A stretch of DNA of 64,000 nucleotides, from positions 301,151-365,150 of the forward strand of contig JAQGNY010000010.1 of NCBI GenBank assembly GCA_028293825.1. Direction: 5' to 3'. The DNA comes from Verrucomicrobiaceae bacterium. GTDB taxonomy: Bacteria > Pseudomonadota > Gammaproteobacteria > Pseudomonadales > CAMLJR01. The translations under genes and the position numbers were made by a program. The notes under the pieces were generated by a model. The model saw only the letters and a program-made list of their open reading frames with translations. It was not told the origin of the DNA and did not search any database. Of the stretch, positions 1 through 64,000 are shown one piece after another. Each line of letters starts with the position of its first letter. Within the stretch, counting starts at the first letter, position 1.

Positions 1-24
1 CGCGGTCTGAGTAGTTAATTCAGA

Positions 25-1305
25 ATGCCCGAACGCACGCTCGAACAATGGTTGCTCTGGATGGAAGCACATCATCCGCGCCAGATCGAACTAGGGCTTG
101 AGCGTGTCGCGGCGGTTGTTGCAAATCTAACACTTGATCTCAGCGGCGCCAAAATCATCACCGTCGGTGGTACCAACGGTAAGGGTTCCTGTGTCGCAAT
201 TCTCGAATCGATAACACGCGCGGCGGGTTATCGCGTCGGCACTTACACCTCGCCGCATTTGCTGCGCTACAACGAGCGCGTGCGCATCGACGGTAACAGC
301 GCAACGGATGCAGAGCTGTGCGCAGCATTCACTGCGGTACAAGCTGCGCTCAACGGTATTTCTCTCACTTATTTCGAATTCGGCACGCTGGCGGCGCTGT
401 GGTTATTTCAGCGCGCGCAACTCGATGTGATCGTGCTGGAAGTCGGCCTCGGCGGCCGCTTGGATGCGGTGAATATTATCGACGCCGATGTCGCGGTGCT
501 GACGCTGATCGATCTCGATCATCAAGATTGGCTCGGCAACGATCGCGAAACCATCGGGCGCGAAAAAGCCGGTATTTTTCGTGCGAACAAACCTGCGATC
601 TGTGTCGATCCTAATCCACCGCAAACCGTCGTGGCTGCAGCGCAAGAGCGCGGTGCAAATTGGTACGCAAGCGGCGAGGCATTCGGTTATGTCCGCCACG
701 GCGAGCACTGGTCATGGTCCAGCGCGAATTTGCCGCACGTGATTGCCTACGACGATCTACCGCTGCCATCTCTGCCGTTACCAAGTGCCGCTGCGGCGTT
801 GGCGGCTTTGCATTGTCTACCGTTGTCGATTACGGCAGAGGCGATTACCCACGGTCTGCGCGATGTGCATTTATTCGGGCGCTTTCAGCGCGTGCAGCGC
901 GCTGGCGTTGAAATAATTTTGGATGTCGGCCACAACCCGCAGGCAGCACGCTGGCTGGCGCAACAACTGACCCAATTGCCGCCGCGACGGACTGTGGCGG
1001 TATTCGCCATCATGGCGGATAAAGATGTCGACGCGGTTATCGAGTCCGTGCAGGCGTCTTTCACGCATTGGTTTGTCGGCGATTTGCCGGACAATCCGCG
1101 CGCACTAACCGGCGAGCTACTTGAAAAACGCCTGCGCGCACACCACATCGATGCGCTCACGCGCTTAGCGACAGTTGCGCAAGCTTATGCAGCGGCATTG
1201 CAAGTGGCGCAACTGGGCGATCGCATCGTGGTATTCGGCTCATTTTTTACCGTGGCTGCGGCATTGGCCTTATTGCACGAAGAGGAAATAACGCATGGCG
1301 GCTGA
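25..1305 (+). CDS. folC: Bifunctional dihydrofolate synthase / folylpolyglutamate synthase
   Basis: Cytoplasmic ATP-dependent ligase of the Mur-ligase superfamily that adds glutamate to dihydropteroate and to reduced folates. The P-loop TVGGTNGKGS lies at residues 46-55, followed by the family motif YTSPHLLRYNERVRI and the central segment EVGLGGRLDAVN; DVGHNPQAA marks the C-terminal ligase domain. The length of 426 residues is normal. It is the first complete gene of the window and overlaps the SPOR gene by 11 bases, so the two are probably translated together. In relatives accD lies directly upstream; only 24 bases are visible here. Confidence 0.96.
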   Translation: MPERTLEQWLLWMEAHHPRQIELGLERVAAVVANLTLDLSGAKIITVGGTNGKGSCVAILESITRAAGYRVGTYTSPHLLRYNERVRIDGNSATDAELCAAFTAVQAALNGISLTYFEFGTLAALWLFQRAQLDVIVLEVGLGGRLDAVNIIDADVAVLTLIDLDHQDWLGNDRETIGREKAGIFRANKPAICVDPNPPQTVVAAAQERGANWYASGEAFGYVRHGEHWSWSSANLPHVIAYDDLPLPSLPLPSAAAALAALHCLPLSITAEAITHGLRDVHLFGRFQRVQRAGVEIILDVGHNPQAARWLAQQLTQLPPRRTVAVFAIMADKDVDAVIESVQASFTHWFVGDLPDNPRALTGELLEKRLRAHHIDALTRLATVAQAYAAALQVAQLGDRIVVFGSFFTVAAALALLHEEEITHGG

Positions 1306-1876
1306 TGGTTTGAAGCAACGGCTGGTCGGCGGCGTCGCGCTATTGGTGATCGGCATCGTCGCCTGGTTTTGGCTGCTGAGCGCCGATAGCCCGGTCGATG
1401 CAGTGGCGCGCGAAACCCAGATTCCACCCGCGCCGGAGATCAAACCCTTCACTGTGCCGGCGCCGGTGCAGCCGAAAGATACCCTGCCGATTGAACAAGA
1501 GCCGGCGCCAGTCGCGGTTCTGGCAGCGCCAAAATCCTCGCCTCGAGCGGAAATCACCGGCACTAAAGTTGAGCCAAAGCCGGTAGCGACAAAATCGGCG
1601 CCGGAAACTTTCGAGCTCGATCAGCAGGGTTTGCCAGTAGCTTGGGTGGTGCAAATCGGTTTGTTCTCGACCCAGGCCAACGCCGACAAGATCAAAGCGA
1701 CATTGCAGGAAAAAGGTTTCAAGGCCTACACCCAGATTGCGAAGACGCCGAAAGGCGATGGCGTAAAAGTATTTGTCGGGCCAAAGCTGAGTCGTGAACG
1801 CGCCGATGCGCAGAAAAAAGCGATCGATCAGGCGCTGAAAACAAACACCATGGTGGTGCGGTTTTCGCCGAGTTAA
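1295..1876 (+). CDS. SPOR-domain protein (DedD-like)
   Basis: Bitopic inner-membrane protein. A short cytoplasmic start is followed by one membrane segment (about residues 9-27), a Pro/Lys-rich periplasmic linker and a C-terminal SPOR domain (about 113-190, beginning at AWVVQIGLFS). SPOR domains bind septal peptidoglycan stripped of stem peptides, and DedD of this type helps cell constriction. The position between folC and cvpA is the conserved dedD position of gammaproteobacteria, but the linker is too variable to be sure of strict orthology. The start overlaps the end of folC. Confidence 0.88.
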   Translation: MAADGLKQRLVGGVALLVIGIVAWFWLLSADSPVDAVARETQIPPAPEIKPFTVPAPVQPKDTLPIEQEPAPVAVLAAPKSSPRAEITGTKVEPKPVATKSAPETFELDQQGLPVAWVVQIGLFSTQANADKIKATLQEKGFKAYTQIAKTPKGDGVKVFVGPKLSRERADAQKKAIDQALKTNTMVVRFSPS

Positions 1877-1951
1877 TACGCACAGCGGATGCCGGCTAAA
1901 TGTCGGCTCTGCTACAATGCGCCCCTTCAAAATTCCCCGGACTGATCCCGC

Positions 1952-2488
1952 ATGTCATTGAATTGGGCTGATTGGACCATCGTTGCCATTGTCGGCGTGT
2001 CCTGCGTTATCAGTTTGTTGCGCGGATTTATCAAGGAGGCGTTATCGCTGGCGAGTTGGATCGCGGCAACTTTCGTCGCTATCGCTTTCCACGAGCGCCT
2101 CGCCGCAATTTTTGCGCGCTGGATAGAAACGCCGTCGATACGGATCGTGCTCGCGTACATCGCTTTATTTACGTTGACCTTGTTGGTCGGCTCCATCATC
2201 AGTTGGCTGGTTCATCAATTTGTCGATGGCATCGGGCTCGGCTGGTTCGATCGTCTATTGGGAATGGCATTTGGCGCCGCGCGCGGTTTATTGATCGTGC
2301 TGGCTCTAGTGATTTTGTTACCGATGGCTATCCCGGAAATGCGCGGCGACAGCTGGTGGTATCGCTCCGAATTTATTCCCCATTTCGAAGCATCCGAAAC
2401 CTGGGCGCGCGAATCATTCGGCACCGTGATGGGCTGGCGCGAAACGCTCCAGCAAAAAGCGCAGTCGATGAAGAAGCAGTTGCAGTAA
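1952..2488 (+). CDS. cvpA: CvpA family membrane protein
   Basis: Small integral membrane protein with about four hydrophobic segments, starting with [19 protein letters not shown], followed by the CvpA-type stretch [15 protein letters not shown]. In E. coli CvpA is needed for colicin V production and affects bile and envelope stress resistance; its molecular role is not settled. The 178-residue length is typical. It sits between the SPOR gene and purF as in E. coli and Pseudomonas, with 28 bases to purF, so it is probably in one transcript with it. Confidence 0.93.
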
Positions 2489-2516
2489 ATCCCGCAGTCA
2501 AACGAGGTTCGAACGC

Positions 2517-4031
2517 ATGTGTGGCATAGTCGGTATCGTCGCCAAGAGCAACGTCAACCAGGACATATACGATGCGTTGACGGTGTTACAACACCGCGGC
2601 CAGGATGCGGCAGGGATTGTCACCAGTCACGGTGGAAAATTTAATTTACGTAAAGACAATGGTCTGGTGCGCGATGTTTTCCACACGCGACATATGCAGC
2701 AATTGATCGGCAACATGGGTGTCGGTCACGTGCGCTATCCAACGGCCGGTACATCAAGCCGGGCGCTGGCGCAGCCGTTTTATGTGAATTCGCCGTACGG
2801 TATTGCTCTTGCCCACAACGGCAATCTCACCAATACCGAAGAGTTGAGCGGCGAGATTTTCAAATCGGATTTACGCCATTTAAATACCAATTCCGATTCC
2901 GAAGTGTTATTGAATATTTTCGCGCACGAGTTACAGCGTCTGGGCAAATTGGTGCCGAGTGCCGCCGATATTTTCGAAGCGGTGAAAGGCGTGCATGAAC
3001 GCTGCCGCGGCGCATACGCGATTATCGCGATGATCGCCGGTTATGGCGTGATTGGTTTTCGCGATCCGCACGGCATTCGTCCGCTGGTGCTCGGCCAACG
3101 CGAAACCGAACGCGGCAATGAATTCATGCTCGCTTCCGAAAGCGTTGCGCTCGATGTGCTCGGTTATAAATTAGTGCGCGATATCGAGCCCGGCGAAGCG
3201 ATTTATATAGAAGCGAACGGCAACATCACCACGCAGCAATGCGCAAAAAATCCGACGTTATCGCCGTGTATTTTCGAGCATGTGTATTTCGCGCGTCCCG
3301 ATTCGATCATGGATGGCGTTTCTGTTTACAAAGCGCGTTTGCGTCAGGGCGAAAAACTCGCCGAAAAAATTCTGCGGTTGCGTCCGGATCATGATATCGA
3401 CGTAGTGGTCCCAATTCCCGATTCGAGTCGTGTCGCCGGACAATCGCTGGCGCAGCGGCTCGGCGTTAAATTTCGCGAAGGCCTGGTAAAAAACCGCTAC
3501 ATCGGTCGCACATTTATCATGCCGGGACAGAGTCAGCGCAAAAAATCCGTGCGCCAAAAGCTGAATGCGATCGGCCTCGAATTTCAGGGCAAAAATGTGC
3601 TGTTGGTCGACGATTCAATTGTGCGCGGCACCACGTGTAAACAAATTATTGAAATGGCGCGAGAAGCCGGCGCCAATAAAGTCTATTTCGCTTCCGCCTC
3701 GCCACCAGTACGTTTTCCCAACGTATACGGTATCGATATGCCGACAGCGGAAGAGCTGATTGCACATGGTCACAGCGATGACGAAGTGTGCGATTTAATC
3801 GGTGCGGATTGGTTGGTTTATCAAGATTTGGACGATTTGATTGCCAGCTCGGCCGAGGGCAGCCCAAAAATCAAAAAATTCGATTGCGCGGTATTCGATG
3901 GCAATTACGTCACCGGCGATGTCAGCCGCGAATATCTGGATCGGCTTGCGAAATCGCGCAACGATTTCAACAACAGCAAATTTGAAGACACCGGCAGCAA
4001 TATCGTCGGCCTGCACAACACGATTTTGTGA
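2517..4031 (+). CDS. purF: Amidophosphoribosyltransferase
   Basis: First committed step of purine synthesis: PRPP plus glutamine gives 5-phosphoribosylamine. The protein starts MCGIVGIV, so after Met removal Cys becomes the N-terminal nucleophile of the class II glutamine amidotransferase domain (about residues 2-230). The C-terminal phosphoribosyltransferase half has the PRPP-binding motif [13 protein letters not shown] at about 361-373. At 504 residues it is full length for the E. coli-type enzyme. It lies downstream of cvpA and 24 bases upstream of metZ. Confidence 0.97.
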
Positions 4032-4055
4032 AAATCGTTTTAAAAGGTAAACAGC

Positions 4056-5276
4056 ATGTCTGACAAGGAAACTCAGCGGCGCGCGGCATTAGAAAATGCC
4101 AATCTCGATACGATTGCAATTCGCGCCGGTCATGTGCGCACTGCCGAAGGCGAGCACAGTGAAGCGATGTTTTTAACATCAAGCTACGTGTTCGACAGTG
4201 CCGAGCAAGCCGCCGCGCGTTTTGCTGGCAGCGAGGCGGGCAATGTTTATTCGCGTTATACCAATCCCACCGTGCGCATTTTTGAAGAACGCATCGCCGC
4301 GCTCGAAGGCGGCGAAATGGCTGTTGCCACTGCCTCCGGCATGGCGGCGATTTTAAGCGTGTGCATGGCGCTGCTGAAAAGTGGCGACCACGTCGTTTGC
4401 TCGCGCAGTGTGTTCGGCACGACCACTGTTGTATTCAGCAAATTCCTCGCGAAATTTGGCGTCGATACGACCTTCGTCGCGTTGACCGATAACAGCGCTT
4501 GGGCCGATGCGATTCGCGCCAACACTAAAATTTTATTTATCGAAACGCCGTCGAATCCGCTCAATGAAATTGCAGACATCGCAGCTCTTTCGCAAATCGC
4601 GCATCAGCGTGGTTGTTTGCTGGTGGTGGATAATTGTTTCTGCACGCCGGCACTGCAAAAGCCGCTGGCATTGGGCGCCGATATCGTTGTGCATTCGGCG
4701 ACGAAATATCTCGACGGTCAGGGTCGTTGCCTCGGCGGCGCAGTAGTTGGCAAGCGCGAGCAGTTGAATGAAGTGCTCGGGTTTTTGCGTTCGGCTGGGC
4801 CGACCATGAGTCCGTTTAATGCGTGGGTGTTTTTGAAAGGGTTGGAAACGCTGCGGTTGCGGATGGATGCGCACAGTCGCAATGCGCTGGAGCTGGCGCA
4901 ATGGCTCGAGCAACAGCCGGGTGTCGAGCGCGTATTTTACGCAGGGCTCGAATCGCATCCGCAGCACGCGCTTGCAGCGAAGCAGCAGCGCGGTTTCGGC
5001 GGCGTAATGGCATTCAGCGTGCGCGGTGCGAACAACGATTTAAGTAAAAATGCCGCGTGGCGTTTTATCGATGCAACGCGGATTTGTTCGATCACGGCTA
5101 ATCTTGGCGATGTGAAAACCACTATCGTGCATCCAGCCACCACGACGCATGGGCGGATCAGCGAGCAAGAACGCACTGCAGCTGGTATCACAGACAATAT
5201 GATTCGCGTGGCGGTAGGGCTCGAAGATATCGACGATTTAAAAATCGACATGGCGCGCGGTTTGGCGGCGCTGTAA
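4056..5276 (+). CDS. metZ: O-succinylhomoserine sulfhydrylase
   Basis: PLP enzyme of the Cys/Met-metabolism family that makes homocysteine from O-succinylhomoserine and sulfide. The PLP lysine is in HSATKYLDGQGR (Lys about 217), preceded by the cofactor-binding DNCFCTPALQKPLALGAD. The SRYTNPTVRIFEERIAALEG segment near residues 65-85 is typical of MetZ/MetB. The placement right after purF matches metZ of Pseudomonas and relatives and favours MetZ over MetB or MetC. A perfect hairpin terminator follows at 5295-5328. Confidence 0.94.
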   Translation: MSDKETQRRAALENANLDTIAIRAGHVRTAEGEHSEAMFLTSSYVFDSAEQAAARFAGSEAGNVYSRYTNPTVRIFEERIAALEGGEMAVATASGMAAILSVCMALLKSGDHVVCSRSVFGTTTVVFSKFLAKFGVDTTFVALTDNSAWADAIRANTKILFIETPSNPLNEIADIAALSQIAHQRGCLLVVDNCFCTPALQKPLALGADIVVHSATKYLDGQGRCLGGAVVGKREQLNEVLGFLRSAGPTMSPFNAWVFLKGLETLRLRMDAHSRNALELAQWLEQQPGVERVFYAGLESHPQHALAAKQQRGFGGVMAFSVRGANNDLSKNAAWRFIDATRICSITANLGDVKTTIVHPATTTHGRISEQERTAAGITDNMIRVAVGLEDIDDLKIDMARGLAAL

Positions 5277-5294
5277 GGCAAAGTGGTGGGAATG

Positions 5295-5328
5295 AATTAA
5301 AAGCGCAATCACGATTGCGCTTTTAATT
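5295..5328 (+). terminator. Rho-independent terminator after metZ
   Basis: A perfect 16-base inverted repeat (arms 5295-5310 and 5313-5328) with a GC-rich core GCGCAATC/GATTGCGC and flanking A and T runs. It closes the folC-metZ operon; because the arms end in A and T runs on both sides it could work in either direction. Confidence 0.88.
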
Positions 5329-5364
5329 TATCGGAACAAGCGAAAGTCTGGCGGAATTTCCAAC

Positions 5365-6021
5365 GTGCCAAAAATAGTGAACCACGAAGAGCGTCGCGAA
5401 TTTATTGCGCGTGTGTCCGCCGAAATTATTGCCGAGCAAGGTTTGGAGCAGGCGACGATTCGAGAAATCGCGCAGCGCACCGGTTTTTCCAAAGGCGTTA
5501 TCGAACATTATTTTGAAGACAAAGATCACATCATCGATATGGCGCTGGAATGGATTGGCAAGCGCTATCTGCAACGCGAGCGGCGCGCGGTTGGTGAAAA
5601 AAAAGGATTGGCGGCACTAAAAACACGGCTGTTGTGCTCGTGGCCGCTGACCAAGGAATCGCAGCAGGAATGGCGAATTCGTCTGCGCTTCTGGAGTATT
5701 GCGGTCGTACAAAAAGAAGCGCATCCGATACTGGGCAAGCTGATGTTGTTGACGCGCGAACGGTTGATTCAAAATATCGACGAAGCAAAAGCGCTTGGTG
5801 AAGTTCCCGCCAGTATCGACACCATACGCACCACCAGCATGCTGATTCATATTTCCACTGGTTTGAGCTGCAACGTATTGGTCGCGCCGATGTTCTACAA
5901 CAAGCGTTACATTCGGGAAACGGTGGACAATATCATCGCGGACCTGCGCAGCCCGAATGTGCATTTAATGTCACTGATCACTCCGAACGATGAGAGTGAA
6001 ATAGAAGAAGAAAGTGTTTAA
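5365..6021 (+). CDS. TetR-family transcriptional regulator, BetI-like
   Basis: N-terminal TetR helix-turn-helix at about residues 8-58, with recognition segment TIREIAQRTGFSKGVIEHYF, and a C-terminal ligand domain resembling the BetI group. The 218-residue length is usual. No betaine or choline genes are nearby, so the effector is unknown and the BetI name should not be carried over. It stands alone between two terminators, convergent with the lipoprotein gene downstream. Confidence 0.85.
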   Translation: MPKIVNHEERREFIARVSAEIIAEQGLEQATIREIAQRTGFSKGVIEHYFEDKDHIIDMALEWIGKRYLQRERRAVGEKKGLAALKTRLLCSWPLTKESQQEWRIRLRFWSIAVVQKEAHPILGKLMLLTRERLIQNIDEAKALGEVPASIDTIRTTSMLIHISTGLSCNVLVAPMFYNKRYIRETVDNIIADLRSPNVHLMSLITPNDESEIEEESV

Positions 6022-6068
6022 TTAAGAACAGAGAGAAATGGAAAGAAAAAATAATGGAGAGTTGATAG

Positions 6069-6100
6069 AAGGACCGCGTACCGAAGTAGTGCGGTCCTTT
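6069..6100. terminator. Bidirectional terminator
   Basis: Inverted repeat AAGGACCGC (6069-6077) and GCGGTCCTT (6091-6099) with a 13-base loop, lying between the TetR gene (+) and the convergent lipoprotein gene (-), followed by short T runs. Confidence 0.7.
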
Positions 6101-6108
6101 AAATAGAT

Positions 6109-6900
6109 TTACTTAGCGTTGCCCGGGTAGTTTTTCATTTTAATAAACGGGTGAAACGCCAGTTCGATCCCTTCCTCAATGTTGCTGTCATTTTCCAAAA
6201 TACGTTTGCGGCGAATGAAGGTCGCTTTGTTTTTCGTGTTGACCTCTTGTAACACGTCGAGACCGCCGCGACTGGAAAACAAACCTTCCATGTCGGTCGA
6301 ATAAATCGTTATCGCCAAGCTGGCTAATTCAATGGTTTGTCCCCAATTAAAATCCGCCGGAATATCCGCGGTATTGCTGGAGTAAGCTGGTTTACGCCGC
6401 ACACCGTCCCATTGCGCCATATGGTCCATGCCGACATCGTGCGCACCGTTTAGCGAGATAACATCGGTAAATACAATGGCGTCAACGTCTGTGGTTTCTT
6501 TCAGCGTGTTAATCGTCGTAACCATTACCGCACGCCAGGTTTGCGCATCCACTTTACCGGTGGTGGGGTCGTACATATCGCCGTAAGTGCGAATCGCTTG
6601 GTTCCAGGCATTTTCAAATTGGTAGCTGGGCGCAACTTGATAGCCGTGGTCCTGCAAATATTTTTTAACTGCTTCGTCGATACGCACTGCTGCGCTCTGC
6701 AGATGATAGCGGGTCGGTTCGCCACTAATATTGGTGGTGGCGATGATCAGCTTTTTAAGCGGCTTTTTGTGCAGTGCTTCGTTATTGATTTGATACTGCG
6801 GTGTAGTCGGATTGAAATCGTGGGTCGCCGCGCAAGCCGCTAAAATGCAGGCCAGACCGAGAAATAACGCGCGTACCATTGAAGCGTGATTCGAAAACAT
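6109..6900 (-). CDS. Putative lipoprotein of unknown function
   Basis: I do not recognise the family. The N-terminus MVRALFLGLACILAAC is a signal peptide with lipobox LAAC, so export and lipidation are likely. The mature part of about 235 residues has no obvious catalytic motif; it resembles envelope proteins with alternating strand and helix segments (KKLIIATTNIS, DAIVFTDVISL). I place the start at the ATG at 6900; an in-frame ATG at 6864 also gives a complete signal peptide. The gene is monocistronic and convergent with the TetR gene. Confidence 0.75.
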   Translation of the reverse strand: MFSNHASMVRALFLGLACILAACAATHDFNPTTPQYQINNEALHKKPLKKLIIATTNISGEPTRYHLQSAAVRIDEAVKKYLQDHGYQVAPSYQFENAWNQAIRTYGDMYDPTTGKVDAQTWRAVMVTTINTLKETTDVDAIVFTDVISLNGAHDVGMDHMAQWDGVRRKPAYSSNTADIPADFNWGQTIELASLAITIYSTDMEGLFSSRGGLDVLQEVNTKNKATFIRRKRILENDSNIEEGIELAFHPFIKMKNYPGNAK

Positions 6901-7024
6901 GGAAGCTTGATCCAAAAGAAAGATTAATTAGCGCAGGCCAAATAACGCGACCCATTTTACCCACCTGCTTTCGCCAAAGAGAAGGGGCGCGCCGAGGAGA
7001 AGCAAAATAATACTGACGCAGGCA

Positions 7025-7789
7025 TTGCCATTACACCACGTCGCGCTCGGTACGCGCGGTAATTGGATCATTTTGTTACACGGATTGTTCGGTTCGGGCG
7101 ACAACCTCAATACATTGGCGAAGGCGCTGGCCGATCAATTTCGCGTGGTAATGGTCGATTTGCGCAATCACGGTCGGTCGCCGCATAGCGCAACGATGGA
7201 TTTGAGCACCATGGCTGCCGATATCGTGCAATTGCAGAACCATCTCGGCATTGCCTCCAGTACCGTGCTCGGCCATTCGTTGGGCGGGAAGGTGGCCATG
7301 CAATTGGCGCTGAGCGATGCCGCGCGCGTAGAGAAATTAATCGTTGCGGATATCGCGCCGGTTGCCTATGCCGCGCACCATCAGGCTGTGTTCGCTGCGC
7401 TGGAATCGATTGATTTGGCGGTATTGCAAAGTCGGCAACAGGCCGATGAACAGATGGCGCGGTTGTTAGACGATGCGGGTTTACGTCAATTTTTATTAAA
7501 GGCGTTGTATCGCGATGGGCAGCAATTTCGCTGGCGCTTTAATTTAAGCGGACTGCGTGCGTGTTATGGGACTGTTTTAGCCTCGCCGCAAGGAAAACCC
7601 TTTTGGGGGCCAACATTATTTATCAAAGGCGAGCAATCGGATTACATCAAGCCCGAGCATGAGCAAACGATGCGGCTGTTGTTTCCGCAATTTCAATTTA
7701 AGATGATTGCCGGCGCAGGCCATTGGCTACATGGCGAAAAGCCGGTTGCCTTTAATCGGCTCGTGCAGCAGTTTTTGGCGACCGATTAA
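7025..7789 (+). CDS. Alpha/beta hydrolase, YbfF-like esterase
   Basis: Alpha/beta-hydrolase fold. The oxyanion motif LLHGLFGSGDNL is near residues 18-29, the nucleophile elbow GHSLGG near 82-87, the acid is in the segment FIKGEQSDY, and the catalytic His is in GAGHWLHGEKP near 236. The HGLFGSGDNL signature is that of YbfF, an acyl-CoA/short ester hydrolase. The start is a TTG; no ATG is available in frame and the frame stays open to 6932, so an upstream CTG (7013) after the purine run GAGGAGA cannot be ruled out. Confidence 0.88.
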   Translation: MPLHHVALGTRGNWIILLHGLFGSGDNLNTLAKALADQFRVVMVDLRNHGRSPHSATMDLSTMAADIVQLQNHLGIASSTVLGHSLGGKVAMQLALSDAARVEKLIVADIAPVAYAAHHQAVFAALESIDLAVLQSRQQADEQMARLLDDAGLRQFLLKALYRDGQQFRWRFNLSGLRACYGTVLASPQGKPFWGPTLFIKGEQSDYIKPEHEQTMRLLFPQFQFKMIAGAGHWLHGEKPVAFNRLVQQFLATD

Positions 7790-7795
7790 TGCCGT

Positions 7796-7837
7796 AAAAC
7801 GGCGAAACCTCTTCATAATTTAAGTAACAGCCGTTTT
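7796..7837 (+). terminator. Possible terminator after the esterase gene
   Basis: AAAACGGC (7796-7803) pairs with GCCGTTTT (7830-7837) across a 26-base loop; the second arm ends in a T run. The long loop makes it a weaker call. Confidence 0.4.
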
Positions 7838-8054
7838 ATATCGAGTTCGATACCGTTTAATTTTAGGCGCACATTTGCTCTCGATACATCTGCGCGTGCA
7901 ATTGCTTACTTTTAAAAGAATTAGTTTTTTAAAAGCAGCTCAAGCTGGAAATGGTGTTAAAAAATAAACTATAAGGCGTATTGCGCACCGCTTCATAGAA
8001 GCATTCATAAATCGGACTACACTCACAGCCAGTCCTTTTTTCAGGCCATACAAC

Positions 8055-8768
8055 ATGAAACGGATTGTAGTGTTGAATCCCAAAGGCGGCTCGGGGAAAA
8101 CTACACTCGCGACTAATCTGGCGAGCTTGTTCGCTGCGCGCGGTCATAAAACCGCATTGATGGATTATGACAACCAGGGTTCGAGCACATACTGGGTTAA
8201 TCAGCGTGGGGCGGAGCGCCCGCTAATACAAATTATTTCCGCGTATAAACATCCGATCAGTGTGACGCGAAATTATTTTTTACGCGTAGCGCCCGACACT
8301 CAATATCTAATTATCGATACACCCGCTGCACTCGATTTCAGCGCATTTCAACGCACACTGCGTGAAGCGACCGCCATTGTGATTCCGGTATTGCCTTCCG
8401 ATGTCGATATTCATGCGGTGGCTAATTGCATCGGTCAATTGATGACGCTGGCTAAAATTGGACGCGAAGAACGGCGCATTGCTGTGGTTGCCAACCGAGT
8501 GCGTAAACACACTCTGGGTTACCAACGGTTGGTGTTTTTTCTGAATTCGTTGCAGATACCGTTTATTACGACGTTGCGTGATACGCAAAATTATATCAAT
8601 GCGACTGCGCAGGGCATCGGCATTTTTGAAATGGCACCGAATCGCGTACAAGATGATCTTATCGCGTGGCAGCCGCTAATTGAATGGCTACACGCGCGAG
8701 AGGAAATTGATAAGAGTACTCAGAGTTTAACTCCACTTGCTGTAAATGCTGCGCCGCAGCGTGGCTGA
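8055..8768 (+). CDS. ParA/MinD-family ATPase without a partner
   Basis: Deviant Walker A motif PKGGSGKTT at residues 9-17, with the signature Lys at 10, then DYDNQGSSTYW and the Walker B-like segment YLIIDTPA. ParA-type ATPases position DNA or protein cargo. There is no parB, minC/E, flhF or cellulose gene beside it and no obvious parS-like repeat, so the cargo is unknown. The length (237) matches small orphan ParA proteins such as those that place chemoreceptors or polyketide/polar complexes. Confidence 0.82.
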   Translation: MKRIVVLNPKGGSGKTTLATNLASLFAARGHKTALMDYDNQGSSTYWVNQRGAERPLIQIISAYKHPISVTRNYFLRVAPDTQYLIIDTPAALDFSAFQRTLREATAIVIPVLPSDVDIHAVANCIGQLMTLAKIGREERRIAVVANRVRKHTLGYQRLVFFLNSLQIPFITTLRDTQNYINATAQGIGIFEMAPNRVQDDLIAWQPLIEWLHAREEIDKSTQSLTPLAVNAAPQRG

Positions 8769-8828
8769 ATCGAAATTTACTAAATTTTTCTTTGAATTCT
8801 CTCGTCGAGTTCTGGCATCACTCACGTT

Positions 8829-9944
8829 TTAATTCGGGCGATTTGGAATCAAAAAGGTAAACGTGGAGCCAGCCCCTTGCTGGCTTTTTGCCCATACGCT
8901 GCCGCCGTGCGCCTCGACAAAGGTTTTAACGATAGTAAGACCTAAGCCCAACGCGCCGTCGTTTTTTGAATCCGTTTCGAGCTTGTCGAAAATCACATCC
9001 AACCGCGCGGCGGAAACGCCACTGCCATTATCGGTAATCCAACATTCGACGCCGGCGTCGGTGCTGCGCGCGCCGATGATCACTTCTCCGCGTGGCGTAT
9101 AAGTAATTGCATTCGCAATCAAGTTTTGAAAGATGCGACGCAACAAAGTAGCGTCGGCGAAAATTACCAGCTCATCCGGTATTTGATTAATTAATTGCGT
9201 GCTGGCGGTGCCAGCCACCGGATGCAGATCGTGAATTAGCAATTCAACCAGCGGCCATAAATCCAAATTGCGGCGTTCGATCTTTACGCCCGATTCGGTT
9301 TCAAGATGCATGTTTTCTTTAAGCACGCTACTGACCAACGTTTCAAGATGACGAACATTGCGATGCAATGTTTTCATCATCAGCGTTGTCTCAGCGGTCT
9401 CGCCGCGATCATGTAACGTCACATCGAGCATTCTTGCCACCAGCGCTATGGCATTAAGCGGTGTGCGCAAATCGTGTGCGACAAATGCAAGGTAATCTTC
9501 GCGCCGCCGTTGAATTTCCAATGCGCGTTCGGTGGTATAGGTTTGTACCGCAAGCGCAATCGCACCGTCGAACACGCGGTTCATAATATGAAACGGACGG
9601 CCTTGCAAATTTAGCGCATGCGTATCTGCCAAATCGTGAACACAGCCGCGCAAAATATTATATTCAGCGACCACCTCTTCAATATCGAATCCATTTTGTA
9701 AGCGTTGAATTCCGTGTGCAGGTGGGCTGCCTTCAAGCAATGCCTCAGCGATGCCTTCCTCGGATATTCTTCTAAAGGCATCGGCTAGCTCATCGAGCAG
9801 AAGCGGAATGTGATCGTTGAGAGTTGGCGTGTCTAAGTTCTTAGCGGAGGGAAGTTCTCGCACCTGCCGCCGCCAATCAGATAGCAGAGCGCCGCGTTGT
9901 TGTTTGATTAACTCTGCCAGTTTGCGTAAATCTGAAGCGCTCAT
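8829..9944 (-). CDS. Sensor histidine kinase with RsbR-type N-terminal domain
   Basis: The N-terminal helical domain (about residues 5-145) resembles the RsbR/RsbRD sensor domain, then come HisKA with phosphoacceptor motif [10 protein letters not shown] (His near 157) and a HATPase domain (N-box [16 protein letters not shown]1 DNGSG, G2 GLGLG). There are no membrane segments, so it is a cytoplasmic sensor. It is divergent from csrA. The sigma-54 response regulator 1.5 kb away has no kinase of its own, so this is a plausible partner (inference from position). Confidence 0.88.
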
Positions 9945-10034
9945 GTGGTGTCCTCGACGCGGATCGCAGCATCCTAAACGTAATACGGGGGAGGAGTCGA
10001 TCAGAGTATATCCATTCGCTCGGAATTACGGCAT

Positions 10035-10050
10035 TGGGCTAATTCTTGCT
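10035..10050 (+). promoter_or_regulatory. Candidate sigma-54 promoter upstream of csrA
   Basis: TGGGCTAATTCTTGCT keeps the GG and TTGCT elements with correct spacing but departs from TGGCAC at positions 4-5. It is 163 bases from the csrA start. Confidence 0.3.
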
Positions 10051-10212
10051 TGGATTACTCAAAAAAGCTGTGGCAAGCGCGAAAGATTTTTCGACGAACA
10101 GACCGCGATTTTTGAGGTCAGAGATTTGCGCAATTCGATTCATAGCCTCGAATCGATTAGGTCAATGAATAGTCGTTTACAAAAAATCCAAGTAAAACTA
10201 AGGAGAAGGCGG

Positions 10213-10497
10213 ATGTTGGTACTTTCGAGACGCTTATCGGAAACGTTAAAAATCGGTGATGACATAGAGGTCACTATTCTGGGTATCAGCGGTAATCAGG
10301 TGCGTTTAGGTATTAATGCGCCTCGTGATATTGCAGTAGATCGTGAAGAAATTTATGAACGCAAAAAAGCCGGCGGGCTAGTGCAAGAGCGCGATTCACA
10401 GACGGCGGCGCCGACCAAGCCGTTAGGGCACCAACCCGGCAGCCGGCCTACCATTCGGTCCCGTTTATATGGGCGGGGCCACGACAATCGGCAATAA
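10213..10497 (+). CDS. csrA: CsrA/RsmA-family mRNA-binding regulator with extended tail
   Basis: RNA-binding post-transcriptional regulator that recognises GGA in hairpin loops. The core [18 protein letters not shown] to [10 protein letters not shown] (residues 1-52) keeps the RNA-contact residues Leu4, Arg6 and the REEIY arginine. The frame is open far upstream, but AAGGAG at 10200-10205, seven bases before this ATG, and the CsrA N-terminus fix the start. The protein is 94 residues against about 61 in E. coli; the extra C-terminal 35 residues are polar and Pro/Arg-rich. It may be a second CsrA copy dedicated to this region. Confidence 0.93.
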
Positions 10498-10617
10498 ATT
10501 TCCATAGTTACAAATTAAATTGCAATTTTTCTAAATCAATTGGCGTTTTAGGATAGATGTCACCTACTAAAATGCATTGAATCATAAAAAAAGTGATTTT
10601 AAACGCATTAAAGATTT

Positions 10618-10633
10618 TGGCTGAGAAATTGCT
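10618..10633 (+). promoter_or_regulatory. Candidate sigma-54 (-24/-12) promoter
   Basis: TGGCTGAGAAATTGCT matches the consensus TGGCACG-N4-TTGCW with exact spacing between GG and GC. It would give a leader of about 120 bases for the two small genes starting at 10765. Confidence 0.5.
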
Positions 10634-10651
10634 ATAGGTTTAGAGCAGAGG

Positions 10652-10681
10652 TCTATGGCGCGCTCCGCGCTGCGTCATAGA
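10652..10681 (+). other. Imperfect stem-loop in a leader region
   Basis: TCTATGGCGC (from 10652) pairs imperfectly with GCGTCATAGA (ending 10681) around a GC-rich centre. It is flanked by purine-rich GGA motifs (AGAGGTC before it, AGAGGAA after it). It lies just downstream of the candidate sigma-54 promoter, so it could be part of the mRNA leader or of a small RNA. Confidence 0.4.
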
Positions 10682-10764
10682 TTAGAGGAATTTGTAAGTC
10701 GGTAACTGAGTTTTTTAATAGATAAAGTTTTAAAGAATTAGAGTAGTGAAGACGGAGCATCATC

Positions 10765-10962
10765 ATGCACGGGCACATTCAATATGTACGGCAACATCTC
10801 TCGAATGTAAGCGGCAAGCCGCTAAACGAAGATTTAGCCACCGCACTGCGCAGCATGCGCACCTTGCTGATTAATGGTTTGCGTAATGCCGATGATCATG
10901 TGGAGCGCTTGCACAGATTATCGTTGGTTGGTGAAATCGACCATCATTTGCGCGGTAGTTGA
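10765..10962 (+). CDS. Small hypothetical protein (65 aa)
   Basis: No family recognised. Soluble, helical and rich in His/Leu/Arg, with the segment LATALRSMRTLLINGLRNADDHVERL forming a likely amphipathic helix. It lies between csrA and the sigma-54 activator. The next small gene starts two bases after its stop, which suggests coupled translation. ACGGAG lies six bases before the ATG. Confidence 0.6.
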   Translation: MHGHIQYVRQHLSNVSGKPLNEDLATALRSMRTLLINGLRNADDHVERLHRLSLVGEIDHHLRGS

Positions 10963-10964
10963 AC

Positions 10965-11216
10965 ATGACTACAACAAATTTGCGAACCGATGAGCTGAGT
11001 GTTTCGGATATTCCTACACTGCTCATTTCGGGCGATTCACCGATGAATGTAAGCTCTGCTTCAGCTCGGAATAAGAGCGAGTCAGATAATGTTGATCAGA
11101 GTATCGATTCGCAAAAATCCGCTGATGAAAGCCCCAAAAAAATCGACTTTAAAGCGAGCCAAGCCGACGGTGATGCTACGCCACCAGCCGAGCCTGGAGA
11201 AAACATCAACGCATAA
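10965..11216 (+). CDS. Small hypothetical acidic protein (83 aa)
   Basis: No family recognised. Ser/Asp/Glu-rich, low-complexity and probably disordered. I chose the ATG at 10965 over the TTG at 10959, which overlaps the preceding stop. Probably the second gene of a two-gene unit. Low complexity means it could be a poorly conserved regulator or a mere open frame. Confidence 0.5.
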   Translation: MTTTNLRTDELSVSDIPTLLISGDSPMNVSSASARNKSESDNVDQSIDSQKSADESPKKIDFKASQADGDATPPAEPGENINA

Positions 11217-11422
11217 GCGTTTGATACCTACGGTACGTTTATCCACTGTTCAAATATATTTATTGCGATGATTAATTCAGAGCGAGGGTTTTTGGTTGTC
11301 TTATTTTAATAATAAATAGTTGCAGTTTTAGCCGCTAGTTAATTAGAAATTCATTTTAAATAAGCCACAAATTTGCGAAGTGACTTTTTTGCATAAATTG
11401 GTTTTCGAAGGAGGAAGCATCC

Positions 11423-12787
11423 GTGCCTCACGCTCTGATAGTAGACGACGATAGCGACACATTGAATGCATTGGCGGAACTGGTGCGCTTGGAAGGCTTC
11501 ACCGCTGACGCAGCGAATAGCTTGCAACAGGCGCGAATTAGCATGGGGCGCCAGCGCCCGGATGTGGTGTTATTGGATTTAACGTTGCCCGATGGCGACG
11601 GTATGGATTTATTCGAAGACATCGAGTCCCGCGAAAATACACAGATCGTGTTGATCACCGGCAATGCCAGTATTGAAACTTCGGTGCAGGCGTTGCGACT
11701 AGGTGCTACCGATTATTTAATTAAGCCAATTAATTTTAAACAAATAAAAAATATTCTTGCTCGGGTGGCGAGACCCGGCGATTTAAAAAGTGAAATTCAC
11801 ACGTTGCGAGATGAGCTTAGAAGGCTCGGTCGATTCGGACATTTGATGGGAAGCTCATCGGCAATGCAGGTCGTTTACGACCAGATTGGCCGCGTTGCGC
11901 CGACCGCTGCAACTGTTTTAATTACCGGGGAAAGTGGGACCGGCAAGGAACTGGTTGCGCAGACGTTACACGACTTAAGCAACAGGCATAAATTTCCGTT
12001 TCTTGCCGTTAACTGCGGTGCGATTTCGCCGCAGTTAATAGAAAGTGAAATGTTCGGTCATGAGAAAGGCAGTTTTACCGGCGCCACTCGTGAACATAAA
12101 GGTCATTTTGAACGAGCCAGCGGCGGGACTTTGTTTTTAGATGAAGTGACCGAAATGCCGGTCGAATTACAGGTTAAATTATTGCGAATACTTGAAACCG
12201 GGCGCTTTATGCGTGTTGGATCGGATCGCGAAATTGAAACGGACGTGCGTGTCATTGCAGCTACCAATCGCAATCCCGAAGAGGCAGTTGCCGCGGGCAA
12301 ACTACGCGAAGATTTGCTCTATCGTTTACAGGTATTTCCGTTACAGCTGCCTCCTTTACGCAATCGTGGTGACGATGTCGAACAGCTTGCGCTGCAATTT
12401 CTAGACGTTTTAAATGCAAAAGAAGAACAAAGAAAAACTTTCTCTAAAACAGTATTGGATAAATTGAAGGTCTATAACTGGCCGGGCAATGTTCGTGAAT
12501 TGAAAAATGTTGTCCATCGGGCATTTATTATGGCTAACGAACAAATTGACCTGAATTGCCTGCCTGCCGAATTGGGCGTGAGTGCCGAGCCAAAAGGTCC
12601 TACTTTTACGGTGCGGGTTGGCTGCTCTATTGCCTCAGTCGAGCAGCGCCTGATTATGGCGACGCTCGAGGAATATTCTGGCAATAAAGAGCGTGTTGCG
12701 GAAACGCTCGGTATCAGTCTCAAAACGTTATACAACCGTCTGCATGAATACGAAGACAGAGAGACTGCGACAGCGGAATTGAATTAG
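11423..12787 (+). CDS. Sigma-54-dependent response regulator (REC-AAA-Fis)
   Basis: NtrC-type activator. The receiver domain (residues 4-118) has acidic pocket DDD 8-10, phospho-Asp52 and Lys101. The AAA+ domain has Walker A GESGTGKE (169-176) and the sigma-54 contact loop GSFTGA (216-221), a known variant of GAFTGA, and Walker B GGTLFLDEV. The Fis-type helix-turn-helix is at the C-terminus (GNKERVAETLGISLKTLYNRL). The start is GTG with a strong GGAGGAAG ribosome site. Many sigma-54 promoter matches in this window make it the obvious candidate regulator of the stress genes. Confidence 0.94.
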   Translation: MPHALIVDDDSDTLNALAELVRLEGFTADAANSLQQARISMGRQRPDVVLLDLTLPDGDGMDLFEDIESRENTQIVLITGNASIETSVQALRLGATDYLIKPINFKQIKNILARVARPGDLKSEIHTLRDELRRLGRFGHLMGSSSAMQVVYDQIGRVAPTAATVLITGESGTGKELVAQTLHDLSNRHKFPFLAVNCGAISPQLIESEMFGHEKGSFTGATREHKGHFERASGGTLFLDEVTEMPVELQVKLLRILETGRFMRVGSDREIETDVRVIAATNRNPEEAVAAGKLREDLLYRLQVFPLQLPPLRNRGDDVEQLALQFLDVLNAKEEQRKTFSKTVLDKLKVYNWPGNVRELKNVVHRAFIMANEQIDLNCLPAELGVSAEPKGPTFTVRVGCSIASVEQRLIMATLEEYSGNKERVAETLGISLKTLYNRLHEYEDRETATAELN

Positions 12788-12923
12788 AGCTCATAAGAAT
12801 TATTTACACAGTTTCAGTAATTCTTTCGTTAAATGCTTTTCGTTTTTCAAGGTCTAGCATTTTTTAATAATCGCTAGGCCTCGCAAGATGCGCTTTACGC
12901 CTCTGTTGCACGATAAAAAATGC

Positions 12924-12939
12924 TGGCATATCGATTGCT
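12924..12939 (+). promoter_or_regulatory. Sigma-54 (-24/-12) promoter of glgC
   Basis: TGGCATATCGATTGCT fits the consensus with intact GG and GC dinucleotides ten bases apart. Transcription would start near 12950, leaving a leader of about 110 bases that holds the GGA hairpin at 12997-13016. Confidence 0.72.
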
Positions 12940-12996
12940 TTCATACAGTTATCGAAGCGATTTTTATGTTGGGATTCTAGTAATAAAAGGATTTTT

Positions 12997-13016
12997 TTCG
13001 CTGAAGGAATAGCGAA
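12997..13016 (+). promoter_or_regulatory. Probable CsrA-binding hairpin in the glgC leader
   Basis: TTCGCT (12997-13002) pairs with AGCGAA (13011-13016) and presents GAAGGAAT in the loop, so GGA is loop-exposed as in high-affinity CsrA sites. A second GGA lies just upstream (AAAAGGATT near 12986-12994). In E. coli CsrA represses glgC through its leader. Confidence 0.62.
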
Positions 13017-13061
13017 TACACGAATCTCTACCGTCTTTTTATCATTCGGCAGAGGTGTTGT

Positions 13062-14405
13062 ATGTTGCCATCGTCAGATTCTCGTTCAGGACGTTTTGTT
13101 AGCCGATTGACTCGCGATACTTTGGCGCTAGTCATGGCAGGCGGGAGAGGTTCGCGTTTACAGCAGCTCACACTTTATCGATCCAAGCCCGCAGTACATT
13201 TCGGTGGAAAATACCGAATAATCGATTTCACTTTGTCCAATTGCATTAACAGCGGCATCCGTAAAGTCGGTGTGCTCACGCAGTATAAAAGCCACTCGTT
13301 AATTCAACATTTGCAATCAGGTTGGAATTTTTTGCGCGGACAACCGGGTGAGTTTCTCGAATTATTACCTGCCGATCAAACCTCCGATAATAGTTTATGG
13401 TACGCAGGTACTGCTGATGCCGTTTATCAAAATATCGAATGCATTCGTGCGCATCAGCCTGAATACGTTTTGATTTTGGCCGGTGACCATATTTATAAAA
13501 TGGATTACGGTCCGATGCTGGCGCACCATGTTGCCAGTGGGGCGAAGGTAACGATTGGCTGCATTGAAGTACCCATTGAAGAAGCTGATCAATTTGGTGT
13601 GGTAGAGATGGATGAATCTACACGTATTCACAGCTTTATAGAAAAATCGCCGACACCAAAAGCAATGCCGGGAAAACCGGATCGAGCATTAGCTAGCATG
13701 GGCATCTATGTTTTTAATGCGCGATTCCTATTGGATCTGCTACGTGAAGATGCTGGCTTAACAATGTCGTCTCACGATTTCGGCAAAGACGTTATTCCCG
13801 ATGCGATTAAAGAAGGTCATGTTTTTGCGTATCCTTTTCGCGATATGAACGACGACACGAAGCTGGGTTATTGGCGTGATGTCGGAACGGTCGACGCATA
13901 CTGGCGCGCGAATATTGAACTGACGAATGTCACTCCCGAATTAAATCTATACGATGATCAATGGCCTATTTGGACGCGACAAGAGCAGGTTCCTCCAGCA
14001 AAATTTGCTTTTGACGAGGAGTATGGAAGTGGCAGTGCGATTGATTCGCTTATTAGCGGTGGTTGCATAGTATCTGGCGCGAGTGTGCATCGCTCAGTAA
14101 TGTTCGTGCAGTCGCGTGTGGAGACCGGCAGTATTATCGAAGATTCATTGTTATTGCCTAATTCAAGTGTTGGCAAGCAGTGTGTCATTCGCAATGCAAT
14201 TATCGATGCTGGTTGTCAGATCCCGGATGGAATGAAGATAGGTTGCGACGCTGAAAGCGATGCTCGCAATTTTCATCGTTCTCCCGGCGGGATTGTATTG
14301 GTAACGCGTGATATGTTGGAGGGGAGCGTGATTGAGCCACCTCGCCGATCTACTGGCACAGTTACCCAGATAGATCTTCCTCGTTTACGTTACGCCGCGC
14401 AGTAA
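13062..14405 (+). CDS. glgC: Glucose-1-phosphate adenylyltransferase (ADP-glucose pyrophosphorylase)
   Basis: Makes ADP-glucose for glycogen synthesis. Nucleotidyltransferase signature ALVMAGGRGSRL at about residues 22-33, then SKPAVHFGGKYRIIDF, the WYAGTADAVYQN active-site segment, and a C-terminal left-handed beta-helix (about 320-430, SGGCIVSGASVHRSV). The 447-residue length includes a short N-terminal extension. No glgA or glgB lies beside it. Candidate sigma-54 promoter and CsrA hairpin upstream indicate dual control of glycogen synthesis. Confidence 0.95.
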   Translation: MLPSSDSRSGRFVSRLTRDTLALVMAGGRGSRLQQLTLYRSKPAVHFGGKYRIIDFTLSNCINSGIRKVGVLTQYKSHSLIQHLQSGWNFLRGQPGEFLELLPADQTSDNSLWYAGTADAVYQNIECIRAHQPEYVLILAGDHIYKMDYGPMLAHHVASGAKVTIGCIEVPIEEADQFGVVEMDESTRIHSFIEKSPTPKAMPGKPDRALASMGIYVFNARFLLDLLREDAGLTMSSHDFGKDVIPDAIKEGHVFAYPFRDMNDDTKLGYWRDVGTVDAYWRANIELTNVTPELNLYDDQWPIWTRQEQVPPAKFAFDEEYGSGSAIDSLISGGCIVSGASVHRSVMFVQSRVETGSIIEDSLLLPNSSVGKQCVIRNAIIDAGCQIPDGMKIGCDAESDARNFHRSPGGIVLVTRDMLEGSVIEPPRRSTGTVTQIDLPRLRYAAQ

Positions 14406-14556
14406 CTGTATTAAAAAGAAGTCGTCTCGATTAATAGTCGTGAAGGCTTTTTTATTTAATTTATTTAATAGCTTATATGAAGTTTTTAGTTTATGGGTAG
14501 TTGATTTTATTCGATCGCGAATAGCTTGGTTATTATTTTTTATCCATGACCAATAA

Positions 14557-14584
14557 AAAAAGCGGCTTAAAAGCCGCTTTTTAA
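14557..14584. terminator. Bidirectional terminator between glgC and csbD-like gene
   Basis: AAAAAGCGGCTT (14557-14568) and AAGCCGCTTTTT (14571-14582) form a perfect hairpin with A and T runs on both sides, between convergent genes. Confidence 0.88.
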
Positions 14585-14608
14585 TTTATTTTCTGTAATG
14601 CGCTAAAT

Positions 14609-14806
14609 TTAAATTCTATTTTCAAAGTCTTTAACTTCTCGCTCTACTTCTTCGCGAGCACGCCCGGTCCGTTCCTGAATTTTTCCGATTAGATAATCGC
14701 GGTTGCCTTCAGCAACGTCCAGATCGTCATCGGTCAGCTTGCCCCACTGGCGTTTCGCATGGCCTTTTAATTGTTTCCATTTACCTTTAATGATGTCTTC
14801 GTTCAT
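14609..14806 (-). CDS. CsbD family stress protein
   Basis: 65-residue CsbD-like protein with the family start MNEDIIKGKWKQLKGHAK and the segment WGKLTDDDL. CsbD proteins are small, soluble and induced by general stress (sigma-B in Bacillus); their molecular function is unknown. AGGAG lies before the start. I found no convincing -24/-12 element in its short upstream region. Confidence 0.93.
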   Translation of the reverse strand: MNEDIIKGKWKQLKGHAKRQWGKLTDDDLDVAEGNRDYLIGKIQERTGRAREEVEREVKDFENRI

Positions 14807-14913
14807 GGTTGCTACTCCTTGGATTTGTGCTCGGTGCTGCTTAGGGATTATCTATCACGTCCCGTTTTGGTGTGACCTGAATTCCATTAATACTGAGAAA
14901 ATCTAATACAGTA

Positions 14914-15078
14914 TTAGAGGCGCGGCCTTCTTCCCATAAAGAACGAGACGATTAACGCGACAAGGAAGATAAGGAAAAGTACTTTCGCGATCCACGCCGC
15001 GCTGCCCGCAATACCACCAAAGCCGAGTACGGCTGCAATGATCGCGATGACAAGAAAGACTAATGTGTAGTGAAGCAT
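14914..15078 (-). CDS. DUF1328 family small membrane protein
   Basis: 54-residue protein with two hydrophobic segments ([21 protein letters not shown] and [20 protein letters not shown]) and a basic end GRRPRL, matching the DUF1328/YtjA family. AGGAGA six bases before the ATG at 15078 fixes the start; a longer frame to 15123 exists but has no ribosome site. YtjA-type proteins are found with other osmotic and envelope stress genes; function unknown. Confidence 0.88.
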
Positions 15079-15542
15079 GATATTTCTCCTGCCATACGGC
15101 GTTATTGAATTGGTTGGGTTCATCTTAATTTTGTTAACTATTTAATAGTAACCATTATTCGTGCCAAATAATTTTTCTTATTAAATCAGTGAATTAACTA
15201 ACGCTAAGATTAAATACTTAAAACGCTTACAAAAAAAGAACGAACTATTTACAGGATTAAAAAAAATAAGATAAAAGATAATTAATTTTTAACGCTCATC
15301 AAAGCTAAAAAATATCGAATATTTAAGAAAAAATTCGAGGAGTCGTTTAATGGATGGATCGAGAAGAATAACGCGCGATTACGACCGTCAGCGAATAGGA
15401 TAATCGAAGGTTAATGAAAGGTCTTAGATAAGAATTTACGCGAATAATTTAGAGGAACTAGATTGCCTACTTCGCTGTGGGAGTTAAACGAAATAGGCAA
15501 TTTAGGGTAGATCTATGTTTAGCGATTACTTATTACAGATAT
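15079..15542. other. AT-rich intergenic region with a stem-loop
   Basis: No gene is apparent in these 464 bases. A 13-base imperfect inverted repeat (15462-15474 with 15489-15501, one G-T pair) lies 3' of the DUF883 gene and may end its transcript. A -24-like TGGCACG is present on the minus strand at 15160-15166, but its -12 element is poor. Confidence 0.5.
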
Positions 15543-15884
15543 TTATTCGGCTTCTACAGTTTCGGTCGGACTGCGATCACGACCTCGGAACCAAATAGCA
15601 AATAAGGCTCCCACACTAACGGCTAAACTCAGTGCCGCAACAGGATGGCTTTGCAATACATTTTTTGCCGAGTCACCCGCCTGCAAGCTGCGAGTGCGTG
15701 CAGCGCGTAGCGAAACTTTCACAGCTTGTTCAGCGTCGTGTGCTGTCTTGCGTAACTTCTCTTCGGATACTTCCAGATGCTTAGCTGCCCGGTCGATAAG
15801 GTCGTGGGCTAAATGTACCGCTGCATCGGTGCCGGCATGTGCATTGTTAGTTGCTGTTCTCAGTAATCTCGTTTCTGCGTTCAT
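15543..15884 (-). CDS. DUF883 family protein (ElaB/YqjD-like)
   Basis: 113 residues: a long amphipathic helical N-terminal part (about 20-75, likely coiled coil) and a C-terminal membrane anchor (HPVAALSLAVSVGALFAIWF) followed by a charged end. ElaB/YqjD proteins are tail-anchored inner-membrane proteins made in stationary phase; YqjD of E. coli binds ribosomes. A second DUF883-like gene is at 61130. Upstream on the minus strand is an imperfect -24/-12 match. Confidence 0.86.
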   Translation of the reverse strand: MNAETRLLRTATNNAHAGTDAAVHLAHDLIDRAAKHLEVSEEKLRKTAHDAEQAVKVSLRAARTRSLQAGDSAKNVLQSHPVAALSLAVSVGALFAIWFRGRDRSPTETVEAE

Positions 15885-16497
15885 GTTATTACCTCACATT
15901 ATGATGGCGTGGCCGCGTAAATTCCTATTGGCGGTCCACGGTGTGTTTTCATATTTAGCGCTTTACCACGATAGTTGAATCAAAGATGGTGCCAACCCAG
16001 TTATGAGGAAAGGTGCGAGTAAAGAGTGCGATAGAAGACGTAGGTTTTCATCACGGAGGCATAACTCCTCAACCGCTTCAATTCAAAGGAACAATCCGTT
16101 TTGATGAGTTTCGATACTCTTTGCGAAATCAATTGATGATTTGAGGTTAACTGCATAAAAAATTGGTGCACGGGGTTTGGCGCTGCTATTAAACTGCCAA
16201 TTCCCTGGAAGATTATTCCGTCCGATTTTGTAATTTGTGCGTCCTGCAAAGAAGGACGAGCAGCGGTATCATCGATTAAAAAACAATAAGGGATTTTTTT
16301 GTAGAAGTTGGAAGGCTTTTTGCTGAGCAGGACGGATTCTGACAAAAGAAGAGTTAATTAAGTGTCAGTGCAATGCGTCGGCAGACCAGCGGAAGGTAGT
16401 ATTTCGTTTTGGGCAAAACGAGGCCCACGCCTGCAGAGTTCCTCTATCCATATTATCTTGTACATTTATTAAGCTTACAGAGCAGAGACTGTTGCCC
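15885..16497. other. Intergenic region before the large hybrid kinase
   Basis: About 600 bases without a supported gene. A minus-strand open frame at 16001-16345 has no recognisable domain. Two small signals are visible: a hairpin CGTTTT-GGGC-AAAACG near 16400, and the imperfect minus-strand -24/-12 match at 15979-15994. No convincing promoter of the kinase is seen. Confidence 0.4.
15979..15994 (-). promoter_or_regulatory. Weak sigma-54-like promoter of the DUF883 gene
   Basis: TGGCACCATCTTTGAT has a perfect -24 element, but the invariant GC of the -12 element reads GA. It is listed because it lies about 95 bases upstream of a gene of the same stress class as the other matches. Confidence 0.25.
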
Positions 16498-19400
16498 ATG
16501 AATTCCAATCAACAACCAATGGCAGCCAGCGTACTTACCGAGGCTCCGTTGTCCGTTAACGAAGAATCACGCAGTATCGATAAAGGTCGCTTTCAAGCGC
16601 TGCTCGCACGTCATGTCGCCGTTCCGTTGGCGTTTGGGTTGGTCAGCGTGTTGTTCTTTATCGTCATCGTCAATTATTTGCTTACGCTGGGGCGCTGGGT
16701 TGAAGCCACCGATAGAATTATCGGCTCCTCAAATTTATTACTGCAATTATTTATCGACCATGAAACGGGTTCGCGCGGTTTTGTCATTACCGGCAGGGAT
16801 GAATTTCTTGAACCTTATTTAAACGCGCAGCGACGCGTGCAGCCGCTGATCATGACGCTTAAACAACAGGTGGCCGATAACGAGCAGCAAAAGCAGCGCC
16901 TCGATAGCATGTACGACAATTATTTGCGTTGGCGCGAAGTAGCCGAGGCTGCGATTGATTTAAAGCGAACCGGCAAATCGCTGGATACGATAATCGCATC
17001 CGGTCGCGGCAAACGTCTGATGGATGAAATGCGACGGCAGTCTGGCGAATTTATCGCCGAAGAGGAAAGTATCAAGGCCGATCGCAATGAGAGTGCCCAC
17101 ACATGGGTGGTTGGATTGGCGAGCGGGTATTTCGCATTGAGCCTACTGTTCAGTGCGCTGATGGCCTACTGGGGTCGCAAACAATTATTGGAACTTGCCA
17201 CCACTTACGGCGGCCTATTGCAGCGGCAAGTGCTGCAAACCGATGTATTGCGGCAGCAGGCATGGTTGCGTTCCGGGCAAAGTCGCATGGCCGATAAAAT
17301 TATCGGGCAATTACCCTTGCCGATTCTCGGCCAGAACATTTTGACTTTTTTAGCCGAATATTTAGATGTAGCAGTCGGCGCTGTTTATATCAGCCCCGAC
17401 GAAAAAACATTTAATCGTATCGCTACTTACGGCTTCTCCAGAGAGATGGCCGATCTCGAGCAAACCTTTGAACCCGGTGAAAGTTTGTTGGGGCAGGTGG
17501 TGGAACAGCGTAGTCCGCTTTTTCTCGACGGCGTCGCCTCTTCTTATTTCAAGGTGAATTCAGGATTGGGTGAAGGCAACCCAGCTGCGGTTGCGATCTT
17601 GCCGGTGATTAGTGATAACACTATTAATGCCGTTTTAGAGTTGGGTTTTTTGCGCGCGATATCGCCGCGCGATATCGAATTTTTAAATTTGGTAAGCGAA
17701 AATATTGGCGCGGCTGTCGTGGCTGCCACTTACCGACGGCGCTTACACGAAACGTTGATCGATATGCAGCAATTGAACGACGAGTTACAGGCGCAGCAGG
17801 AAGAATTGCGCATTGCCAACGAAGAGTTGGAAGAACAATCGCAATCGCTGGAAGAGTCGCAAGCTCGTCTTGAGGCACAACAAACCGAATTGGAACAAAC
17901 CAATGTCGTGCTTGAAGAGCAGCATGAAGATTTACGCAACAACAATGAAACGCTGCAGCAGACGCAACAATTGCTCGAAGATCACGCGTCGCAGTTGGAA
18001 AAAGCGAGTCGTTATAAATCTGAGTTTCTCGCTAACATGTCGCATGAGCTGCGCACACCGCTGAACAGCTCACTGATTCTGTCTAAATTACTCGCTGATA
18101 ACAGCGCCGGCAATTTAACGCCGGAACAGGTTAAATTCGCCGAGTCAATTTATGCGGCGGGTAACGATCTGTTGGTGTTAATTAACGATGTGCTCGATAT
18201 TTCTAAAGTTGAAGCAGGCAAGCTCGAAGTTAAGCCCGATCAAATTGCGTTGCCGCGTATTCTCGAAGCATTGACGCAGAATTTCCGCACCCTGGCGCAA
18301 CAAAAGCATTTGGAATTCGAATTAATTGTCGATGCCGATGCACCAACCACGCTTTACGCCGACCGTCATCGGCTCGAACAAATCCTGCGTAATTTATTGT
18401 CGAATGCGATCAAGTTCACCGAGCGCGGCAGCGTATTGCTGCGTGTTTCGGCGCCAGCGCCGGAGCGAGTCTCGTTCGCTGTGATCGATACCGGCATCGG
18501 CGTTAATGCCAACCAGATCGGCCATATATTCGAACCGTTTTATCAGGCCGATAGCGCTACTAATCGTAAATACGGTGGCACCGGCTTAGGTTTGTCTATT
18601 TCGCGGCAGCTCGCCAGTTTGTTGGATGGCCATCTCACGGTGACTAGCGAGGTGGATGCCGGCAGTATTTTCACGCTGGATATTCCAGTGAGTTACCAGC
18701 GCAGCGAAACAGCCGCGCCAGCGGAAGCGATCGTTGAGCCGTCGCGGCCGGCAGTGATTGCACGTAAAGCGACGGCGACATTCGACGACGACCGCAATCG
18801 ACTCGTCGCCGATAAGAAAATTATTTTAATCGTCGAAGACGATCCCGCATTCGCACAGATTCTGTATGACCTGGCGCACGAATTAAATTATCAATGCCTG
18901 GTGGCCGCTTCAGCGGAAGACGGAATTGAGCTGACGCAACAGCACACGCCGCATGCAGTATTGCTCGATATGAAATTGCCCGATCAATCGGGTATGTCGG
19001 TGCTCGCGCGCTTTAAAGACGAGCCGCGTATTCGCCACGTACCAGTGCATATTATTTCGGTGGAAGATCGTACCGAAGCGGCGTTGCACATGGGCGCAGT
19101 CGGTTATTTGGTCAAGCCGGTTTCGCGCGATCAGCTGCGCGATATTTTTGTCTCGATTGAGGCGAAAATTGCGCAGAAAATGAAACACGTGTTGGTGGTG
19201 GAAGCCGCCGGCGAAAGCTCAGGCGCCACGGCGGCATTGATCGCCGATGTCGATGTTGAAGTGGTAACGGTAACCAGCGGCGAGCAAGCGCTGAATTTAC
19301 TGAAAGATAAAACCTTCGATTGTTTAATTGTCGATTTAATGCTGCCCGACATGGGCAGCGATGAACTGCTAAAAAAAATGTCGGCGACAGAAACGCTTTC

Positions 19401-19998
19401 ATTTCCGCCGGTAATCGTTCATGCGTCACGCAACTTGAGCCGCGAGGAAGAGGAAAAGCTACTGCGGTATTCGCGCTCCATCATTATTAAGGGCGCGCGT
19501 TCGCCAGAGCGGTTACTCGACGAAGTGACATTGTTTTTACATAAAGTAGAAGCCGATTTATCCGCCGAGCGCCGCAGCATGCTGCGGTTGGCGCGCAGTC
19601 GCGACCGCGCGTTGGAAGGGCGGAAAATTTTGGTTGTCGACGACGATGTGCGCAATATTTTTGCGATAACCAGTGCGCTCGAAAATAAAGGCGCCGTTAT
19701 TGAGATCGGTAGAAATGGCGTGGATGCACTCAGAAAGCTCGATGAAAGCGCCGACATTGATTTGGTGTTGATGGATATCATGATGCCGGAAATGGACGGC
19801 TATCAGGCGATGCAGGCAATCCGCAAAGACTCACGCTTTAGTAAGTTGCCGATTATTGCGGTGACGGCGCGTGCGATGCGTGACGATCAGGAGCGCTGTT
19901 TGCGCGCAGGCGCCAATGACTATGTCGCAAAGCCTGTCGATATGGATAGATTGATTTCATTGATTCGGGTTTGGCTGCCAAAAATTCAGCGTATTTAA
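16498..19998 (+). CDS. Hybrid sensor histidine kinase (CHASE3-GAF-HisKA-HATPase-REC-REC-REC)
   Basis: Membrane sensor kinase of 1166 residues. Order: transmembrane helix (about 40-60), periplasmic CHASE3 domain (DHETGSRGFVITG), second helix (about 200-220), GAF (about 275-405), a long Gln/Glu-rich coiled coil (about 415-505), HisKA with NMSHELRTPLNS (His about 516), HATPase, then three receivers starting near 772, 894 and 1041. Receiver 1 and 3 are complete (VEDD; VVDDD with phospho-Asp in LMDIMMP). Receiver 2 lacks the acidic pair (VVEAAGE) but keeps IVDLMLP. ATG 16498 is chosen over TTG 16492. It heads the signalling island; the next gene is cheR. Confidence 0.92.
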   Translation: MNSNQQPMAASVLTEAPLSVNEESRSIDKGRFQALLARHVAVPLAFGLVSVLFFIVIVNYLLTLGRWVEATDRIIGSSNLLLQLFIDHETGSRGFVITGRDEFLEPYLNAQRRVQPLIMTLKQQVADNEQQKQRLDSMYDNYLRWREVAEAAIDLKRTGKSLDTIIASGRGKRLMDEMRRQSGEFIAEEESIKADRNESAHTWVVGLASGYFALSLLFSALMAYWGRKQLLELATTYGGLLQRQVLQTDVLRQQAWLRSGQSRMADKIIGQLPLPILGQNILTFLAEYLDVAVGAVYISPDEKTFNRIATYGFSREMADLEQTFEPGESLLGQVVEQRSPLFLDGVASSYFKVNSGLGEGNPAAVAILPVISDNTINAVLELGFLRAISPRDIEFLNLVSENIGAAVVAATYRRRLHETLIDMQQLNDELQAQQEELRIANEELEEQSQSLEESQARLEAQQTELEQTNVVLEEQHEDLRNNNETLQQTQQLLEDHASQLEKASRYKSEFLANMSHELRTPLNSSLILSKLLADNSAGNLTPEQVKFAESIYAAGNDLLVLINDVLDISKVEAGKLEVKPDQIALPRILEALTQNFRTLAQQKHLEFELIVDADAPTTLYADRHRLEQILRNLLSNAIKFTERGSVLLRVSAPAPERVSFAVIDTGIGVNANQIGHIFEPFYQADSATNRKYGGTGLGLSISRQLASLLDGHLTVTSEVDAGSIFTLDIPVSYQRSETAAPAEAIVEPSRPAVIARKATATFDDDRNRLVADKKIILIVEDDPAFAQILYDLAHELNYQCLVAASAEDGIELTQQHTPHAVLLDMKLPDQSGMSVLARFKDEPRIRHVPVHIISVEDRTEAALHMGAVGYLVKPVSRDQLRDIFVSIEAKIAQKMKHVLVVEAAGESSGATAALIADVDVEVVTVTSGEQALNLLKDKTFDCLIVDLMLPDMGSDELLKKMSATETLSFPPVIVHASRNLSREEEEKLLRYSRSIIIKGARSPERLLDEVTLFLHKVEADLSAERRSMLRLARSRDRALEGRKILVVDDDVRNIFAITSALENKGAVIEIGRNGVDALRKLDESADIDLVLMDIMMPEMDGYQAMQAIRKDSRFSKLPIIAVTARAMRDDQERCLRAGANDYVAKPVDMDRLISLIRVWLPKIQRI

Positions 19999-20033
19999 AG
20001 TTCACTGCATTGATTTAAAGCCCTAACGTTTAG

Positions 20034-20963
20034 ATGCCAAAGAGTTTTTCTATGAACCAAGCGCTTTCTGTGGATACCGCGGATATCGTTGAATCCGATA
20101 GGGACAGTGAATTGCCAGCACTGCTGGAAGATATCTATCAACACTACAACCATGATTTTAGACAATATGCTGCAGCCTCTTTAACGCGACGAATAAATTG
20201 GGCGCTGCGCAAATTGAAAATGGCGGATATTGCGCAGCTGCGCGATTACATCGTGCAGGCGCCGCAAAATTTTTCCACACTGCTGCAATACATAACGGTA
20301 CCGGTTAGCGCGATGTTTCGCGATCCCGCGTATTTTTTGGCCCTGCGTCAACATGTGGTGCCGGTGTTGAAAACCTATTCATCGCCGAAGATTTGGGTGG
20401 CGGGATGTTGCACCGGCGAAGAGGCTTATTCGATCGCAATTGTGCTGCGAGAGGAAGGTTTGCTGGAGCGCTCGGTGATTTATGCCACCGATATTAATCC
20501 GGCGGCACTGGAGCAGGCCGCGCGCGGAATTTTTCGCAACGATCAAATTCGCGCATACACGGAAAATTATCAGCGCGCCGGCGGTAAGACGGCTTTTTCC
20601 GATTATTACCATGCGGCGTACGATAACGCGGTGCTCGATAAAGAATTGCGGAAAAATATTATTTTCGCCGAACACAGTTTGACGACCGATAGTGTATTTT
20701 CCGAAATGCAATTGATTTCGTGCCGGAATGTGTTGATTTATTTCAAGCGCGAATTGCAAAGCGCGACCTTCGATTTGTTTCATGAATCATTGTGTCGGCG
20801 CGGCTTTCTCGGCTTGGGTGCACGCGAGACGTTGGATTTTTCGCCGCGCGCGCATCAATTTGATAACTGCGTAAAATCGCTGCGGATTTATCAAAAAAAT
20901 AACGAATCTTTAATTGTAAATCCCGTCGAAGGGTTAAGACGGTTCCAGCCCGCGCGCAATTAA
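20034..20963 (+). CDS. CheR-type protein-glutamate methyltransferase
   Basis: SAM-dependent methyltransferase of the CheR family: N-terminal helical domain (about 28-95), then the SAM-binding fold with WVAGCCTGEEAYSIAI, the acidic YATDIN segment and the late motif LISCRNVLIYF. There are no chemoreceptor, CheA, CheW or CheB genes in the window. Similar gene clusters usually pair CheR with CheB next to a hybrid kinase; here only CheR is present, 35 bases from the kinase before it and 35 bases from the one after it. Confidence 0.92.
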   Translation: MPKSFSMNQALSVDTADIVESDRDSELPALLEDIYQHYNHDFRQYAAASLTRRINWALRKLKMADIAQLRDYIVQAPQNFSTLLQYITVPVSAMFRDPAYFLALRQHVVPVLKTYSSPKIWVAGCCTGEEAYSIAIVLREEGLLERSVIYATDINPAALEQAARGIFRNDQIRAYTENYQRAGGKTAFSDYYHAAYDNAVLDKELRKNIIFAEHSLTTDSVFSEMQLISCRNVLIYFKRELQSATFDLFHESLCRRGFLGLGARETLDFSPRAHQFDNCVKSLRIYQKNNESLIVNPVEGLRRFQPARN

Positions 20964-20998
20964 GACGGGTCAACGCAGTCCAGATTGGAAGAGCCTAT

Positions 20999-22228
20999 AT
21001 GGAACAATTACCCGAAGTGGTCGATCAGCCCATCGTTAAAGTTTTGCTGGTTGACGATATTCTCGAAAATTTGCTGGCGTTGGAAGCGTTGCTCAAGCAG
21101 CCGGGTCTGCAAGTGTTGACGGTTACATCCGCTACGCAAGCTCTCGAATTATTGCTCGATCACGATTTCGCAGTCGCGTTAATCGACGTGCAAATGCCGG
21201 AAATAAATGGCTTCGAGTTGGCGGAAATGATGCGCTCGACCGAACGCACGCGCCATATTCCGATTGTGTTCGTCACCGCCGGTAGCGTTGAGCCCAGCTA
21301 TGCCTTCAAAGGTTATGAATCCGGTGCCATCGATTTTTTATACAAGCCGCTTGATAACCACACGGTAAAAAGTAAGGTAAATATTTTTATCGAAATTTAT
21401 CGGCAGCGGTTAGCGGTAAATCAGCAGGTTGTCGCGTTGCGCCAGGCGCACCAAGAACAACAGCGACTGCTCGATCAATTACAGCAGACGCAAACCGATT
21501 TACAGAAAGCGATGCGGTTGCGCGACGAGTTTATGTCGGTGGTTTCGCATGAACTGCGCACGCCGCTGAATACGCTTAAGTTGGAGTTGTATACGCGCAG
21601 ACTGCATTTGGAAAATGGCGACGACGATGCGTTTACATTCGAGAAAATCGAAAATATGGTGGCCAGCGACGAGCGCCAGTTGAATCGGTTGATTCGCCTC
21701 ATTAACGACATGACCGACGTCGCCCGCATTCGTACCGGCCAGCTGTCAATGCGTCCGGCCACAACGGATCTGGTCACGCTGACCAAACGTGTTGCCGATC
21801 AATTCGCGGCGCAAGTCGAAATGGCCGGTAGTGCCCTGCATCTGCAAAATACTGGTGCGGTGATCAATGCGTATATCGATGAATTTCGTATCGAGCAGGC
21901 AGTTATTAATTTGCTGACTAATGCCATCCGTTACAGCGCGCATAAACCGATCGAGATTTCGGTCGATGAAGTGGGCGATAAAGTGCGCATCGGTATTCGC
22001 GATTACGGTAAGGGTATTCCGGACGATGACCAACGCCGTATTTTTCAACAATTCGAACGCGGCTCGAACGAGCGTAAAGGCAGCGGTCTCGGCCTGGGCT
22101 TATTTATCGCTCATCAAATTGTCACTGCACATGGCGGCACTTTGGCTGTAGCAAGTAAGCTCGACGAAGGCTCGCTATTTACGTTGGAACTGCCTAAAAA
22201 GTATGCGTTCGACCTCGACGACGAGTAA
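20999..22228 (+). CDS. Response regulator-histidine kinase (REC-HisKA-HATPase)
   Basis: Cytoplasmic protein of 409 residues. Receiver domain (about 14-130) with VDD pocket, phospho-Asp in ALIDVQMPE and Lys in FLYKPL; a short Gln-rich coiled coil; HisKA with VVSHELRTPLNT (His near 184); HATPase with N-box NLLTNAIRYS, G1 DYGKG and G2 GSGLGLGLF. The receiver-first order suggests that the kinase output is set by phosphorylation from the upstream hybrid kinase. Same strand and close spacing suggest one operon with it and cheR. Confidence 0.9.
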   Translation: MEQLPEVVDQPIVKVLLVDDILENLLALEALLKQPGLQVLTVTSATQALELLLDHDFAVALIDVQMPEINGFELAEMMRSTERTRHIPIVFVTAGSVEPSYAFKGYESGAIDFLYKPLDNHTVKSKVNIFIEIYRQRLAVNQQVVALRQAHQEQQRLLDQLQQTQTDLQKAMRLRDEFMSVVSHELRTPLNTLKLELYTRRLHLENGDDDAFTFEKIENMVASDERQLNRLIRLINDMTDVARIRTGQLSMRPATTDLVTLTKRVADQFAAQVEMAGSALHLQNTGAVINAYIDEFRIEQAVINLLTNAIRYSAHKPIEISVDEVGDKVRIGIRDYGKGIPDDDQRRIFQQFERGSNERKGSGLGLGLFIAHQIVTAHGGTLAVASKLDEGSLFTLELPKKYAFDLDDE

Positions 22229-22406
22229 TCATCGGTTTTTGGTTGACTGTTTTTTACCTCTGCAATTTTGTAAAAACTCGCAAACGATTTGTAAGTTTTT
22301 CTCGCTCGCGCACTTTTCTGCATTTTTTTGCCGCTAACTTTGCCACCAAGGGCGCATGGCTGCGATTGATATGCAGGTTAGCGGCGATTGCGCTCGATCC
22401 AATTTA

Positions 22407-22422
22407 TGGAATGCGGATTGCA
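22407..22422 (+). promoter_or_regulatory. Candidate sigma-54 promoter of the stressosome genes
   Basis: TGGAATGCGGATTGCA has TGG and TTGCA with the exact spacing, only position 4-6 of the -24 element differing. It lies 56 bases before rsbR. Confidence 0.45.
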
Positions 22423-22477
22423 ATCGTCCCACTTTTTGCACGCTTTCACTTAATGCCCTAAAGAGGAATACGCACCG

Positions 22478-23335
22478 ATGAGCCAGCCTAGCTCGAATAT
22501 TTTGGCCGACGTTATCAATAAGTATGAAGCCGAATTAACCAACGATTGGAAGCGGACGCTAACGCAGGTTTCGGTTGGCACTGGTCTGGAATCCGAATTA
22601 GCACAATTGTGCACACAGTTTTTACCGCTGTTCTCGCGCGCAGTGCAGCGCGCTGCTCAGGAAAATATCAACAGCACGGAATGGGATGAGGCGCGCAATT
22701 TATTGGCGGAGTTTTCGCGATTGCGCGCGCGGCAGGGTTTTACGCCGACGCAAACTGCCATGTTTATCTTCTCGTTAAAGCAGCCGTTGTTTTCGTTGTT
22801 CCGTCGGGAGTTTGCCACGCAGCCAGCCGAGTTGGCCGATGCCACTTGGCTTAGCAATACGCTGCTTGATCAACTCGGATTATTTACGGTTGAGGTTTTT
22901 CAGCAGAGTCGCGATCAGATTATTTCGCGTCAGCAGCAAGAGCTGCTTGAGCTTTCAACGCCGGTGGTAAAGCTGTGGCAAAACATTCTGGCGCTGCCAT
23001 TGATCGGCACGTTGGACAGTTCGCGCACGCAGGTTGTTATGGAAAGCCTGCTGCAAAAAATTATCGAAACCGGCGCTGCGATAGCGATTATCGACATCAC
23101 CGGCGTACCGACAGTGGACACGTTGGTTGCACAGCATTTATTAAAAACGGTTGCCGCAGCGCGCTTGATGGGCGCGGATTGCATCATCAGCGGTATTCGT
23201 CCGCAGATCGCGCAGACCATCGTGCATCTGGGCGTTGATCTTGAGGATGTCATTACCAAGGCGACGCTGGCCGATGCATTTGTGGTGGCGTTGCAACGCA
23301 CGGGCGCAACACTTTCACCTACGTTGAAGGCGTGA
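22478..23335 (+). CDS. rsbR: Stressosome scaffold/sensor protein RsbR-like
   Basis: 285 residues: an N-terminal sensory helical domain (about 8-150) and a C-terminal STAS domain (about 165-275). STAS motifs match RsbR closely: LPLIGTLDSSR, DITGVPTVDTLVA and GIRPQIAQTIVHLG. The RsbT phosphorylation site equivalent to Thr205 is present (Thr215), while the one equivalent to Thr171 is Ser181. RsbR and RsbS co-assemble into the stressosome, which holds and releases RsbT. It is the first gene of the rsbR-S-T set; AGAGGA before the ATG supports the start. Confidence 0.93.
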   Translation: MSQPSSNILADVINKYEAELTNDWKRTLTQVSVGTGLESELAQLCTQFLPLFSRAVQRAAQENINSTEWDEARNLLAEFSRLRARQGFTPTQTAMFIFSLKQPLFSLFRREFATQPAELADATWLSNTLLDQLGLFTVEVFQQSRDQIISRQQQELLELSTPVVKLWQNILALPLIGTLDSSRTQVVMESLLQKIIETGAAIAIIDITGVPTVDTLVAQHLLKTVAAARLMGADCIISGIRPQIAQTIVHLGVDLEDVITKATLADAFVVALQRTGATLSPTLKA

Positions 23336-23342
23336 GGCGATC

Positions 23343-23702
23343 ATGGAAAAGATCCCTATTCTACGAATAGGCAAAGTGTTGTTGGTGACGATTCAGGTGG
23401 ACATGCACGATCGTCTCGCGCTGGCGCTGCAGGAAGATTTATCGGAGCGTATCGTGCGCGACGAAGCGAACGGCGTAATTATCGATATTTCTGCACTCGA
23501 TATTGTCGATTCGTTTATCGGCCGTGTGTTGAGCAATACCGCTGCGGTAGCGCGGATTCTCGACGCCGAAACGATTGTCGTCGGTATGCAGCCGGCCGTG
23601 GCTATTACATTAGTGGAGTTGGGCTTGAATTTAACCGGTGTAAAAACCGCGTTAAATGTTGAGCTGGGCATGGCGATGCTGTCACGGCGTTTACGTTCTT
23701 GA
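23343..23702 (+). CDS. rsbS: Stressosome STAS protein RsbS
   Basis: 119-residue single STAS domain. The RsbT target serine is in DISALDIVDSFIG (Ser57, matching Ser59 of Bacillus RsbS), followed by GRVLSNTAAVARI and MQPAVAITLVELG. It starts seven bases after rsbR, so the two are cotranscribed and probably made in a fixed ratio for stressosome assembly. Confidence 0.95.
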   Translation: MEKIPILRIGKVLLVTIQVDMHDRLALALQEDLSERIVRDEANGVIIDISALDIVDSFIGRVLSNTAAVARILDAETIVVGMQPAVAITLVELGLNLTGVKTALNVELGMAMLSRRLRS

Positions 23703-23871
23703 GCGGCGCGTGCTTCGAGGTTTTTCGCAAGAACACGTTTTTCAAAATCAATGTCGCTGCTAAGAAGCACCGTGTCAGCGGTGGCGTTGTTTGCGGCAAA
23801 GAGGCTACGGACGTAATTGTTTGCGGTGCAATTATCTGCGAGGACATTTATCTACGTAGACGGAGCGACGC

Positions 23872-24288
23872 ATGACGAGCGATGTACAAATTCCTTCGGC
23901 GATGCCGCTTTATACAGATGACGATGTAGTGCGCGTGCGCGCTCAGGTTCGGCAGTTCGCGGTTGAAATCGGTTTGAGTCTGGTCGATCAAACAAAGGTA
24001 GTTACTGCGGCCAGTGAATTGGCGCGCAATACATTGCGGCATGCCGGCGGTGGCGAGGCGAGACTTCAAATTTTACAGCGCGAAAATATGCGCGGTTTGC
24101 ATTTGGCATTTTCCGATCGCGGTCCCGGCATTGCCGATATAGGGTTGGCGATGACCGATGGTTACACCAGCGGCGGCGGGCTGGGTTTAGGTTTAGGCGG
24201 AGCAAAACGTTTGGTGGATGAGTTTGAACTCACCACTGAGGTCGGCAAGGGCACCACGGTGGTAATCATTAAATGGAAACGTTTTTAA
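23872..24288 (+). CDS. rsbT: Switch protein kinase RsbT
   Basis: 138-residue GHKL ATPase of the anti-sigma/RsbT type that phosphorylates RsbR and RsbS and is then released. N-box AASELARNTLRHAGGG, G1 DRGPGI and glycine-rich GGGLGLGLGGAKRL are all intact. In Bacillus free RsbT activates RsbU; no rsbU, rsbV, rsbW or sigB exists in this window. The gene is separated from rsbS by 169 bases that hold nothing recognisable, and overlaps the next gene by 16 bases. Confidence 0.93.
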   Translation: MTSDVQIPSAMPLYTDDDVVRVRAQVRQFAVEIGLSLVDQTKVVTAASELARNTLRHAGGGEARLQILQRENMRGLHLAFSDRGPGIADIGLAMTDGYTSGGGLGLGLGGAKRLVDEFELTTEVGKGTTVVIIKWKRF

Positions 24289-25379
24289 CCGCGAAGCCGC
24301 AATTAACATTCGCGCCGCAAAATAATTTTATTGTCGAGGAAATTACCGGTGTCGCACCGGTGCGTCGTTACGCTTTGCAAATGGCGGGGTGGCTTGGTTT
24401 TAATGAAGTCGATGCGGGACGTGTCGGTATTATCGTGTCCGAGTTAGCGACCAACATCGTCAAGCACGCGGGTCGCGGCGAATTGTTATTGCGCTGGGTA
24501 CGTGACGGCGGCGACGGTTTGGAAATTCTGGCACTCGACCGCGGTCCCGGCATCGCCAATTTAGAAGCGAGTTTTCGCGATGGTGTTTCCACTGCCGGCA
24601 CGGCAGGTAGCGGGCTCGGCGCCATTCAACGCATGGCCGATGATTTTCAGGTGTTTACGCAGCCCGATAAAGGCTCAGTGTTTTACGTGAAAATAAATGC
24701 CGCGACAAAACCGAAAATTAATTCTTCAGCGACTACAAACGCTAGCGACGTAACGGCCACTTCGGCGCCAACATCTGGCGCCAATGCGTTGCAAACCGGG
24801 CCACTGCAAATCGGCGCGATTTGTATACCCAAGCCGCCGGAAGAAGCGTGTGGCGATGCCTGGTACATTGATGCGCGCGGCGATACCGTTTTGGTGGGTG
24901 TTGCCGATGGCTTGGGTCACGGTCCGGATGCAGCCACAGCGTCGCGCGCGGCGCTTAACGCGCTTGCTGGCGAAGCTTCATTGGCGCCAGGGCGCTTGAT
25001 TGAGGTGGCGCATCAGCGCGCGCGCGCAACCCGTGGCGCGGCGGTTTCATTTGCAGCGCTCCAACCTGCGCTGAATCAAATTAAATACGCCGGTGTCGGC
25101 AATATTGCGGCTAGCGTGTGCAGCGAAAATACGCGCCAGCAATTGATTTCACACAATGGCATCGTTGGCCACAACATGCGCAAGGTGCAGGAATTTACTC
25201 TTGATTGGCCGCCCACAGCTGCAATCGTTCTGCATTCGGATGGAATTTCGACGCAGTGGGATTTGCGGCTTTATCCGGGTCTTTTGACACGTCATCCGGC
25301 GTTAATTGCAGCGGTAATTTATCGCGATTTTTGCCGCAAAACCGATGACGCCACGGTTGTTGTAATCAAGCGTCAGTGA
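24273..25379 (+). CDS. RsbT-like ATPase fused to a SpoIIE/RsbX-type PP2C phosphatase
   Basis: 368 residues. The first part (about 15-140) is an RsbT/RsbW-like GHKL domain (VSELATNIVKHAGRGEL, DRGPGI, GSGLGAIQRM). A Ser/Thr/Ala linker (about 145-175) leads to an RsbX/SpoIIE-type PP2C domain with the metal-binding segments CGDAW, VADGLGHG and KTDDATVVVI. RsbX resets the stressosome by dephosphorylating RsbR and RsbS, so this fusion probably does that while its ATPase domain adds a second partner contact. The ATG lies inside the end of rsbT, suggesting translational coupling. Confidence 0.9.
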   Translation: METFLTAKPQLTFAPQNNFIVEEITGVAPVRRYALQMAGWLGFNEVDAGRVGIIVSELATNIVKHAGRGELLLRWVRDGGDGLEILALDRGPGIANLEASFRDGVSTAGTAGSGLGAIQRMADDFQVFTQPDKGSVFYVKINAATKPKINSSATTNASDVTATSAPTSGANALQTGPLQIGAICIPKPPEEACGDAWYIDARGDTVLVGVADGLGHGPDAATASRAALNALAGEASLAPGRLIEVAHQRARATRGAAVSFAALQPALNQIKYAGVGNIAASVCSENTRQQLISHNGIVGHNMRKVQEFTLDWPPTAAIVLHSDGISTQWDLRLYPGLLTRHPALIAAVIYRDFCRKTDDATVVVIKRQ

Positions 25380-25446
25380 TTAAGCACAATTAGTGAAACA
25401 CAAAAAATTAAGCGCTCTAGATTAAAAGCACAATGAGTTTTAGCCA

Positions 25447-27225
25447 ATGAGCAGCGGTCTCCAAACTTCGCGATTATTGAAAATACATTTGCACAGCGAG
25501 CTCGATGTGGTCGCAGCGCGGCAACGCGCCCGTCATATCGCCGAATTGCTCGGCTTCAATAATCTGGATCAGGTGCGTATCGCCACTGCCGTTTCGGAAA
25601 TGGCGCGCAACGCATTTCGTTACGCAAGCGATGGCCGCGTCGAGTTTTCACTGGAAACACAGCCGCAATCCACATTGAAAATTGTCATTACCGATCGCGG
25701 CAACGGCATCGACAATTTGCAAGACATTCTAGACGGCAGATACAGCTCAAAAACTGGCATGGGTATGGGCATCGTCGGCACCATGCGATTAATGGATGTT
25801 TGCGATATCGATAGCAAGCCCGGGCAGGGCGTCACGATTACGCTGAAAAAAAATATGCCGACGGCGCTGAGCTTATTTAATAAAGCGCAGCTTGCCGATA
25901 TCGCGGGTGAGTTGACGTCGGAACTTACCGTCGATGCATTCGCGGAAATTCAACGGCAAAATCAAGAGTTGATGCAGGCATTGGCGGATCTGCGCGGACG
26001 CCAAGAAGAATTATTAAATTTAACGCGCGAATTGGAAGACACCAATCGCGGCGTGGTCGCGTTGTATGCGGAAGTCGATGAGAAAGCCAGTCACCTGCGT
26101 CGCGCGGATCAGATGAAATCGCGCTTTCTATCGAATATGAGCCATGAATTTCGTACACCGCTCGGCTCGATTCGCGCGCTGTCGCAATTACTGCTTGACC
26201 GTATCGATGGCGAGTTGGGCGAGGAGCAGGAAAAGCAGGTCAACTTCATCAAGAAAGCGGCGGAAGATTTATCCGAGCTGGTTAACGATCTACTCGATCT
26301 CGCCAAAATCGAAGCCGGCAAAGTCGAAATTAAACCAACCGCGTTTTCCGTTGTGGAATTGATGAGCGCATTGCGCGGAATGTTGCGTCCTTTGTTAATC
26401 AGTGACAGCGTCGATTTAAGTTTCGACGTGGCGCCGCAGATTGGCGACATCGTTGCGGACGAAGGCAAGGTTTCGCAAATCTTACGTAACTTCATCTCTA
26501 ATGCGTTGAAATTTACCAAGCGCGGCAGTATTCGGGTCACTGCTATTTACGAGAGCGCCAGCAATACCGTGCGTTTTTCCGTTTCCGATAGTGGCATCGG
26601 GATTGCTACTGATGATCTGCAGTTAATTTTCGAAGAATTCAGTCAGATCGAAAATCCGATGCAAAGCCGTGTGAAAGGCACGGGTTTAGGTTTGCCGCTA
26701 TGCCGTCAGCTCGCGAACTTAATTGGTGGTGTGGTCGAAGTAAAAAGTGTCCTTGGCGAAGGATCGACATTTACGTTGGCGATTCCTTATCAGCCGGTGA
26801 TGTCAGATAGCGGTGTCAAAGCCGTTGCAGTGGCGGAATCCGAAGACATTTCGCTTCGCGGCAGCGTGCCAGTGTTAGTGATCGAAGATCACGCGCCTAC
26901 GCGCCTGCTGTATGAAAAATATTTGCAGAATACGCAGTACCGCGTATTCAGTGCCAACAATGTAATTGAGGCCCAAATGTTGTGGCAGCACATGCGGCCG
27001 AGCGCGGTGGTCCTCGACATCATGTTGGACGGTAAAGAGGCTTGGCCTTGGCTTGAAGGCTTAAAAAATAATGTCGACACCCGCGATATTCCGGTCGTTG
27101 TCGTGAGCGAACTAGCGGAGCAGCACCGCGGCTTGGCATTGGGTGCCGATCGTTATTACATGAAGCCATTGCTGCGAGAAGATTTAATAAATGCGTTAGA
27201 TCAGTTGGTACGTGCGCCGGCATAA
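25447..27225 (+). CDS. RsbT-like ATPase fused to histidine kinase and receiver
   Basis: 592 residues with an unusual order: an RsbT-like GHKL domain first (about 12-135: SEMARNAFRYASDG, DRGNGI, TGMGMGIVGT), a coiled coil (about 160-225), HisKA with NMSHEFRTPLGS, a second, kinase-type HATPase (NFISNALKFTKRG, DSGIG, GTGLGLPLC) and a C-terminal receiver (VIEDHA, VVLDIMLD, YYMKP). There are no membrane segments. It is the likely link from the stressosome to phosphorelay signalling: RsbT-type release at one end, His-Asp transfer at the other (inference). Confidence 0.9.
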   Translation: MSSGLQTSRLLKIHLHSELDVVAARQRARHIAELLGFNNLDQVRIATAVSEMARNAFRYASDGRVEFSLETQPQSTLKIVITDRGNGIDNLQDILDGRYSSKTGMGMGIVGTMRLMDVCDIDSKPGQGVTITLKKNMPTALSLFNKAQLADIAGELTSELTVDAFAEIQRQNQELMQALADLRGRQEELLNLTRELEDTNRGVVALYAEVDEKASHLRRADQMKSRFLSNMSHEFRTPLGSIRALSQLLLDRIDGELGEEQEKQVNFIKKAAEDLSELVNDLLDLAKIEAGKVEIKPTAFSVVELMSALRGMLRPLLISDSVDLSFDVAPQIGDIVADEGKVSQILRNFISNALKFTKRGSIRVTAIYESASNTVRFSVSDSGIGIATDDLQLIFEEFSQIENPMQSRVKGTGLGLPLCRQLANLIGGVVEVKSVLGEGSTFTLAIPYQPVMSDSGVKAVAVAESEDISLRGSVPVLVIEDHAPTRLLYEKYLQNTQYRVFSANNVIEAQMLWQHMRPSAVVLDIMLDGKEAWPWLEGLKNNVDTRDIPVVVVSELAEQHRGLALGADRYYMKPLLREDLINALDQLVRAPA

Positions 27226-27250
27226 TTCGGCGCGCATGAGGAGTTTCAAA

Positions 27251-27328
27251 ATGAAGATTGCCGCTACTAATTATTCCTGTTCTGTATCGCAGACGGGCGG
27301 CGATGTACGTTCGGTCATTGCCCAATGA
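27251..27328 (+). CDS. Possible 25-residue leader peptide or small protein
   Basis: ATG at 27251 preceded by GAGGAG (27238-27243) at ideal spacing, then 25 codons and a TGA that overlaps the ATG of the next kinase as ATGA. The peptide MKIAATNYSCSVSQ... matches nothing I know. The good ribosome site and stop-start overlap suggest translational coupling to the PAS hybrid kinase, which has no ribosome site of its own. Confidence 0.5.
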   Translation: MKIAATNYSCSVSQTGGDVRSVIAQ

Positions 27329-29250
27329 CTGTTGAAGTCGCGGAAAAATCTACCTCGCTTATTTTGAATGTCGACGATAACGAAGGTGCTCGTTATGCTA
27401 AATCGCGGACGCTTAAATTAGCCGGCTTTGAAGTGCTCGAAGCATCTACCGGTGCCGACGCATTAGAGATCGTGCAGCGGCGCATGCCCGATTTAGTATT
27501 GTTGGATATGAAGCTACCGGATATCAGCGGCCTTGAAGTGTGCCGGCGCATTAAGCAAGATCCCAATACATCTTCGGTGATGGTGCTGCAAACTTCCGCG
27601 TCGTTAATCGACAGCGGCGATCGTGTGCGTGGCCTCGATGAAGGCGCCGATAATTATTTAGCGGCTCCGGTTGAGCCCATCGAATTAATCGCGAATGTAA
27701 ATGCATTATTGCGTCTGCGGGAAGCGCAACGCGCGTTGTATGACAACGAAGAACGCTTTCGGCAAATGGCGGAAAATATCGGTGACGTGTTTTGGATTTT
27801 CGATCCGCAACGTTTACAGATGTTATACGTCAGCCCTGCGTATGAAAAAATTTGGGGACGCACGTCCGAACGGCTGTATAAAAATTTCTATGCGTGGCAA
27901 GAAAGCGTACATCCGGAAGATCGCGAACGTGTCAGTATCGCGTTTGCCGATTTGTTGAAATATCAGGATTACGAGCAGGAATACCGATTGTTAATGCCGG
28001 ATGGCTCCGAGCGCTGGATTCGCGATCGTGGCTTTCCGGTACGCAATGCAGCCGGTAATAATTATCGGATTACGCGTATTTCGCAGGATATCTCCGCGCC
28101 GAAAACGGCCGATCACGCATTGCGGGAAGCAGCAATTCGCAAGGATGAATTTTTAGCAACGCTCGCGCACGAACTGCGCAACCCCTTGGCGCCGATGCGC
28201 ACGGCTATCGATTTAATGCGCATTGCCGATATTGGCCAAGTTGTCACCGGCAGCACCGAGATCAACGCGCGGGAAATTATGTCGCGCCAAATTGACCACT
28301 TGGTACGTCTAGTGGACGACCTGCTCGATGTATCGCGCATTACGCAGGGAAAATTACTGCTGCAAAAAGGTTTCATAGAGCTACGTCCGATTGTGGATGC
28401 CGCACTCGAAACCAATGAAACTTTTTTACGCCTGCGTAAGCACCGGCTCACGGTGAATATGCCGACCGAAAAAATTTGGCTGAACGGCGACAGCGTGCGT
28501 TTGGCGCAGGTGGTCAGCAATCTAATTCACAACGCGGCGAAATACACGCCTGAGGGTGGCGATATTACATTGAATATCGTTACCGCTGGCAATCACCTAC
28601 AGATTATGGTTAGCGATAATGGTATCGGCGTGTCGCGTGAACATATCGGGCGCATCTTCGAATTATTTACGCAGGCGCAACGTTTGGAAAGCAAGGCACC
28701 GGAAGGTCTTGGCGTTGGTTTGTCGTTGGTAAAACGTCTCGTGGAATTACACGGCGGCACCATCCAGGCCGAAAGTCCTGGGCCTGGAAAAGGCAGCACA
28801 TTTACTATCGATTTGCCGATTAATCCGAAATTACCGATTACAGAGAAGACGAAGCCAGCGCGAAAAAAGCCCACGCATAAAAATGCCCTGCGCATTTTGT
28901 TGGTCGATGACAGTGTTGACGCCGTGAATCTATTGAAGCTTCTGTTGGAAAGTATGGGCCATCAAATTGAAGTGGCCAATGAAGGAAAAACAGCACTAAT
29001 CCTCGCTGCCAAGTTAGTGCCGCATGTTGTCTTGTTGGATATTGGCTTGCCGGGAAAGGATGGATACGAAGTTGCGCGCGAACTTAAGCAGATGCCGGAA
29101 TTGCAGCAGACAATTTTGATTGCGTTAACGGGGTACGGTCAGGAAAAAGATCGGGAGCAAGCTTTTTCCAGCGGGTTTTCGTATCACTTTATTAAGCCGC
29201 TTGATATCGATGAGCTAATTAAAGTACTCACGGATATCAGTCCATTCTGA
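27325..29250 (+). CDS. Hybrid histidine kinase (REC-PAS-HisKA-HATPase-REC)
   Basis: 641 residues, cytoplasmic. N-terminal receiver (about 12-130) with VDDNE and phospho-Asp in VLLDMKLPD, but the usual Lys-Pro at its end reads YLAAPV, so the conserved Lys is Ala. PAS domain about 140-265 (VFWIFDPQRL, WIRDRGFPVR), HisKA with LAHELRNPLAPM, HATPase (NLIHNAAKYTPEGG, DNGIG, GLGVGLSL), and a second, complete receiver (VDDSVD, VLLDIGLPG, FIKPL). It is the last gene of the signalling island and is coupled to a tiny open frame upstream. Confidence 0.9.
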   Translation: MTVEVAEKSTSLILNVDDNEGARYAKSRTLKLAGFEVLEASTGADALEIVQRRMPDLVLLDMKLPDISGLEVCRRIKQDPNTSSVMVLQTSASLIDSGDRVRGLDEGADNYLAAPVEPIELIANVNALLRLREAQRALYDNEERFRQMAENIGDVFWIFDPQRLQMLYVSPAYEKIWGRTSERLYKNFYAWQESVHPEDRERVSIAFADLLKYQDYEQEYRLLMPDGSERWIRDRGFPVRNAAGNNYRITRISQDISAPKTADHALREAAIRKDEFLATLAHELRNPLAPMRTAIDLMRIADIGQVVTGSTEINAREIMSRQIDHLVRLVDDLLDVSRITQGKLLLQKGFIELRPIVDAALETNETFLRLRKHRLTVNMPTEKIWLNGDSVRLAQVVSNLIHNAAKYTPEGGDITLNIVTAGNHLQIMVSDNGIGVSREHIGRIFELFTQAQRLESKAPEGLGVGLSLVKRLVELHGGTIQAESPGPGKGSTFTIDLPINPKLPITEKTKPARKKPTHKNALRILLVDDSVDAVNLLKLLLESMGHQIEVANEGKTALILAAKLVPHVVLLDIGLPGKDGYEVARELKQMPELQQTILIALTGYGQEKDREQAFSSGFSYHFIKPLDIDELIKVLTDISPF

Positions 29251-29392
29251 ATTCAACAAAGCTTATTATTGATTTCTTCTTATAAACCGAGCGAGTCGTC
29301 CCTGACTCTCTTTTCTCTTCTGTCTTTCGTCTCTTGTTTATCTAATTCTTTATATCTTTAACTTTAATTGTTGAGATTAACTTTTAAAGCGC

Positions 29393-30013
29393 TTAACGCG
29401 ACGCTTTTTTGTCGCCGGTTTCCGTCAATGCATGCGCATGTTTTTGATGTGCGCGCAATGTCGGCAACGACTGATTAGCGAACACGCGCAACTCCGCGTT
29501 CAGCGTGGGCTCACCGGCCGCGTTATCAAATAGTGCTACCGTAGTGTCGTGATCTTTTTTCATAAGGTCCACATAGCTTTGATCGAATTGTGGCTCGGAT
29601 AAACCCTGCAACTCATCGATAAGTTTTTTATGTGCAGCATCGGTTTTGGTAGGGATATCGAGACGGTTAGTGGTGGCGATTTGTTTAAGCTTAGCGCCGG
29701 CTGCCTCGTGATCTTTCACCATTTGCGCGGCAAATTTCTTAATTTTTACGTTAGTCGATTTGGTTGCAGCCAGTTTTGAAATTTCAATTTCTGCCAGCGA
29801 TCCGGCGGCAGCTTTCTCAACGAAAGTGCTATCAGTCAATTTTTCTTTAACTGTGCTGTCTTGCGGCAAAGTTTGTGTCAATGTTTTTTGCGCAGGCGCG
29901 GTGGGCGCTGATTGAGCTACTGCTATTCCTGCAGCGGTCAGAGTGCTCAGTGCCAGCACAACTGAAAGATTCACCAATACACGCGGCGTTTTCCGAAAGT
30001 TTTTAGTTTTCAT
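29393..30013 (-). CDS. DUF4142 family exported protein
   Basis: 206 residues with a signal peptide (VLVNLSVVLALSTLTAAGIAVAQS). The mature part is a DUF4142 helical bundle of ferritin-like type: FVEKAAAGSLAEIEISKLAA, FAAQMVKDHEAAGAKL, DQSYVDLMKKDH and LRAHQKHAHAL. These periplasmic proteins are common beside stress genes; the role is unknown. CAGGAGCATCACT before the ATG supports the start, and a 6-base hairpin (30036-30053) sits just upstream of that ribosome site. Confidence 0.9.
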   Translation of the reverse strand: MKTKNFRKTPRVLVNLSVVLALSTLTAAGIAVAQSAPTAPAQKTLTQTLPQDSTVKEKLTDSTFVEKAAAGSLAEIEISKLAATKSTNVKIKKFAAQMVKDHEAAGAKLKQIATTNRLDIPTKTDAAHKKLIDELQGLSEPQFDQSYVDLMKKDHDTTVALFDNAAGEPTLNAELRVFANQSLPTLRAHQKHAHALTETGDKKASR

Positions 30014-30035
30014 AGTGATGCTCCTGCTGTGTTGT

Positions 30036-30053
30036 AACCTACATAAATAGGTT
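30036..30053 (-). other. Hairpin next to the DUF4142 ribosome site
   Basis: AACCTA (30036-30041) and TAGGTT (30048-30053) pair perfectly with a 6-base loop, about 15 bases upstream of the ribosome site of the DUF4142 gene. Confidence 0.45.
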
Positions 30054-30159
30054 TTTAAAAGTCATTTATAAATAAAAAGATTTATAAATTTATGAGTCGC
30101 TTAAGAATATCTGCTGCGTTTGGTTGTCAATCATGAACCACGGCAGATGCTTTGACTAA

Positions 30160-30175
30160 AGCAATTGATATGCCT
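30160..30175 (-). promoter_or_regulatory. Sigma-54 (-24/-12) promoter of the DUF4142 gene
   Basis: On the minus strand AGGCATATCAATTGCT; only the first base departs from TGGCAY, and GG and GC have the exact spacing. The sequence is nearly the same as the glgC promoter. It lies 147 bases upstream of the DUF4142 start. Confidence 0.58.
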
Positions 30176-30205
30176 ATTAATTAAATTCGATAAATTAATT
30201 AATAG
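30174..30205. repeat. AT-rich inverted repeat
   Basis: CTATTAATTAA (30174-30184) and TTAATTAATAG (30195-30205) form an 11-base perfect inverted repeat between the end of treY and the DUF4142 promoter. It could end treY transcription or be an operator; there is no T run. Confidence 0.45.
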
Positions 30206-30214
30206 ACCTGAGAT

Positions 30215-33200
30215 CTATTTTTCACTTAATAGCACGGCAAAAGGTTGTTCGGAAAATAAGGTTTTGCAGTCTATGGAGGAAGTCAAAATAGCGTGGTTAA
30301 TGGAAGAAAAAATATTGAGCCATTTTTTTACCGCAGGCGTTGTGTCGGTTGCAGTCGAAATATTGTGAAACGATAACTCGGTGTCTCCCCATCGATCACT
30401 ATCGACGATTGGGCTATCTGCGATAGACAGGCCGGCGGGTAAGCGCAATCCCGCGACAATCAGCGTTTGACCTTCCCAGGTGCGCTTAAATGCGAATACG
30501 TGCTTTGCCAAAGCGCCGGTTACCGTTAACGCCTGATAATCGCCACGTAAAAATAACGCTCGATTTTCTTCGCGCAACTTCAGTAGTTTTTTGATTAAAA
30601 ATTGTTTGATTGCACCGCTGCGCCAGGTGGATTGCATGCTGGCAATCGATGAATCTGCGGCTAATAAATTAGCACGCTGTGTATAGTCGACGGGTCGTCG
30701 ATTATCGGGATCGACCAAACTAAAATCCCACAATTCACAGCCCTGATAAATATCTGGAATTCCCGGCGCAGTTAATTTAATCAGCGTCTGCGATAGGCCA
30801 TTAACCGCACCCGCAGCGGCGATGCTATTGGTAAATTCGGATAATTGCGTGAGGAAATTGTAGGATTTACTGGGATCGAGCACATCGTTCAGGAAATTCT
30901 GACAAGCTTCTTCATAATCCGCGTTGGGCTCGCCCCAACTCGATAATTGCTTGGCTTCTCGCAACGCCTTCAGCCACCACTGCTGTAACCGCTCAGCCAA
31001 TTGTTGCAGTGCTGATTTATCGTCCGCTGCCAAATCCAGCGGCCACGCGCCCACTAGCATCTGATACAACATGTATTCGTCGGCGCCCAGAGGCCACTGC
31101 GGCGTTGCTGTTGGTAGCTCTGCAATTTGTTGCGCCGATAAATCTTGCGATGTTAATTTTGTTTGCGACGACAATTGCTCATCGCTATTTTGCGCAATTT
31201 TTAGCGGTTGATTAATTACCACCCATTGTTTCACCGCATCGGCCCAGCGCTCTGGAATTTCCGAAAGCACGGCGAGACGCGCACGCAAATCTTCGCCGCG
31301 TTTATGGTCGTGTGTGGCCGTTGCCAGCATCGCACGTGGAAAATACTGCGCCCGCCGCGTGCATTCGATATGAAAATCCCCCGGGCTATTGGCAAATATT
31401 GCCGGATTGGAACCGACCTCATTGCGCGATAGTAATTTGCCGTGTCGATAAAATGCGGTGTCTTCTACCGATTTCGCGGCGAGCGGCGAGCTGAGCTGCT
31501 GAAACCGAGCAATCGCTCGCAAACGCAATTGACGTCCGCGTGCAGGCGCTAAATGCGGCGCTTCGCCGCCGAGCCACGCGTTGAATAAATCGAGCAGTGG
31601 TCGGTCGGCGTTGCGGCACAGCGGACGCGCCGCGTTAATAGCTTGCAGCATGATGTGGTCATCCGCTTCGCTGCGTCCACGCGCGTCGGCATAGGTTCTA
31701 TAAATAGGAAACTGCACCAATAATTCCTGTAACACGCGGCGTATTGCCAACACGCTCCAATCGCGCGTGAGTGGATCGGTGCGAGCAATACGGTGTAATG
31801 CCAGCGCACAGCTATTAAATTCCGAACCTAATAATTCCTGCAAAATACGGCGACGTGCGTTTTTATTCTCAGCTTCAAAATCGCCTGCTCTGCCACTCAA
31901 CTCAGTCCATAAAGCGCCGAGTGCATGTTCGCCGTTAGGATCGTGCAATAACGCCGATACATCGTTCATAAAGCTATAGCCGGTGGTGCCATCGACTTGC
32001 CATTCGCGCGGCAAGCGTTCTTCCGGCGCGAGGATTTTCTCGACGACAAAATAAGCGGCGCCGTTGGGCGCATCCGCTGGCCGCTCTTTTGATAATCGGT
32101 TTAAACGCGTGCGTAAGCGGCGGCAATAGGTGCGTGGATCAGCCAAGCCATCGATGTGATCAATGCGTAAGCCGTCGATTAAACCTTCGGCGTACAAACG
32201 GAAAATAGTAGCGTGTACGACTTCAAATGCAGCGGGCTCTTGAATGCGAATGCCGATTAATTGAATGACGTCGAAAAAACGCCGCCAGTTAATTTCATCA
32301 GCAGCATTGCGCCAACTCGATAGACGGTAATGCTGACGTTCGAGCAATTGATGCATCAAGCCGCGTCCGGCTTCGTGGTGGCAATCGAAACGCAGTAATA
32401 AATTATCGATGGCTTCTGTGATTACCGCATCGCTGGCGTAGCTGTTGGCTAACTCTGTACATGCGGCGGAAAAGTCGTCACCGCGCTTGCCGATACGTTG
32501 CAGGCTGGCGTCGCGAAAATGTTTTGCCAGCGGCGCTAATGCATTGCCGCCGACGCGCAACAGCTGAGCGTAATTTGTCGGATTGATGGGAAAGCGGTGC
32601 TCATAATATTGAGCAGAAAAACGGCCGCTGATTTTATCGAATTGCAATTGTATTTCGGCATTGCCCAATACCTCGCCATAACCGTTGCCGAGAAATGGCG
32701 CGAGGATTTTATTTTTTAAGGCCGGGTCGGGTACGTCCCAATCGATGTCGAAAAAATTCGCGTAGCGACTGTTGCGTCCCCACTCCAATACATCCAGCCA
32801 CAAGCGATTGTCGGCGCCGCCAATGGCCATGTGGTTGGGTACGATATCGACGATAACGCCCATTTCATGTTTGCGTAACGTCGCAACTAAATCGCGAAAT
32901 GCGGTTTCACCACCAAGCTCAGGATTAACATTGCTATGGTCGACCACATCGTAACCGTGCATCGAACCGGCGCGTGCCGTTAAAATTGGGCTCAAATACA
33001 AATGGCTTACACCGAGTTTTGCAAAATACGGCACCTGTGCCTGTGCATCGGCAAAGGTAAAGTCTTTGTGTAATTGCAGGCGCATGGTGGCGCGCGGTGT
33101 GGTCGATAACAGCGCCTGCGCCATTTCGTCATCGTAGCGTTTGCGGCCAACAGCTTTTTTATTACTCGATTTATTAATCGCGGAGCCGGTAGGGGTATTT

Positions 33201-33259
33201 TTGCCGAGAGTTTGTGTGTCGGCTGTCGTGTTGGTAGACGTGTCGATAGGCGTATTCAT
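30215..33259 (-). CDS. treY: Malto-oligosyltrehalose synthase
   Basis: GH13 enzyme that turns the reducing-end glucose of malto-oligosaccharides into an alpha,alpha-1,1 (trehalose) unit. Seen: LHKDFTFADAQAQVPYFAKLG, HLYLSPILTARAGSMHGYDV, VDIVPNHMA, GLRIDHIDGL with the catalytic Asp, and the late TAPGIPDIYQGCE motif of TreY. A 45-residue Thr/Ser/Lys-rich N-terminal extension precedes the domain, making 1014 residues, somewhat longer than usual. The start overlaps the stop of treZ by 4 bases (ATGA), so treY is the last gene of a glgX-treZ-treY operon. Confidence 0.95.
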   Translation of the reverse strand: MNTPIDTSTNTTADTQTLGKNTPTGSAINKSSNKKAVGRKRYDDEMAQALLSTTPRATMRLQLHKDFTFADAQAQVPYFAKLGVSHLYLSPILTARAGSMHGYDVVDHSNVNPELGGETAFRDLVATLRKHEMGVIVDIVPNHMAIGGADNRLWLDVLEWGRNSRYANFFDIDWDVPDPALKNKILAPFLGNGYGEVLGNAEIQLQFDKISGRFSAQYYEHRFPINPTNYAQLLRVGGNALAPLAKHFRDASLQRIGKRGDDFSAACTELANSYASDAVITEAIDNLLLRFDCHHEAGRGLMHQLLERQHYRLSSWRNAADEINWRRFFDVIQLIGIRIQEPAAFEVVHATIFRLYAEGLIDGLRIDHIDGLADPRTYCRRLRTRLNRLSKERPADAPNGAAYFVVEKILAPEERLPREWQVDGTTGYSFMNDVSALLHDPNGEHALGALWTELSGRAGDFEAENKNARRRILQELLGSEFNSCALALHRIARTDPLTRDWSVLAIRRVLQELLVQFPIYRTYADARGRSEADDHIMLQAINAARPLCRNADRPLLDLFNAWLGGEAPHLAPARGRQLRLRAIARFQQLSSPLAAKSVEDTAFYRHGKLLSRNEVGSNPAIFANSPGDFHIECTRRAQYFPRAMLATATHDHKRGEDLRARLAVLSEIPERWADAVKQWVVINQPLKIAQNSDEQLSSQTKLTSQDLSAQQIAELPTATPQWPLGADEYMLYQMLVGAWPLDLAADDKSALQQLAERLQQWWLKALREAKQLSSWGEPNADYEEACQNFLNDVLDPSKSYNFLTQLSEFTNSIAAAGAVNGLSQTLIKLTAPGIPDIYQGCELWDFSLVDPDNRRPVDYTQRANLLAADSSIASMQSTWRSGAIKQFLIKKLLKLREENRALFLRGDYQALTVTGALAKHVFAFKRTWEGQTLIVAGLRLPAGLSIADSPIVDSDRWGDTELSFHNISTATDTTPAVKKWLNIFSSINHAILTSSIDCKTLFSEQPFAVLLSEK

Positions 33260-35169
33260 ACATTTCCCGTCCGCGCTGATTGGCCATGGACAGATTGCAA
33301 ATAAACGCGGGTTGAATGAGCTGCTAAGAGACGCGGCGCTTCGGTATCTGACAATTCGGTAGCAGAATCGACATTCATAAGCTTTTCGGTATCCACCTCG
33401 TTGTCGCTGGCAAACAATAACGTGCCCGTTATGTTTTCAATGCGCACCGCATCATGACCAAAATTGGCGGCGATACTTAGCACGCTGCCGTTATTTAATT
33501 GCCATTGCGCTACCACTGCAGCAGTGCCAATAGCGTCCGCGCCTAAGCTTCGACTGGCCTTTAAAAACGGTGCGATAAACTCGCGGCGCAGTGTCAGTAG
33601 TTGCTCATACAGCGTTAAATAACGTTGATGGTGCGGTAGTTTTTTTTCATCCCGATTAGGAACCGATGCGGTATAGGTAGGAATTGCATTTGGATCTGGA
33701 ATTCGGTGCCGCACTTCAGGATCGGAGAATGCGGTCAGCGCGGCAAATTCTTTGCGACGACCTTCGCGGACCGCGGTGGCAAGTTCGTCGTGGAAATCGG
33801 TAAAGAATAAAAATGGCGTTTGCGTGCCCCATTCTTCACCCATAAATAGCAGCGGAATAGCGGGGCAAAGCAGTTGCAACGTGATGGCTGCGCGCAAATT
33901 GTTTTCTGGAATCAATGTGGTTAAACGCTCGCCGAAAGCGCGATTGCCGATTTGATCGTGGTTTTGCAAAAACAGAATAAAGTCGGTTGGCGGCAAATGC
34001 GCGCTCGGCGTACCGCGCGGCTCTTTTTTATGCGTCGGAGAGGGTTCACCTTGGTAGACGAAGCCTTCGGCTAAACAGCGCGCAAGTTTTTGTGCAGGTT
34101 GTTCCGCGTAATTTTTGTAATAACTTTCATGTTCGCCAGTGAGCAGAACATGCAGCACATTGTGGCCGTCGTCGTTCCACTGCGCGTCGAAATCGCCTCC
34201 GCTTTCGGTGTTGACGGCAGTGCCGGTTTCGACGACATCATTTTCAGCATGAGGGGACGCGCGGTGTAAATGGCGCTGTTCGTTGCGTTCATTTTCCAGC
34301 ATCAAATGAACATGCCGACCGGGTTCTATTGCTGCGCGAATTTCTGCAGCCATTTCATCGAGCCACGCGGGATCGCTGATTTGATGTACTGCATCGAAAC
34401 GCAATCCATCGAAACGATATTCAAGCAGCCAGTAAAGCGCATTCTGCGTAAAGTAATTGCGCACCTGCGGCTGCGAAAAATCAATCGCAGCGCCCCATGG
34501 CGAATGTTTTTTTGGATCGAAAAAAGCCGATGCGTAACACGACAAATAATTACCATCAGGCCCGAAATGGTTGTAAACCACATCCAGATAAACGCAAATG
34601 CCGAGGCGGTGGGCGGAGTCGATTAAATGTTTTAGTTCGTTGGGTGTGCCGTAACTTGTATCCGGTGCATACGGCAACACGCCGTCGTATCCCCAATTGC
34701 GCTGCCCCGAAAAATCGCCGATGGGCATTAATTCGATGGCGGTAATACCGAGCGCGGCTAATTCTTCGAGTCGCTGTTCAATACCGGAAAAACCATGACA
34801 GCAACCGGCGTGCAATTCGTAAACTACGACTTCATGCCACGGCCTGCCACGCCAGTTATCGCTTTGCCATAAATAATCGCGTGGATCGCACACAACGCTA
34901 GGATCGTGCACATCGTTCGCTTGCAGGCGTGAAACCGGATCGGGCACCGCGAGATTTTTATCGAGGCGATAGCGATAGCAGGTGCCGGCGCCGCAATAGA
35001 CATCGCATTCGAAGACGCCGTTTTCATCGCGCCGCATTGCAATCGGCGAAAGACCTTTGATTTCTACACTGACTGTTTTTCGATCCGGTGCCCACAAACG
35101 AAAACGCGTGCGTTTGTCGTCGATAAGTTCCGCGCCGAAATTTAAAGGGTAAGCGTAGCGCGCGCTCAT
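33256..35169 (-). CDS. treZ: Malto-oligosyltrehalose trehalohydrolase
   Basis: GH13 enzyme that releases trehalose from the product of TreY. N-terminal CBM48-like domain (FRLWAPDRKTVSVEI, about 20-90), then the barrel with WGYDGVLPYAPDTSYGTP, VYLDVVYNHFGPDGNYL, the catalytic region YRFDGLRFDAVHQI and FLQNHDQIGNRAFGERL. 637 residues is normal. It overlaps glgX and treY by 4 bases each, so the three products are made from one mRNA. Confidence 0.95.
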   Translation of the reverse strand: MSARYAYPLNFGAELIDDKRTRFRLWAPDRKTVSVEIKGLSPIAMRRDENGVFECDVYCGAGTCYRYRLDKNLAVPDPVSRLQANDVHDPSVVCDPRDYLWQSDNWRGRPWHEVVVYELHAGCCHGFSGIEQRLEELAALGITAIELMPIGDFSGQRNWGYDGVLPYAPDTSYGTPNELKHLIDSAHRLGICVYLDVVYNHFGPDGNYLSCYASAFFDPKKHSPWGAAIDFSQPQVRNYFTQNALYWLLEYRFDGLRFDAVHQISDPAWLDEMAAEIRAAIEPGRHVHLMLENERNEQRHLHRASPHAENDVVETGTAVNTESGGDFDAQWNDDGHNVLHVLLTGEHESYYKNYAEQPAQKLARCLAEGFVYQGEPSPTHKKEPRGTPSAHLPPTDFILFLQNHDQIGNRAFGERLTTLIPENNLRAAITLQLLCPAIPLLFMGEEWGTQTPFLFFTDFHDELATAVREGRRKEFAALTAFSDPEVRHRIPDPNAIPTYTASVPNRDEKKLPHHQRYLTLYEQLLTLRREFIAPFLKASRSLGADAIGTAAVVAQWQLNNGSVLSIAANFGHDAVRIENITGTLLFASDNEVDTEKLMNVDSATELSDTEAPRLLAAHSTRVYLQSVHGQSARTGNV

Positions 35170-37409
35170 GCCGGCTCCTCGTCGGCAACATCATCGATTA
35201 TTTCGTCGATGCTTTCTTCGTTTAGATCATCTGCTGCAATGGAATCGTTTAAATCTTCCGCCAATGTGGCCGCAGCGATTTGAGCACGCTCTTCGATGTC
35301 GGCTAAAAACTGCAGCTCAGTTTGCGCGGTCAGCAGTACCATCGAATGGGCGGCGACCATACATTCGTTGTTTTGCATGATGCCGGTAAGGTTGGCGGGG
35401 TTATCCGTATTCATTACAACCTGAAAGTCAAAATGCGGCGTGGGCAACACGAAGGTGTGATTTTCGGTATCCGAATTATTTAACAGGATGACTACTTCAA
35501 TGCGATCTTCCGCATCGATATGCGCGCGTCGCAGCCCTAATAAATGAGCTGCATTGTTGTGCCAGTCCTGTTGTTCCAGTTCGACACCGCGTTCATCAAA
35601 CCAACACACTGCGGTGAAATTGCCGGCGATGAATGTATCGCCTTCGCGAAAATATTTATCGCGTAGCAGCGGCAACTGTTTTCGCAAAGCAATCATACGC
35701 GCGACGAAATCTCGCAACTCCCGTCCACGAGGCGTGGTTAACAACGACCAGTCGATCCAACTTAATTTATCGTTGTGGCAATAAGCATTATTGTTGCCGT
35801 GCTGGGTTTGCCCTATTTCATCGCCTGCAAGCAACATTGGCGTACCGTGAGAAACCATTAGCGTCGCGAAAAAATTGCGCACAATTTTTTCGCGCTGATT
35901 ATTTACTGCGTCGTCGTCGGTGGGGCCTTCGCTGCCCCAATTGAAACTGTGGTTGTCATCGGCACCGTCGCGATTATCTTCACCGTTCGCTTCGTTGTGC
36001 TTGCCGTTATAGCTGACCAAGTCGTTAAGCGTGAAGCCATCATGTGCCGTTACGAAATTTACGCTGGCCCAAGGCTGGCGCCGATGATGATCGAATAATT
36101 CGGCGGAGCCTTGCAGACGTTGCGCGAAAATACCGCGCTGTGCATCATCGCCACGCCAATAGCGGCGCACATCATCGCGAAATATTCCGTTCCATTCACC
36201 GAAACCGGGCGGGTGATTGCCGATTTGAAATCCACCGGGGCCGATGTCCCACGGTTCGGAAATTAATTTAACGCGCGACAATTCGGGGTCTTGCAACAAC
36301 GCATCGAAAAAGCCACAACCTGGATCGAAGCCGGTTACTTCACGTCCCAGTGTCACGCCAAGATCGAATCGAAAGCCATCGACGTGAAATTCGCGCACCC
36401 AATAGCGCAGCGAATCGAGCGTTAATTGAATAGTGCGTTGGTGACTGAAATTTACTGTGTTGCCGCAGCCGGTGTCGTTAATGTAATAACGCGGTTTATC
36501 GGGTAATAGACGGTAATAATTTTGATTGTCGAAGCCGCGCAACGACAATGTCGGGCCCAACTCGCTGCCCTCGCAGGTGTGGTTGTAAACCACATCGAGA
36601 ATAACTTCGATGCCGGCGGCATGCAGTTGTTGAATTGCCCATTTAATTTGTCCGAGCGTGCCGTCGGATAAATACGCCGAATCCGGTGCGAAATAAGACA
36701 GTGTGTTGTAGCCCCAATAATTAGTCAGCTTTTTATCGACTAAATGGCGATCGCGTGCAAATGCGTGAATGGGTAATAGCTCAACCGCGGTAACGCCGAG
36801 ATTGCGCAAATAATCGATAGTAGTTTTATGCCCCAGCGCACCGAACGTACCGCGATCGTGCGCGGGTAAATCGTTGCGCAATTTGGTAAAGCCGCCGACA
36901 TGCATTTCATAAATCACCGTTTCCGACCACGGTACGCGCGGCGGGCGATCGTCGCCCCACGGAAAATTATCGGCCGTGACAATACCTTTGGGCATATAAG
37001 CCGCGCTATCGCGACGATCAAAAGATAAGTCGCCGCGCGGTGAACCGATGCGATAGCCATGCAGTGAATCGTGCCAGCGTAACTCGCCGGCTAATTGCCG
37101 CGCATAGGGGTCGAGCAATAATTTGTGCGAATTGAAACGTAAGCCCTGTTTCGGCTCATACGGGCCGTATGCGCGGTAACCGTATTGTTGACCCACTTGT
37201 CCGCCTGGCAGATAGCCGTGCCATACGCCATTAGTACAGTCCGGCATCACATAGCGTGCGCGCTCCTGCTTGCCTTGGGGGTCGAATAAACATAATTCTA
37301 TTTTTTCTGCGTGTTCGGAAAATACCGCGAAATGAATACCTCGGCCGTCTGCAACGGCCCCTAATGAATGTAGTGATGACGATTGGAGGCGATTAGCAGG
37401 CGCAGTCAT
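35166..37409 (-). CDS. glgX: Glycogen debranching enzyme GlgX
   Basis: Isoamylase-type GH13 enzyme that cuts alpha-1,6 branches and frees malto-oligosaccharides for TreY/TreZ. CBM48 at the start, then VIYEMHVGGFT, YWGYNTLSYFAPDSAY, VILDVVYNHTCEGSELGP, VDGFRFDLGVTLGR and NFVTAHDGFTLNDLVSYNGKHN. The C-terminus carries about 45 extra residues that are very acidic (DDLNEESIDEIIDDVADEEP), not part of the GlgX fold. The ATG at 37409 is preferred to the GTG at 37421. A -24/-12 match ends a few bases upstream. Confidence 0.95.
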   Translation of the reverse strand: MTAPANRLQSSSLHSLGAVADGRGIHFAVFSEHAEKIELCLFDPQGKQERARYVMPDCTNGVWHGYLPGGQVGQQYGYRAYGPYEPKQGLRFNSHKLLLDPYARQLAGELRWHDSLHGYRIGSPRGDLSFDRRDSAAYMPKGIVTADNFPWGDDRPPRVPWSETVIYEMHVGGFTKLRNDLPAHDRGTFGALGHKTTIDYLRNLGVTAVELLPIHAFARDRHLVDKKLTNYWGYNTLSYFAPDSAYLSDGTLGQIKWAIQQLHAAGIEVILDVVYNHTCEGSELGPTLSLRGFDNQNYYRLLPDKPRYYINDTGCGNTVNFSHQRTIQLTLDSLRYWVREFHVDGFRFDLGVTLGREVTGFDPGCGFFDALLQDPELSRVKLISEPWDIGPGGFQIGNHPPGFGEWNGIFRDDVRRYWRGDDAQRGIFAQRLQGSAELFDHHRRQPWASVNFVTAHDGFTLNDLVSYNGKHNEANGEDNRDGADDNHSFNWGSEGPTDDDAVNNQREKIVRNFFATLMVSHGTPMLLAGDEIGQTQHGNNNAYCHNDKLSWIDWSLLTTPRGRELRDFVARMIALRKQLPLLRDKYFREGDTFIAGNFTAVCWFDERGVELEQQDWHNNAAHLLGLRRAHIDAEDRIEVVILLNNSDTENHTFVLPTPHFDFQVVMNTDNPANLTGIMQNNECMVAAHSMVLLTAQTELQFLADIEERAQIAAATLAEDLNDSIAADDLNEESIDEIIDDVADEEPA

Positions 37410-37446
37410 TGATACATCCACAACAATTAAGAGTGTGTGAATGAAA

Positions 37447-37462
37447 AGCAGATTTTATGCCA
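37447..37462 (-). promoter_or_regulatory. Sigma-54 (-24/-12) promoter of glgX-treZ-treY
   Basis: Minus strand TGGCATAAAATCTGCT, with GG and GC correctly spaced and one mismatch in TTGCT. Transcription would begin near 37436, giving a very short leader before the glgX start. Confidence 0.52.
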
Positions 37463-37725
37463 CGGATTTTTTGCAGTGGTATCAAGGTCTTATTGTTTTA
37501 TAGACTCTCAGTATCAATTTTTAAGAAATAATTACACGGAAATTCCTCCGTTTTTACGAAATGGGGCATAAAGCCCCATATATCTATATAGCAATAGCAG
37601 CCTGCTCACGAAAATAAATTTAAGTCCATGCATTTAACGTGAGCTGAGATCGCAAAAATAAACGATACGTGAAAGCGAGATTTTGACTGTTCTATCGATT
37701 TCTTAAGAAAGTGAGCGTTCAGTTT

Positions 37726-37741
37726 CGGCGCTACTTTTGCA
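37726..37741 (+). promoter_or_regulatory. Candidate sigma-54 promoter of yihY
   Basis: CGGCGCTACTTTTGCA keeps GG and TTGCA at exact spacing; T1 and A5 differ from the consensus. It is 122 bases before the yihY start. Confidence 0.4.
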
Positions 37742-37862
37742 GGCGCTTCTTCTAAAGACAGTTTTGCCTGTTTTTATTACTCGTCAGTTGCCGCATTTTT
37801 TTCGCAGATGGATTGCCGATGATTAATGATATCCAACAATATTTTTAGCTACGGACTAGTTG

Positions 37863-38882
37863 ATGTTCGAAAGAAAAAAGAAGCAGCAATTAAAAAAAGA
37901 GAACGCGATGGCTAACGTCAATTCAAAAAAAAATATAAATCCCTCTTCTGCGCAATTGCATTCGCGAAGGATCTCGTTACGTGAATTCGGCCAAACATTG
38001 TGGGACGCCGCGCAAGCATGGCTTGACCATAATGCGGCGAGCATGGGGGCAGCGGTGGCGTACTACACCATTTTCTCGTTGGCTCCGCTTTTATTAATGC
38101 TAATTGCCATTGCGGGTTTTGTATTAGGTAACGATGTCGCGCAGGGTGCAATTTTGCGCCAATTCGAAGGGCTTATTGGTAGTAATGGCGCGCAAGCCGT
38201 GCAAGCCATTTTAAAAGGCGCCAGTAGTATTAGTGGTGGCGTGATATCAATTTTTATCAGTGCGATAACGTTATTTATCGGCGCCACCAGCGTATTCGCC
38301 GAATTACAACGCAATATCGATTTTATTTGGGGCGTGGTGCCGAAATCCGGCAGTGGCGTCTTTCGATTCTTTAAAATACGCCTCCTGTCATTTGCGCTTA
38401 TTGTCGGCGTCGGATTTTTATTGATTGTGTCGCTGGCCGTAAGCGCGGGTCTTGCGGCATTGGCATCGCTGTGGGGAAGCTGGTTCAAAGAGTGGGAAAC
38501 AATTCTGCAGATTGCCAATGTGCTAATTTCTTTCGTAGTAATTACAGTCTTATTTGCGCTTATTTACAAAGTATTGCCGAGTAGTACGATTGCGTGGGGT
38601 GATGTATGGCTCGGCGCCGCATTTACATCGCTGCTGTTTGCTTTGGGGAAATTTGCTATCGGCTTATACATCGGCAAAAGCGCTTTATCTTCATCTTTTG
38701 GCGCAGCTGGCGCATTTGTTATTTTGATTGTTTGGGTTTATTACTCAGCACAGATCTTCTTCCTCGGTACCGAATTCACGTATTTATTTGCCACACGCTT
38801 CGGCTCGCGACAGCCCGCCCTGGTGAAATCGGTCGATGCCGCACAGAAAATTAAATCAATAAATGAAACCTCACACGCCTAA
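37863..38882 (+). CDS. YihY/BrkB-family inner-membrane protein
   Basis: About 339 residues with six hydrophobic segments, typical of the YihY family (AAVAYYTIFSLAPLLLMLIAIAG, SVFAELQRNIDFIWGV, SSFGAAGAFVILIVWVYYSAQIFFLG). An unusual Lys-rich N-terminus (RKKKQQLKKEN) precedes the first segment; an ATG at 37908 could also be the start. The substrate of YihY proteins is not established. It is followed after 12 bases by a phospholipase-D gene, suggesting a shared operon. Confidence 0.9.
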   Translation: MFERKKKQQLKKENAMANVNSKKNINPSSAQLHSRRISLREFGQTLWDAAQAWLDHNAASMGAAVAYYTIFSLAPLLLMLIAIAGFVLGNDVAQGAILRQFEGLIGSNGAQAVQAILKGASSISGGVISIFISAITLFIGATSVFAELQRNIDFIWGVVPKSGSGVFRFFKIRLLSFALIVGVGFLLIVSLAVSAGLAALASLWGSWFKEWETILQIANVLISFVVITVLFALIYKVLPSSTIAWGDVWLGAAFTSLLFALGKFAIGLYIGKSALSSSFGAAGAFVILIVWVYYSAQIFFLGTEFTYLFATRFGSRQPALVKSVDAAQKIKSINETSHA

Positions 38883-38894
38883 AAATAGAACAAT

Positions 38895-40346
38895 ATGAAA
38901 AAAATTAGCGCGCTCTTTTTTAAAGAAATAATTCTCTGTGTTGGCATTGGGCTGTCTGTTTTTCAGGGCGGATGCAAATCGACGCCCGTCGTAAGCGCCC
39001 ATGCGGACCAGCCGACACAGTCGGTGACGGTAACGGGCAGCCAAAACCATCGCGTCAAGCGCAGTGTAGAAAGCATTGCTGCAAGCGCCGGTGATGCGCG
39101 CGATATCACATTGCAGCGTCATATCGCGGCAATGGCGGAGCAGGGCGGGCCGCCGCTGATAAGCGATAACGATGCCAAATTATTGATAGATGGTCCGCAA
39201 GCTTATGGTGCTATGTTTTCCGCGATGGAGTTGGCGCGCAACAATATCAATCTTGAGGTTTACATTTTCCAGGACGATAAAGTCGGCCGAGACTTAATTA
39301 ATATTCTGCTGAAGAAGCAACAGCAGGGTATACAAGTTAAATTGATTTATGACGGTCTGGGCAGCGTCGCAACCGCGAAATCGTTATTCGAACCGCTGAC
39401 CGATGCAGGTGTGCAAGTCTTCGAATTCAATCCTGTTAATCCCGTTGAAGGGAAAACGCTGGAAATCAATAATCGCGATCATCGCAAAATTTTAGTAGTC
39501 GACGGTGAGGTCGGATTTACCGGCGGCATTAATATCAGCAGTGTTTATTCGCACGGCTCTGCTACTAATCCTATTAAGGCTGCGAAAGACCATCCGCCGC
39601 TCGACGAAGGTTGGCGCGATACCCAGATTGAAATTCGGGGTCCTGCGGTGGCGGAGTTGCAGCGCGTTTTCTTTAAGACGTGGGACAGTCAATTCGATAG
39701 CGATCACCCAGATCCTAAGCCGCCGCTATCTAATGTTGCACAGAAAACGGCCAAAAATAATCCCGGAAATTATTATCCCGACTTGCCGCGTCAAGGCGAT
39801 AAGATTGTGCGCGTCATCGCCAGCACACCGGACGATAAGAAAAATATTATTTATGCGGATTTACTAATGGCGATTCGCCACGCGCAATCGAGTATTCACT
39901 TAACGATGGCGTATTTTTCCCCGGACGCGCCGGTGATTGAAGCGCTGCGAGATGCATCAAAACGCGGAGTCGAGGTAACACTGGAGTTGCCGGGATTTAG
40001 CGATATCTGGCTTATTTTTGAAGCGGGCCGTTCACACTATTCGACGCTGCTGGATGCTGGCGTAATAATATATGAGCGGCACGATGCCTTATTACATGCT
40101 AAAACGGCGGTCATCGACGGTGTGTGGTCGACGGTCGGCTCATCGAATATGGATATGCGCAGCTTTTTGCATAATAGCGAAGTGAATATAGTGGTAATTG
40201 GCAGTGATTTCGGCGATGCGATGGAAGCGATGTTTCAGCATGACCTCACCGAAGGCACGCTGATTACTGAACAGGCGTGGCGGCAGCGGCCATTAACAGA
40301 TCGACTGCGTCAATGGTTTTCGCGAGTCTGGTCTTACTGGCTTTAA
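38895..40346 (+). CDS. Phospholipase D-family protein, cardiolipin synthase-like lipoprotein
   Basis: 483 residues. N-terminal signal peptide with lipobox FQGGC instead of the transmembrane helices of Cls, so the enzyme should be lipid-anchored in the periplasm or outer membrane. Two intact HKD motifs: HRKILVVD (with GFTGG after it) and HAKTAVID (with STVGSSNMD). The architecture resembles cardiolipin synthases and phosphatidyl transferases. It follows yihY closely. Substrate is inferred from family only. Confidence 0.88.
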   Translation: MKKISALFFKEIILCVGIGLSVFQGGCKSTPVVSAHADQPTQSVTVTGSQNHRVKRSVESIAASAGDARDITLQRHIAAMAEQGGPPLISDNDAKLLIDGPQAYGAMFSAMELARNNINLEVYIFQDDKVGRDLINILLKKQQQGIQVKLIYDGLGSVATAKSLFEPLTDAGVQVFEFNPVNPVEGKTLEINNRDHRKILVVDGEVGFTGGINISSVYSHGSATNPIKAAKDHPPLDEGWRDTQIEIRGPAVAELQRVFFKTWDSQFDSDHPDPKPPLSNVAQKTAKNNPGNYYPDLPRQGDKIVRVIASTPDDKKNIIYADLLMAIRHAQSSIHLTMAYFSPDAPVIEALRDASKRGVEVTLELPGFSDIWLIFEAGRSHYSTLLDAGVIIYERHDALLHAKTAVIDGVWSTVGSSNMDMRSFLHNSEVNIVVIGSDFGDAMEAMFQHDLTEGTLITEQAWRQRPLTDRLRQWFSRVWSYWL

Positions 40347-40486
40347 CACTGCTCAGCGCATTGATGTTGCTGCAGAAAGTCAGTTTTTGTGTGGGCCATG
40401 CAACCTTTGCATTATCGAGCACTCCTAAGTCCTATAGTCTCCGCATCCGTGCCAACTAATTTGCTCTACCCCTTTAAGAATATTGA

Positions 40487-41374
40487 ATGAGGACATTCAG
40501 CGTGAGTTCCACTGTGACGGATTTCCCTAAAGCTATTTCCTCTACCAACAAAATCAGTGCTGCAACTAAAGTGCATTCATGGGCGATGAGCGATATCGCT
40601 TACGACCAGATCGAGCTCGAAAAAGTGAAGTCCGATGAAGTGCTGTTTTTCGTATTAGCCAGCGCCTCGTTAATTGAAAGCGGCTCCGATATGTATACAT
40701 CGGTACTGGTCGATTATTTCGGCGATTCCGATGTGGCGAACTGGCTCACTGGCCAATGGGAGCACGAAGAGCTTCAGCACGGTGAATCGTTGCGCAAGTA
40801 CGTCGAGAGCGTGTGGCCGGAATTTGATTGGGCCGCGACCTACCAAAGTTTTTTTGATGAATATTCCGGTTACTGCACAGTTAATCAATTTGAGCCGACC
40901 CCGACTTTAGAGTTGGTGGCGCGTTGCGTGGTAGAAACGGGAACCGCTGCATTATATCGCGCGTTGGAAGATTACACCGATGAGCCAATTCTCAAATTGC
41001 TGGCGGGAAATATTCGGCGTGACGAAGTGCGGCACTACAAAAATTTTAACCGCTTCTTCAATCAATATAATCGCGAAGCAGGACACGGTCGTTGGCCGAT
41101 TTTTAAAGCGTTGGCGCGCCGGTTAGCTGAATTAAGAAATGAAGACTCCGACTGCGCGTTACGGCATATATTTGAGCATCGCTACCCCGGTGTAGGTACC
41201 GATACCGATCAATTTAAACGTATCAGTCGCGCGGCGCGTTCGCTGGTTTTAAAAAATATTACGCCCGACATGATGGTTAAGATGTTTCTGCAACCACTGC
41301 AGCTGCCGGGCTATGTGCGCAATACGGTGGAAAAGCCGTGCTCGCAGATGATGCGGTTTTTTATGGCAAGTTAA
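40487..41374 (+). CDS. Ferritin-like di-iron protein, acyl-ACP desaturase-like
   Basis: 295 residues, all-helical. Two EXXH-type di-iron motifs are visible: EHEELQHGE near residues 97-105 and RRDEVRHYKNF near 180-190, with further Glu in LIESGSDM and VVETGTAAL. The pattern EELQHG plus DExRH is like that of the soluble acyl-ACP desaturases, so a fatty-acid oxidation role is possible. The GTG at 40502, with GAGGA eight bases upstream, is an alternative start. No partner genes are evident nearby. Confidence 0.8.
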   Translation: MRTFSVSSTVTDFPKAISSTNKISAATKVHSWAMSDIAYDQIELEKVKSDEVLFFVLASASLIESGSDMYTSVLVDYFGDSDVANWLTGQWEHEELQHGESLRKYVESVWPEFDWAATYQSFFDEYSGYCTVNQFEPTPTLELVARCVVETGTAALYRALEDYTDEPILKLLAGNIRRDEVRHYKNFNRFFNQYNREAGHGRWPIFKALARRLAELRNEDSDCALRHIFEHRYPGVGTDTDQFKRISRAARSLVLKNITPDMMVKMFLQPLQLPGYVRNTVEKPCSQMMRFFMAS

Positions 41375-41540
41375 TTGTGGAAAGCTAGTTTTATCAATGC
41401 TGGGCGGGCTTGTTGGAAATCTGTTTTTTCATGATGAGCCAGCCAAATCGTTTTACCATACGCCAATTATCCGCTTTGTCTTTTTCGAAAATCAAAACGC
41501 CGATACATCTCCTGATTCAGTAGTAAAGGAATAATGGGCT

Positions 41541-42740
41541 GTGGATATCGAAAACATTTTTGTCAAAAGCTCGGACCCACTACTAACGTTTTTTATTGCT
41601 TCCCTAATAGCGCTATTGGTTGGCTTTCTGGTGCAGTGGCTTGGCCGGCTGATCTTATTGCGCATTACTAAACGCCTTTCATTTGCCGACAGCTTGGTGC
41701 GCAGCACGATTCGCCCCATGCAGTTGGTTATGCCGCTCATTTTTTTTCAGATTGTTTTACTAGCGGCACCCGACGATTGGCACTTTATGCCGCGTGTGCG
41801 CCACATAACCGGTCTGATATTTATTGTCGCAATGACGTGGCTGGTTATTCGGTGTATCTCCGGCGTCGCTGAAACCATCTTGTTTTTAAGACCTGTCGCG
41901 CAAGCCGACAATTTGCACGCGCGCAGTATCCAAACTCAAACCAATGTTATTGCGCGCACGCTGATGGGCTTGGCAGGAATTATCGGCATCGCATCGATGT
42001 TGATGACATTTCCGGCGATTCGGGCATTGGGCGCTAGCTTGCTGGCGTCAGCCGGATTAGCCGGCATAGTCGCGGGTTTAGCAGCGCGTCCGGTACTAGG
42101 GAATTTAATCGCCGGTTTGCAAATTGCGCTGAGTCAACCGTTTCGGCTCGATGATGTGGTGATCGTAGAGGGCGAGTGGGGTCGTGTCGAAGAAATCACC
42201 GGCACCTATGTGGTGATCGCATTGTGGGATCAACGCCGTCTTGTTATTCCATTGCAATGGATGATTGAACATCCGTTTCAAAACTGGACACGCAAGTCGT
42301 CGCAAATTATGGGTTCGGTTTTTCTGTGGGTTGATTACGGCATGCCGCTTGAGCCATTAAGAGTTGAACTTGAACGCATATGTCAGAACGCGCCCGAATG
42401 GGATGGGCGGGTTAAAGTGCTGCAAACGACCGACACTAGCGAAACCGCTGTCCAGTTACGCGCGCTAGTGACATCGGAGGATTCGAGTAAAAACTGGGAT
42501 TTGCGTTGCAAAGTACGCGAAGGCTTAGTCGCATTTATGCAAATTAATTACCCGCAGTATTTGCCGCGCAATCGCGCCGACTTGTCTCAACTTGATCTAT
42601 CGGGGGGTAATGGGCGAGAGCGTGCAAACGAAAAATTTAGTAGCGCTGAGCCCGTATCCGTCGCCGCAACAGTTAATGCGGATAACGCAAATCTGCAAGA
42701 TGCACGCGCGGCCAAAAATTTAGAGAAGCCTAAAAGATAG
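41541..42740 (+). CDS. Mechanosensitive ion channel, MscS family
   Basis: 399 residues. About four membrane segments; the pore-lining helix is ALGASLLASAGLAGIVAGLAARPVLG-like (about 155-180), followed by the MscS beta-domain (RLDDVVIVEGEWGRVEEITGTYVVI) and an alpha/beta C-terminal part with a charged tail. MscS channels release solutes on hypo-osmotic shock, which fits the neighbouring osmoprotectant (trehalose) genes. The start is GTG; AAGGA lies about 10 bases upstream. Confidence 0.88.
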   Translation: MDIENIFVKSSDPLLTFFIASLIALLVGFLVQWLGRLILLRITKRLSFADSLVRSTIRPMQLVMPLIFFQIVLLAAPDDWHFMPRVRHITGLIFIVAMTWLVIRCISGVAETILFLRPVAQADNLHARSIQTQTNVIARTLMGLAGIIGIASMLMTFPAIRALGASLLASAGLAGIVAGLAARPVLGNLIAGLQIALSQPFRLDDVVIVEGEWGRVEEITGTYVVIALWDQRRLVIPLQWMIEHPFQNWTRKSSQIMGSVFLWVDYGMPLEPLRVELERICQNAPEWDGRVKVLQTTDTSETAVQLRALVTSEDSSKNWDLRCKVREGLVAFMQINYPQYLPRNRADLSQLDLSGGNGRERANEKFSSAEPVSVAATVNADNANLQDARAAKNLEKPKR

Positions 42741-42799
42741 ATTCTCGGCGATCGCGTCATCATTCCTGACTATCGCTTTATAAATAGGTCACTCACTAG

Positions 42800-43081
42800 T
42801 TACTGTGCATGAGCACGTCGTGTCGCCCAGCCTTTTTTTGCAGCAGCACTGCGTTTCGCTATGGTGCTGTGGCCGTCGGCATCCGATTTAGTTGGCGCTT
42901 CTTTAGGCGCATGAGCGTGGCCGCTTCCTGCCTTTTTACCGCCGCCTGATTCTTTGTTGACGGTAGCCCACGCTCGACGCTCCGCCTCGTGGTGGTTTGT
43001 ACCTCGCTGTTCATAGCCCTTTTCAATATGGGCGGCTTCTCGTTTTTGCTTATCGGTGTACTTGTCTTTGCTGCCGCGCAT
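42800..43081 (-). CDS. Small highly charged stress-associated protein
   Basis: 93 residues, strongly basic, with no membrane segment. The N-terminal part (SKDKYTDKQKREAAHIEKGY to ERRAWATVNKESGGGKK) matches a widespread small family often labelled plasmid stabilization protein in databases; no plasmid role is shown. Ala/Lys-rich tail (KRSAAAKKGWATRR). GAGGTGACATC lies before the start, and a near-palindromic -24/-12 match lies upstream. Confidence 0.78.
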   Translation of the reverse strand: MRGSKDKYTDKQKREAAHIEKGYEQRGTNHHEAERRAWATVNKESGGGKKAGSGHAHAPKEAPTKSDADGHSTIAKRSAAAKKGWATRRAHAQ

Positions 43082-43125
43082 GATGTCACCTCGTATTAAA
43101 CAAAATAAAGCTCCTCACAAGAAAA

Positions 43126-43141
43126 GGCATGATCTATGCCA
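43126..43141 (-). promoter_or_regulatory. Candidate sigma-54 promoter, palindromic
   Basis: Minus strand TGGCATAGATCATGCC has GG and GC at exact spacing; T12 is A and the last base is C. The arms GGCAT/ATGCC are inverted repeats, so the plus strand reads nearly the same. Confidence 0.38.
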
Positions 43142-43332
43142 CGATAATTAACGGACGGCCATGCAAATTAGAAGTAGCTTGGATTTCGTGTTAAGCGCTC
43201 TTAAAAATTTAAAAGTAACTACTTGAGTGATGAATTTTTTACAAATTTAAATAAATTTAAAAGATCTAATACAAGCAAGCCCATCGGAAACAGCGTTCTT
43301 ATCTTAAGGGTGGAGTGGGAGTTTTTTTATAT

Positions 43333-44151
43333 ATGAATACTCACACGGAACTACGCATTAGAAAAATATATGACGTTACGGTTTTTTTCGATGCGATCTA
43401 TTTGGGAAATACAGCACGTTGTTATGTCTTTCCCACAGAGCCACCGCCCGATTATTTAATTAGTCTTTCAAAAAAAGACACCAATACCTGTTGCTTCATT
43501 TGGAGTACGCCAATTGCTGTGGAAGTGCGCTGCTATAAATCAGGCAGATATATAGAGCTTTGTGGACACGGCTTGTTTGCGAGTATGCAGGTGTGGAGAC
43601 ATTTAACGATGATGCCTTCCGATGCGATGCCGTCAATTCGCTTAAATACCGCCAATCGAGTTTTTAGTGCTCACTGGCGCGACGATAAATTATGGATTCA
43701 GTTTCCTAAGATCGAATGCAGCGATTTTGCGCTACCAAAAAATATCGCGGCTTGGTTTGATCCAGCGCCAATCGGTGGAGCGCTGGCGGGCGGTGAGGCG
43801 GATTATAGAATTTTCATTTGGGCGCCCGGCACAAATATTGCCCTTGTAAAAGCAGAAACTCATTTTCTACATGGAGACATGCGAGCAACCGTTCTTACGC
43901 AAGCAGATTTTAAATCACCCTGGAGCTTCACTCAGCGTTATCTGGTTCCCCAATACGGAATGAGTGAAGAGGGTGCAACAGGCTCAGCTAGTGCTGTACT
44001 AGCTTGTTATTGGGCGTCCAAGAAGATGGTGCCGCCGTTTAAGAGTTTGCAATGTGCGCTGGGAGGTGGAGTGATCGACAGTGATGTTGATGAAAACTCT
44101 GTAAGCCTCAGTGGTACAGCAACAATGATGGAAATTTTGGCGCCGTCTTAA
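43333..44151 (+). CDS. PhzF-family isomerase-like protein
   Basis: 272 residues of the PhzF/diaminopimelate epimerase-like fold with two halves. The family motifs are ELCGHGLFASMQVW (about 80) and the C-terminal SEEGATGSASAVLACYW, which matches the PhzF GxxTGSA turn. The catalytic acid of PhzF (a Glu near residue 45 in the Pseudomonas enzyme) is not clear here, so the reaction cannot be named. The ATG at 43333, with GGGAG eleven bases upstream, is preferred to the GTG at 43315. It precedes egtB on the same strand. Confidence 0.78.
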   Translation: MNTHTELRIRKIYDVTVFFDAIYLGNTARCYVFPTEPPPDYLISLSKKDTNTCCFIWSTPIAVEVRCYKSGRYIELCGHGLFASMQVWRHLTMMPSDAMPSIRLNTANRVFSAHWRDDKLWIQFPKIECSDFALPKNIAAWFDPAPIGGALAGGEADYRIFIWAPGTNIALVKAETHFLHGDMRATVLTQADFKSPWSFTQRYLVPQYGMSEEGATGSASAVLACYWASKKMVPPFKSLQCALGGGVIDSDVDENSVSLSGTATMMEILAPS

Positions 44152-44308
44152 AGATTATATGGAAGTGCATTAGATGAAAGAAATTTATTTAATGTGTTTC
44201 TATTGATTGTTAGCGCCAGCTCACTATACATGGACTCTTTAAGACTCTCTGATTTTCTAAAACTCTGGATTAACGCAGGGACGATGGAAAGGTAAGTTAA
44301 TACATACG

Positions 44309-45604
44309 GTGAAAGCCATGCAAATACATCCGACCCATCATCATCCGCATACGCCAATTGTCGATAAATACCGGCGCATTCGTCATCAATCGGAAGTGCT
44401 GTGCGAAACGCTTCTTAAGGAAGATTACAACCTGCAAGCAATGCCGGAAGTAAGTCCTCCAAAGTGGCATCTTGCTCATACGACCTGGTTTTTTGAGGCA
44501 ATGTTGCTAAAGGAATTTGCGCCCAGCCATACGCCGTTTAATAAAATTTATGAAACACTATTTAATTCGTACTACCTAAATATAGGAATACCGTTTCCGC
44601 GGGAACGACGCGGCCAGCTTTCTCGCCCGACTATAGCGGAAGTTTTTGAATATCGTAGAACCGTCGATGAGCAGGTGCTCAATCTTCTTGAAAAAAATTC
44701 CTCGGTTAAATGTGAGCCGCTTCTTGAGCGCTTGGAGTTAGGCTTAAATCACGAGCAGCAGCATCAGGAGCTTTTACTAACCGATATTAAATATAATTTT
44801 TCTGTTAATCCTTTACAGCCCGTGTACTGCGAATCAAATACAGTAAATCTGACTAGTTCCGCTGATAAAAAATTGACCTGGATCGATCATCCCGCTGGTA
44901 TCGGTCATGTTGGTGGAAGCTCTGATAATTCATTTTGCTTCGATAACGAGCTGCCACGCCACCGCGTCTTTTTGCAAAATTATTCTCTTGCTGACCGGCC
45001 GGTAAATAACGGGGAATTTTTGGCGTTTATTCAGGACGGCGGCTATCAGCGTGCTGATTTATGGTTATCTGATGGCTGGCAGAAAATTACGCAGAATAAT
45101 TGGCGCGCACCGCTGTATTGGAATTATGTAGAGGGGCATTGGCAGATTTACACATTGCACGGGACAAAAGCAATTAACCCTGCAGAGCCAGTCTGTCACA
45201 TCAGCTATTACGAAGCGGATGCCTATGCGCGCTGGGCCGGCGCTCGGTTGCCGACAGAGGCTGAATGGGAAAACGCAGCGGCCTCCCAAAAAGTTGAAGG
45301 GCATTTCCTTTGCGATGGAGTATTGCATCCACGCGCCCCTTGCCCCGACATGACAGGTTTGCGTCAAATGTTCGGTGATGTGTGGGAGTGGACATCTAGC
45401 GCGTACGCGCCATATCCAGGTTTTGTCATTTCAACCGGCGCGGTCGGGGAATACAACGGCAAATTTATGTGCAATCAAATGGTTTTGCGGGGCGGGTCGT
45501 GCGTTAGTGAAAGGGAGCACATTCGCAGCAGTTATCGAAATTTCTTTTATCCGTCGGATCGATGGCAGTTCAGCGGCTTACGTCTGGCGCGATCAATAAC
45601 GTAA
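44309..45604 (+). CDS. egtB: Ergothioneine biosynthesis protein EgtB
   Basis: Non-haem iron enzyme that joins hercynine to a thiol (gamma-glutamylcysteine or cysteine) as the sulfoxide. The N-terminal DinB-like domain (about 20-160) has the iron ligands in WHLAHTTWFFE and NHEQQHQELL, the latter a HX3HXE motif. The C-terminal FGE-sulfatase domain (about 190-430) has ARLPTEAEWENAA, FGDVWEWTSS, RGGSC and FSGLRLAR. 431 residues is typical of stand-alone EgtB. egtD follows after 78 bases. No egtA, egtC or egtE is seen. Confidence 0.95.
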   Translation: MKAMQIHPTHHHPHTPIVDKYRRIRHQSEVLCETLLKEDYNLQAMPEVSPPKWHLAHTTWFFEAMLLKEFAPSHTPFNKIYETLFNSYYLNIGIPFPRERRGQLSRPTIAEVFEYRRTVDEQVLNLLEKNSSVKCEPLLERLELGLNHEQQHQELLLTDIKYNFSVNPLQPVYCESNTVNLTSSADKKLTWIDHPAGIGHVGGSSDNSFCFDNELPRHRVFLQNYSLADRPVNNGEFLAFIQDGGYQRADLWLSDGWQKITQNNWRAPLYWNYVEGHWQIYTLHGTKAINPAEPVCHISYYEADAYARWAGARLPTEAEWENAAASQKVEGHFLCDGVLHPRAPCPDMTGLRQMFGDVWEWTSSAYAPYPGFVISTGAVGEYNGKFMCNQMVLRGGSCVSEREHIRSSYRNFFYPSDRWQFSGLRLARSIT

Positions 45605-45682
45605 CTAGCTGATTGCGTAATTCCACATGTTGAATTCAAATAGCTTGAATTTATTTTTTAAGTGAATTGCAAGGGGATCATT

Positions 45683-46684
45683 ATGGAAGCTGTGTTAGCA
45701 AGGCCTTCAGCCAAGAGTTATCAATTTTTAAGTTTTATTCGTAAGCGCAGCGATGCAGTTGCCGAAATTTCGCGAGATCTCAATCGAGAGGTAAAGCGGA
45801 TATCACCGAAATATTTTTACGATGAGCGTGGCTCACGACTCTTCGAGCAAATTACCGCAACGGAGGATTATTACGTTACGCGTGCCGAAAATGAAATTCT
45901 GGTAGAGCGAGCGCAAGAAATCGCAGACCTTATTGGTGAAGATTGCGCGTTGATAGAGCCGGGATGTGGCAATTGTTCCAAAGTCCAGTACTTGCTATCC
46001 GCCTTGCGTCCCACCTTATATATGCCGATAGATATTTCGACGCCGCCACTGCAAAAAGCGGCTCGACACCTGGTCAATCGTTTTCCTTGGCTGAATTGTA
46101 CGGCTATTAACGCCGATTTTTGCGATCTATCATTTGTGCCGACATTGATCGGCGAGCAGCGCCGTGTTGTATTTTATCCAGGATCGACGATTGGAAATTT
46201 TGAGCCGGCAGATGCCGTCAATTTCTTAAAAGCAGTTCGGGATATTGTTGGGTCGGAAGGTGGACTTTTAATCGGCGTTGACTTGGAAAAAAACGCTGCT
46301 ACTTTGGATCGCGCCTATAACGACCGGGAAGGGATCACTGCCGATTTCAATTTAAATGTATTACACCATCTGAATCGAATAGCGGGCAGTAGTTTTTCTG
46401 TCGATTCATTTGAACACTTGGCTTTTTACGATAGCCGGAAGAATCGAGTTGAAATGCATCTGCGCAGTATTGCTGATCAAACGGTTGAATTCGCAGGTAG
46501 CACGCTTAATTTTTCTGCCGGAGAAACAATCCACACTGAAAATTCTTACAAGTATTCCACAGAGTCTTTTTCCGCGTTGGCAGCAGAAGCGGGTTTCATT
46601 CGTGCGCAAACCTGGTATGACAGTAAGCATCTATTTTCAATGCATTACTTTGTCGCGGACGACACCTATAACTCGAATCAGTAA
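45683..46684 (+). CDS. egtD: L-histidine N-alpha-methyltransferase EgtD
   Basis: SAM-dependent enzyme that makes hercynine (trimethylhistidine), the first step to ergothioneine. SAM-binding IEPGCGNCSKVQYLL, substrate region RRVVFYPGSTIGNFEPADA, and the C-terminal NSYKYSTESF typical of EgtD. The start at 45683 is chosen because AAGGGG lies eight bases upstream; a longer frame to 45662 has no ribosome site. It ends at a strong terminator. Confidence 0.95.
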   Translation: MEAVLARPSAKSYQFLSFIRKRSDAVAEISRDLNREVKRISPKYFYDERGSRLFEQITATEDYYVTRAENEILVERAQEIADLIGEDCALIEPGCGNCSKVQYLLSALRPTLYMPIDISTPPLQKAARHLVNRFPWLNCTAINADFCDLSFVPTLIGEQRRVVFYPGSTIGNFEPADAVNFLKAVRDIVGSEGGLLIGVDLEKNAATLDRAYNDREGITADFNLNVLHHLNRIAGSSFSVDSFEHLAFYDSRKNRVEMHLRSIADQTVEFAGSTLNFSAGETIHTENSYKYSTESFSALAAEAGFIRAQTWYDSKHLFSMHYFVADDTYNSNQ

Positions 46685-46711
46685 AATTTTTATTTTTAAT
46701 GGCAGCAATAA

Positions 46712-46742
46712 AAAACCGGCTTATCTAGAGCCGGTTTTCTTG
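46712..46742 (+). terminator. Rho-independent terminator after egtD
   Basis: AAAACCGGCT (46712-46721), a 7-base loop, then AGCCGGTTTT (46729-46738) and a T-rich tail. It also faces the convergent gene that ends at 46792. Confidence 0.88.
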
Positions 46743-46791
46743 TCTTCACTTTAAGTAAACTCCTTAGGCGTTACTTCAAGCTGGAGCGTTA

Positions 46792-47181
46792 CTATTTGTG
46801 ATAGTCAGCTTTAGCGCGTTCTTGGCACGCATCTTTCTCGTTGCCTTTCAACATGTCGCACTTCTCTTTAGCAACTTTATATTGCGCATCCATCTTATCT
46901 TCGGTCGCGTCTTTTTTCGCTTCCATTGTTTTGTGATTTACTTCTGCGTTAGCTTTAGTGCTGGTTTTTGCCGCTTTTGCTTCTTTGATGCATACGTCTT
47001 TGTCGTTGCCGGACATCGTATCGCAATGCGCTTTAGCGGCATCGTAATTCGCATCGGCTTGATCTTTTGCTGCGTTATAAGCGGGATCGGCAGCGTATGC
47101 GCTCATTCCCATCGTTGCACTTAAAAAAAATCCGGCTGCGGTTAACAGAGTTTTTTTGGTATTCATCACTGAGTTTTTCAT
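46792..47181 (-). CDS. Exported Ala/Lys-rich protein with paired Cys motifs
   Basis: 129 residues with a signal peptide ending SAYAAD. The mature protein is helical and rich in Ala, Lys and Asp. It has two copies of a C-x2-motif-GN-x-KD-x-C pattern: HCDTMSGNDKDVCIKEAKA and KCDMLKGNEKDACQERAKA, suggesting two disulfide-closed turns. Such proteins occur widely in beta- and gammaproteobacteria as small hypothetical or cell-envelope proteins; no function is established. GAGGAA eight bases before the ATG fixes the start. Confidence 0.82.
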   Translation of the reverse strand: MKNSVMNTKKTLLTAAGFFLSATMGMSAYAADPAYNAAKDQADANYDAAKAHCDTMSGNDKDVCIKEAKAAKTSTKANAEVNHKTMEAKKDATEDKMDAQYKVAKEKCDMLKGNEKDACQERAKADYHK

Positions 47182-47201
47182 AATGGTGATTCCTCATTCT
47201 A

Positions 47202-47236
47202 TTTTAGTTAGAGCGTACTGTTTTAGTTAGAGCGTA
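47202..47236. repeat. Tandem 16-base direct repeat
   Basis: TTTTAGTTAGAGCGTA occurs at 47202-47217 and again at 47221-47236 (period 19). A partial third copy (ACTTTTAGAGC) follows. It lies between the exported Ala/Lys-rich gene and its candidate promoter. Confidence 0.75.
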
Positions 47237-47309
47237 ACTTTTAGAGCACTGAGTTGTGTACAGCAAAACATTAATGCTTGAGCGTTTCGCTGATCTACAT
47301 AGATCATTT

Positions 47310-47325
47310 TGCCAATATCGTGCCA
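47310..47325 (-). promoter_or_regulatory. Sigma-54 promoter of the Ala/Lys-rich exported protein
   Basis: Minus strand TGGCACGATATTGGCA: a perfect -24 element and a correctly placed GC, with one mismatch in the -12 element. About 130 bases upstream of the start at 47181. Confidence 0.48.
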
Positions 47326-47472
47326 AAGTGATTAAAGCGGAATATACGCAAGATATTCTTTATGAAGCAGCTATAACGTATTTAGCATTGAGTGTTTCTT
47401 ATAGCGTTTCGTTAAAAATAGAGCGGAAATTAATCTAAAATTAATTTCACTGAGATTAGAGGCGTTTTATTT

Positions 47473-48804
47473 TCAATTATTTTTGTAATTTCGAGACGAT
47501 TTAACCCGCTCGCGTCTATTTGAATAAATTTGCATCAGCGGTTTTACCGAAATTCCGTGGACTACAATTGAAGTTGCTACCACTGCCAACGTAACCGATA
47601 CAAATAGCGTTAAAAGCTCGCCAGGTAAATTATGATTTATTGCGAATAATAAGTAGTAAATAGAGCCAATTCCTCTCACGCCAAACCAACAAATCAAACG
47701 ATGCTGCGAACGATCGATTCCCGCGCCAGCAAGTCCGAGCGTTACCGCCAGTGGTCTAATAATTAGTATCAATGCGGGAATTAAAATTAGTACATGCCGG
47801 TTGAGGTCAATAAATGGAATCAGAGCACCCACTAAAATTACTACGGTTACCTCCGCAATCCGCTCAAGCTGCTCATTAAATCCCAGCACCGCGCGCATCA
47901 TCAGCGGTCCCGCGTGCTCAGGATTTGTAGCTAATTCTTCAAGCTTTTCTAATTCATAAGAGGGTAAGCGCGGCGACTGTTCGCCGAGGCGAGTGGCGCG
48001 AGTCATCGCCAGCGCTGCGGCAAATACGGCGAGAAAAGTCGATGCGTTTAGCAATAGAGCACCGCCATAGGCTAGCGCGATAAGTCCCAGTACCAGAAAC
48101 TCATCCAGCCCCACCGCTTCTTTTTGCTCGGTGCGCAGATACATAACGAGTCGGCCTACTACGGCGCCGCATGCGGCACCTACGCATAGGCCGATGCCGA
48201 TACTCCAGACAAAATCTACTGCAAACCAATACCATATATTGATACCTGCCTGCGGTTGCAGCAGGCCAAGCCCTAATACGACGAATGGAAAGGCAGAGCC
48301 ATCATTAAGTCCACTTTCGCCGGTTAAGCTAAAGCGCAATTTATCGCCATCACGTACATTTTCAACTTGCACATCAGATGCAAGCACTGGATCGGTGGGG
48401 GCGAGAATTGCACCTAATAAAATCGCTGCTCCTATGTTCAATCGCAAGAGCACGCCGATCCCTGCAATCAGCGCAATCGTCACCAGCATGCTGGGAATTG
48501 CTAAACGCAACGATAAGCGCCAACGGGGATCACTTAGAGGCAGGCGCAATTTTAAGCCGGCGGAAAATAGAGAGATTAATAGCGCAATTTCGGCGATGCG
48601 TTCGAGGATCAACGAATGCTCGTATGGATTAGGGCTAAATAGTTGCATTCCACCGTGACTGATGGCGTAACCCACCACCAGATAAATCATCGCGCCGCTT
48701 AACGGCATGCGTTTTACCAGCGAATTGGAAAATGCCATAACCACTAACAGCACACCAATTAATAGCGCCCAAATGGCTATTTGAAAATTGTCAGATTCGA
48801 ACAT
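47473..48804 (-). CDS. Cation:proton antiporter, CPA1 (NhaP-like)
   Basis: 443 residues with about 12 hydrophobic segments. The Na+/H+ exchanger core is seen in GAILAPTDPVLASDVQV (TDP motif of the discontinuous helix) and SLTGESGLNDGSAFPFVVLG, with the ion-binding Glu and ND; these are signatures of the CPA1 family. It exchanges Na+ or K+ for protons across the inner membrane. The C-terminal soluble domain is short. Upstream is only a weak sigma-54-like match (48857-48872). Confidence 0.9.
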   Translation of the reverse strand: MFESDNFQIAIWALLIGVLLVVMAFSNSLVKRMPLSGAMIYLVVGYAISHGGMQLFSPNPYEHSLILERIAEIALLISLFSAGLKLRLPLSDPRWRLSLRLAIPSMLVTIALIAGIGVLLRLNIGAAILLGAILAPTDPVLASDVQVENVRDGDKLRFSLTGESGLNDGSAFPFVVLGLGLLQPQAGINIWYWFAVDFVWSIGIGLCVGAACGAVVGRLVMYLRTEQKEAVGLDEFLVLGLIALAYGGALLLNASTFLAVFAAALAMTRATRLGEQSPRLPSYELEKLEELATNPEHAGPLMMRAVLGFNEQLERIAEVTVVILVGALIPFIDLNRHVLILIPALILIIRPLAVTLGLAGAGIDRSQHRLICWFGVRGIGSIYYLLFAINHNLPGELLTLFVSVTLAVVATSIVVHGISVKPLMQIYSNRRERVKSSRNYKNN

Positions 48805-48856
48805 TTATTAGATTTCCCACTATTTTGTTATTTATGCGCTTTCACGGTTAATAGGC

Positions 48857-48872
48857 TGCAATAACGACACCG
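48857..48872 (-). promoter_or_regulatory. Weak sigma-54-like promoter of the antiporter gene
   Basis: Minus strand CGGTGTCGTTATTGCA: GG and TTGCA at exact spacing, but three mismatches in the -24 element. Confidence 0.22.
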
Positions 48873-48891
48873 AAACCTCGCGAAAAACGGC

Positions 48892-48907
48892 TGGCACATG
48901 ATTTGCT
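48892..48907 (+). promoter_or_regulatory. Sigma-54 (-24/-12) promoter of the BON-domain gene
   Basis: TGGCACATGATTTGCT matches TGGCACG-N4-TTGCW at every position but the G at 7. It is the best match in the window. The transcript would begin near 48918, leaving a leader of about 160 bases. Confidence 0.8.
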
Positions 48908-48934
48908 CAATTATCAATAGATAACGACGCCAGC

Positions 48935-48975
48935 GAATTTGTAAATTGTTTTCACATCGAATTTGCAAATTTGTT
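48935..48975 (+). repeat. Two direct repeats in the BON-gene leader
   Basis: GAATTTGTAAATTGTT (48935-48950) and GAATTTGCAAATTTGTT (48959-48975) are near copies 24 bases apart; each core (AATTTGCAAATT) is palindromic. Confidence 0.5.
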
Positions 48976-49081
48976 GAATGGCAAAAAGTTTGAAAGATAA
49001 ATTGTCACACTGCCAGCGCGTATCTTTTCACACTTAATCATTGCAACACGTCATAGATCATCAATGACTTAGGAGTTCGCC

Positions 49082-50161
49082 ATGAGCAATTACGAATCGC
49101 AATACCGGCAATCGAATCTTTCCAATAACAGAGATCGCAGCTTTCGTTCGCTAGACGATTCATTTACCAACAACGATCCCTATCGGCAAGACAGCTACGA
49201 TTTGGATGCGGAGGGCTCGTGGCGCGACAGTCGTCCCGCGCGGCATGAGCAGGATTATCGCCGTGAGGGCAGAGCAAACGATCCTTATGCTAATCGCAGC
49301 GGCGCCTATGGGCTCGATAGCCGTCCCAATAGATCCCCTTATGGCCGATTATCTTCAGAGCTATCGTCGCCACAGATTTTTCGCGACGAAGAGCGCTATG
49401 GGCAGCGCGAATATTTACATCAAGGCGGCGGCTTTGTGCAGGGCGAGCATCATCCCGATTATTTACAACCGGGCCTGCGTGATCGCTATCTCGATAACGT
49501 AAATGACTACGATAACGCGCCGAGCCACGATGACTATCGCGATTACACTGCAGTGAGTTCACCCCAGTCTAACGAGCGCGCCTCGAATTACGCTGGCGGT
49601 CGGCCCGGTTATCAGCAGCGCCGATTTACTCAGTCGGCTGGCAATTTGAGAACGTCTTACGGCGAATCAAATTATCGAGACCAACCACATCCCGGCGATA
49701 GAGGATTTCACAGCGAGGATTACAGTGGCGGTGGATGGTACAGCTTAAATGAAGGTCAGCAGAGTTATCGCGGTCGTGCTCCGAAAGGTTATGAACGATC
49801 TGACGAGCGAGTGCGTGAGGATATTTGCGAGCAATTAAGTCGTGATCATCACATCGATGCGTCAGAAATTATTGTGACAGTGAAAGCCGGCGTAGCTACG
49901 CTCGAAGGAACAACCGCAGATCGTCGCCAAAAACATCGCGCAGAGGATATTGCCGATGCCTGCAGTGGCGTTAAGGATGTGCAGAATCGGATAAATGTAC
50001 TGCGGCAAGCAAGCAATGGTTTCAATGAGGCCGGCGCGATTAACTCGCCCCAACGTGGCTATCAAGCGACTGGAGAAAACCGCGAAACTGGATCGAAAGA
50101 AAATACCACTAAAGATGTTTCACAAAAAGATCCGACAACTACGAATGTGACTCGTCAGTAG
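49082..50161 (+). CDS. BON-domain protein with long disordered N-terminal part
   Basis: 359 residues. Residues about 1-230 are polar and Tyr/Arg/Asp-rich with no fold recognised; a BON domain follows at about 238-310 (ERVREDICEQLSRDHHID, VKAGVATLEGTTADRRQKH). The tail is Thr/Lys-rich. BON domains are usually in exported phospholipid-binding proteins, but there is no signal peptide here, so a cytoplasmic role is likely. TTAGGAG precedes the ATG. It has the best sigma-54 promoter of the window. Confidence 0.85.
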   Translation: MSNYESQYRQSNLSNNRDRSFRSLDDSFTNNDPYRQDSYDLDAEGSWRDSRPARHEQDYRREGRANDPYANRSGAYGLDSRPNRSPYGRLSSELSSPQIFRDEERYGQREYLHQGGGFVQGEHHPDYLQPGLRDRYLDNVNDYDNAPSHDDYRDYTAVSSPQSNERASNYAGGRPGYQQRRFTQSAGNLRTSYGESNYRDQPHPGDRGFHSEDYSGGGWYSLNEGQQSYRGRAPKGYERSDERVREDICEQLSRDHHIDASEIIVTVKAGVATLEGTTADRRQKHRAEDIADACSGVKDVQNRINVLRQASNGFNEAGAINSPQRGYQATGENRETGSKENTTKDVSQKDPTTTNVTRQ

Positions 50162-50180
50162 CAATTCCAAGGATAGACAG

Positions 50181-50206
50181 GCGCACAAGGAGGTGCGCAT
50201 TTTTTT
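50181..50206 (+). terminator. Terminator after the BON-domain gene
   Basis: GCGCAC-AAGGAG-GTGCGC (50181-50198) followed by ATTTTTTT. Confidence 0.88.
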
Positions 50207-50285
50207 GCCTTTATTTTAGGCCTAATAGTTTTAGGCGCGGTGAGTAAAAAAAATCAAAAAATTAAAGTTAATGGGGAAGAATAAA

Positions 50286-50528
50286 ATGAATGGGATTAAT
50301 TGGCTCGACTTACTGCAGTGGCCCGCATTTGTAGTTACGGTAATCGCGGCTTGGTTGGTTTCTGTCGATTCAAAAAAGAAGCGCGAAGTAGGATTCTTAG
50401 TTTTTATCATCAGTAATTTTTTATGGGTAGCATGGGGCGTTCCGTCGCATGCCTATGCATTGGTTGCTTTGCAAACCTGTCTTGCCGTGAGTAACGTCCA
50501 CGGCATCATAAAAAATCGAAGAAATTAA
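50286..50528 (+). CDS. Small membrane protein (80 aa)
   Basis: Two to three hydrophobic segments (WPAFVVTVIAAWLVSV, VGFLVFIISNFLWVAWGV, ALVALQTCLAVSNV), SKKKRE in the cytoplasmic loop and a Lys/Arg/Asn tail. The family was not identified; the NFLWVAWG and LAVSNVHGI segments recall small membrane proteins related to PQ-loop/YgjV-type proteins. The ATG at 50286, with GGGGAAGA eight bases upstream, is preferred to that at 50271. Confidence 0.65.
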   Translation: MNGINWLDLLQWPAFVVTVIAAWLVSVDSKKKREVGFLVFIISNFLWVAWGVPSHAYALVALQTCLAVSNVHGIIKNRRN

Positions 50529-50534
50529 ATTCGA

Positions 50535-51611
50535 TTATTGGGTGACAATGACTTCGTGAATCCACTGCAATTTTTTCTGTACGGAATTATTTAATACGAA
50601 GGGATAGGGGTCTGGCATACCCATGCTGCGATTAAGCGCATTGATCCCCACCGCTAAGCGCATCCAATCCTTTAGCAAAATATCAATCGTATTTGTATCA
50701 CGCTGCTCGGTCGGCAATCCAACAGATGGAATAGATGTGCCGAGCGCAAGCTCGAACGCTTGCGATGTTTCGAGCGTATCCAGCATGTGCATGTAATGCG
50801 CCCAACACTCGGCCCAATCTTCCCATGGATGCATCGACGCATAGGGGCTGATGAAATTGTCCGCCCAATCCGCCGGGGCACCGTTATTGTAATGCCGCTC
50901 TAAAGCTTCATCGTAATCGAGTGTTTCGTCACCGAAATGTTCACGAAATTTCGGCAGCAATGCCGGATTATTTTCGATTAGGCGAAACCAATAGTAATGG
51001 CCTATCTCGTGACGAAAGTGTCCGAGTAATGTGCGATAGGCTTCGCCTAATTTAATGCGAATGCGAGTTCGGGCTACGTCATCGGCTTCGGCGAGGTTAA
51101 TAGTGATTTCACCATCATTGTGACCGGTGAAAACGGGCGCCTGACCATCCAGCGGTTCGGTAAATTCCGAAACTGGTTCGCGGTCGGTCATAAAACGAAA
51201 CAGTAAGCCCAGCTCAGCATCTTCATGTTTGCTGGTCAGCGGAAGATTTAAGCTAAGTGTGCTGTATAGCGCATGCCGTTTGGCGCTCTCGATATTGCGC
51301 CAATATTCGATATTTTGCGGCTGACTTAAATCGGGTATGACGTCGTTTAAACGACAGGCACGACATAGCGTATTTTGATCATCGGCGGGAACCATCCAAT
51401 TGCACACTTGGTGCTCGACGTAATTTTCGCACTGGCGATATTCGGTTTCAGCTTGTGCACTTTTCCAAAAACCCGATTCTTTGCCAGGATCGAAAGACTG
51501 CATCGTTCCCAAATCCGGACAATAGCCGACTAGTCGACCGCAACTATTGCAGATGACACTTTCAAAAAATAAATGATTTTGTTTCGGGCAATCGCAGGTA
51601 AATATTTTCAT
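50535..51611 (-). CDS. Putative zinc metallopeptidase with N-terminal zinc ribbon
   Basis: 358 residues. Four-Cys zinc ribbon pairs are at the start (FTCDCPKQN, VICNSCGRLVGYC) and again at QVCNWMVPADDQNTLCRACR. The central HExxH motif is in FRHEIGHYYWF, and a third ligand may be the Glu/His in HPWEDWAECWAHYMHMLDT. This is the Peptidase_Mx-like (DUF2248) arrangement; substrate unknown. No signal peptide. A nearly perfect -24/-12 match is 73 bases upstream. ATG 51611 chosen over the codon at 51626. Confidence 0.85.
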   Translation of the reverse strand: MKIFTCDCPKQNHLFFESVICNSCGRLVGYCPDLGTMQSFDPGKESGFWKSAQAETEYRQCENYVEHQVCNWMVPADDQNTLCRACRLNDVIPDLSQPQNIEYWRNIESAKRHALYSTLSLNLPLTSKHEDAELGLLFRFMTDREPVSEFTEPLDGQAPVFTGHNDGEITINLAEADDVARTRIRIKLGEAYRTLLGHFRHEIGHYYWFRLIENNPALLPKFREHFGDETLDYDEALERHYNNGAPADWADNFISPYASMHPWEDWAECWAHYMHMLDTLETSQAFELALGTSIPSVGLPTEQRDTNTIDILLKDWMRLAVGINALNRSMGMPDPYPFVLNNSVQKKLQWIHEVIVTQ

Positions 51612-51683
51612 CGGCGCTCTTCGCAATACGGCAAGTTAACAAAGGATTAGAGCCAAGCCGGGGCTAGGACTGCGGATAAGAAA

Positions 51684-51699
51684 AGCAATTAGTAGGCCA
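51684..51699 (-). promoter_or_regulatory. Sigma-54 promoter of the metallopeptidase gene
   Basis: Minus strand TGGCCTACTAATTGCT differs from TGGCAY only at position 5, with TTGCT perfect and exact spacing. Confidence 0.57.
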
Positions 51700-51733
51700 A
51701 TCAGATTTACATAAATAACTGGCTAGTTTCCGC

Positions 51734-53848
51734 TTAACTGCGCATTTCTATATTCATCACGTTATCGCTGCGTGGACGCAGCATGCGGGAAATTTCATGT
51801 GCCGGAAGGGCGGCGGAATAAAAAAATCCTTGCGCTTCATCGCAGCCATGCGAGCGTAGGAAAATTTCCTGCTCGATATTTTCGATGCCTTCCGCGACAG
51901 AAATTAGCTCAAGTTTATTGGCCATCGCGATAATGGCTTTGGCGATGGCTACATCTTCAGCGCTGAACGGGATTTCTCGAATAAATTGGCGATCAATTTT
52001 GACACGTTTTATCGGCAGCCGTTTTAACGTATTGATGCTGGAATAACCGGTGCCGAAGTTATCAATGGCGAGATTTAATCCCAGCATTTTTATTTTATCA
52101 AATAGCTCATCGCGCGCGTTTTCGTTATGCAACGTCGCTTCGGTAATTTCTAGTTCAATTAATTTGGGCGCGATGTTGAATTCGATTAAGCAGTCTTCAA
52201 GTGTTGACATAAACTTTTTATCGAACAATTGCGCTGCAGATATATTGATTGCCATGCGCAGCGGTTTTAATCCCAGCTTCTGCCATTCACGTAATTGCGC
52301 GCATGCGGTGCGTAATATCCATTCACTCAGATACACCATGCACTCGCCGGCCTCGGCCAACGGAATAATTTGTTCGGCGCTCAGCAAACCTTTGTCCGGA
52401 TGTTGCCAGCGTAAAAGTGCTTCCACGCCGACGATGTCGCCGTTATGCATCGCGACCAACGGTTGGTAATGCAGCTCCAGTTGTTTTTGCTCGAGAGCGT
52501 TATGCAATTGTCGTTCGAATGCAGCGCGTTGCGCGGCGCTGTTCGTCATGCGCGGAGTAAAAAAAGCATAAGTACAGCGGCCGCGCGATTTCGCGTGATA
52601 CATGGCAGTATCCGCCGCCCGAATTAAATGATCGGGATTGGTGCCGGCTTCCGGAAATAAACTAATGCCAATGCTGGCAGAGCTGCTAATTTCGGTATCG
52701 GTATGCGTTGACGTAAATGGCTGCGACAAAGCGTTAAGCATTTTACTGGCGATGCCCGACACCGTTTTTATGTCGTCGATGTCGTCCAAAATCACCAGGA
52801 ATTCATCGCCACCCAAACGCGCAACGGTATCGACACTACGCACGCACGTCTGCATGCGGGTCGCCACCGTCAACAGTAATTCGTCACCGACGTTGTGGCC
52901 GAGCGTATCGTTAATGCGTTTGAAATTATCGAGGTCGATAAAAAATACCGCCATACGCGAACGCCGGCGTTTGGCCTGTTCGATGGCATGACGCAAACGA
53001 TCCATTGCCAATTGCCGGTTTGGCAACCCAGTCAGTGGATCGTGATGGGCCATGCGATATAACTTGTCCTCGGCCATGCGCACGGAGGTCAAATCCGAAA
53101 TCAATACGACATAATTATTCGGGTGCCCGTCTGCATTCGATGGCGCTTTCGCGTTTTGCACGCCGGCAATTGTTACGTTGGCTGGGAATAGACTGCCGTC
53201 TTTTTTCTTCACGTCGATGTGGCTGGACCAACGCACATTGGTGAGGTCGCTATCGATCTGCTCGAACAGATCGGTGCTCAACACATCGGCATTGAGAAAA
53301 AATGGCTGGATTCCGGTTACCTCATGCTTTTGGTAGCCGGTAATTTCAGTAAAGCGTTCATTGATGGTCGTGATATTTTTTGCGGTATCTAAAATCAGGA
53401 TGCTGTCTTGCGTAGCTTCAAATACCAATGCCGCTTCGCGCAGGCGCTCTTCGCTGTCGCGCAAGGCGCGGTCTGTTTCCAACCGCTCCAGCAACATTTG
53501 TACGGTGGCGTTCAGAGTTTGTTCGCTGTAGGGTTTTACCAAGTAGCCGTATGGCTTGGTTTTGCGCGCGCGGGTCAAGGTGTCTTCGTCAGTGGCGCCG
53601 CTGAGATAAATTATTGGCGTGGGGCGGATGGACGCAATTTGCGTCGCGGCCTCGATACCATCCAAATCGCCGTCCAGCCCGATATCCATCAGAATTAGGT
53701 CCGGTTGCAACAACCGGGTTTTCTCGATTGCGTCTTCGCCGGTAGTAACCCGATCGCAAATTTCAAAACCCATTTTCAGCAGTTCGCGGCGCAGATGGCG
53801 CGCATTGAAGTCGTCGTTTTCAACAATCAGAACCTTTGCCGTTGTCAC
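51734..53848 (-). CDS. REC-PAS-GGDEF-EAL cyclic-di-GMP signalling protein
   Basis: 704 residues, cytoplasmic. Receiver (about 5-118) with VENDD pocket, phospho-Asp in LILMDIGLDG and Lys in GYLVKPY; PAS (about 135-255); GGDEF domain about 270-435 with intact LGGDEFLVILDD; EAL domain about 440-690 with intact EALLRWQHP, ITEATLH and DNFGTGYSS motifs. Both activities may be present, so net c-di-GMP making or breaking cannot be told. The kinase that feeds it is unknown. Confidence 0.94.
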   Translation of the reverse strand: MTTAKVLIVENDDFNARHLRRELLKMGFEICDRVTTGEDAIEKTRLLQPDLILMDIGLDGDLDGIEAATQIASIRPTPIIYLSGATDEDTLTRARKTKPYGYLVKPYSEQTLNATVQMLLERLETDRALRDSEERLREAALVFEATQDSILILDTAKNITTINERFTEITGYQKHEVTGIQPFFLNADVLSTDLFEQIDSDLTNVRWSSHIDVKKKDGSLFPANVTIAGVQNAKAPSNADGHPNNYVVLISDLTSVRMAEDKLYRMAHHDPLTGLPNRQLAMDRLRHAIEQAKRRRSRMAVFFIDLDNFKRINDTLGHNVGDELLLTVATRMQTCVRSVDTVARLGGDEFLVILDDIDDIKTVSGIASKMLNALSQPFTSTHTDTEISSSASIGISLFPEAGTNPDHLIRAADTAMYHAKSRGRCTYAFFTPRMTNSAAQRAAFERQLHNALEQKQLELHYQPLVAMHNGDIVGVEALLRWQHPDKGLLSAEQIIPLAEAGECMVYLSEWILRTACAQLREWQKLGLKPLRMAINISAAQLFDKKFMSTLEDCLIEFNIAPKLIELEITEATLHNENARDELFDKIKMLGLNLAIDNFGTGYSSINTLKRLPIKRVKIDRQFIREIPFSAEDVAIAKAIIAMANKLELISVAEGIENIEQEIFLRSHGCDEAQGFFYSAALPAHEISRMLRPRSDNVMNIEMRS

Positions 53849-53927
53849 GGTTATTCAACTCGCTGCTTAAAAAATAAGAGATTATTTAGAGCGCGCGCCG
53901 GGCTGACACGTTCCCTTGATGCTAAAA

Positions 53928-53943
53928 GGCAATATCTACACCA
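53928..53943 (-). promoter_or_regulatory. Weak sigma-54-like promoter of the GGDEF-EAL gene
   Basis: Minus strand TGGTGTAGATATTGCC: GG and TTGC at exact spacing, C4, A5 and the last base differ. Confidence 0.22.
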
Positions 53944-54071
53944 TATTGCGCCCTGATTTGCCAATCAATGCCGAGGTTTTATTGAAAGTGAGAAGGGTGC
54001 AACACAAACTGCAATTGTTAGACCTTATTGCGGCGTATAGCGGATAAAGCCTAGAGCCGGCTGAGACCGAT

Positions 54072-54106
54072 AAACCGGCGCGCAAGCAATGCTTACAAGC
54101 CGGTTT
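54072..54106 (-). terminator. Possible terminator of the AsmA gene
   Basis: AAACCGGC (54072-54079) pairs with GCCGGTTT (54099-54106), with a nested AAGC/GCTT pair inside. It lies 34 bases past the end of the AsmA gene in its direction of transcription; only a short T run follows. Confidence 0.45.
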
Positions 54107-54139
54107 GCACAATTTGCGCTGTGAATGGCGGGTTTGGTA

Positions 54140-56134
54140 TCAGCGCGCGGAGACCGCCTTTACTTTAGCGGTGGACAATAATTGCACACAGCCGTTCTCC
54201 GGCGGCAATCCTTCCCCGGGGTTTGATGAGCTATCGCCCGTGCCCGTGCTAACCAGCGGGACTAATGCAGCTGGCCAAGCCACAACCCCAAGTGCAATAG
54301 CACCGCCCCCACGCAATGCCACAACGCCCTTATCAATGCTGACCTCAGGCTTCTTAAATGTGCCATTTACGTAAAGTGGCGCGCGCAGCGACAGTATTCT
54401 AAAACTCTTCGATTCCGGCTTCACTGTAAGGCCCAATTTTTCGTCGGCTAAATTAATATTGCCGTCGACATTAACTAATGCGGCATCCGTGTCGACAATA
54501 AATCCCTGCGTTTGCATGAGTCCTTTATCGACCTTGAAATTTGCTGCGGCGCAGTTGAGGTTAATTTGTTTGTCGCCAAATAATTTTGTCATCACAACGT
54601 TCGCGATATTAAGGCCGGCGGCTTCCAGAATAAATTTGCTGACGGTGCCGCGATCAACAAATAGTTTTACTTCCCCATCGGATGAGCCCAGCAGCGCCGC
54701 AATTGAATTACCGGTAGCGGCCAAAGCGGCAGAGCCATTAACCTCCCCCAGGCTTGCCTGCATTGATTCGGTGGTTGGAAAAAGCTCTTTAAGCTTTAAA
54801 TGACGCGGCGTAATTTTAATATCCGCGACCATCGGTTGCTTATTGCCATCGAGGGTAATCGTTGACGTGAGCTCACCTCCCGCCATGCCGAAATTCAACG
54901 GAATCAATTTGAGAACGCCGTCCTTCAAATCAACCACCGCATGCAAGTTATCGATGGGTAATGCTTCTTGGCGAATGATTTTTTTACCGTCAAATTGCAC
55001 ATGCGCGTCGATGCTGTTCCAGCGGTCAGTTTTGAAGGGTTCTACGGGCAATGCTTTATCGGCGGGCTGTTCTATGGAGGCGGCGCGACGGCTTTTATTG
55101 GCATTCGAATCGGCGCCAATCAGCGGCGCCAAATCTGCAAAATCCAGCGATTTCGATATCAGCTCAGCGGTAAGCAGTGCTCGCTGCGGACGTGCTTCGT
55201 AAACAATATTGCCTTGCAGGTCGCTATTGCCGACGGTGCCACTGAATTTTTCATACCGCCACTTGCCGCCAAATTCATTTAGCGTTCCGATTAAATGACC
55301 TTGCGTGGCAAAGGCGGACGTTTCCGGCAAAACAATATTGGTTAATGGGTAAAGCTGCGCCATGCTCGAACCGCTCAATTTTAAATTCACATCGAGCTCA
55401 GCCAATTGGCTGGGATTACTTAACGTACCGACCGCGCTAATATGGGTGCTGCCCACATCCAAATAAAACTCAATCGGGTAGGGCGTCTTTTTATCTTGTA
55501 ACGCCAATAAAGACCCAGCACTGCCGTGACTTTTCAATTCCGCTTTATTCATCGTGCCTGTGGCAGTCCAGCGAATACCTTGCGCATAACTATCGGCATC
55601 GGCCTGAAGCGTCAATTGCCTTTGCGCATCATCCAATTGCAAAGAGCTTTTATGGATGCGCAAAACGCCAGGCGCAAATCGCCATTTAGACGGCTCCGCA
55701 TCGTCTTTACCGAAGGTCCAATTATTGTTGCCGTTTTGGCGACGCTCTAACGCGATATGTGCATCCTCCACATCGATTAACGGCAATATCACCGCATGAC
55801 GAAATAACGGCAAAGGATCAATTACAAAGGTGATGTGGCGGATTTCACCAAGCTTTTTACTGTGTGTCCAATCCGGATTTCCGATGATAATTTCACCGGC
55901 AGATATTTGCGGTCTTGGTAGCCACCAGTGCAAAATTTCTACACTGCGAACCCAGTGCAATGTTAAATCGCCGTTGATGGAAAAAGGTCTATCAATTGCG
56001 GCAGTAACCGTGCGATTGATCCAGGGGCGAGCTGGATTCCAGTTGGAAAATGACCCTGCAATAACAATCAAAATTAGAAATCCGGCGACAACTGCTCCAC
56101 CAATAATGCCAATACGCTGTGTTGTTTTTTTCAT
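54140..56134 (-). CDS. AsmA-family envelope protein
   Basis: 664 residues. One N-terminal transmembrane segment (IGIIGGAVVAGFLILIVIAGSF), then a long beta-rich periplasmic part with AsmA signatures: LTLHWVRSVEILHWWLPRPQISAGEI, PDWTHSKKLGEIRHITFVIDPLPL and the C-terminal AsmA_2-like segment GNINLADEKLGLTVKPESKSFRI. AsmA relatives are bridge-like proteins thought to move phospholipids between membranes. The last residues (PPENGCVQLLS) carry a Cys of unknown role. Confidence 0.9.
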   Translation of the reverse strand: MKKTTQRIGIIGGAVVAGFLILIVIAGSFSNWNPARPWINRTVTAAIDRPFSINGDLTLHWVRSVEILHWWLPRPQISAGEIIIGNPDWTHSKKLGEIRHITFVIDPLPLFRHAVILPLIDVEDAHIALERRQNGNNNWTFGKDDAEPSKWRFAPGVLRIHKSSLQLDDAQRQLTLQADADSYAQGIRWTATGTMNKAELKSHGSAGSLLALQDKKTPYPIEFYLDVGSTHISAVGTLSNPSQLAELDVNLKLSGSSMAQLYPLTNIVLPETSAFATQGHLIGTLNEFGGKWRYEKFSGTVGNSDLQGNIVYEARPQRALLTAELISKSLDFADLAPLIGADSNANKSRRAASIEQPADKALPVEPFKTDRWNSIDAHVQFDGKKIIRQEALPIDNLHAVVDLKDGVLKLIPLNFGMAGGELTSTITLDGNKQPMVADIKITPRHLKLKELFPTTESMQASLGEVNGSAALAATGNSIAALLGSSDGEVKLFVDRGTVSKFILEAAGLNIANVVMTKLFGDKQINLNCAAANFKVDKGLMQTQGFIVDTDAALVNVDGNINLADEKLGLTVKPESKSFRILSLRAPLYVNGTFKKPEVSIDKGVVALRGGGAIALGVVAWPAALVPLVSTGTGDSSSNPGEGLPPENGCVQLLSTAKVKAVSAR

Positions 56135-56152
56135 GGCTTTGCTCTTATAAAA

Positions 56153-56545
56153 TTATTTTTTGGTTAAGTGCACTTTCCAGCTGTATTTTCTTTCCGTGAA
56201 AATGATCAATTTATTGCTGAAACTAATTTCCACAGGATGTTGGGGTTCACTGTCATCGAAAGAAAGGCCACTCGACAAAATTGACGAGCTCGGCAGGAGT
56301 AAAAAAGCAGCCTGTGGGGCCGGCGCTTGGTTCGGCTGCGGTGCAGGGTCCGGTTGGGGCAATTCGTTTGGTTGGCTGGGCGGTGTTTCCGGCGGCGAGG
56401 AGGGCGGTACTTCGTTTGGGCCTGGCTCGCCCGCCGCATTTTCAAAGCTGTCATCTCCGCAATAGCCACTACTCGCTAACGGATTAAGTTGCAGCATGTG
56501 AGGCAGCGATTTAGTTTTCATATCCACATTTTTTATATTAATCAT
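56153..56545 (-). CDS. Small Pro-rich hypothetical protein
   Basis: 130 residues with an unusual composition: a Pro/Glu/Gln-rich stretch (PNEVPPSSPPETPPSQPNEL) after a short hydrophobic start, and a basic C-terminus. No family was recognised and no clear signal peptide is seen. Support for it being real is a nearly perfect -24/-12 match 56 bases upstream. An internal ATG (MKTKSLPHMLQLNPLAS) may be the true start. A plus-strand open frame over the same DNA looks like a shadow. Confidence 0.42.
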   Translation of the reverse strand: MINIKNVDMKTKSLPHMLQLNPLASSGYCGDDSFENAAGEPGPNEVPPSSPPETPPSQPNELPQPDPAPQPNQAPAPQAAFLLLPSSSILSSGLSFDDSEPQHPVEISFSNKLIIFTERKYSWKVHLTKK

Positions 56546-56600
56546 GGCGTCACCGATTTCGATTTATAGATAACATCTTTAAACAACATAAGTGTCATAA

Positions 56601-56616
56601 AGCAAAGCGCATACCA
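56601..56616 (-). promoter_or_regulatory. Sigma-54 promoter of the Pro-rich gene
   Basis: Minus strand TGGTATGCGCTTTGCT: only C4 departs from TGGCAY, the -12 element is perfect and spacing is exact. Confidence 0.52.
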
Positions 56617-56643
56617 TCGTATAAAAGCTCCAAAGTCGAGAAT

Positions 56644-56660
56644 TGGCATGTTCGATGCCA
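56644..56660. promoter_or_regulatory. Palindromic -24/-12 match between divergent genes
   Basis: TGGCATGTTCGATGCCA reads as a near -24/-12 element on both strands (TGGCAT-N5-ATGCCA). It lies 68 bases before the flavin-reductase-like gene on the plus strand. Confidence 0.4.
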
Positions 56661-56726
56661 TGTAATTATTTGTTCCAGAAAAATTCTTTTTGCTGCTAAA
56701 AATTTTCAGCGTTGTGGAGAAATAAA

Positions 56727-57221
56727 ATGACTTCGAAAACACTCGATCTTAATGAGCTTTGGAAAAAAATCGGTCAGGTAAAAACCGGCATGTTTACAAC
56801 AACGGATGGGTCTGGTCGACTTAACAGCCGACCCATGACGAGTCAGGAAGTGGACGTGGACGGGGTCCTGTGGTTTTTCTGTTCACTGCATTCGGAAATT
56901 GCGCACGAATTATCTGAGCGTCCTCAGGTTAATATCAGTTTCGCCGAGCCAAAGGATGGTTTCTACGTATCGTTGGCTGGGCAAGCTACCTTGGTAAGAG
57001 ACCGTGGGCTTTATGCAAGCTTGTGGAATCCACTCGTTAAGGCATGGTTTCCGCGCGGCTTGGATGATCCCGATTTAGTATTAATTCGATTCGATATCGA
57101 ATCAGCCGAATATTGGGATGCCGATTCGAGTCGCATGGTGCAATTAATTAAAATGGCTAAGGCTGCAGTTATCGGTAAAAAGCCCGATGACATGGGCAAG
57201 CACGGCAACATAAAAATGTAA
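56727..57221 (+). CDS. Pyridoxamine 5'-phosphate oxidase-fold protein (general stress protein 26-like)
   Basis: 164 residues of the split-barrel FMN-binding fold. Family motifs: KTGMFTTTDGSGRLNSRPM and VLWFFCSLHSEIAHELSERPQVNISFAEP, matching stress-induced YdaG/GSP26-type proteins; the tail (GKKPDDMGKHGNIKM) is typical of that group. The ATG at 56727, with GGAGA six bases upstream, is chosen over the TTG at 56712. Likely flavin-dependent; substrate unknown. Confidence 0.9.
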   Translation: MTSKTLDLNELWKKIGQVKTGMFTTTDGSGRLNSRPMTSQEVDVDGVLWFFCSLHSEIAHELSERPQVNISFAEPKDGFYVSLAGQATLVRDRGLYASLWNPLVKAWFPRGLDDPDLVLIRFDIESAEYWDADSSRMVQLIKMAKAAVIGKKPDDMGKHGNIKM

Positions 57222-57372
57222 GAACTAAATATTTTTTTCGATTTGTTGTAATAAGCGCTGTTTATTACCGATCTCGTTTTTACTGAAGTAATTGTTGCCG
57301 GCCCTAAAGCGGCAGCTAGTAGATATTGCGAATAGCTAAATTAATAGGCTGATAACGAGCAATTAAAATAAT

Positions 57373-57409
57373 AAAAAAGGCTTCACTTAAAAGGTGAAGC
57401 CTTTTTTAT
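57373..57409. terminator. Bidirectional terminator
   Basis: A perfect 14-base inverted repeat (57373-57386 and 57394-57407) with core GGCTTCAC/GTGAAGCC and A and T runs, between convergent genes. Confidence 0.9.
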
Positions 57410-57423
57410 TAGTGAAAAAGATA

Positions 57424-58284
57424 TTAACTAATTGTGAGCGGTCTCAATGAATTCGATTGAGTATCGATGCCGTGCTGTTCGAGCCTTGATTTCGCCGCAT
57501 TTTCACGCGCGCCGACGATCATTTCCGTCAGCCAGTTAATCAATAAAGCGGTATAAGCTTTCTGATCGCTTTTTTGCGAGAGCGCATGGTCAGCGCCCAT
57601 TATTGTTCGTGAGGTTAAAGAGCGGGTATTTGCCAATGCAGCAACATAGTTTTCAATAACGGGATGAGGCACTATAACGTCATTTTCTGACTCGACGATT
57701 AACGCGTCGCCTTTAAAATCGAAACACGCTTTTAATGCGACATTATCGGCTGGCGCTATTTTTAGCTGCCGATAGCTTTTCAAGTCGGTGTCGGCATGCA
57801 ATTGTCTTTTAGGTAGTTGCCAGCCCTCGTCTTTATAAAGTGCTGGAGCACGTAAAGCCAGCCAGCGTACTGGCCGCATCGAACTCAAGATCGAGGCTAA
57901 ATACCCGCCATAACTGATGCCTACAACGGCTATTGCAGAAGGCTCAACATTAGGCTGTTTTACCAACCAATCGTAAGCCGATAATAAATCCTGCAGATTT
58001 TGTGCACGACTTACCGTCTGCGACCGTTCAGAGTCGAGATCATGCCCGCGTAAATCCACAGTTAAACAAACGCAACCAAGCCCCGATGCTTCGCGCGCAC
58101 GCGCTAAATCCTGCACCTGACTGCCGCCCCATCCATGCACGAATAACACGGTGGGTAAGGCGGTCGCCGGTGAAAGCAACGTGCCTGAAATGCGTTCTTC
58201 TTCAACCGGAATTTCCAGCTCATTCAGTAGAATATTCATAACAGTCGATTGTGCTGTATTTTGTGAGGGCGCCGACGTTTTCAT
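57424..58284 (-). CDS. Alpha/beta hydrolase
   Basis: 286 residues. Oxyanion-region FVHGWGGSQ, nucleophile elbow [10 protein letters not shown], acid in [10 protein letters not shown], and His in MGADHALSQ: a complete catalytic set of the dienelactone-hydrolase/prolyl-peptidase-like type. The start at 58284 has AAGGAG only three bases before it; an in-frame ATG at 58239 is possible. It overlaps the end of the DUF3182 gene by 65 bases, or 20 with the later start. Confidence 0.85.
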
Positions 58285-59413
58285 CGACTCCTTGATAATA
58301 AATATGTGAGGAGTGTGCAGCTGGCAGAATATCGTAAACCTCACAACTTGAAGCTTTAACAGCGAGTAATTCAGGGTCCATTGAAAAGGCTTCTAGTGCG
58401 GCAATTTCTGCTGGGCTGGCACCGCCTATACGCCACGATTGCTCAAGTACACCCGACTGCAATGTGCCGCATTCGTCCAACCCTTGCACGATGTCATAGT
58501 TACGCCGCGATGCGAGTAAACCGGAAAAATTTGCATTCGCGGCAGCGTCGTAACAACAACCCTGATCAACGGCGAGACGAATAGCTGGAGGCAGCGGCAT
58601 TCTTTTTAATGCTTCAAAATTGCCTCGTACGATATGCAATGTCGAACCGCCGTAAACATTTTCGCCCCGGTGATTACGGGTTAAGCCTTGCGTTCCGTAA
58701 TAAGTAATACGTAAGCCCGCAACATAAACTTGACCTACGCTGTAGGTCACCACTTGATCGAGATTTTGTTCAAGGGCTACGCCATAAAGTGCCAACTCTG
58801 CGCGATCAATGACATTGATAGCATCGAGCAATTGATCGATATCGGTCACAACGGTTTGGCCGCAGCCGCCAATGCCGAGTGCGGGTTTTACTCGGACTGC
58901 TGACTTTTTAAGTAATGCAACAGCGGCGCGCTGGGCATCTGCTATAGAAAATACTGTGTATCCACGCAAAACTGCCTTTGCCACGTTATTAGCAAAGCGC
59001 GGCGTCCACCCTGCGGGCGCTACCGCATCGGTATCGACTAATGGGTGAGTAATGCTCTTCGTTGCCATAAACGGGAGCTCGACAATACCGCCGAATAAAT
59101 TTTCTTCGCTATGAATATTTAATTGTCGCGCTTGTGTGTGCAATAGCGTGTCAGCCGGTACAAAGTAAATATTGCTGCCTGCGTAATTGGCCTTTGCATT
59201 ATACTCGCCAGCGAATTCGAAGCCCTTCAACGCAGCCAATTTTTCAGCCATGTGAGCACGAGTTACATTTTCATGCGTTTTTTTAGATGATTGCGGCGGA
59301 GCAGGCGAATGCGCTTGTGGCGAGTGTTCTTCTTCGGTAAGAGCAACATTATTTGGGTAATGATTATTTGGATAAGTGACGACATATCCACGTTGTTTTG
59401 AAGCTTTATTCAT
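58220..59413 (-). CDS. DUF3182 family protein
   Basis: 397 residues, ATP-grasp-like in its middle part. DUF3182 hallmarks: [39 protein letters not shown], and [17 protein letters not shown], the last resembling an ATP-grasp binding loop. The reaction is unknown. The ATG at 59413 with GAGGA eight bases upstream is preferred to the codon at 59467, which lies upstream of the promoter. It is followed, with overlap, by an alpha/beta hydrolase, a pair that suggests a common pathway. Confidence 0.85.
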
Positions 59414-59444
59414 TGCAAACATCCTCTGGGCCAATATCTCATTG

Positions 59445-59460
59445 AGCAAAGCACGTGCCG
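59445..59460 (-). promoter_or_regulatory. Sigma-54 promoter of the DUF3182-hydrolase operon
   Basis: Minus strand CGGCACGTGCTTTGCT: only the first base departs from TGGCACG-N4-TTGCT. The start would fall near 59434, giving a leader of about 20 bases that contains the GAGGA ribosome site. Confidence 0.6.
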
Positions 59461-59589
59461 TTTGCAATCAAATTTATTTATCCCCGCTTGGCAAAAAATT
59501 TCGTTCGAATTTTGTCCTTAATTATTTAATTTCGGACCTCCTGGTTACGTGTTCCAGCTTTCTAATGTGAATGTGGCAGAAGCAATGTG

Positions 59590-59781
59590 TTAATCCCTGC
59601 CTTGCTTTTTTTCGCTTCGAATAAGCTCATTGGTGCGCTGATCAGGTAAGAAAAATAATTCGCCGCAATCTCTGCAGCGATACTGCACCAGAGGTGAATT
59701 TTCGTAGATCACAAGGCCCTGACCGTTAACCTTGGAGGTATTACAGCGCGGGCAGTGAATTGCGGCGGCCTTCATAATCAT
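59590..59781 (-). CDS. Small zinc-ribbon protein
   Basis: 63 residues with two CxxC pairs (CPRC at residues 10-13 and CRDC at 36-39), a classical zinc ribbon, and a basic tail. It overlaps the stop of the acidic gene before it by 4 bases (ATGA). Possibly an RNA- or protein-binding adaptor; no function known. Confidence 0.75.
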   Translation of the reverse strand: MIMKAAAIHCPRCNTSKVNGQGLVIYENSPLVQYRCRDCGELFFLPDQRTNELIRSEKKQGRD

Positions 59782-60128
59782 TCCGGCGCATTCTGTTCAT
59801 TTGCAAGTTCGGCTTCGTCTTTGCCGTTGCCACCGCCGATTTCATCCGCATCGACTACGCGCAGTTTCTTGTCGGCAGGATTCGCTAATTGGTAGTCTTC
59901 ATCGAGCAGTGTCTCAGGGCTTAAATCATCGGCGGTGATATCGTGGGTTGTTTCTCCTCCGGTAAATCCCGCTTCGCGCACTCGACGTGCTGAAATTTCC
60001 GTATCGATTTCGCCTTTTGCGAGACGTGGATCGCCAATACGGGGCGGTGGTATGTCGTCATCGTCAAAATCTAATTCACGGACGCTATCGTCTGCGGCGC
60101 GACCGCGATGATTGTTGATATCAGCCAT
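59778..60128 (-). CDS. Conserved acidic hypothetical protein
   Basis: 116 residues, very acidic, no membrane segments. Start MADINNHRGRAADDSVRELD and the segments DPRLAKGEIDTEIS and DITADDLSPETLLDE recall a small acidic protein that I believe recurs in Pseudomonas-like genomes, but I cannot name a family. It is translationally coupled to the zinc-ribbon gene after it. Probably disordered. Confidence 0.7.
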   Translation of the reverse strand: MADINNHRGRAADDSVRELDFDDDDIPPPRIGDPRLAKGEIDTEISARRVREAGFTGGETTHDITADDLSPETLLDEDYQLANPADKKLRVVDADEIGGGNGKDEAELANEQNAPE

Positions 60129-60193
60129 TTTCTTTCTCCCGTTAATTTAAACGTAGTTCTGCCTCTTTCTTTCTTCTGTATTCACTCGACGGT

Positions 60194-60511
60194 TTACCGT
60201 TTTAGAATTTGCCGAAATTTACTTCCCGCATTCTTCAATTTATGGAATTGCGCAGGGCGCTCAGCGCTGCGATTCCTTAAATGCTCATCTGCTTCATTTG
60301 TAGAGGGCTTCAATGAAAGTTTTGACTCTTGTGTCCCTGTTTTTTCAACAGATTTTTGCTGCAACCACTGCTCAGGCAGAACCGCTCTTTTTAAGCGCTG
60401 TTTTAAAGCGGAGTTCTGAGCCGGCAAACTCGATGCTTGATTAGCATTCTTTAAAGAACTTTCCTCGCGCTGGCGAGATCGTTGTGTATGGGTACGTGAT
60501 CGCGTTGTCAT
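60194..60511 (-). CDS. Small basic hypothetical protein
   Basis: 105 residues, rich in Arg, Lys, Ser and Gln, no membrane segments. AGAGGAG eight bases before the ATG is a strong ribosome site and supports a real gene. No family recognised. A weaker -24/-12 match lies about 110 bases upstream. Confidence 0.6.
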   Translation of the reverse strand: MTTRSRTHTQRSRQREESSLKNANQASSLPAQNSALKQRLKRAVLPEQWLQQKSVEKTGTQESKLSLKPSTNEADEHLRNRSAERPAQFHKLKNAGSKFRQILKR

Positions 60512-60620
60512 TACGGCTTCTCCTCTGAAAACGCATTTGTTGTTTTACTAGCTCCTCCTCTGCAGGTTTTTTCGGATTGTTGAATACTTTTTAATGGAAA
60601 GCGTTGTACTGGAAAGAGTA

Positions 60621-60636
60621 TGCAAGGCTCGCGCCT
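60621..60636 (-). promoter_or_regulatory. Candidate sigma-54 promoter of the small basic gene
   Basis: Minus strand AGGCGCGAGCCTTGCA: TTGCA perfect and spacing exact; T1 and A5 differ. Confidence 0.38.
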
Positions 60637-61058
60637 CATTGATGTGGGCCGACCTAGCGTTAAAAACCCTCTAATAGAATGCCGGGTGATATGCGAGCCA
60701 CCGACCGACACAAACAATTTGTCGCTGTAGAGTTTACAAGTCACTTGTAACTAAGCCGTGTAGACAGCAAAAAAATCAGTCTAGGAGCTTGGTTTCCGCG
60801 TTTGCTTAAGAAAATACGGATCTCAAACTATTGGTGGATTTTTGCTTATTTTAAATTTTTTAGCACCCTATAGAACCATATTGAAAATATCTTGATCTAT
60901 TCGCGTCAAAGAATTTTATGTAACGAAATCAGCACCTAAGTTATCAGTAAATGTTTTTTGATAATTCTAATAATGGCGATATTCACCACTTCAGTTTGCC
61001 TTTCGTAGGGCGAGTTTCTAAGGCATTTTTCCTGTTTTAACTTCGCGAGCGCAGACGT

Positions 61059-61074
61059 TGGTTACTTTTTTGCT
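61059..61074 (+). promoter_or_regulatory. Candidate sigma-54 promoter of the DUF883/YqjE-like operon
   Basis: TGGTTACTTTTTTGCT: TGG and TTGCT at exact spacing with C4 and A5 replaced by T. 56 bases before the first gene of the operon. Confidence 0.42.
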
Positions 61075-61129
61075 TAGAGGCATTACACAGAAATAATTTG
61101 TTGCGAAATCTAAGAGTTGGAGAGTTGAG

Positions 61130-61540
61130 ATGAGTATTTCGAAAGCGGATATCGATGCTGTGGAAACTAAAGCAGAAAATTTAATCGACGACACTAGTGA
61201 AGCAGCAGAGCGCGGCGTAAACAAAGCAAAAAAAGAAGCTAAGAGTGCTGTTGATGCCGCAGCTGAAAAACTCGACAAAGTTGCCGCTTCAGCACGAGGC
61301 GGTGTTTCTGAGACTGAACATCACGCTTCTGAATTTGCTAACGCGGCAATTGCCGCTGGCGTTAAGTGGGCACAGCAGCGCAGTGAGCAAACTTTAGCTT
61401 TATCGGAGGAATCCCTGCAGCGCGCGGTACGTTATGTGAAAGATCGTCCACTGCAATCCGTGTTAATTGCGGCGTCGGCGGGCGCATTGCTGGTTCTTCT
61501 AACCGGTGCAGCGCGTCAGCGCAGCCGCGATTATTTGTGA
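61130..61540 (+). CDS. DUF883 family tail-anchored protein (ElaB/YqjD-like)
   Basis: 136 residues. A long amphipathic helix (about 10-100, Ala/Glu/Lys-rich) is followed by the DUF883 end: YVKDRPLQSVLIAASAGALLVLL, a single C-terminal membrane anchor. Family members are induced in stationary phase and under osmotic stress. GGAG seven bases before the ATG supports the start. It is the first gene of a trio equivalent to yqjD-yqjE-yqjK. Confidence 0.85.
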   Translation: MSISKADIDAVETKAENLIDDTSEAAERGVNKAKKEAKSAVDAAAEKLDKVAASARGGVSETEHHASEFANAAIAAGVKWAQQRSEQTLALSEESLQRAVRYVKDRPLQSVLIAASAGALLVLLTGAARQRSRDYL

Positions 61541-61620
61541 ACAGCATTGCCTCGCAATGTCGCTGAGATTCAAATGGATTGGATCGCGCAGCAAAGCAGC
61601 TAGTTTTGGAGAGGGCGGCG

Positions 61621-61998
61621 ATGGTCGAAAAATTGATGCAACTGGCTATCGCCAGTCCAGGCATTGTTGCCGAACATCTCGATGCATATGGTGAATTGAT
61701 AGCTCGTGATTTAACTGTTTTACGCAAGTATTGGTCAGCCCGCGTACTGCGGTTAGTTGTAGTCACGATATGTTTATTTTTAGCCCTGATATTCGGCGGC
61801 ACCGCAGTGATGTTATGGGCTGCAACGGATTCTTCGAATTGGGTGTTATGGGCTGTTCCTTTAATTCCAGCATTGCTGGCAGTAGGGATTTTATTGTGGC
61901 CGCCAATGGACAAGGAATTAAATAAAAATTCTTTTGAGTTTAAATCGGTAAAGCAGCAGATAGAAGCCGACCTAAGACTGTTTGAAGAGATTTTGTGA
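61621..61998 (+). CDS. YqjE-like / phage-holin-family membrane protein
   Basis: 125 residues with two strong hydrophobic segments (LRLVVVTICLFLALIFGGTAVMLW and VLWAVPLIPALLAVGILLW), flanked by helical soluble ends. This matches the YqjE family placed next to YqjD in many proteobacteria. The ATG at 61621 with GGAGAGGG upstream is chosen over the codon at 61579. Its stop is one base from the ATG of the next gene. Confidence 0.78.
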   Translation: MVEKLMQLAIASPGIVAEHLDAYGELIARDLTVLRKYWSARVLRLVVVTICLFLALIFGGTAVMLWAATDSSNWVLWAVPLIPALLAVGILLWPPMDKELNKNSFEFKSVKQQIEADLRLFEEIL

Positions 61999-61999
61999 A

Positions 62000-62602
62000 A
62001 TGCACGAGCCTGATGCAACAGCTAGCAGCGAAGCAACGGTTAAAAAATCGATGCCGGGTGCAGCTGGAAATCTAACACCCGAGCAAAGACTGCAGCAATC
62101 ACGGCAGCGTCTGCGCGATTTGTTAGGAGTGCACGAGGCGGCTGTTGATTCTTCTGAATATGCAAACGCATCAGCGCGTCGAAAAAGGCAACAGAAAGAT
62201 TCAAAAAATACGCCGCACACAGCGCGCAGCACCGCAGTGCAGCTCAGCGGTGTGTTGGTACGCGATTGGTGGCATCGGCATCCGTGGCGCTCGACCTTAC
62301 GTGGCGCTACGAAAGTAGCAGGGCAATTGAGTAGTGATGCTGCTGAATATCATCCGATGCGTTTGGTTGCCGGGGCGGCCGCAGCGGGAGCGGTAATAGC
62401 GTGGGTTAAACCCTGGCGCTTGTTATCCCACCGAACTTTAGTAAGGGGCGCAATTGTTGGCGCGGGCGCTGGCGTAAAAGCTGGTGGCGGTTTAAATGCG
62501 AGCTCTTTGGTTAATTCAATTGTGCAGGTAGTTGCCGATAACTTAGATCGTGCGGAGCACCGCAAGCACAACGAAAAACCCGTGTTTGACACGCAAAAAT
62601 AG
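62000..62602 (+). CDS. YqjK-like membrane-associated protein
   Basis: 200 residues. Basic, Arg/Gln-rich N-terminal half (LTPEQRLQQSRQRLRDLLG) and a C-terminal part with moderately hydrophobic segments (HPMRLVAGAAAAGAVIAWVKPW and TLVRGAIVGAGAGVKAGGG). Its position after DUF883 and YqjE suggests the YqjK-type third member of that set, though the sequence is longer than E. coli YqjK. The ATG at 62000 is the first in frame after the preceding stop. Confidence 0.68.
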   Translation: MHEPDATASSEATVKKSMPGAAGNLTPEQRLQQSRQRLRDLLGVHEAAVDSSEYANASARRKRQQKDSKNTPHTARSTAVQLSGVLVRDWWHRHPWRSTLRGATKVAGQLSSDAAEYHPMRLVAGAAAAGAVIAWVKPWRLLSHRTLVRGAIVGAGAGVKAGGGLNASSLVNSIVQVVADNLDRAEHRKHNEKPVFDTQK

Positions 62603-62642
62603 AATCCCAGTAAACAGTGAATGCATGCAGTGGAGTGTGAGT

Positions 62643-63629
62643 ATGCGCAGTGTAGATCTGACGTTAAATCTGTTGCTCGTGTCGCCCTTAATGGCAGGTT
62701 TTGTTTATGCCGAGGACAGCAAAGGCGCGCTGACGGTAGGTCTCGATAACGATTTATTCGGCGGTGGGACTGACGAGCACTACACCCATGGCACAGAAAT
62801 CACTTACGTCAGCGACACATTGCAGCCCGAGTGGCTAAAAGGATTTGCGTCAGGATTGGCGCTGTATGACGAAGGCGATGAATTGCGAATTGGTTTTTCG
62901 TTAGGTCAGCAAATGTTTACGCCAGCCGACGTTTCGCGCCGCGATCTGATTGTTAATGACAGGCCATATGCGGGCTGGCTCTACGCGAGTGTCGGCATGT
63001 TTACCGATTCAAAAGCAGGGCGCTTTCGCAGTATTAATCAACTCGAATTAATTATTGGCGAGGTCGGGCCGAATTCTTACGCCGAAGATACGCAAAAATT
63101 AATTCATCGAATTACCGACTCAAAACAGCCCAAGGGCTGGGACAACCAATTACATAATGAAATTACGGCAGATCTGCAATACCAGCATGAATGGATATTG
63201 CCACTTGTTGAAAATTACATTGATGTCGTCCCGCGCGTTGCCGCCAGTTTAGGGACATCGCAACGTAATGTCGGTGCCGGCTTGACGTTTCGCTTTGGCG
63301 ACGGCCTGAGTGCGGATGTAGGGCCTCCGTTAATTCGACCGAGTGCTGCAGGTTCGCACTATTTCAAATCCGACCAATCTTTTTATTGGTATTTATTTGC
63401 CGGCGCGCAGGGTCGTTACGTTGCGCACAATATTTTTCTCGATGGCAACACCGATGGCGATAGCCATAGCGTTGATAAAAAGGAGTGGGTTGGTGAGGTT
63501 CAGGGCGGTTTAGTAATGGGGTGGCAAGACTGGCGCTTCACGTTGACTGAAATCTACAGATCACGTGAATTTGACGGTCAAGACGACCCCGACGAGTTTG
63601 GGTCAATCGCGGTTTCTTACCGCTTTTGA
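62643..63629 (+). CDS. Lipid A deacylase LpxR family outer-membrane protein
   Basis: Signal peptide (LLLVSPLMAGFVYAED) and about 12 predicted beta strands ending in Phe (AVSYRF), as in outer-membrane barrels. LpxR motifs present: VGLDNDLFGGGTDEHYTHG (the Asn-Asp calcium and Thr active-site segment), NDRPYAGWLYAS, and QKLIHRITDSKQPKGWDNQ with a His that fits the catalytic position. LpxR removes the 3'-acyloxyacyl chain from lipid A. The ATG at 62643 with GGAG upstream is chosen over earlier codons. Confidence 0.87.
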   Translation: MRSVDLTLNLLLVSPLMAGFVYAEDSKGALTVGLDNDLFGGGTDEHYTHGTEITYVSDTLQPEWLKGFASGLALYDEGDELRIGFSLGQQMFTPADVSRRDLIVNDRPYAGWLYASVGMFTDSKAGRFRSINQLELIIGEVGPNSYAEDTQKLIHRITDSKQPKGWDNQLHNEITADLQYQHEWILPLVENYIDVVPRVAASLGTSQRNVGAGLTFRFGDGLSADVGPPLIRPSAAGSHYFKSDQSFYWYLFAGAQGRYVAHNIFLDGNTDGDSHSVDKKEWVGEVQGGLVMGWQDWRFTLTEIYRSREFDGQDDPDEFGSIAVSYRF

Positions 63630-63655
63630 ATATGAGTAAAAATAGGAGAACTATC

Positions 63656-64000
63656 ATGCAACAAAAAAAATCAATAGGTGCAGCTGCACTAATTCTAAGC
63701 GTTGGACTTGTATTGACTGCATGTTCCAGCACGCCGATTCCTACCGCTGAAATCGCAGTCTCGAAAACAGCCGTGGCTAGTGCAGTAAGCGCAGGTGGTG
63801 GCGAGTTCGCACCGCTCGAATTAAAACTTGCACAAGACAAAGTCGATCAAGCAGATAAGGCGGTTGATCGGAAGGATTACAAAGAAGCACGCCGTCTCTC
63901 GCAGGAAGCTGCTGTCGATGCGAAGTTAGCCGAATCGAAAGCGCTGGCCGGAAAAACAGAGAAATCTGTGAAAGAGACGCAAGAAGCGCAACAGGCGCTT
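63656..64000 (+). CDS. DUF4398 lipoprotein, 3' end beyond the window
   Basis: The first 115 residues are visible; the frame stays open to the end. Signal peptide with lipobox LTAC (Cys near residue 23), then an Ala/Lys/Glu-rich helical region (LELKLAQDKVDQADKAVDRKDYKEARRLSQEAAVDAKLAE) typical of DUF4398. In relatives such proteins are followed by an OmpA-like domain or gene, which could be outside the window. AGGAGA precedes the ATG. Confidence 0.82.
   Translation, partial: MQQKKSIGAAALILSVGLVLTACSSTPIPTAEIAVSKTAVASAVSAGGGEFAPLELKLAQDKVDQADKAVDRKDYKEARRLSQEAAVDAKLAESKALAGKTEKSVKETQEAQQAL

Follow-up and report, generated by a model that had tools for sequence, protein, structure and literature searches.

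The 64,000-nucleotide stretch analysed here (the window) encodes RsbR, RsbS, RsbT and RsbX at 22478-25379, and the question that this locus raises is how such a stressosome could pass on its signal. A stressosome lacking SigB is by itself not novel because, according to the accessible part of PMC9237108, rsbRSTX modules without sigB are widely conserved in many phyla, which bears out the remark in the first-pass annotation that such stressosomes are already known, for example in Vibrio. The outputs elsewhere comprise phosphatases, c-di-GMP enzymes and HisKA/REC phosphorelays (PMC9237108). As far as the accessible text of PMC12143880 goes, RsbT docks at RsbU_N and acts on RsbU by ordering its coiled-coil linker. 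In the window, the slot after RsbX is taken by a histidine kinase, T-HK, in which an RsbT-like domain is followed by a helix and the kinase proper, as judged from Pfam, gene order, alignment and AF2. We found no description of coupling by an RsbT-kinase fusion in the open literature searched, and the accessible text of PMC9237108, figures aside, names no RsbT-like fusion on a kinase. On balance, we lean towards regarding the module as a Gram-negative RsbR-RsbS-RsbT-RsbX stressosome of distinct architecture, in which domain fusion would replace the usual adaptor step.

Composition of the module

The conserved unit extends beyond the four stressosome genes to 29250, in the order R-S-T-TX-THK-D2 (Table 1). 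The RsbR/RsbS/RsbT/RsbX-like set with Thr215, Ser57 and ATPase motifs, as first read from the sequence, is confirmed by Pfam, PDB matches and alignments.

Table 1. Features of the module and its surroundings, with positions in the window
Feature	Position	Strand	Assignment	Evidence
Upstream trio	16492..22228	+	CHASE3-GAF hybrid kinase, CheR, REC-kinase; neighbour outside the module	
Candidate sigma-54 site	22407..22422	+	-24/-12 site, not supported	
RsbR	22478..23335	+	RsbRD_N (globin-like) sensor and STAS; phosphosites T215, S181	Pfam, PDB sequence matches, AF2 and Foldseek, 19-row alignment
RsbS	23343..23702	+	STAS scaffold; phosphosite S57	Pfam, PDB match, alignment
RsbT	23872..24288	+	stand-alone GHKL serine/threonine kinase	Pfam, SpoIIAB likeness, gene order, domain tree
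RsbT-like domain with RsbX	24273..25379	+	RsbT-like domain (about 1-150), RsbX PP2C phosphatase (about 178-365)	Pfam, PDB matches, gene order, domain tree
T-HK	25447..27225	+	RsbT-like domain (about 1-137), predicted helix 164-250, HisKA (H233), HATPase and receiver; would act directly as the output kinase	Pfam, alignments, AF2, conserved order, domain tree
D2	27325..29250	+	REC-PAS-HisKA-HATPase-REC hybrid kinase closing the conserved unit	Pfam, gene order in relatives

The best PDB sequence match of RsbR, over residues 129-280, is the stressosome RsbR of V. vulnificus (7o0i, 1.5e-36), and the protein also matches that of Listeria (7b0u, 7.6e-32). T215 is aligned to the threonine in the GVPVVDT motif of Listeria RsbR, while S181 falls on the T of GTIDTER in the same protein and on a serine in V. 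vulnificus RsbR; the pair D214-T215 is invariant (19 of 19 aligned rows). RsbS is matched by B. subtilis RsbS (6jhk, 2.2e-29) and shares 67% identity with each of two copies from the Pseudomonas order. Its S57, within VDSFI, is kept in 3 of 3 aligned rows and aligns with the B. subtilis serine.

The N-terminal domain of RsbR is RsbRD_N by Pfam, and its AF2-predicted fold resembles the globin sensors 5ohf and 3zta, with weak E-values of 0.018 each (Foldseek). A proximal histidine has a role in haem-globin sensing; since residues 1-149 contain no histidine, we reject haem sensing for this copy. The RsbR of Vibrio, in contrast, binds haem (accessible parts of PMC9237108 and PMC10014275).

RsbT is assigned to HATPase_c_2 by Pfam (2e-11) and bears a distant likeness to SpoIIAB (5.7e-5). 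For the RsbX domain the best match is the SpoIIE-type phosphatase 3zt9 (1.1e-13), which we take to be the Moorella stressosome phosphatase, and B. subtilis RsbX is found as well (3w40, 4.5e-9); the metal-site motifs GD, DG, SDG and DD are intact in 21 of 21 aligned rows. The phosphatase noticed in the first-pass annotation is real as a domain, but its gene also encodes an RsbT-like domain, fused on the N-terminal side. The RsbT-like domains mentioned there in the plural also exist, although the fusion of one of them to a kinase went unmentioned. The unit holds three: RsbT alone, one fused to RsbX and one fused to a HisKA-HATPase-REC kinase.

At the N-terminus of T-HK, Pfam places HATPase_c_2 where RsbU_N might stand, and detects no other sensor domain. 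In the AF2 model one helix runs into the phosphoacceptor, although with a pTM of 0.39 the relative placement of the domains is unreliable. PDB matches cover mainly residues 226-592 of the protein, so that the lack of SpoIIAB-type entries among them is no evidence about the N-terminus.

Search for a SigB cascade

The genome, 96% complete in 56 contigs, yields no match to RsbU_N, no match over the cut-off to the SigBFG model of SigB-class sigma factors and, in the genome search, no stand-alone RsbW-like gene. Six SigBFG matches lie below the cut-off; four fall in frames of 649, 345, 251 and 289 aa, which by their length are presumably RpoD, RpoS, FliA and RpoH. SpoIIE matches occur at six places; one is the stressosome operon and two adjoin STAS genes, at C55:7 kb with a HATPase domain and at C28:60 kb with a receiver-like N-terminus. 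From their architecture we take these two to be HsbR/HsbA-like and RssB/RssC-like, and RsbU_N is absent from both in the whole-genome search. The lack of RsbU, RsbV, RsbW and SigB observed in the window hence extends to the genome as far as searched, and no complete RsbU-V-W-sigma set that could explain the output was found elsewhere. With zero counts for RsbU_N and, over the cut-off, for SigBFG, we reject a SigB cascade elsewhere in the genome. The module shares with the SigB stressosome of Bacillus subtilis the RsbR, RsbS, RsbT and RsbX homologues and their phosphosites, but no RsbU_N match, stand-alone RsbW-like gene or SigB-class gene was found beside them in the genome.

Promoter and upstream kinases

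The first-pass annotation placed the set under a candidate sigma-54 promoter, which our analysis does not support. The site has two mismatches (score 10 of 12), and the window contains 21 sites of such quality versus 14.3 +- 4.05 in shuffles, 8 of 100 of which reach 21. When the 420 bases before RsbR are taken alone, this score is matched by 2.7% of simple shuffles (p 0.027). Three of 20 relatives (L063, L069 and L070) also score 10 of 12, with shuffle p values of 0.027, 0.010 and 0.010, at distances of 328, 269 and 406 bases versus 71 in the window; these distances are rough, being measured from where the tblastn match begins, with unverified start codons. The best sites of the 20 relatives share no common distance.

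The same annotation described the set as lying among histidine kinases. This holds for the two downstream kinases, which belong to the module, but not for the upstream CHASE3-kinase/CheR/REC-kinase trio, an independent unit. The trio is present in a same-genus genome (G001) with no stressosome after it, where it and TreY/TreZ-like genes lie on two separate contigs, and CheR has no match in the stretches read at 23 relative loci; on these grounds it was rejected as a part of the module.

Conservation in relatives

The suggested comparison of gene neighbourhoods was carried out, and the order R-S-T-TX-THK-D2 is common to 21 of the 23 loci retrieved with the T-HK N-terminus, counting L053, in which rsbR lies off the contig end. 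A D2-like gene with receiver and kinase matches follows T-HK in all 21 fused loci, and in the remaining two a plain RSTX set is followed by kinase-like genes. The one-profile scan behind these loci favours close relatives of the query, a bias that we countered with class and phylum samples. Variants were also found: the T domain on the main-set kinase of G769 is recognisable in its second half only, and in L150 the RsbT-like fusion is on a kinase of a different class, HisKA_2.

The residues of the ATP site (E51, N55, D83, G85, G87, G106 and G108) are kept in 23 of 23 sequences for each of the three domain types, T, TXn and THKn, as is R25, which aligns with SpoIIAB R20, presumably a contact to the STAS partner. 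In an unrooted tree with 23 domains per type, the three types form separate groups, each on one side of a branch (supports 99/98, 100/100 and 100/98, respectively). Therefore, the triplication seems to be older than the split between the Pseudomonas and Burkholderiales versions.

The module tree has the window together with eight Burkholderiales/Methylophilaceae rows and separates it from twelve Pseudomonas/Stutzerimonas rows, despite its genome belonging to the same order as Pseudomonas. The tree has no root, and the tree tool flagged the long branch of the window; L053 is omitted for want of RsbR and one row lacks TXn. As judged from sequence, horizontal transfer of the module is likely.

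RsbU_N occurs in 0 of 11 fused-kinase genomes versus 10 of 36 other RsbT-bearing genomes (two-sided Fisher p 0.088), a comparison in which the genomes are related to one another and in which 8 of the 38 sampled genomes (G568, G571, G585, G590, G608, G612, G630 and G803), having no locus assigned, were classed as unfused by profile coverage. The data are suggestive of mutual exclusion between RsbU_N and the RsbT-kinase fusion. The gene directly after RsbX begins with RsbU_N in 7 of the 10 genomes that have this domain, continuing into a kinase in six (loci L153, L154, L156, L158, L161 and L162) and into GGDEF in one; the same slot in the fused genomes read starts with the RsbT-like domain. Both RsbU_N and a recognised fusion are missing from 26 of the 47 searched genomes with RsbT, so that some third way of coupling is possible.

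Relation to known stressosomes

The closest parallels are rsbRSTX and VvD1-VvD2 of Vibrio vulnificus, which, in the accessible parts of PMC9237108 and PMC10014275, share the RSTX order, the lack of SigB and RsbU/V/W, and the two-component genes downstream. RsbX is a single-domain phosphatase in the survey of PMC9237108, whereas that of the window carries an RsbT-like domain. Proteobacterial RsbU_N-histidine kinases also follow RsbX and have an N-terminal domain tied to RsbT, but they carry its docking site (PMC9237108 and PMC12143880, as accessible), whereas the window kinase carries an RsbT-like domain. Moorella thermoacetica, which presumably supplies the best match of our RsbX domain, likewise has an output other than SigB, there an RsbU_N-GGDEF diguanylate cyclase (Quin 2012, as cited in the accessible parts of PMC4976288 and PMC12143880) instead of the fused histidine kinase proposed here.

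Proposed coupling of the kinase to the shell

We consider it somewhat probable that the RsbR/RsbS shell holds T-HK until phosphorylation sets it free; this docking and release are our inference, as are the way in which control runs and the final output. The globin-like sensor RsbR would build the STAS shell together with RsbS, and this shell would be recognised by the three RsbT-like GHKL domains, i.e. RsbT, the tether of RsbX and the N-terminus of the hybrid kinase. At rest, the kinase would be held on the shell through its own domain. Upon stress, RsbT would phosphorylate S57 of RsbS and T215 and S181 of RsbR, and the RsbT-like domains would lose their footing. The freed kinase might then rearrange via its long helix, become phosphorylated at H233 and pass the phosphate to its own receiver and to D2, which is the probable acceptor, while the tethered RsbX would reset the shell.

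An RsbT-like domain on a kinase could, instead of docking, serve dimerisation or kinase feedback.

SpoIIAB-type GHKL proteins, anti-sigma factors among them, pair with themselves. The RsbT-like domain of T-HK might similarly pair with RsbT freed from the shell, which would activate the kinase as it does RsbU, and we regard this as unlikely. The long helix after the T domain fits it, given that RsbT orders the linker of RsbU, and all 21 fused loci retain a separate RsbT, which would be unneeded for output if the kinase docks itself. Its retention does not discriminate between pairing and docking, since stand-alone RsbT is also needed to phosphorylate RsbS and RsbR. Against pairing, the RsbT-like domain of the kinase retains the arginine that corresponds to SpoIIAB R20, and in locus L148 a fused kinase lies beside an RsbR-like gene with no RsbT within the 14 kb read, although that genome has RsbT elsewhere (L149).

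For V. vulnificus, in which no RsbU_N was detected downstream, transient phosphorylation was offered as the explanation (PMC9237108); in the accessible part of that study, VvRsbT showed no reproducible binding to VvD1 or to either VvRsbR or VvRsbS by itself. The same coupling here, with RsbT transiently phosphorylating the downstream kinase and the fused domain being an inherited extra without a docking role, seems improbable to us: across Pseudomonas and Burkholderiales versions alike, it keeps its ATP site and most RsbT signature residues (the residues listed above in 23 of 23), which is not expected of an idle domain. Equally improbable is that the fused domain phosphorylates RsbS and RsbR, so that the kinase feeds back on the shell with sensing input from elsewhere, as the retained E51 and N55 and the lack of a further sensor domain would permit, because an N-terminal place before a signalling helix, held by RsbU_N elsewhere, is the usual site of an input domain, and with no other recognised sensor in the hybrid kinase the T domain is its likeliest input.

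Implications

Returning to docking, we tentatively extend it to the whole module: kinase (RsbT), phosphatase (T-X) and output (T-HK) may all sit on a single STAS shell, each bound through one of the paralogous RsbT-like domains and in competition for the same sites. The shell would then switch a phosphorelay directly, without a freely diffusing messenger or an RsbU-type adaptor. Such an arrangement could have arisen if the docked partner took the place of the docking site (RsbU_N), and would have been built on at least two kinase classes, HisKA and HisKA_2.

For signal transfer from Gram-negative stressosomes, the natural RsbT-kinase fusion makes the contact testable with one protein: it predicts that the kinase itself binds the shell, and offers a ready construct for asking how RsbT release affects a histidine kinase. 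If true, it would give a role to the ATPase-phosphatase and ATPase-kinase fusion genes near STAS genes in Massilia, Herbaspirillum, Methylophilus and Pseudomonas.

Composition of the stressosome module

The first-pass annotation named RsbR, RsbS, RsbT and an RsbX-like phosphatase, and all four proteins are present according to Pfam and matches to solved structures. In the search against solved structures, RsbR matched V. vulnificus RsbR (7o0i, 1.5e-36) as well as Listeria RsbR, and RsbS matched B. subtilis RsbS (6jhk, 2.2e-29). RsbT weakly matched SpoIIAB (5.7e-5), and the phosphatase half of T-X, the fused RsbX protein, matched 3zt9 (1.1e-13) and B. subtilis RsbX (4.5e-9). Alignment places the phosphosites T215 (RsbR) and S57 (RsbS) where that annotation had put them; S181 is a second RsbR site, its equivalent being Thr in Listeria and Ser in V. 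vulnificus.

Two further RsbT-like domains, shown by Pfam, had been missed: one (TXn) is the N-terminus of the phosphatase gene, and the other (THKn) opens T-HK, a hybrid histidine kinase. The genes from RsbR to D2, the next hybrid kinase, all lie on the same strand with gaps of 7, 169, -16, 67 and 99 bases, and no DNA-binding domain is among the unit's Pfam matches. In two relatives with start codons listed (L046, L047), rsbS and rsbT can overlap.

Features of the window, and loci elsewhere (handle before the colon)
Feature	Position	Content
RsbR	22478-23335	RsbRD_N + STAS (Pfam)
RsbS	23343-23702	STAS (Pfam)
rsbS-rsbT gap	23703-23871	169 bases
RsbT	23872-24288	HATPase_c_2 (Pfam)
T-X	24273-25379	HATPase_c_2 + SpoIIE (Pfam)
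T-HK	25447-27225	third RsbT-like domain, then HisKA, HATPase, receiver (Pfam)
D2	27325-29250	REC-PAS-kinase-REC
Upstream trio	16492-22228	three genes
Genes after module	29393-37421 (-)	DUF4142-like protein, trehalose-synthesis genes; putative, named from reading only
G769 second locus	L148:6021-8518	RsbR-like gene (RsbRD_N + STAS) divergent from full-length T-HK
G600 kinase	L150:6419-7618	T + HisKA_2/HWE kinase
G543 set	L152:6767-8923	T-X fusion set, then PAS-GGDEF-EAL gene; c-di-GMP output
G000, contig C55 (L051)	C55:6.8-8.8 kb	receiver-like + SpoIIE + HATPase; STAS gene beside chemotaxis-like genes
G000, contig C28 (L052)	C28:59-61 kb	receiver-like + SpoIIE with STAS gene

Built from 14 rows, the AF2 model of T-HK (mean pLDDT 78.5, pTM 0.39) has an alpha/beta domain to about residue 136, followed by a short helix at 146-158 and a single helix from 164 to 250 in which the phosphoacceptor H233 lies; GacS (7z8n) aligns to it over 161-451 (Z 21.1, rmsd 4.1, 276 aligned). 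The RsbR model (mean pLDDT 81.3, pTM 0.56) has a Listeria stressosome chain as its top match (9.3e-12); the helical N domain is similar to the globin sensors 3zta and 5ohf, with weak E-values (0.018 each). The N domain contains no histidine in the window copy and in 7 other rows of the 19; some rows are start-trimmed.

Conservation of the fused kinase and gene order

A T-HK N-terminus profile (alignment A1, three rows), run over 84,980 species with one genome each, yielded 23 loci. The order R, S, T, T-X, T-HK, D2 is found in 21 of them (R of L053 being off the contig end), nine in Oxalobacteraceae and Methylophilaceae and twelve in Pseudomonas and Stutzerimonas; the other two, L072 (Armatimonadetes) and L073 (Obscuribacterales), carry a plain RSTX set in which X is followed by kinase-like genes.

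In an even class sample of 369 genomes, 9 were matched by the RsbS profile (E <= 1e-20) and 10 by that of the T-HK N-terminus (E <= 1e-15), nine being common to both; the full-length fusion occurs in two (G000, the source genome, and G452). The N-terminal profile matched 38 of 398 phylum-sample genomes, nine of them, including G000, over the full length, while a tenth, G600, covers 6-181. The matching kinase comes after T-X in all ten neighbourhoods. G769 is unusual: its main-set kinase (L149) shows no more than the second half of the T domain, and its full-length copy is found at another locus next to an RsbR-like gene; the 14 kb examined around this pair contain neither RsbS nor RsbT nor RsbX.

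The new loci of the phylum search (L114-L142, covering 29 of the 38 genomes) were tallied by eye. T-X is fused in 19 of 29; a second T and X are separate genes in two (L125, L131), one T accompanies an unfused X in six (L122, L130, L134, L137, L141, L142), L121 has only RsbR and a fused kinase, and L140 has an RsbT-like gene adjoining a kinase. T-fused kinases were seen in nine (L114-L121, L124). The G600 fusion (L124/L150) occupies the slot after T-X with a different kinase class, HisKA_2/HWE, so that the fusion is not confined to a single class. The second RsbT-like gene adjoins RsbX unfused in L131/L151, L080 and L125, possibly a state preceding the T-X fusion. L128 and L133 are R-S-[T-X] sets; because no separate RsbT was seen within the stretch examined, their fused protein may be both kinase and phosphatase.

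The three RsbT-like domain types fall into separate groups. In an unrooted tree of 71 domains, with few columns, bootstrap not fully settled and long-branch warnings, T, TXn and THKn (23 domains apiece) each fall on one side of a branch (support 99/98, 100/100 and 100/98), and each group includes Pseudomonas and Burkholderiales members. E51, N55, D83, G85, G87, G106, G108 and R25 (aligned to SpoIIAB R20) are conserved in 23/23 of every group. The SE(x)ARN...Y and RL signatures are full or nearly so in T and THKn and have partly drifted in TXn, with R54 in 11/23.

The position after RsbX

RsbU_N was found in 10 of 47 genomes with an RsbT-like match (the 38 of the phylum sample plus nine more from the class sample). 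In seven (G314, G169, G225, G812, G391, G381, G623) it heads the gene directly after RsbX, which encodes a kinase in six and a GGDEF protein in one, the latter scoring marginally (25.7 vs cut-off 25.5). The RsbU_N gene of G766 and G568 comes after an RsbT-like gene, and RsbX does not intervene; the tenth, G402, is left out of this assignment. RsbU_N is absent from all 11 fused-kinase genomes (G000, G061, G093, G452, G597, G600, G625, G633, G769, G829, G860); the two-sided Fisher p is 0.088, uncorrected for relatedness. The output protein at the same operon place thus starts with either an RsbT-binding site or an RsbT-like domain itself, although 26 of the 47 have neither RsbU_N nor a recognised fusion. 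It is mainly because of this swap that we read the fused domain as a coupling element.

Search for a SigB cascade and genomic surroundings

The absence of the SigB cascade, claimed earlier for the window, extends to a genome-wide search of G000 (4.34 Mb, 56 contigs, 96% complete): RsbU_N gave 0 matches and SigBFG no sigma factor over cut-off. HATPase_c_2 exceeds its cut-off at six places. Three are the RsbT-like domains of the module; the rest are a kinase (20999-22228), a phosphatase-ATPase protein (C55:7 kb) and a 425-aa frame on C39, so that no stand-alone RsbW is seen over cut-off. The SpoIIE/STAS pairs on C55 (7-9 kb) and C28 (60 kb) appear to belong to other partner-switching systems.

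The set had also been described as lying among histidine kinases. The upstream trio is a unit of its own: the same-genus genome G001 carries it as well (48%, 54% and 49% amino-acid identity for the three genes), and the genes that follow it there do not match the module. In G001, 89% complete, neither a DNA search (query 14500-34400) for the RsbR-to-T-HK stretch nor a protein search for T-X gave a match; two short DNA matches (79 and 56 bases) fall inside the D2 region. Since G001 has the trio without a matching module, the module was probably acquired or lost inside the genus. TreY/TreZ-like relatives are also present in G001 without the module.

Proposed mechanism and relation to known stressosomes

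As described in PMC9237108, the shell holds RsbT, which phosphorylates RsbS and RsbR and is then released; PMC12143880 describes RsbT activating RsbU through ordering of the RsbU linker. In the mechanism proposed here, the RsbT-like domain of T-HK would hold the kinase in place and its release would switch it, T-X would be held in the same manner and reset the shell, and D2 is the likely next phosphate acceptor.

In the literature searched, two key reviews excepted, we found no account of RsbT-like domains fused to RsbX and to an output kinase. Stressosomes without SigB and with two-component output are already known (PMC9237108, PMC10014275), and we rate the stressosome with RsbT-fused RsbX and output kinase as a variation on this known type.
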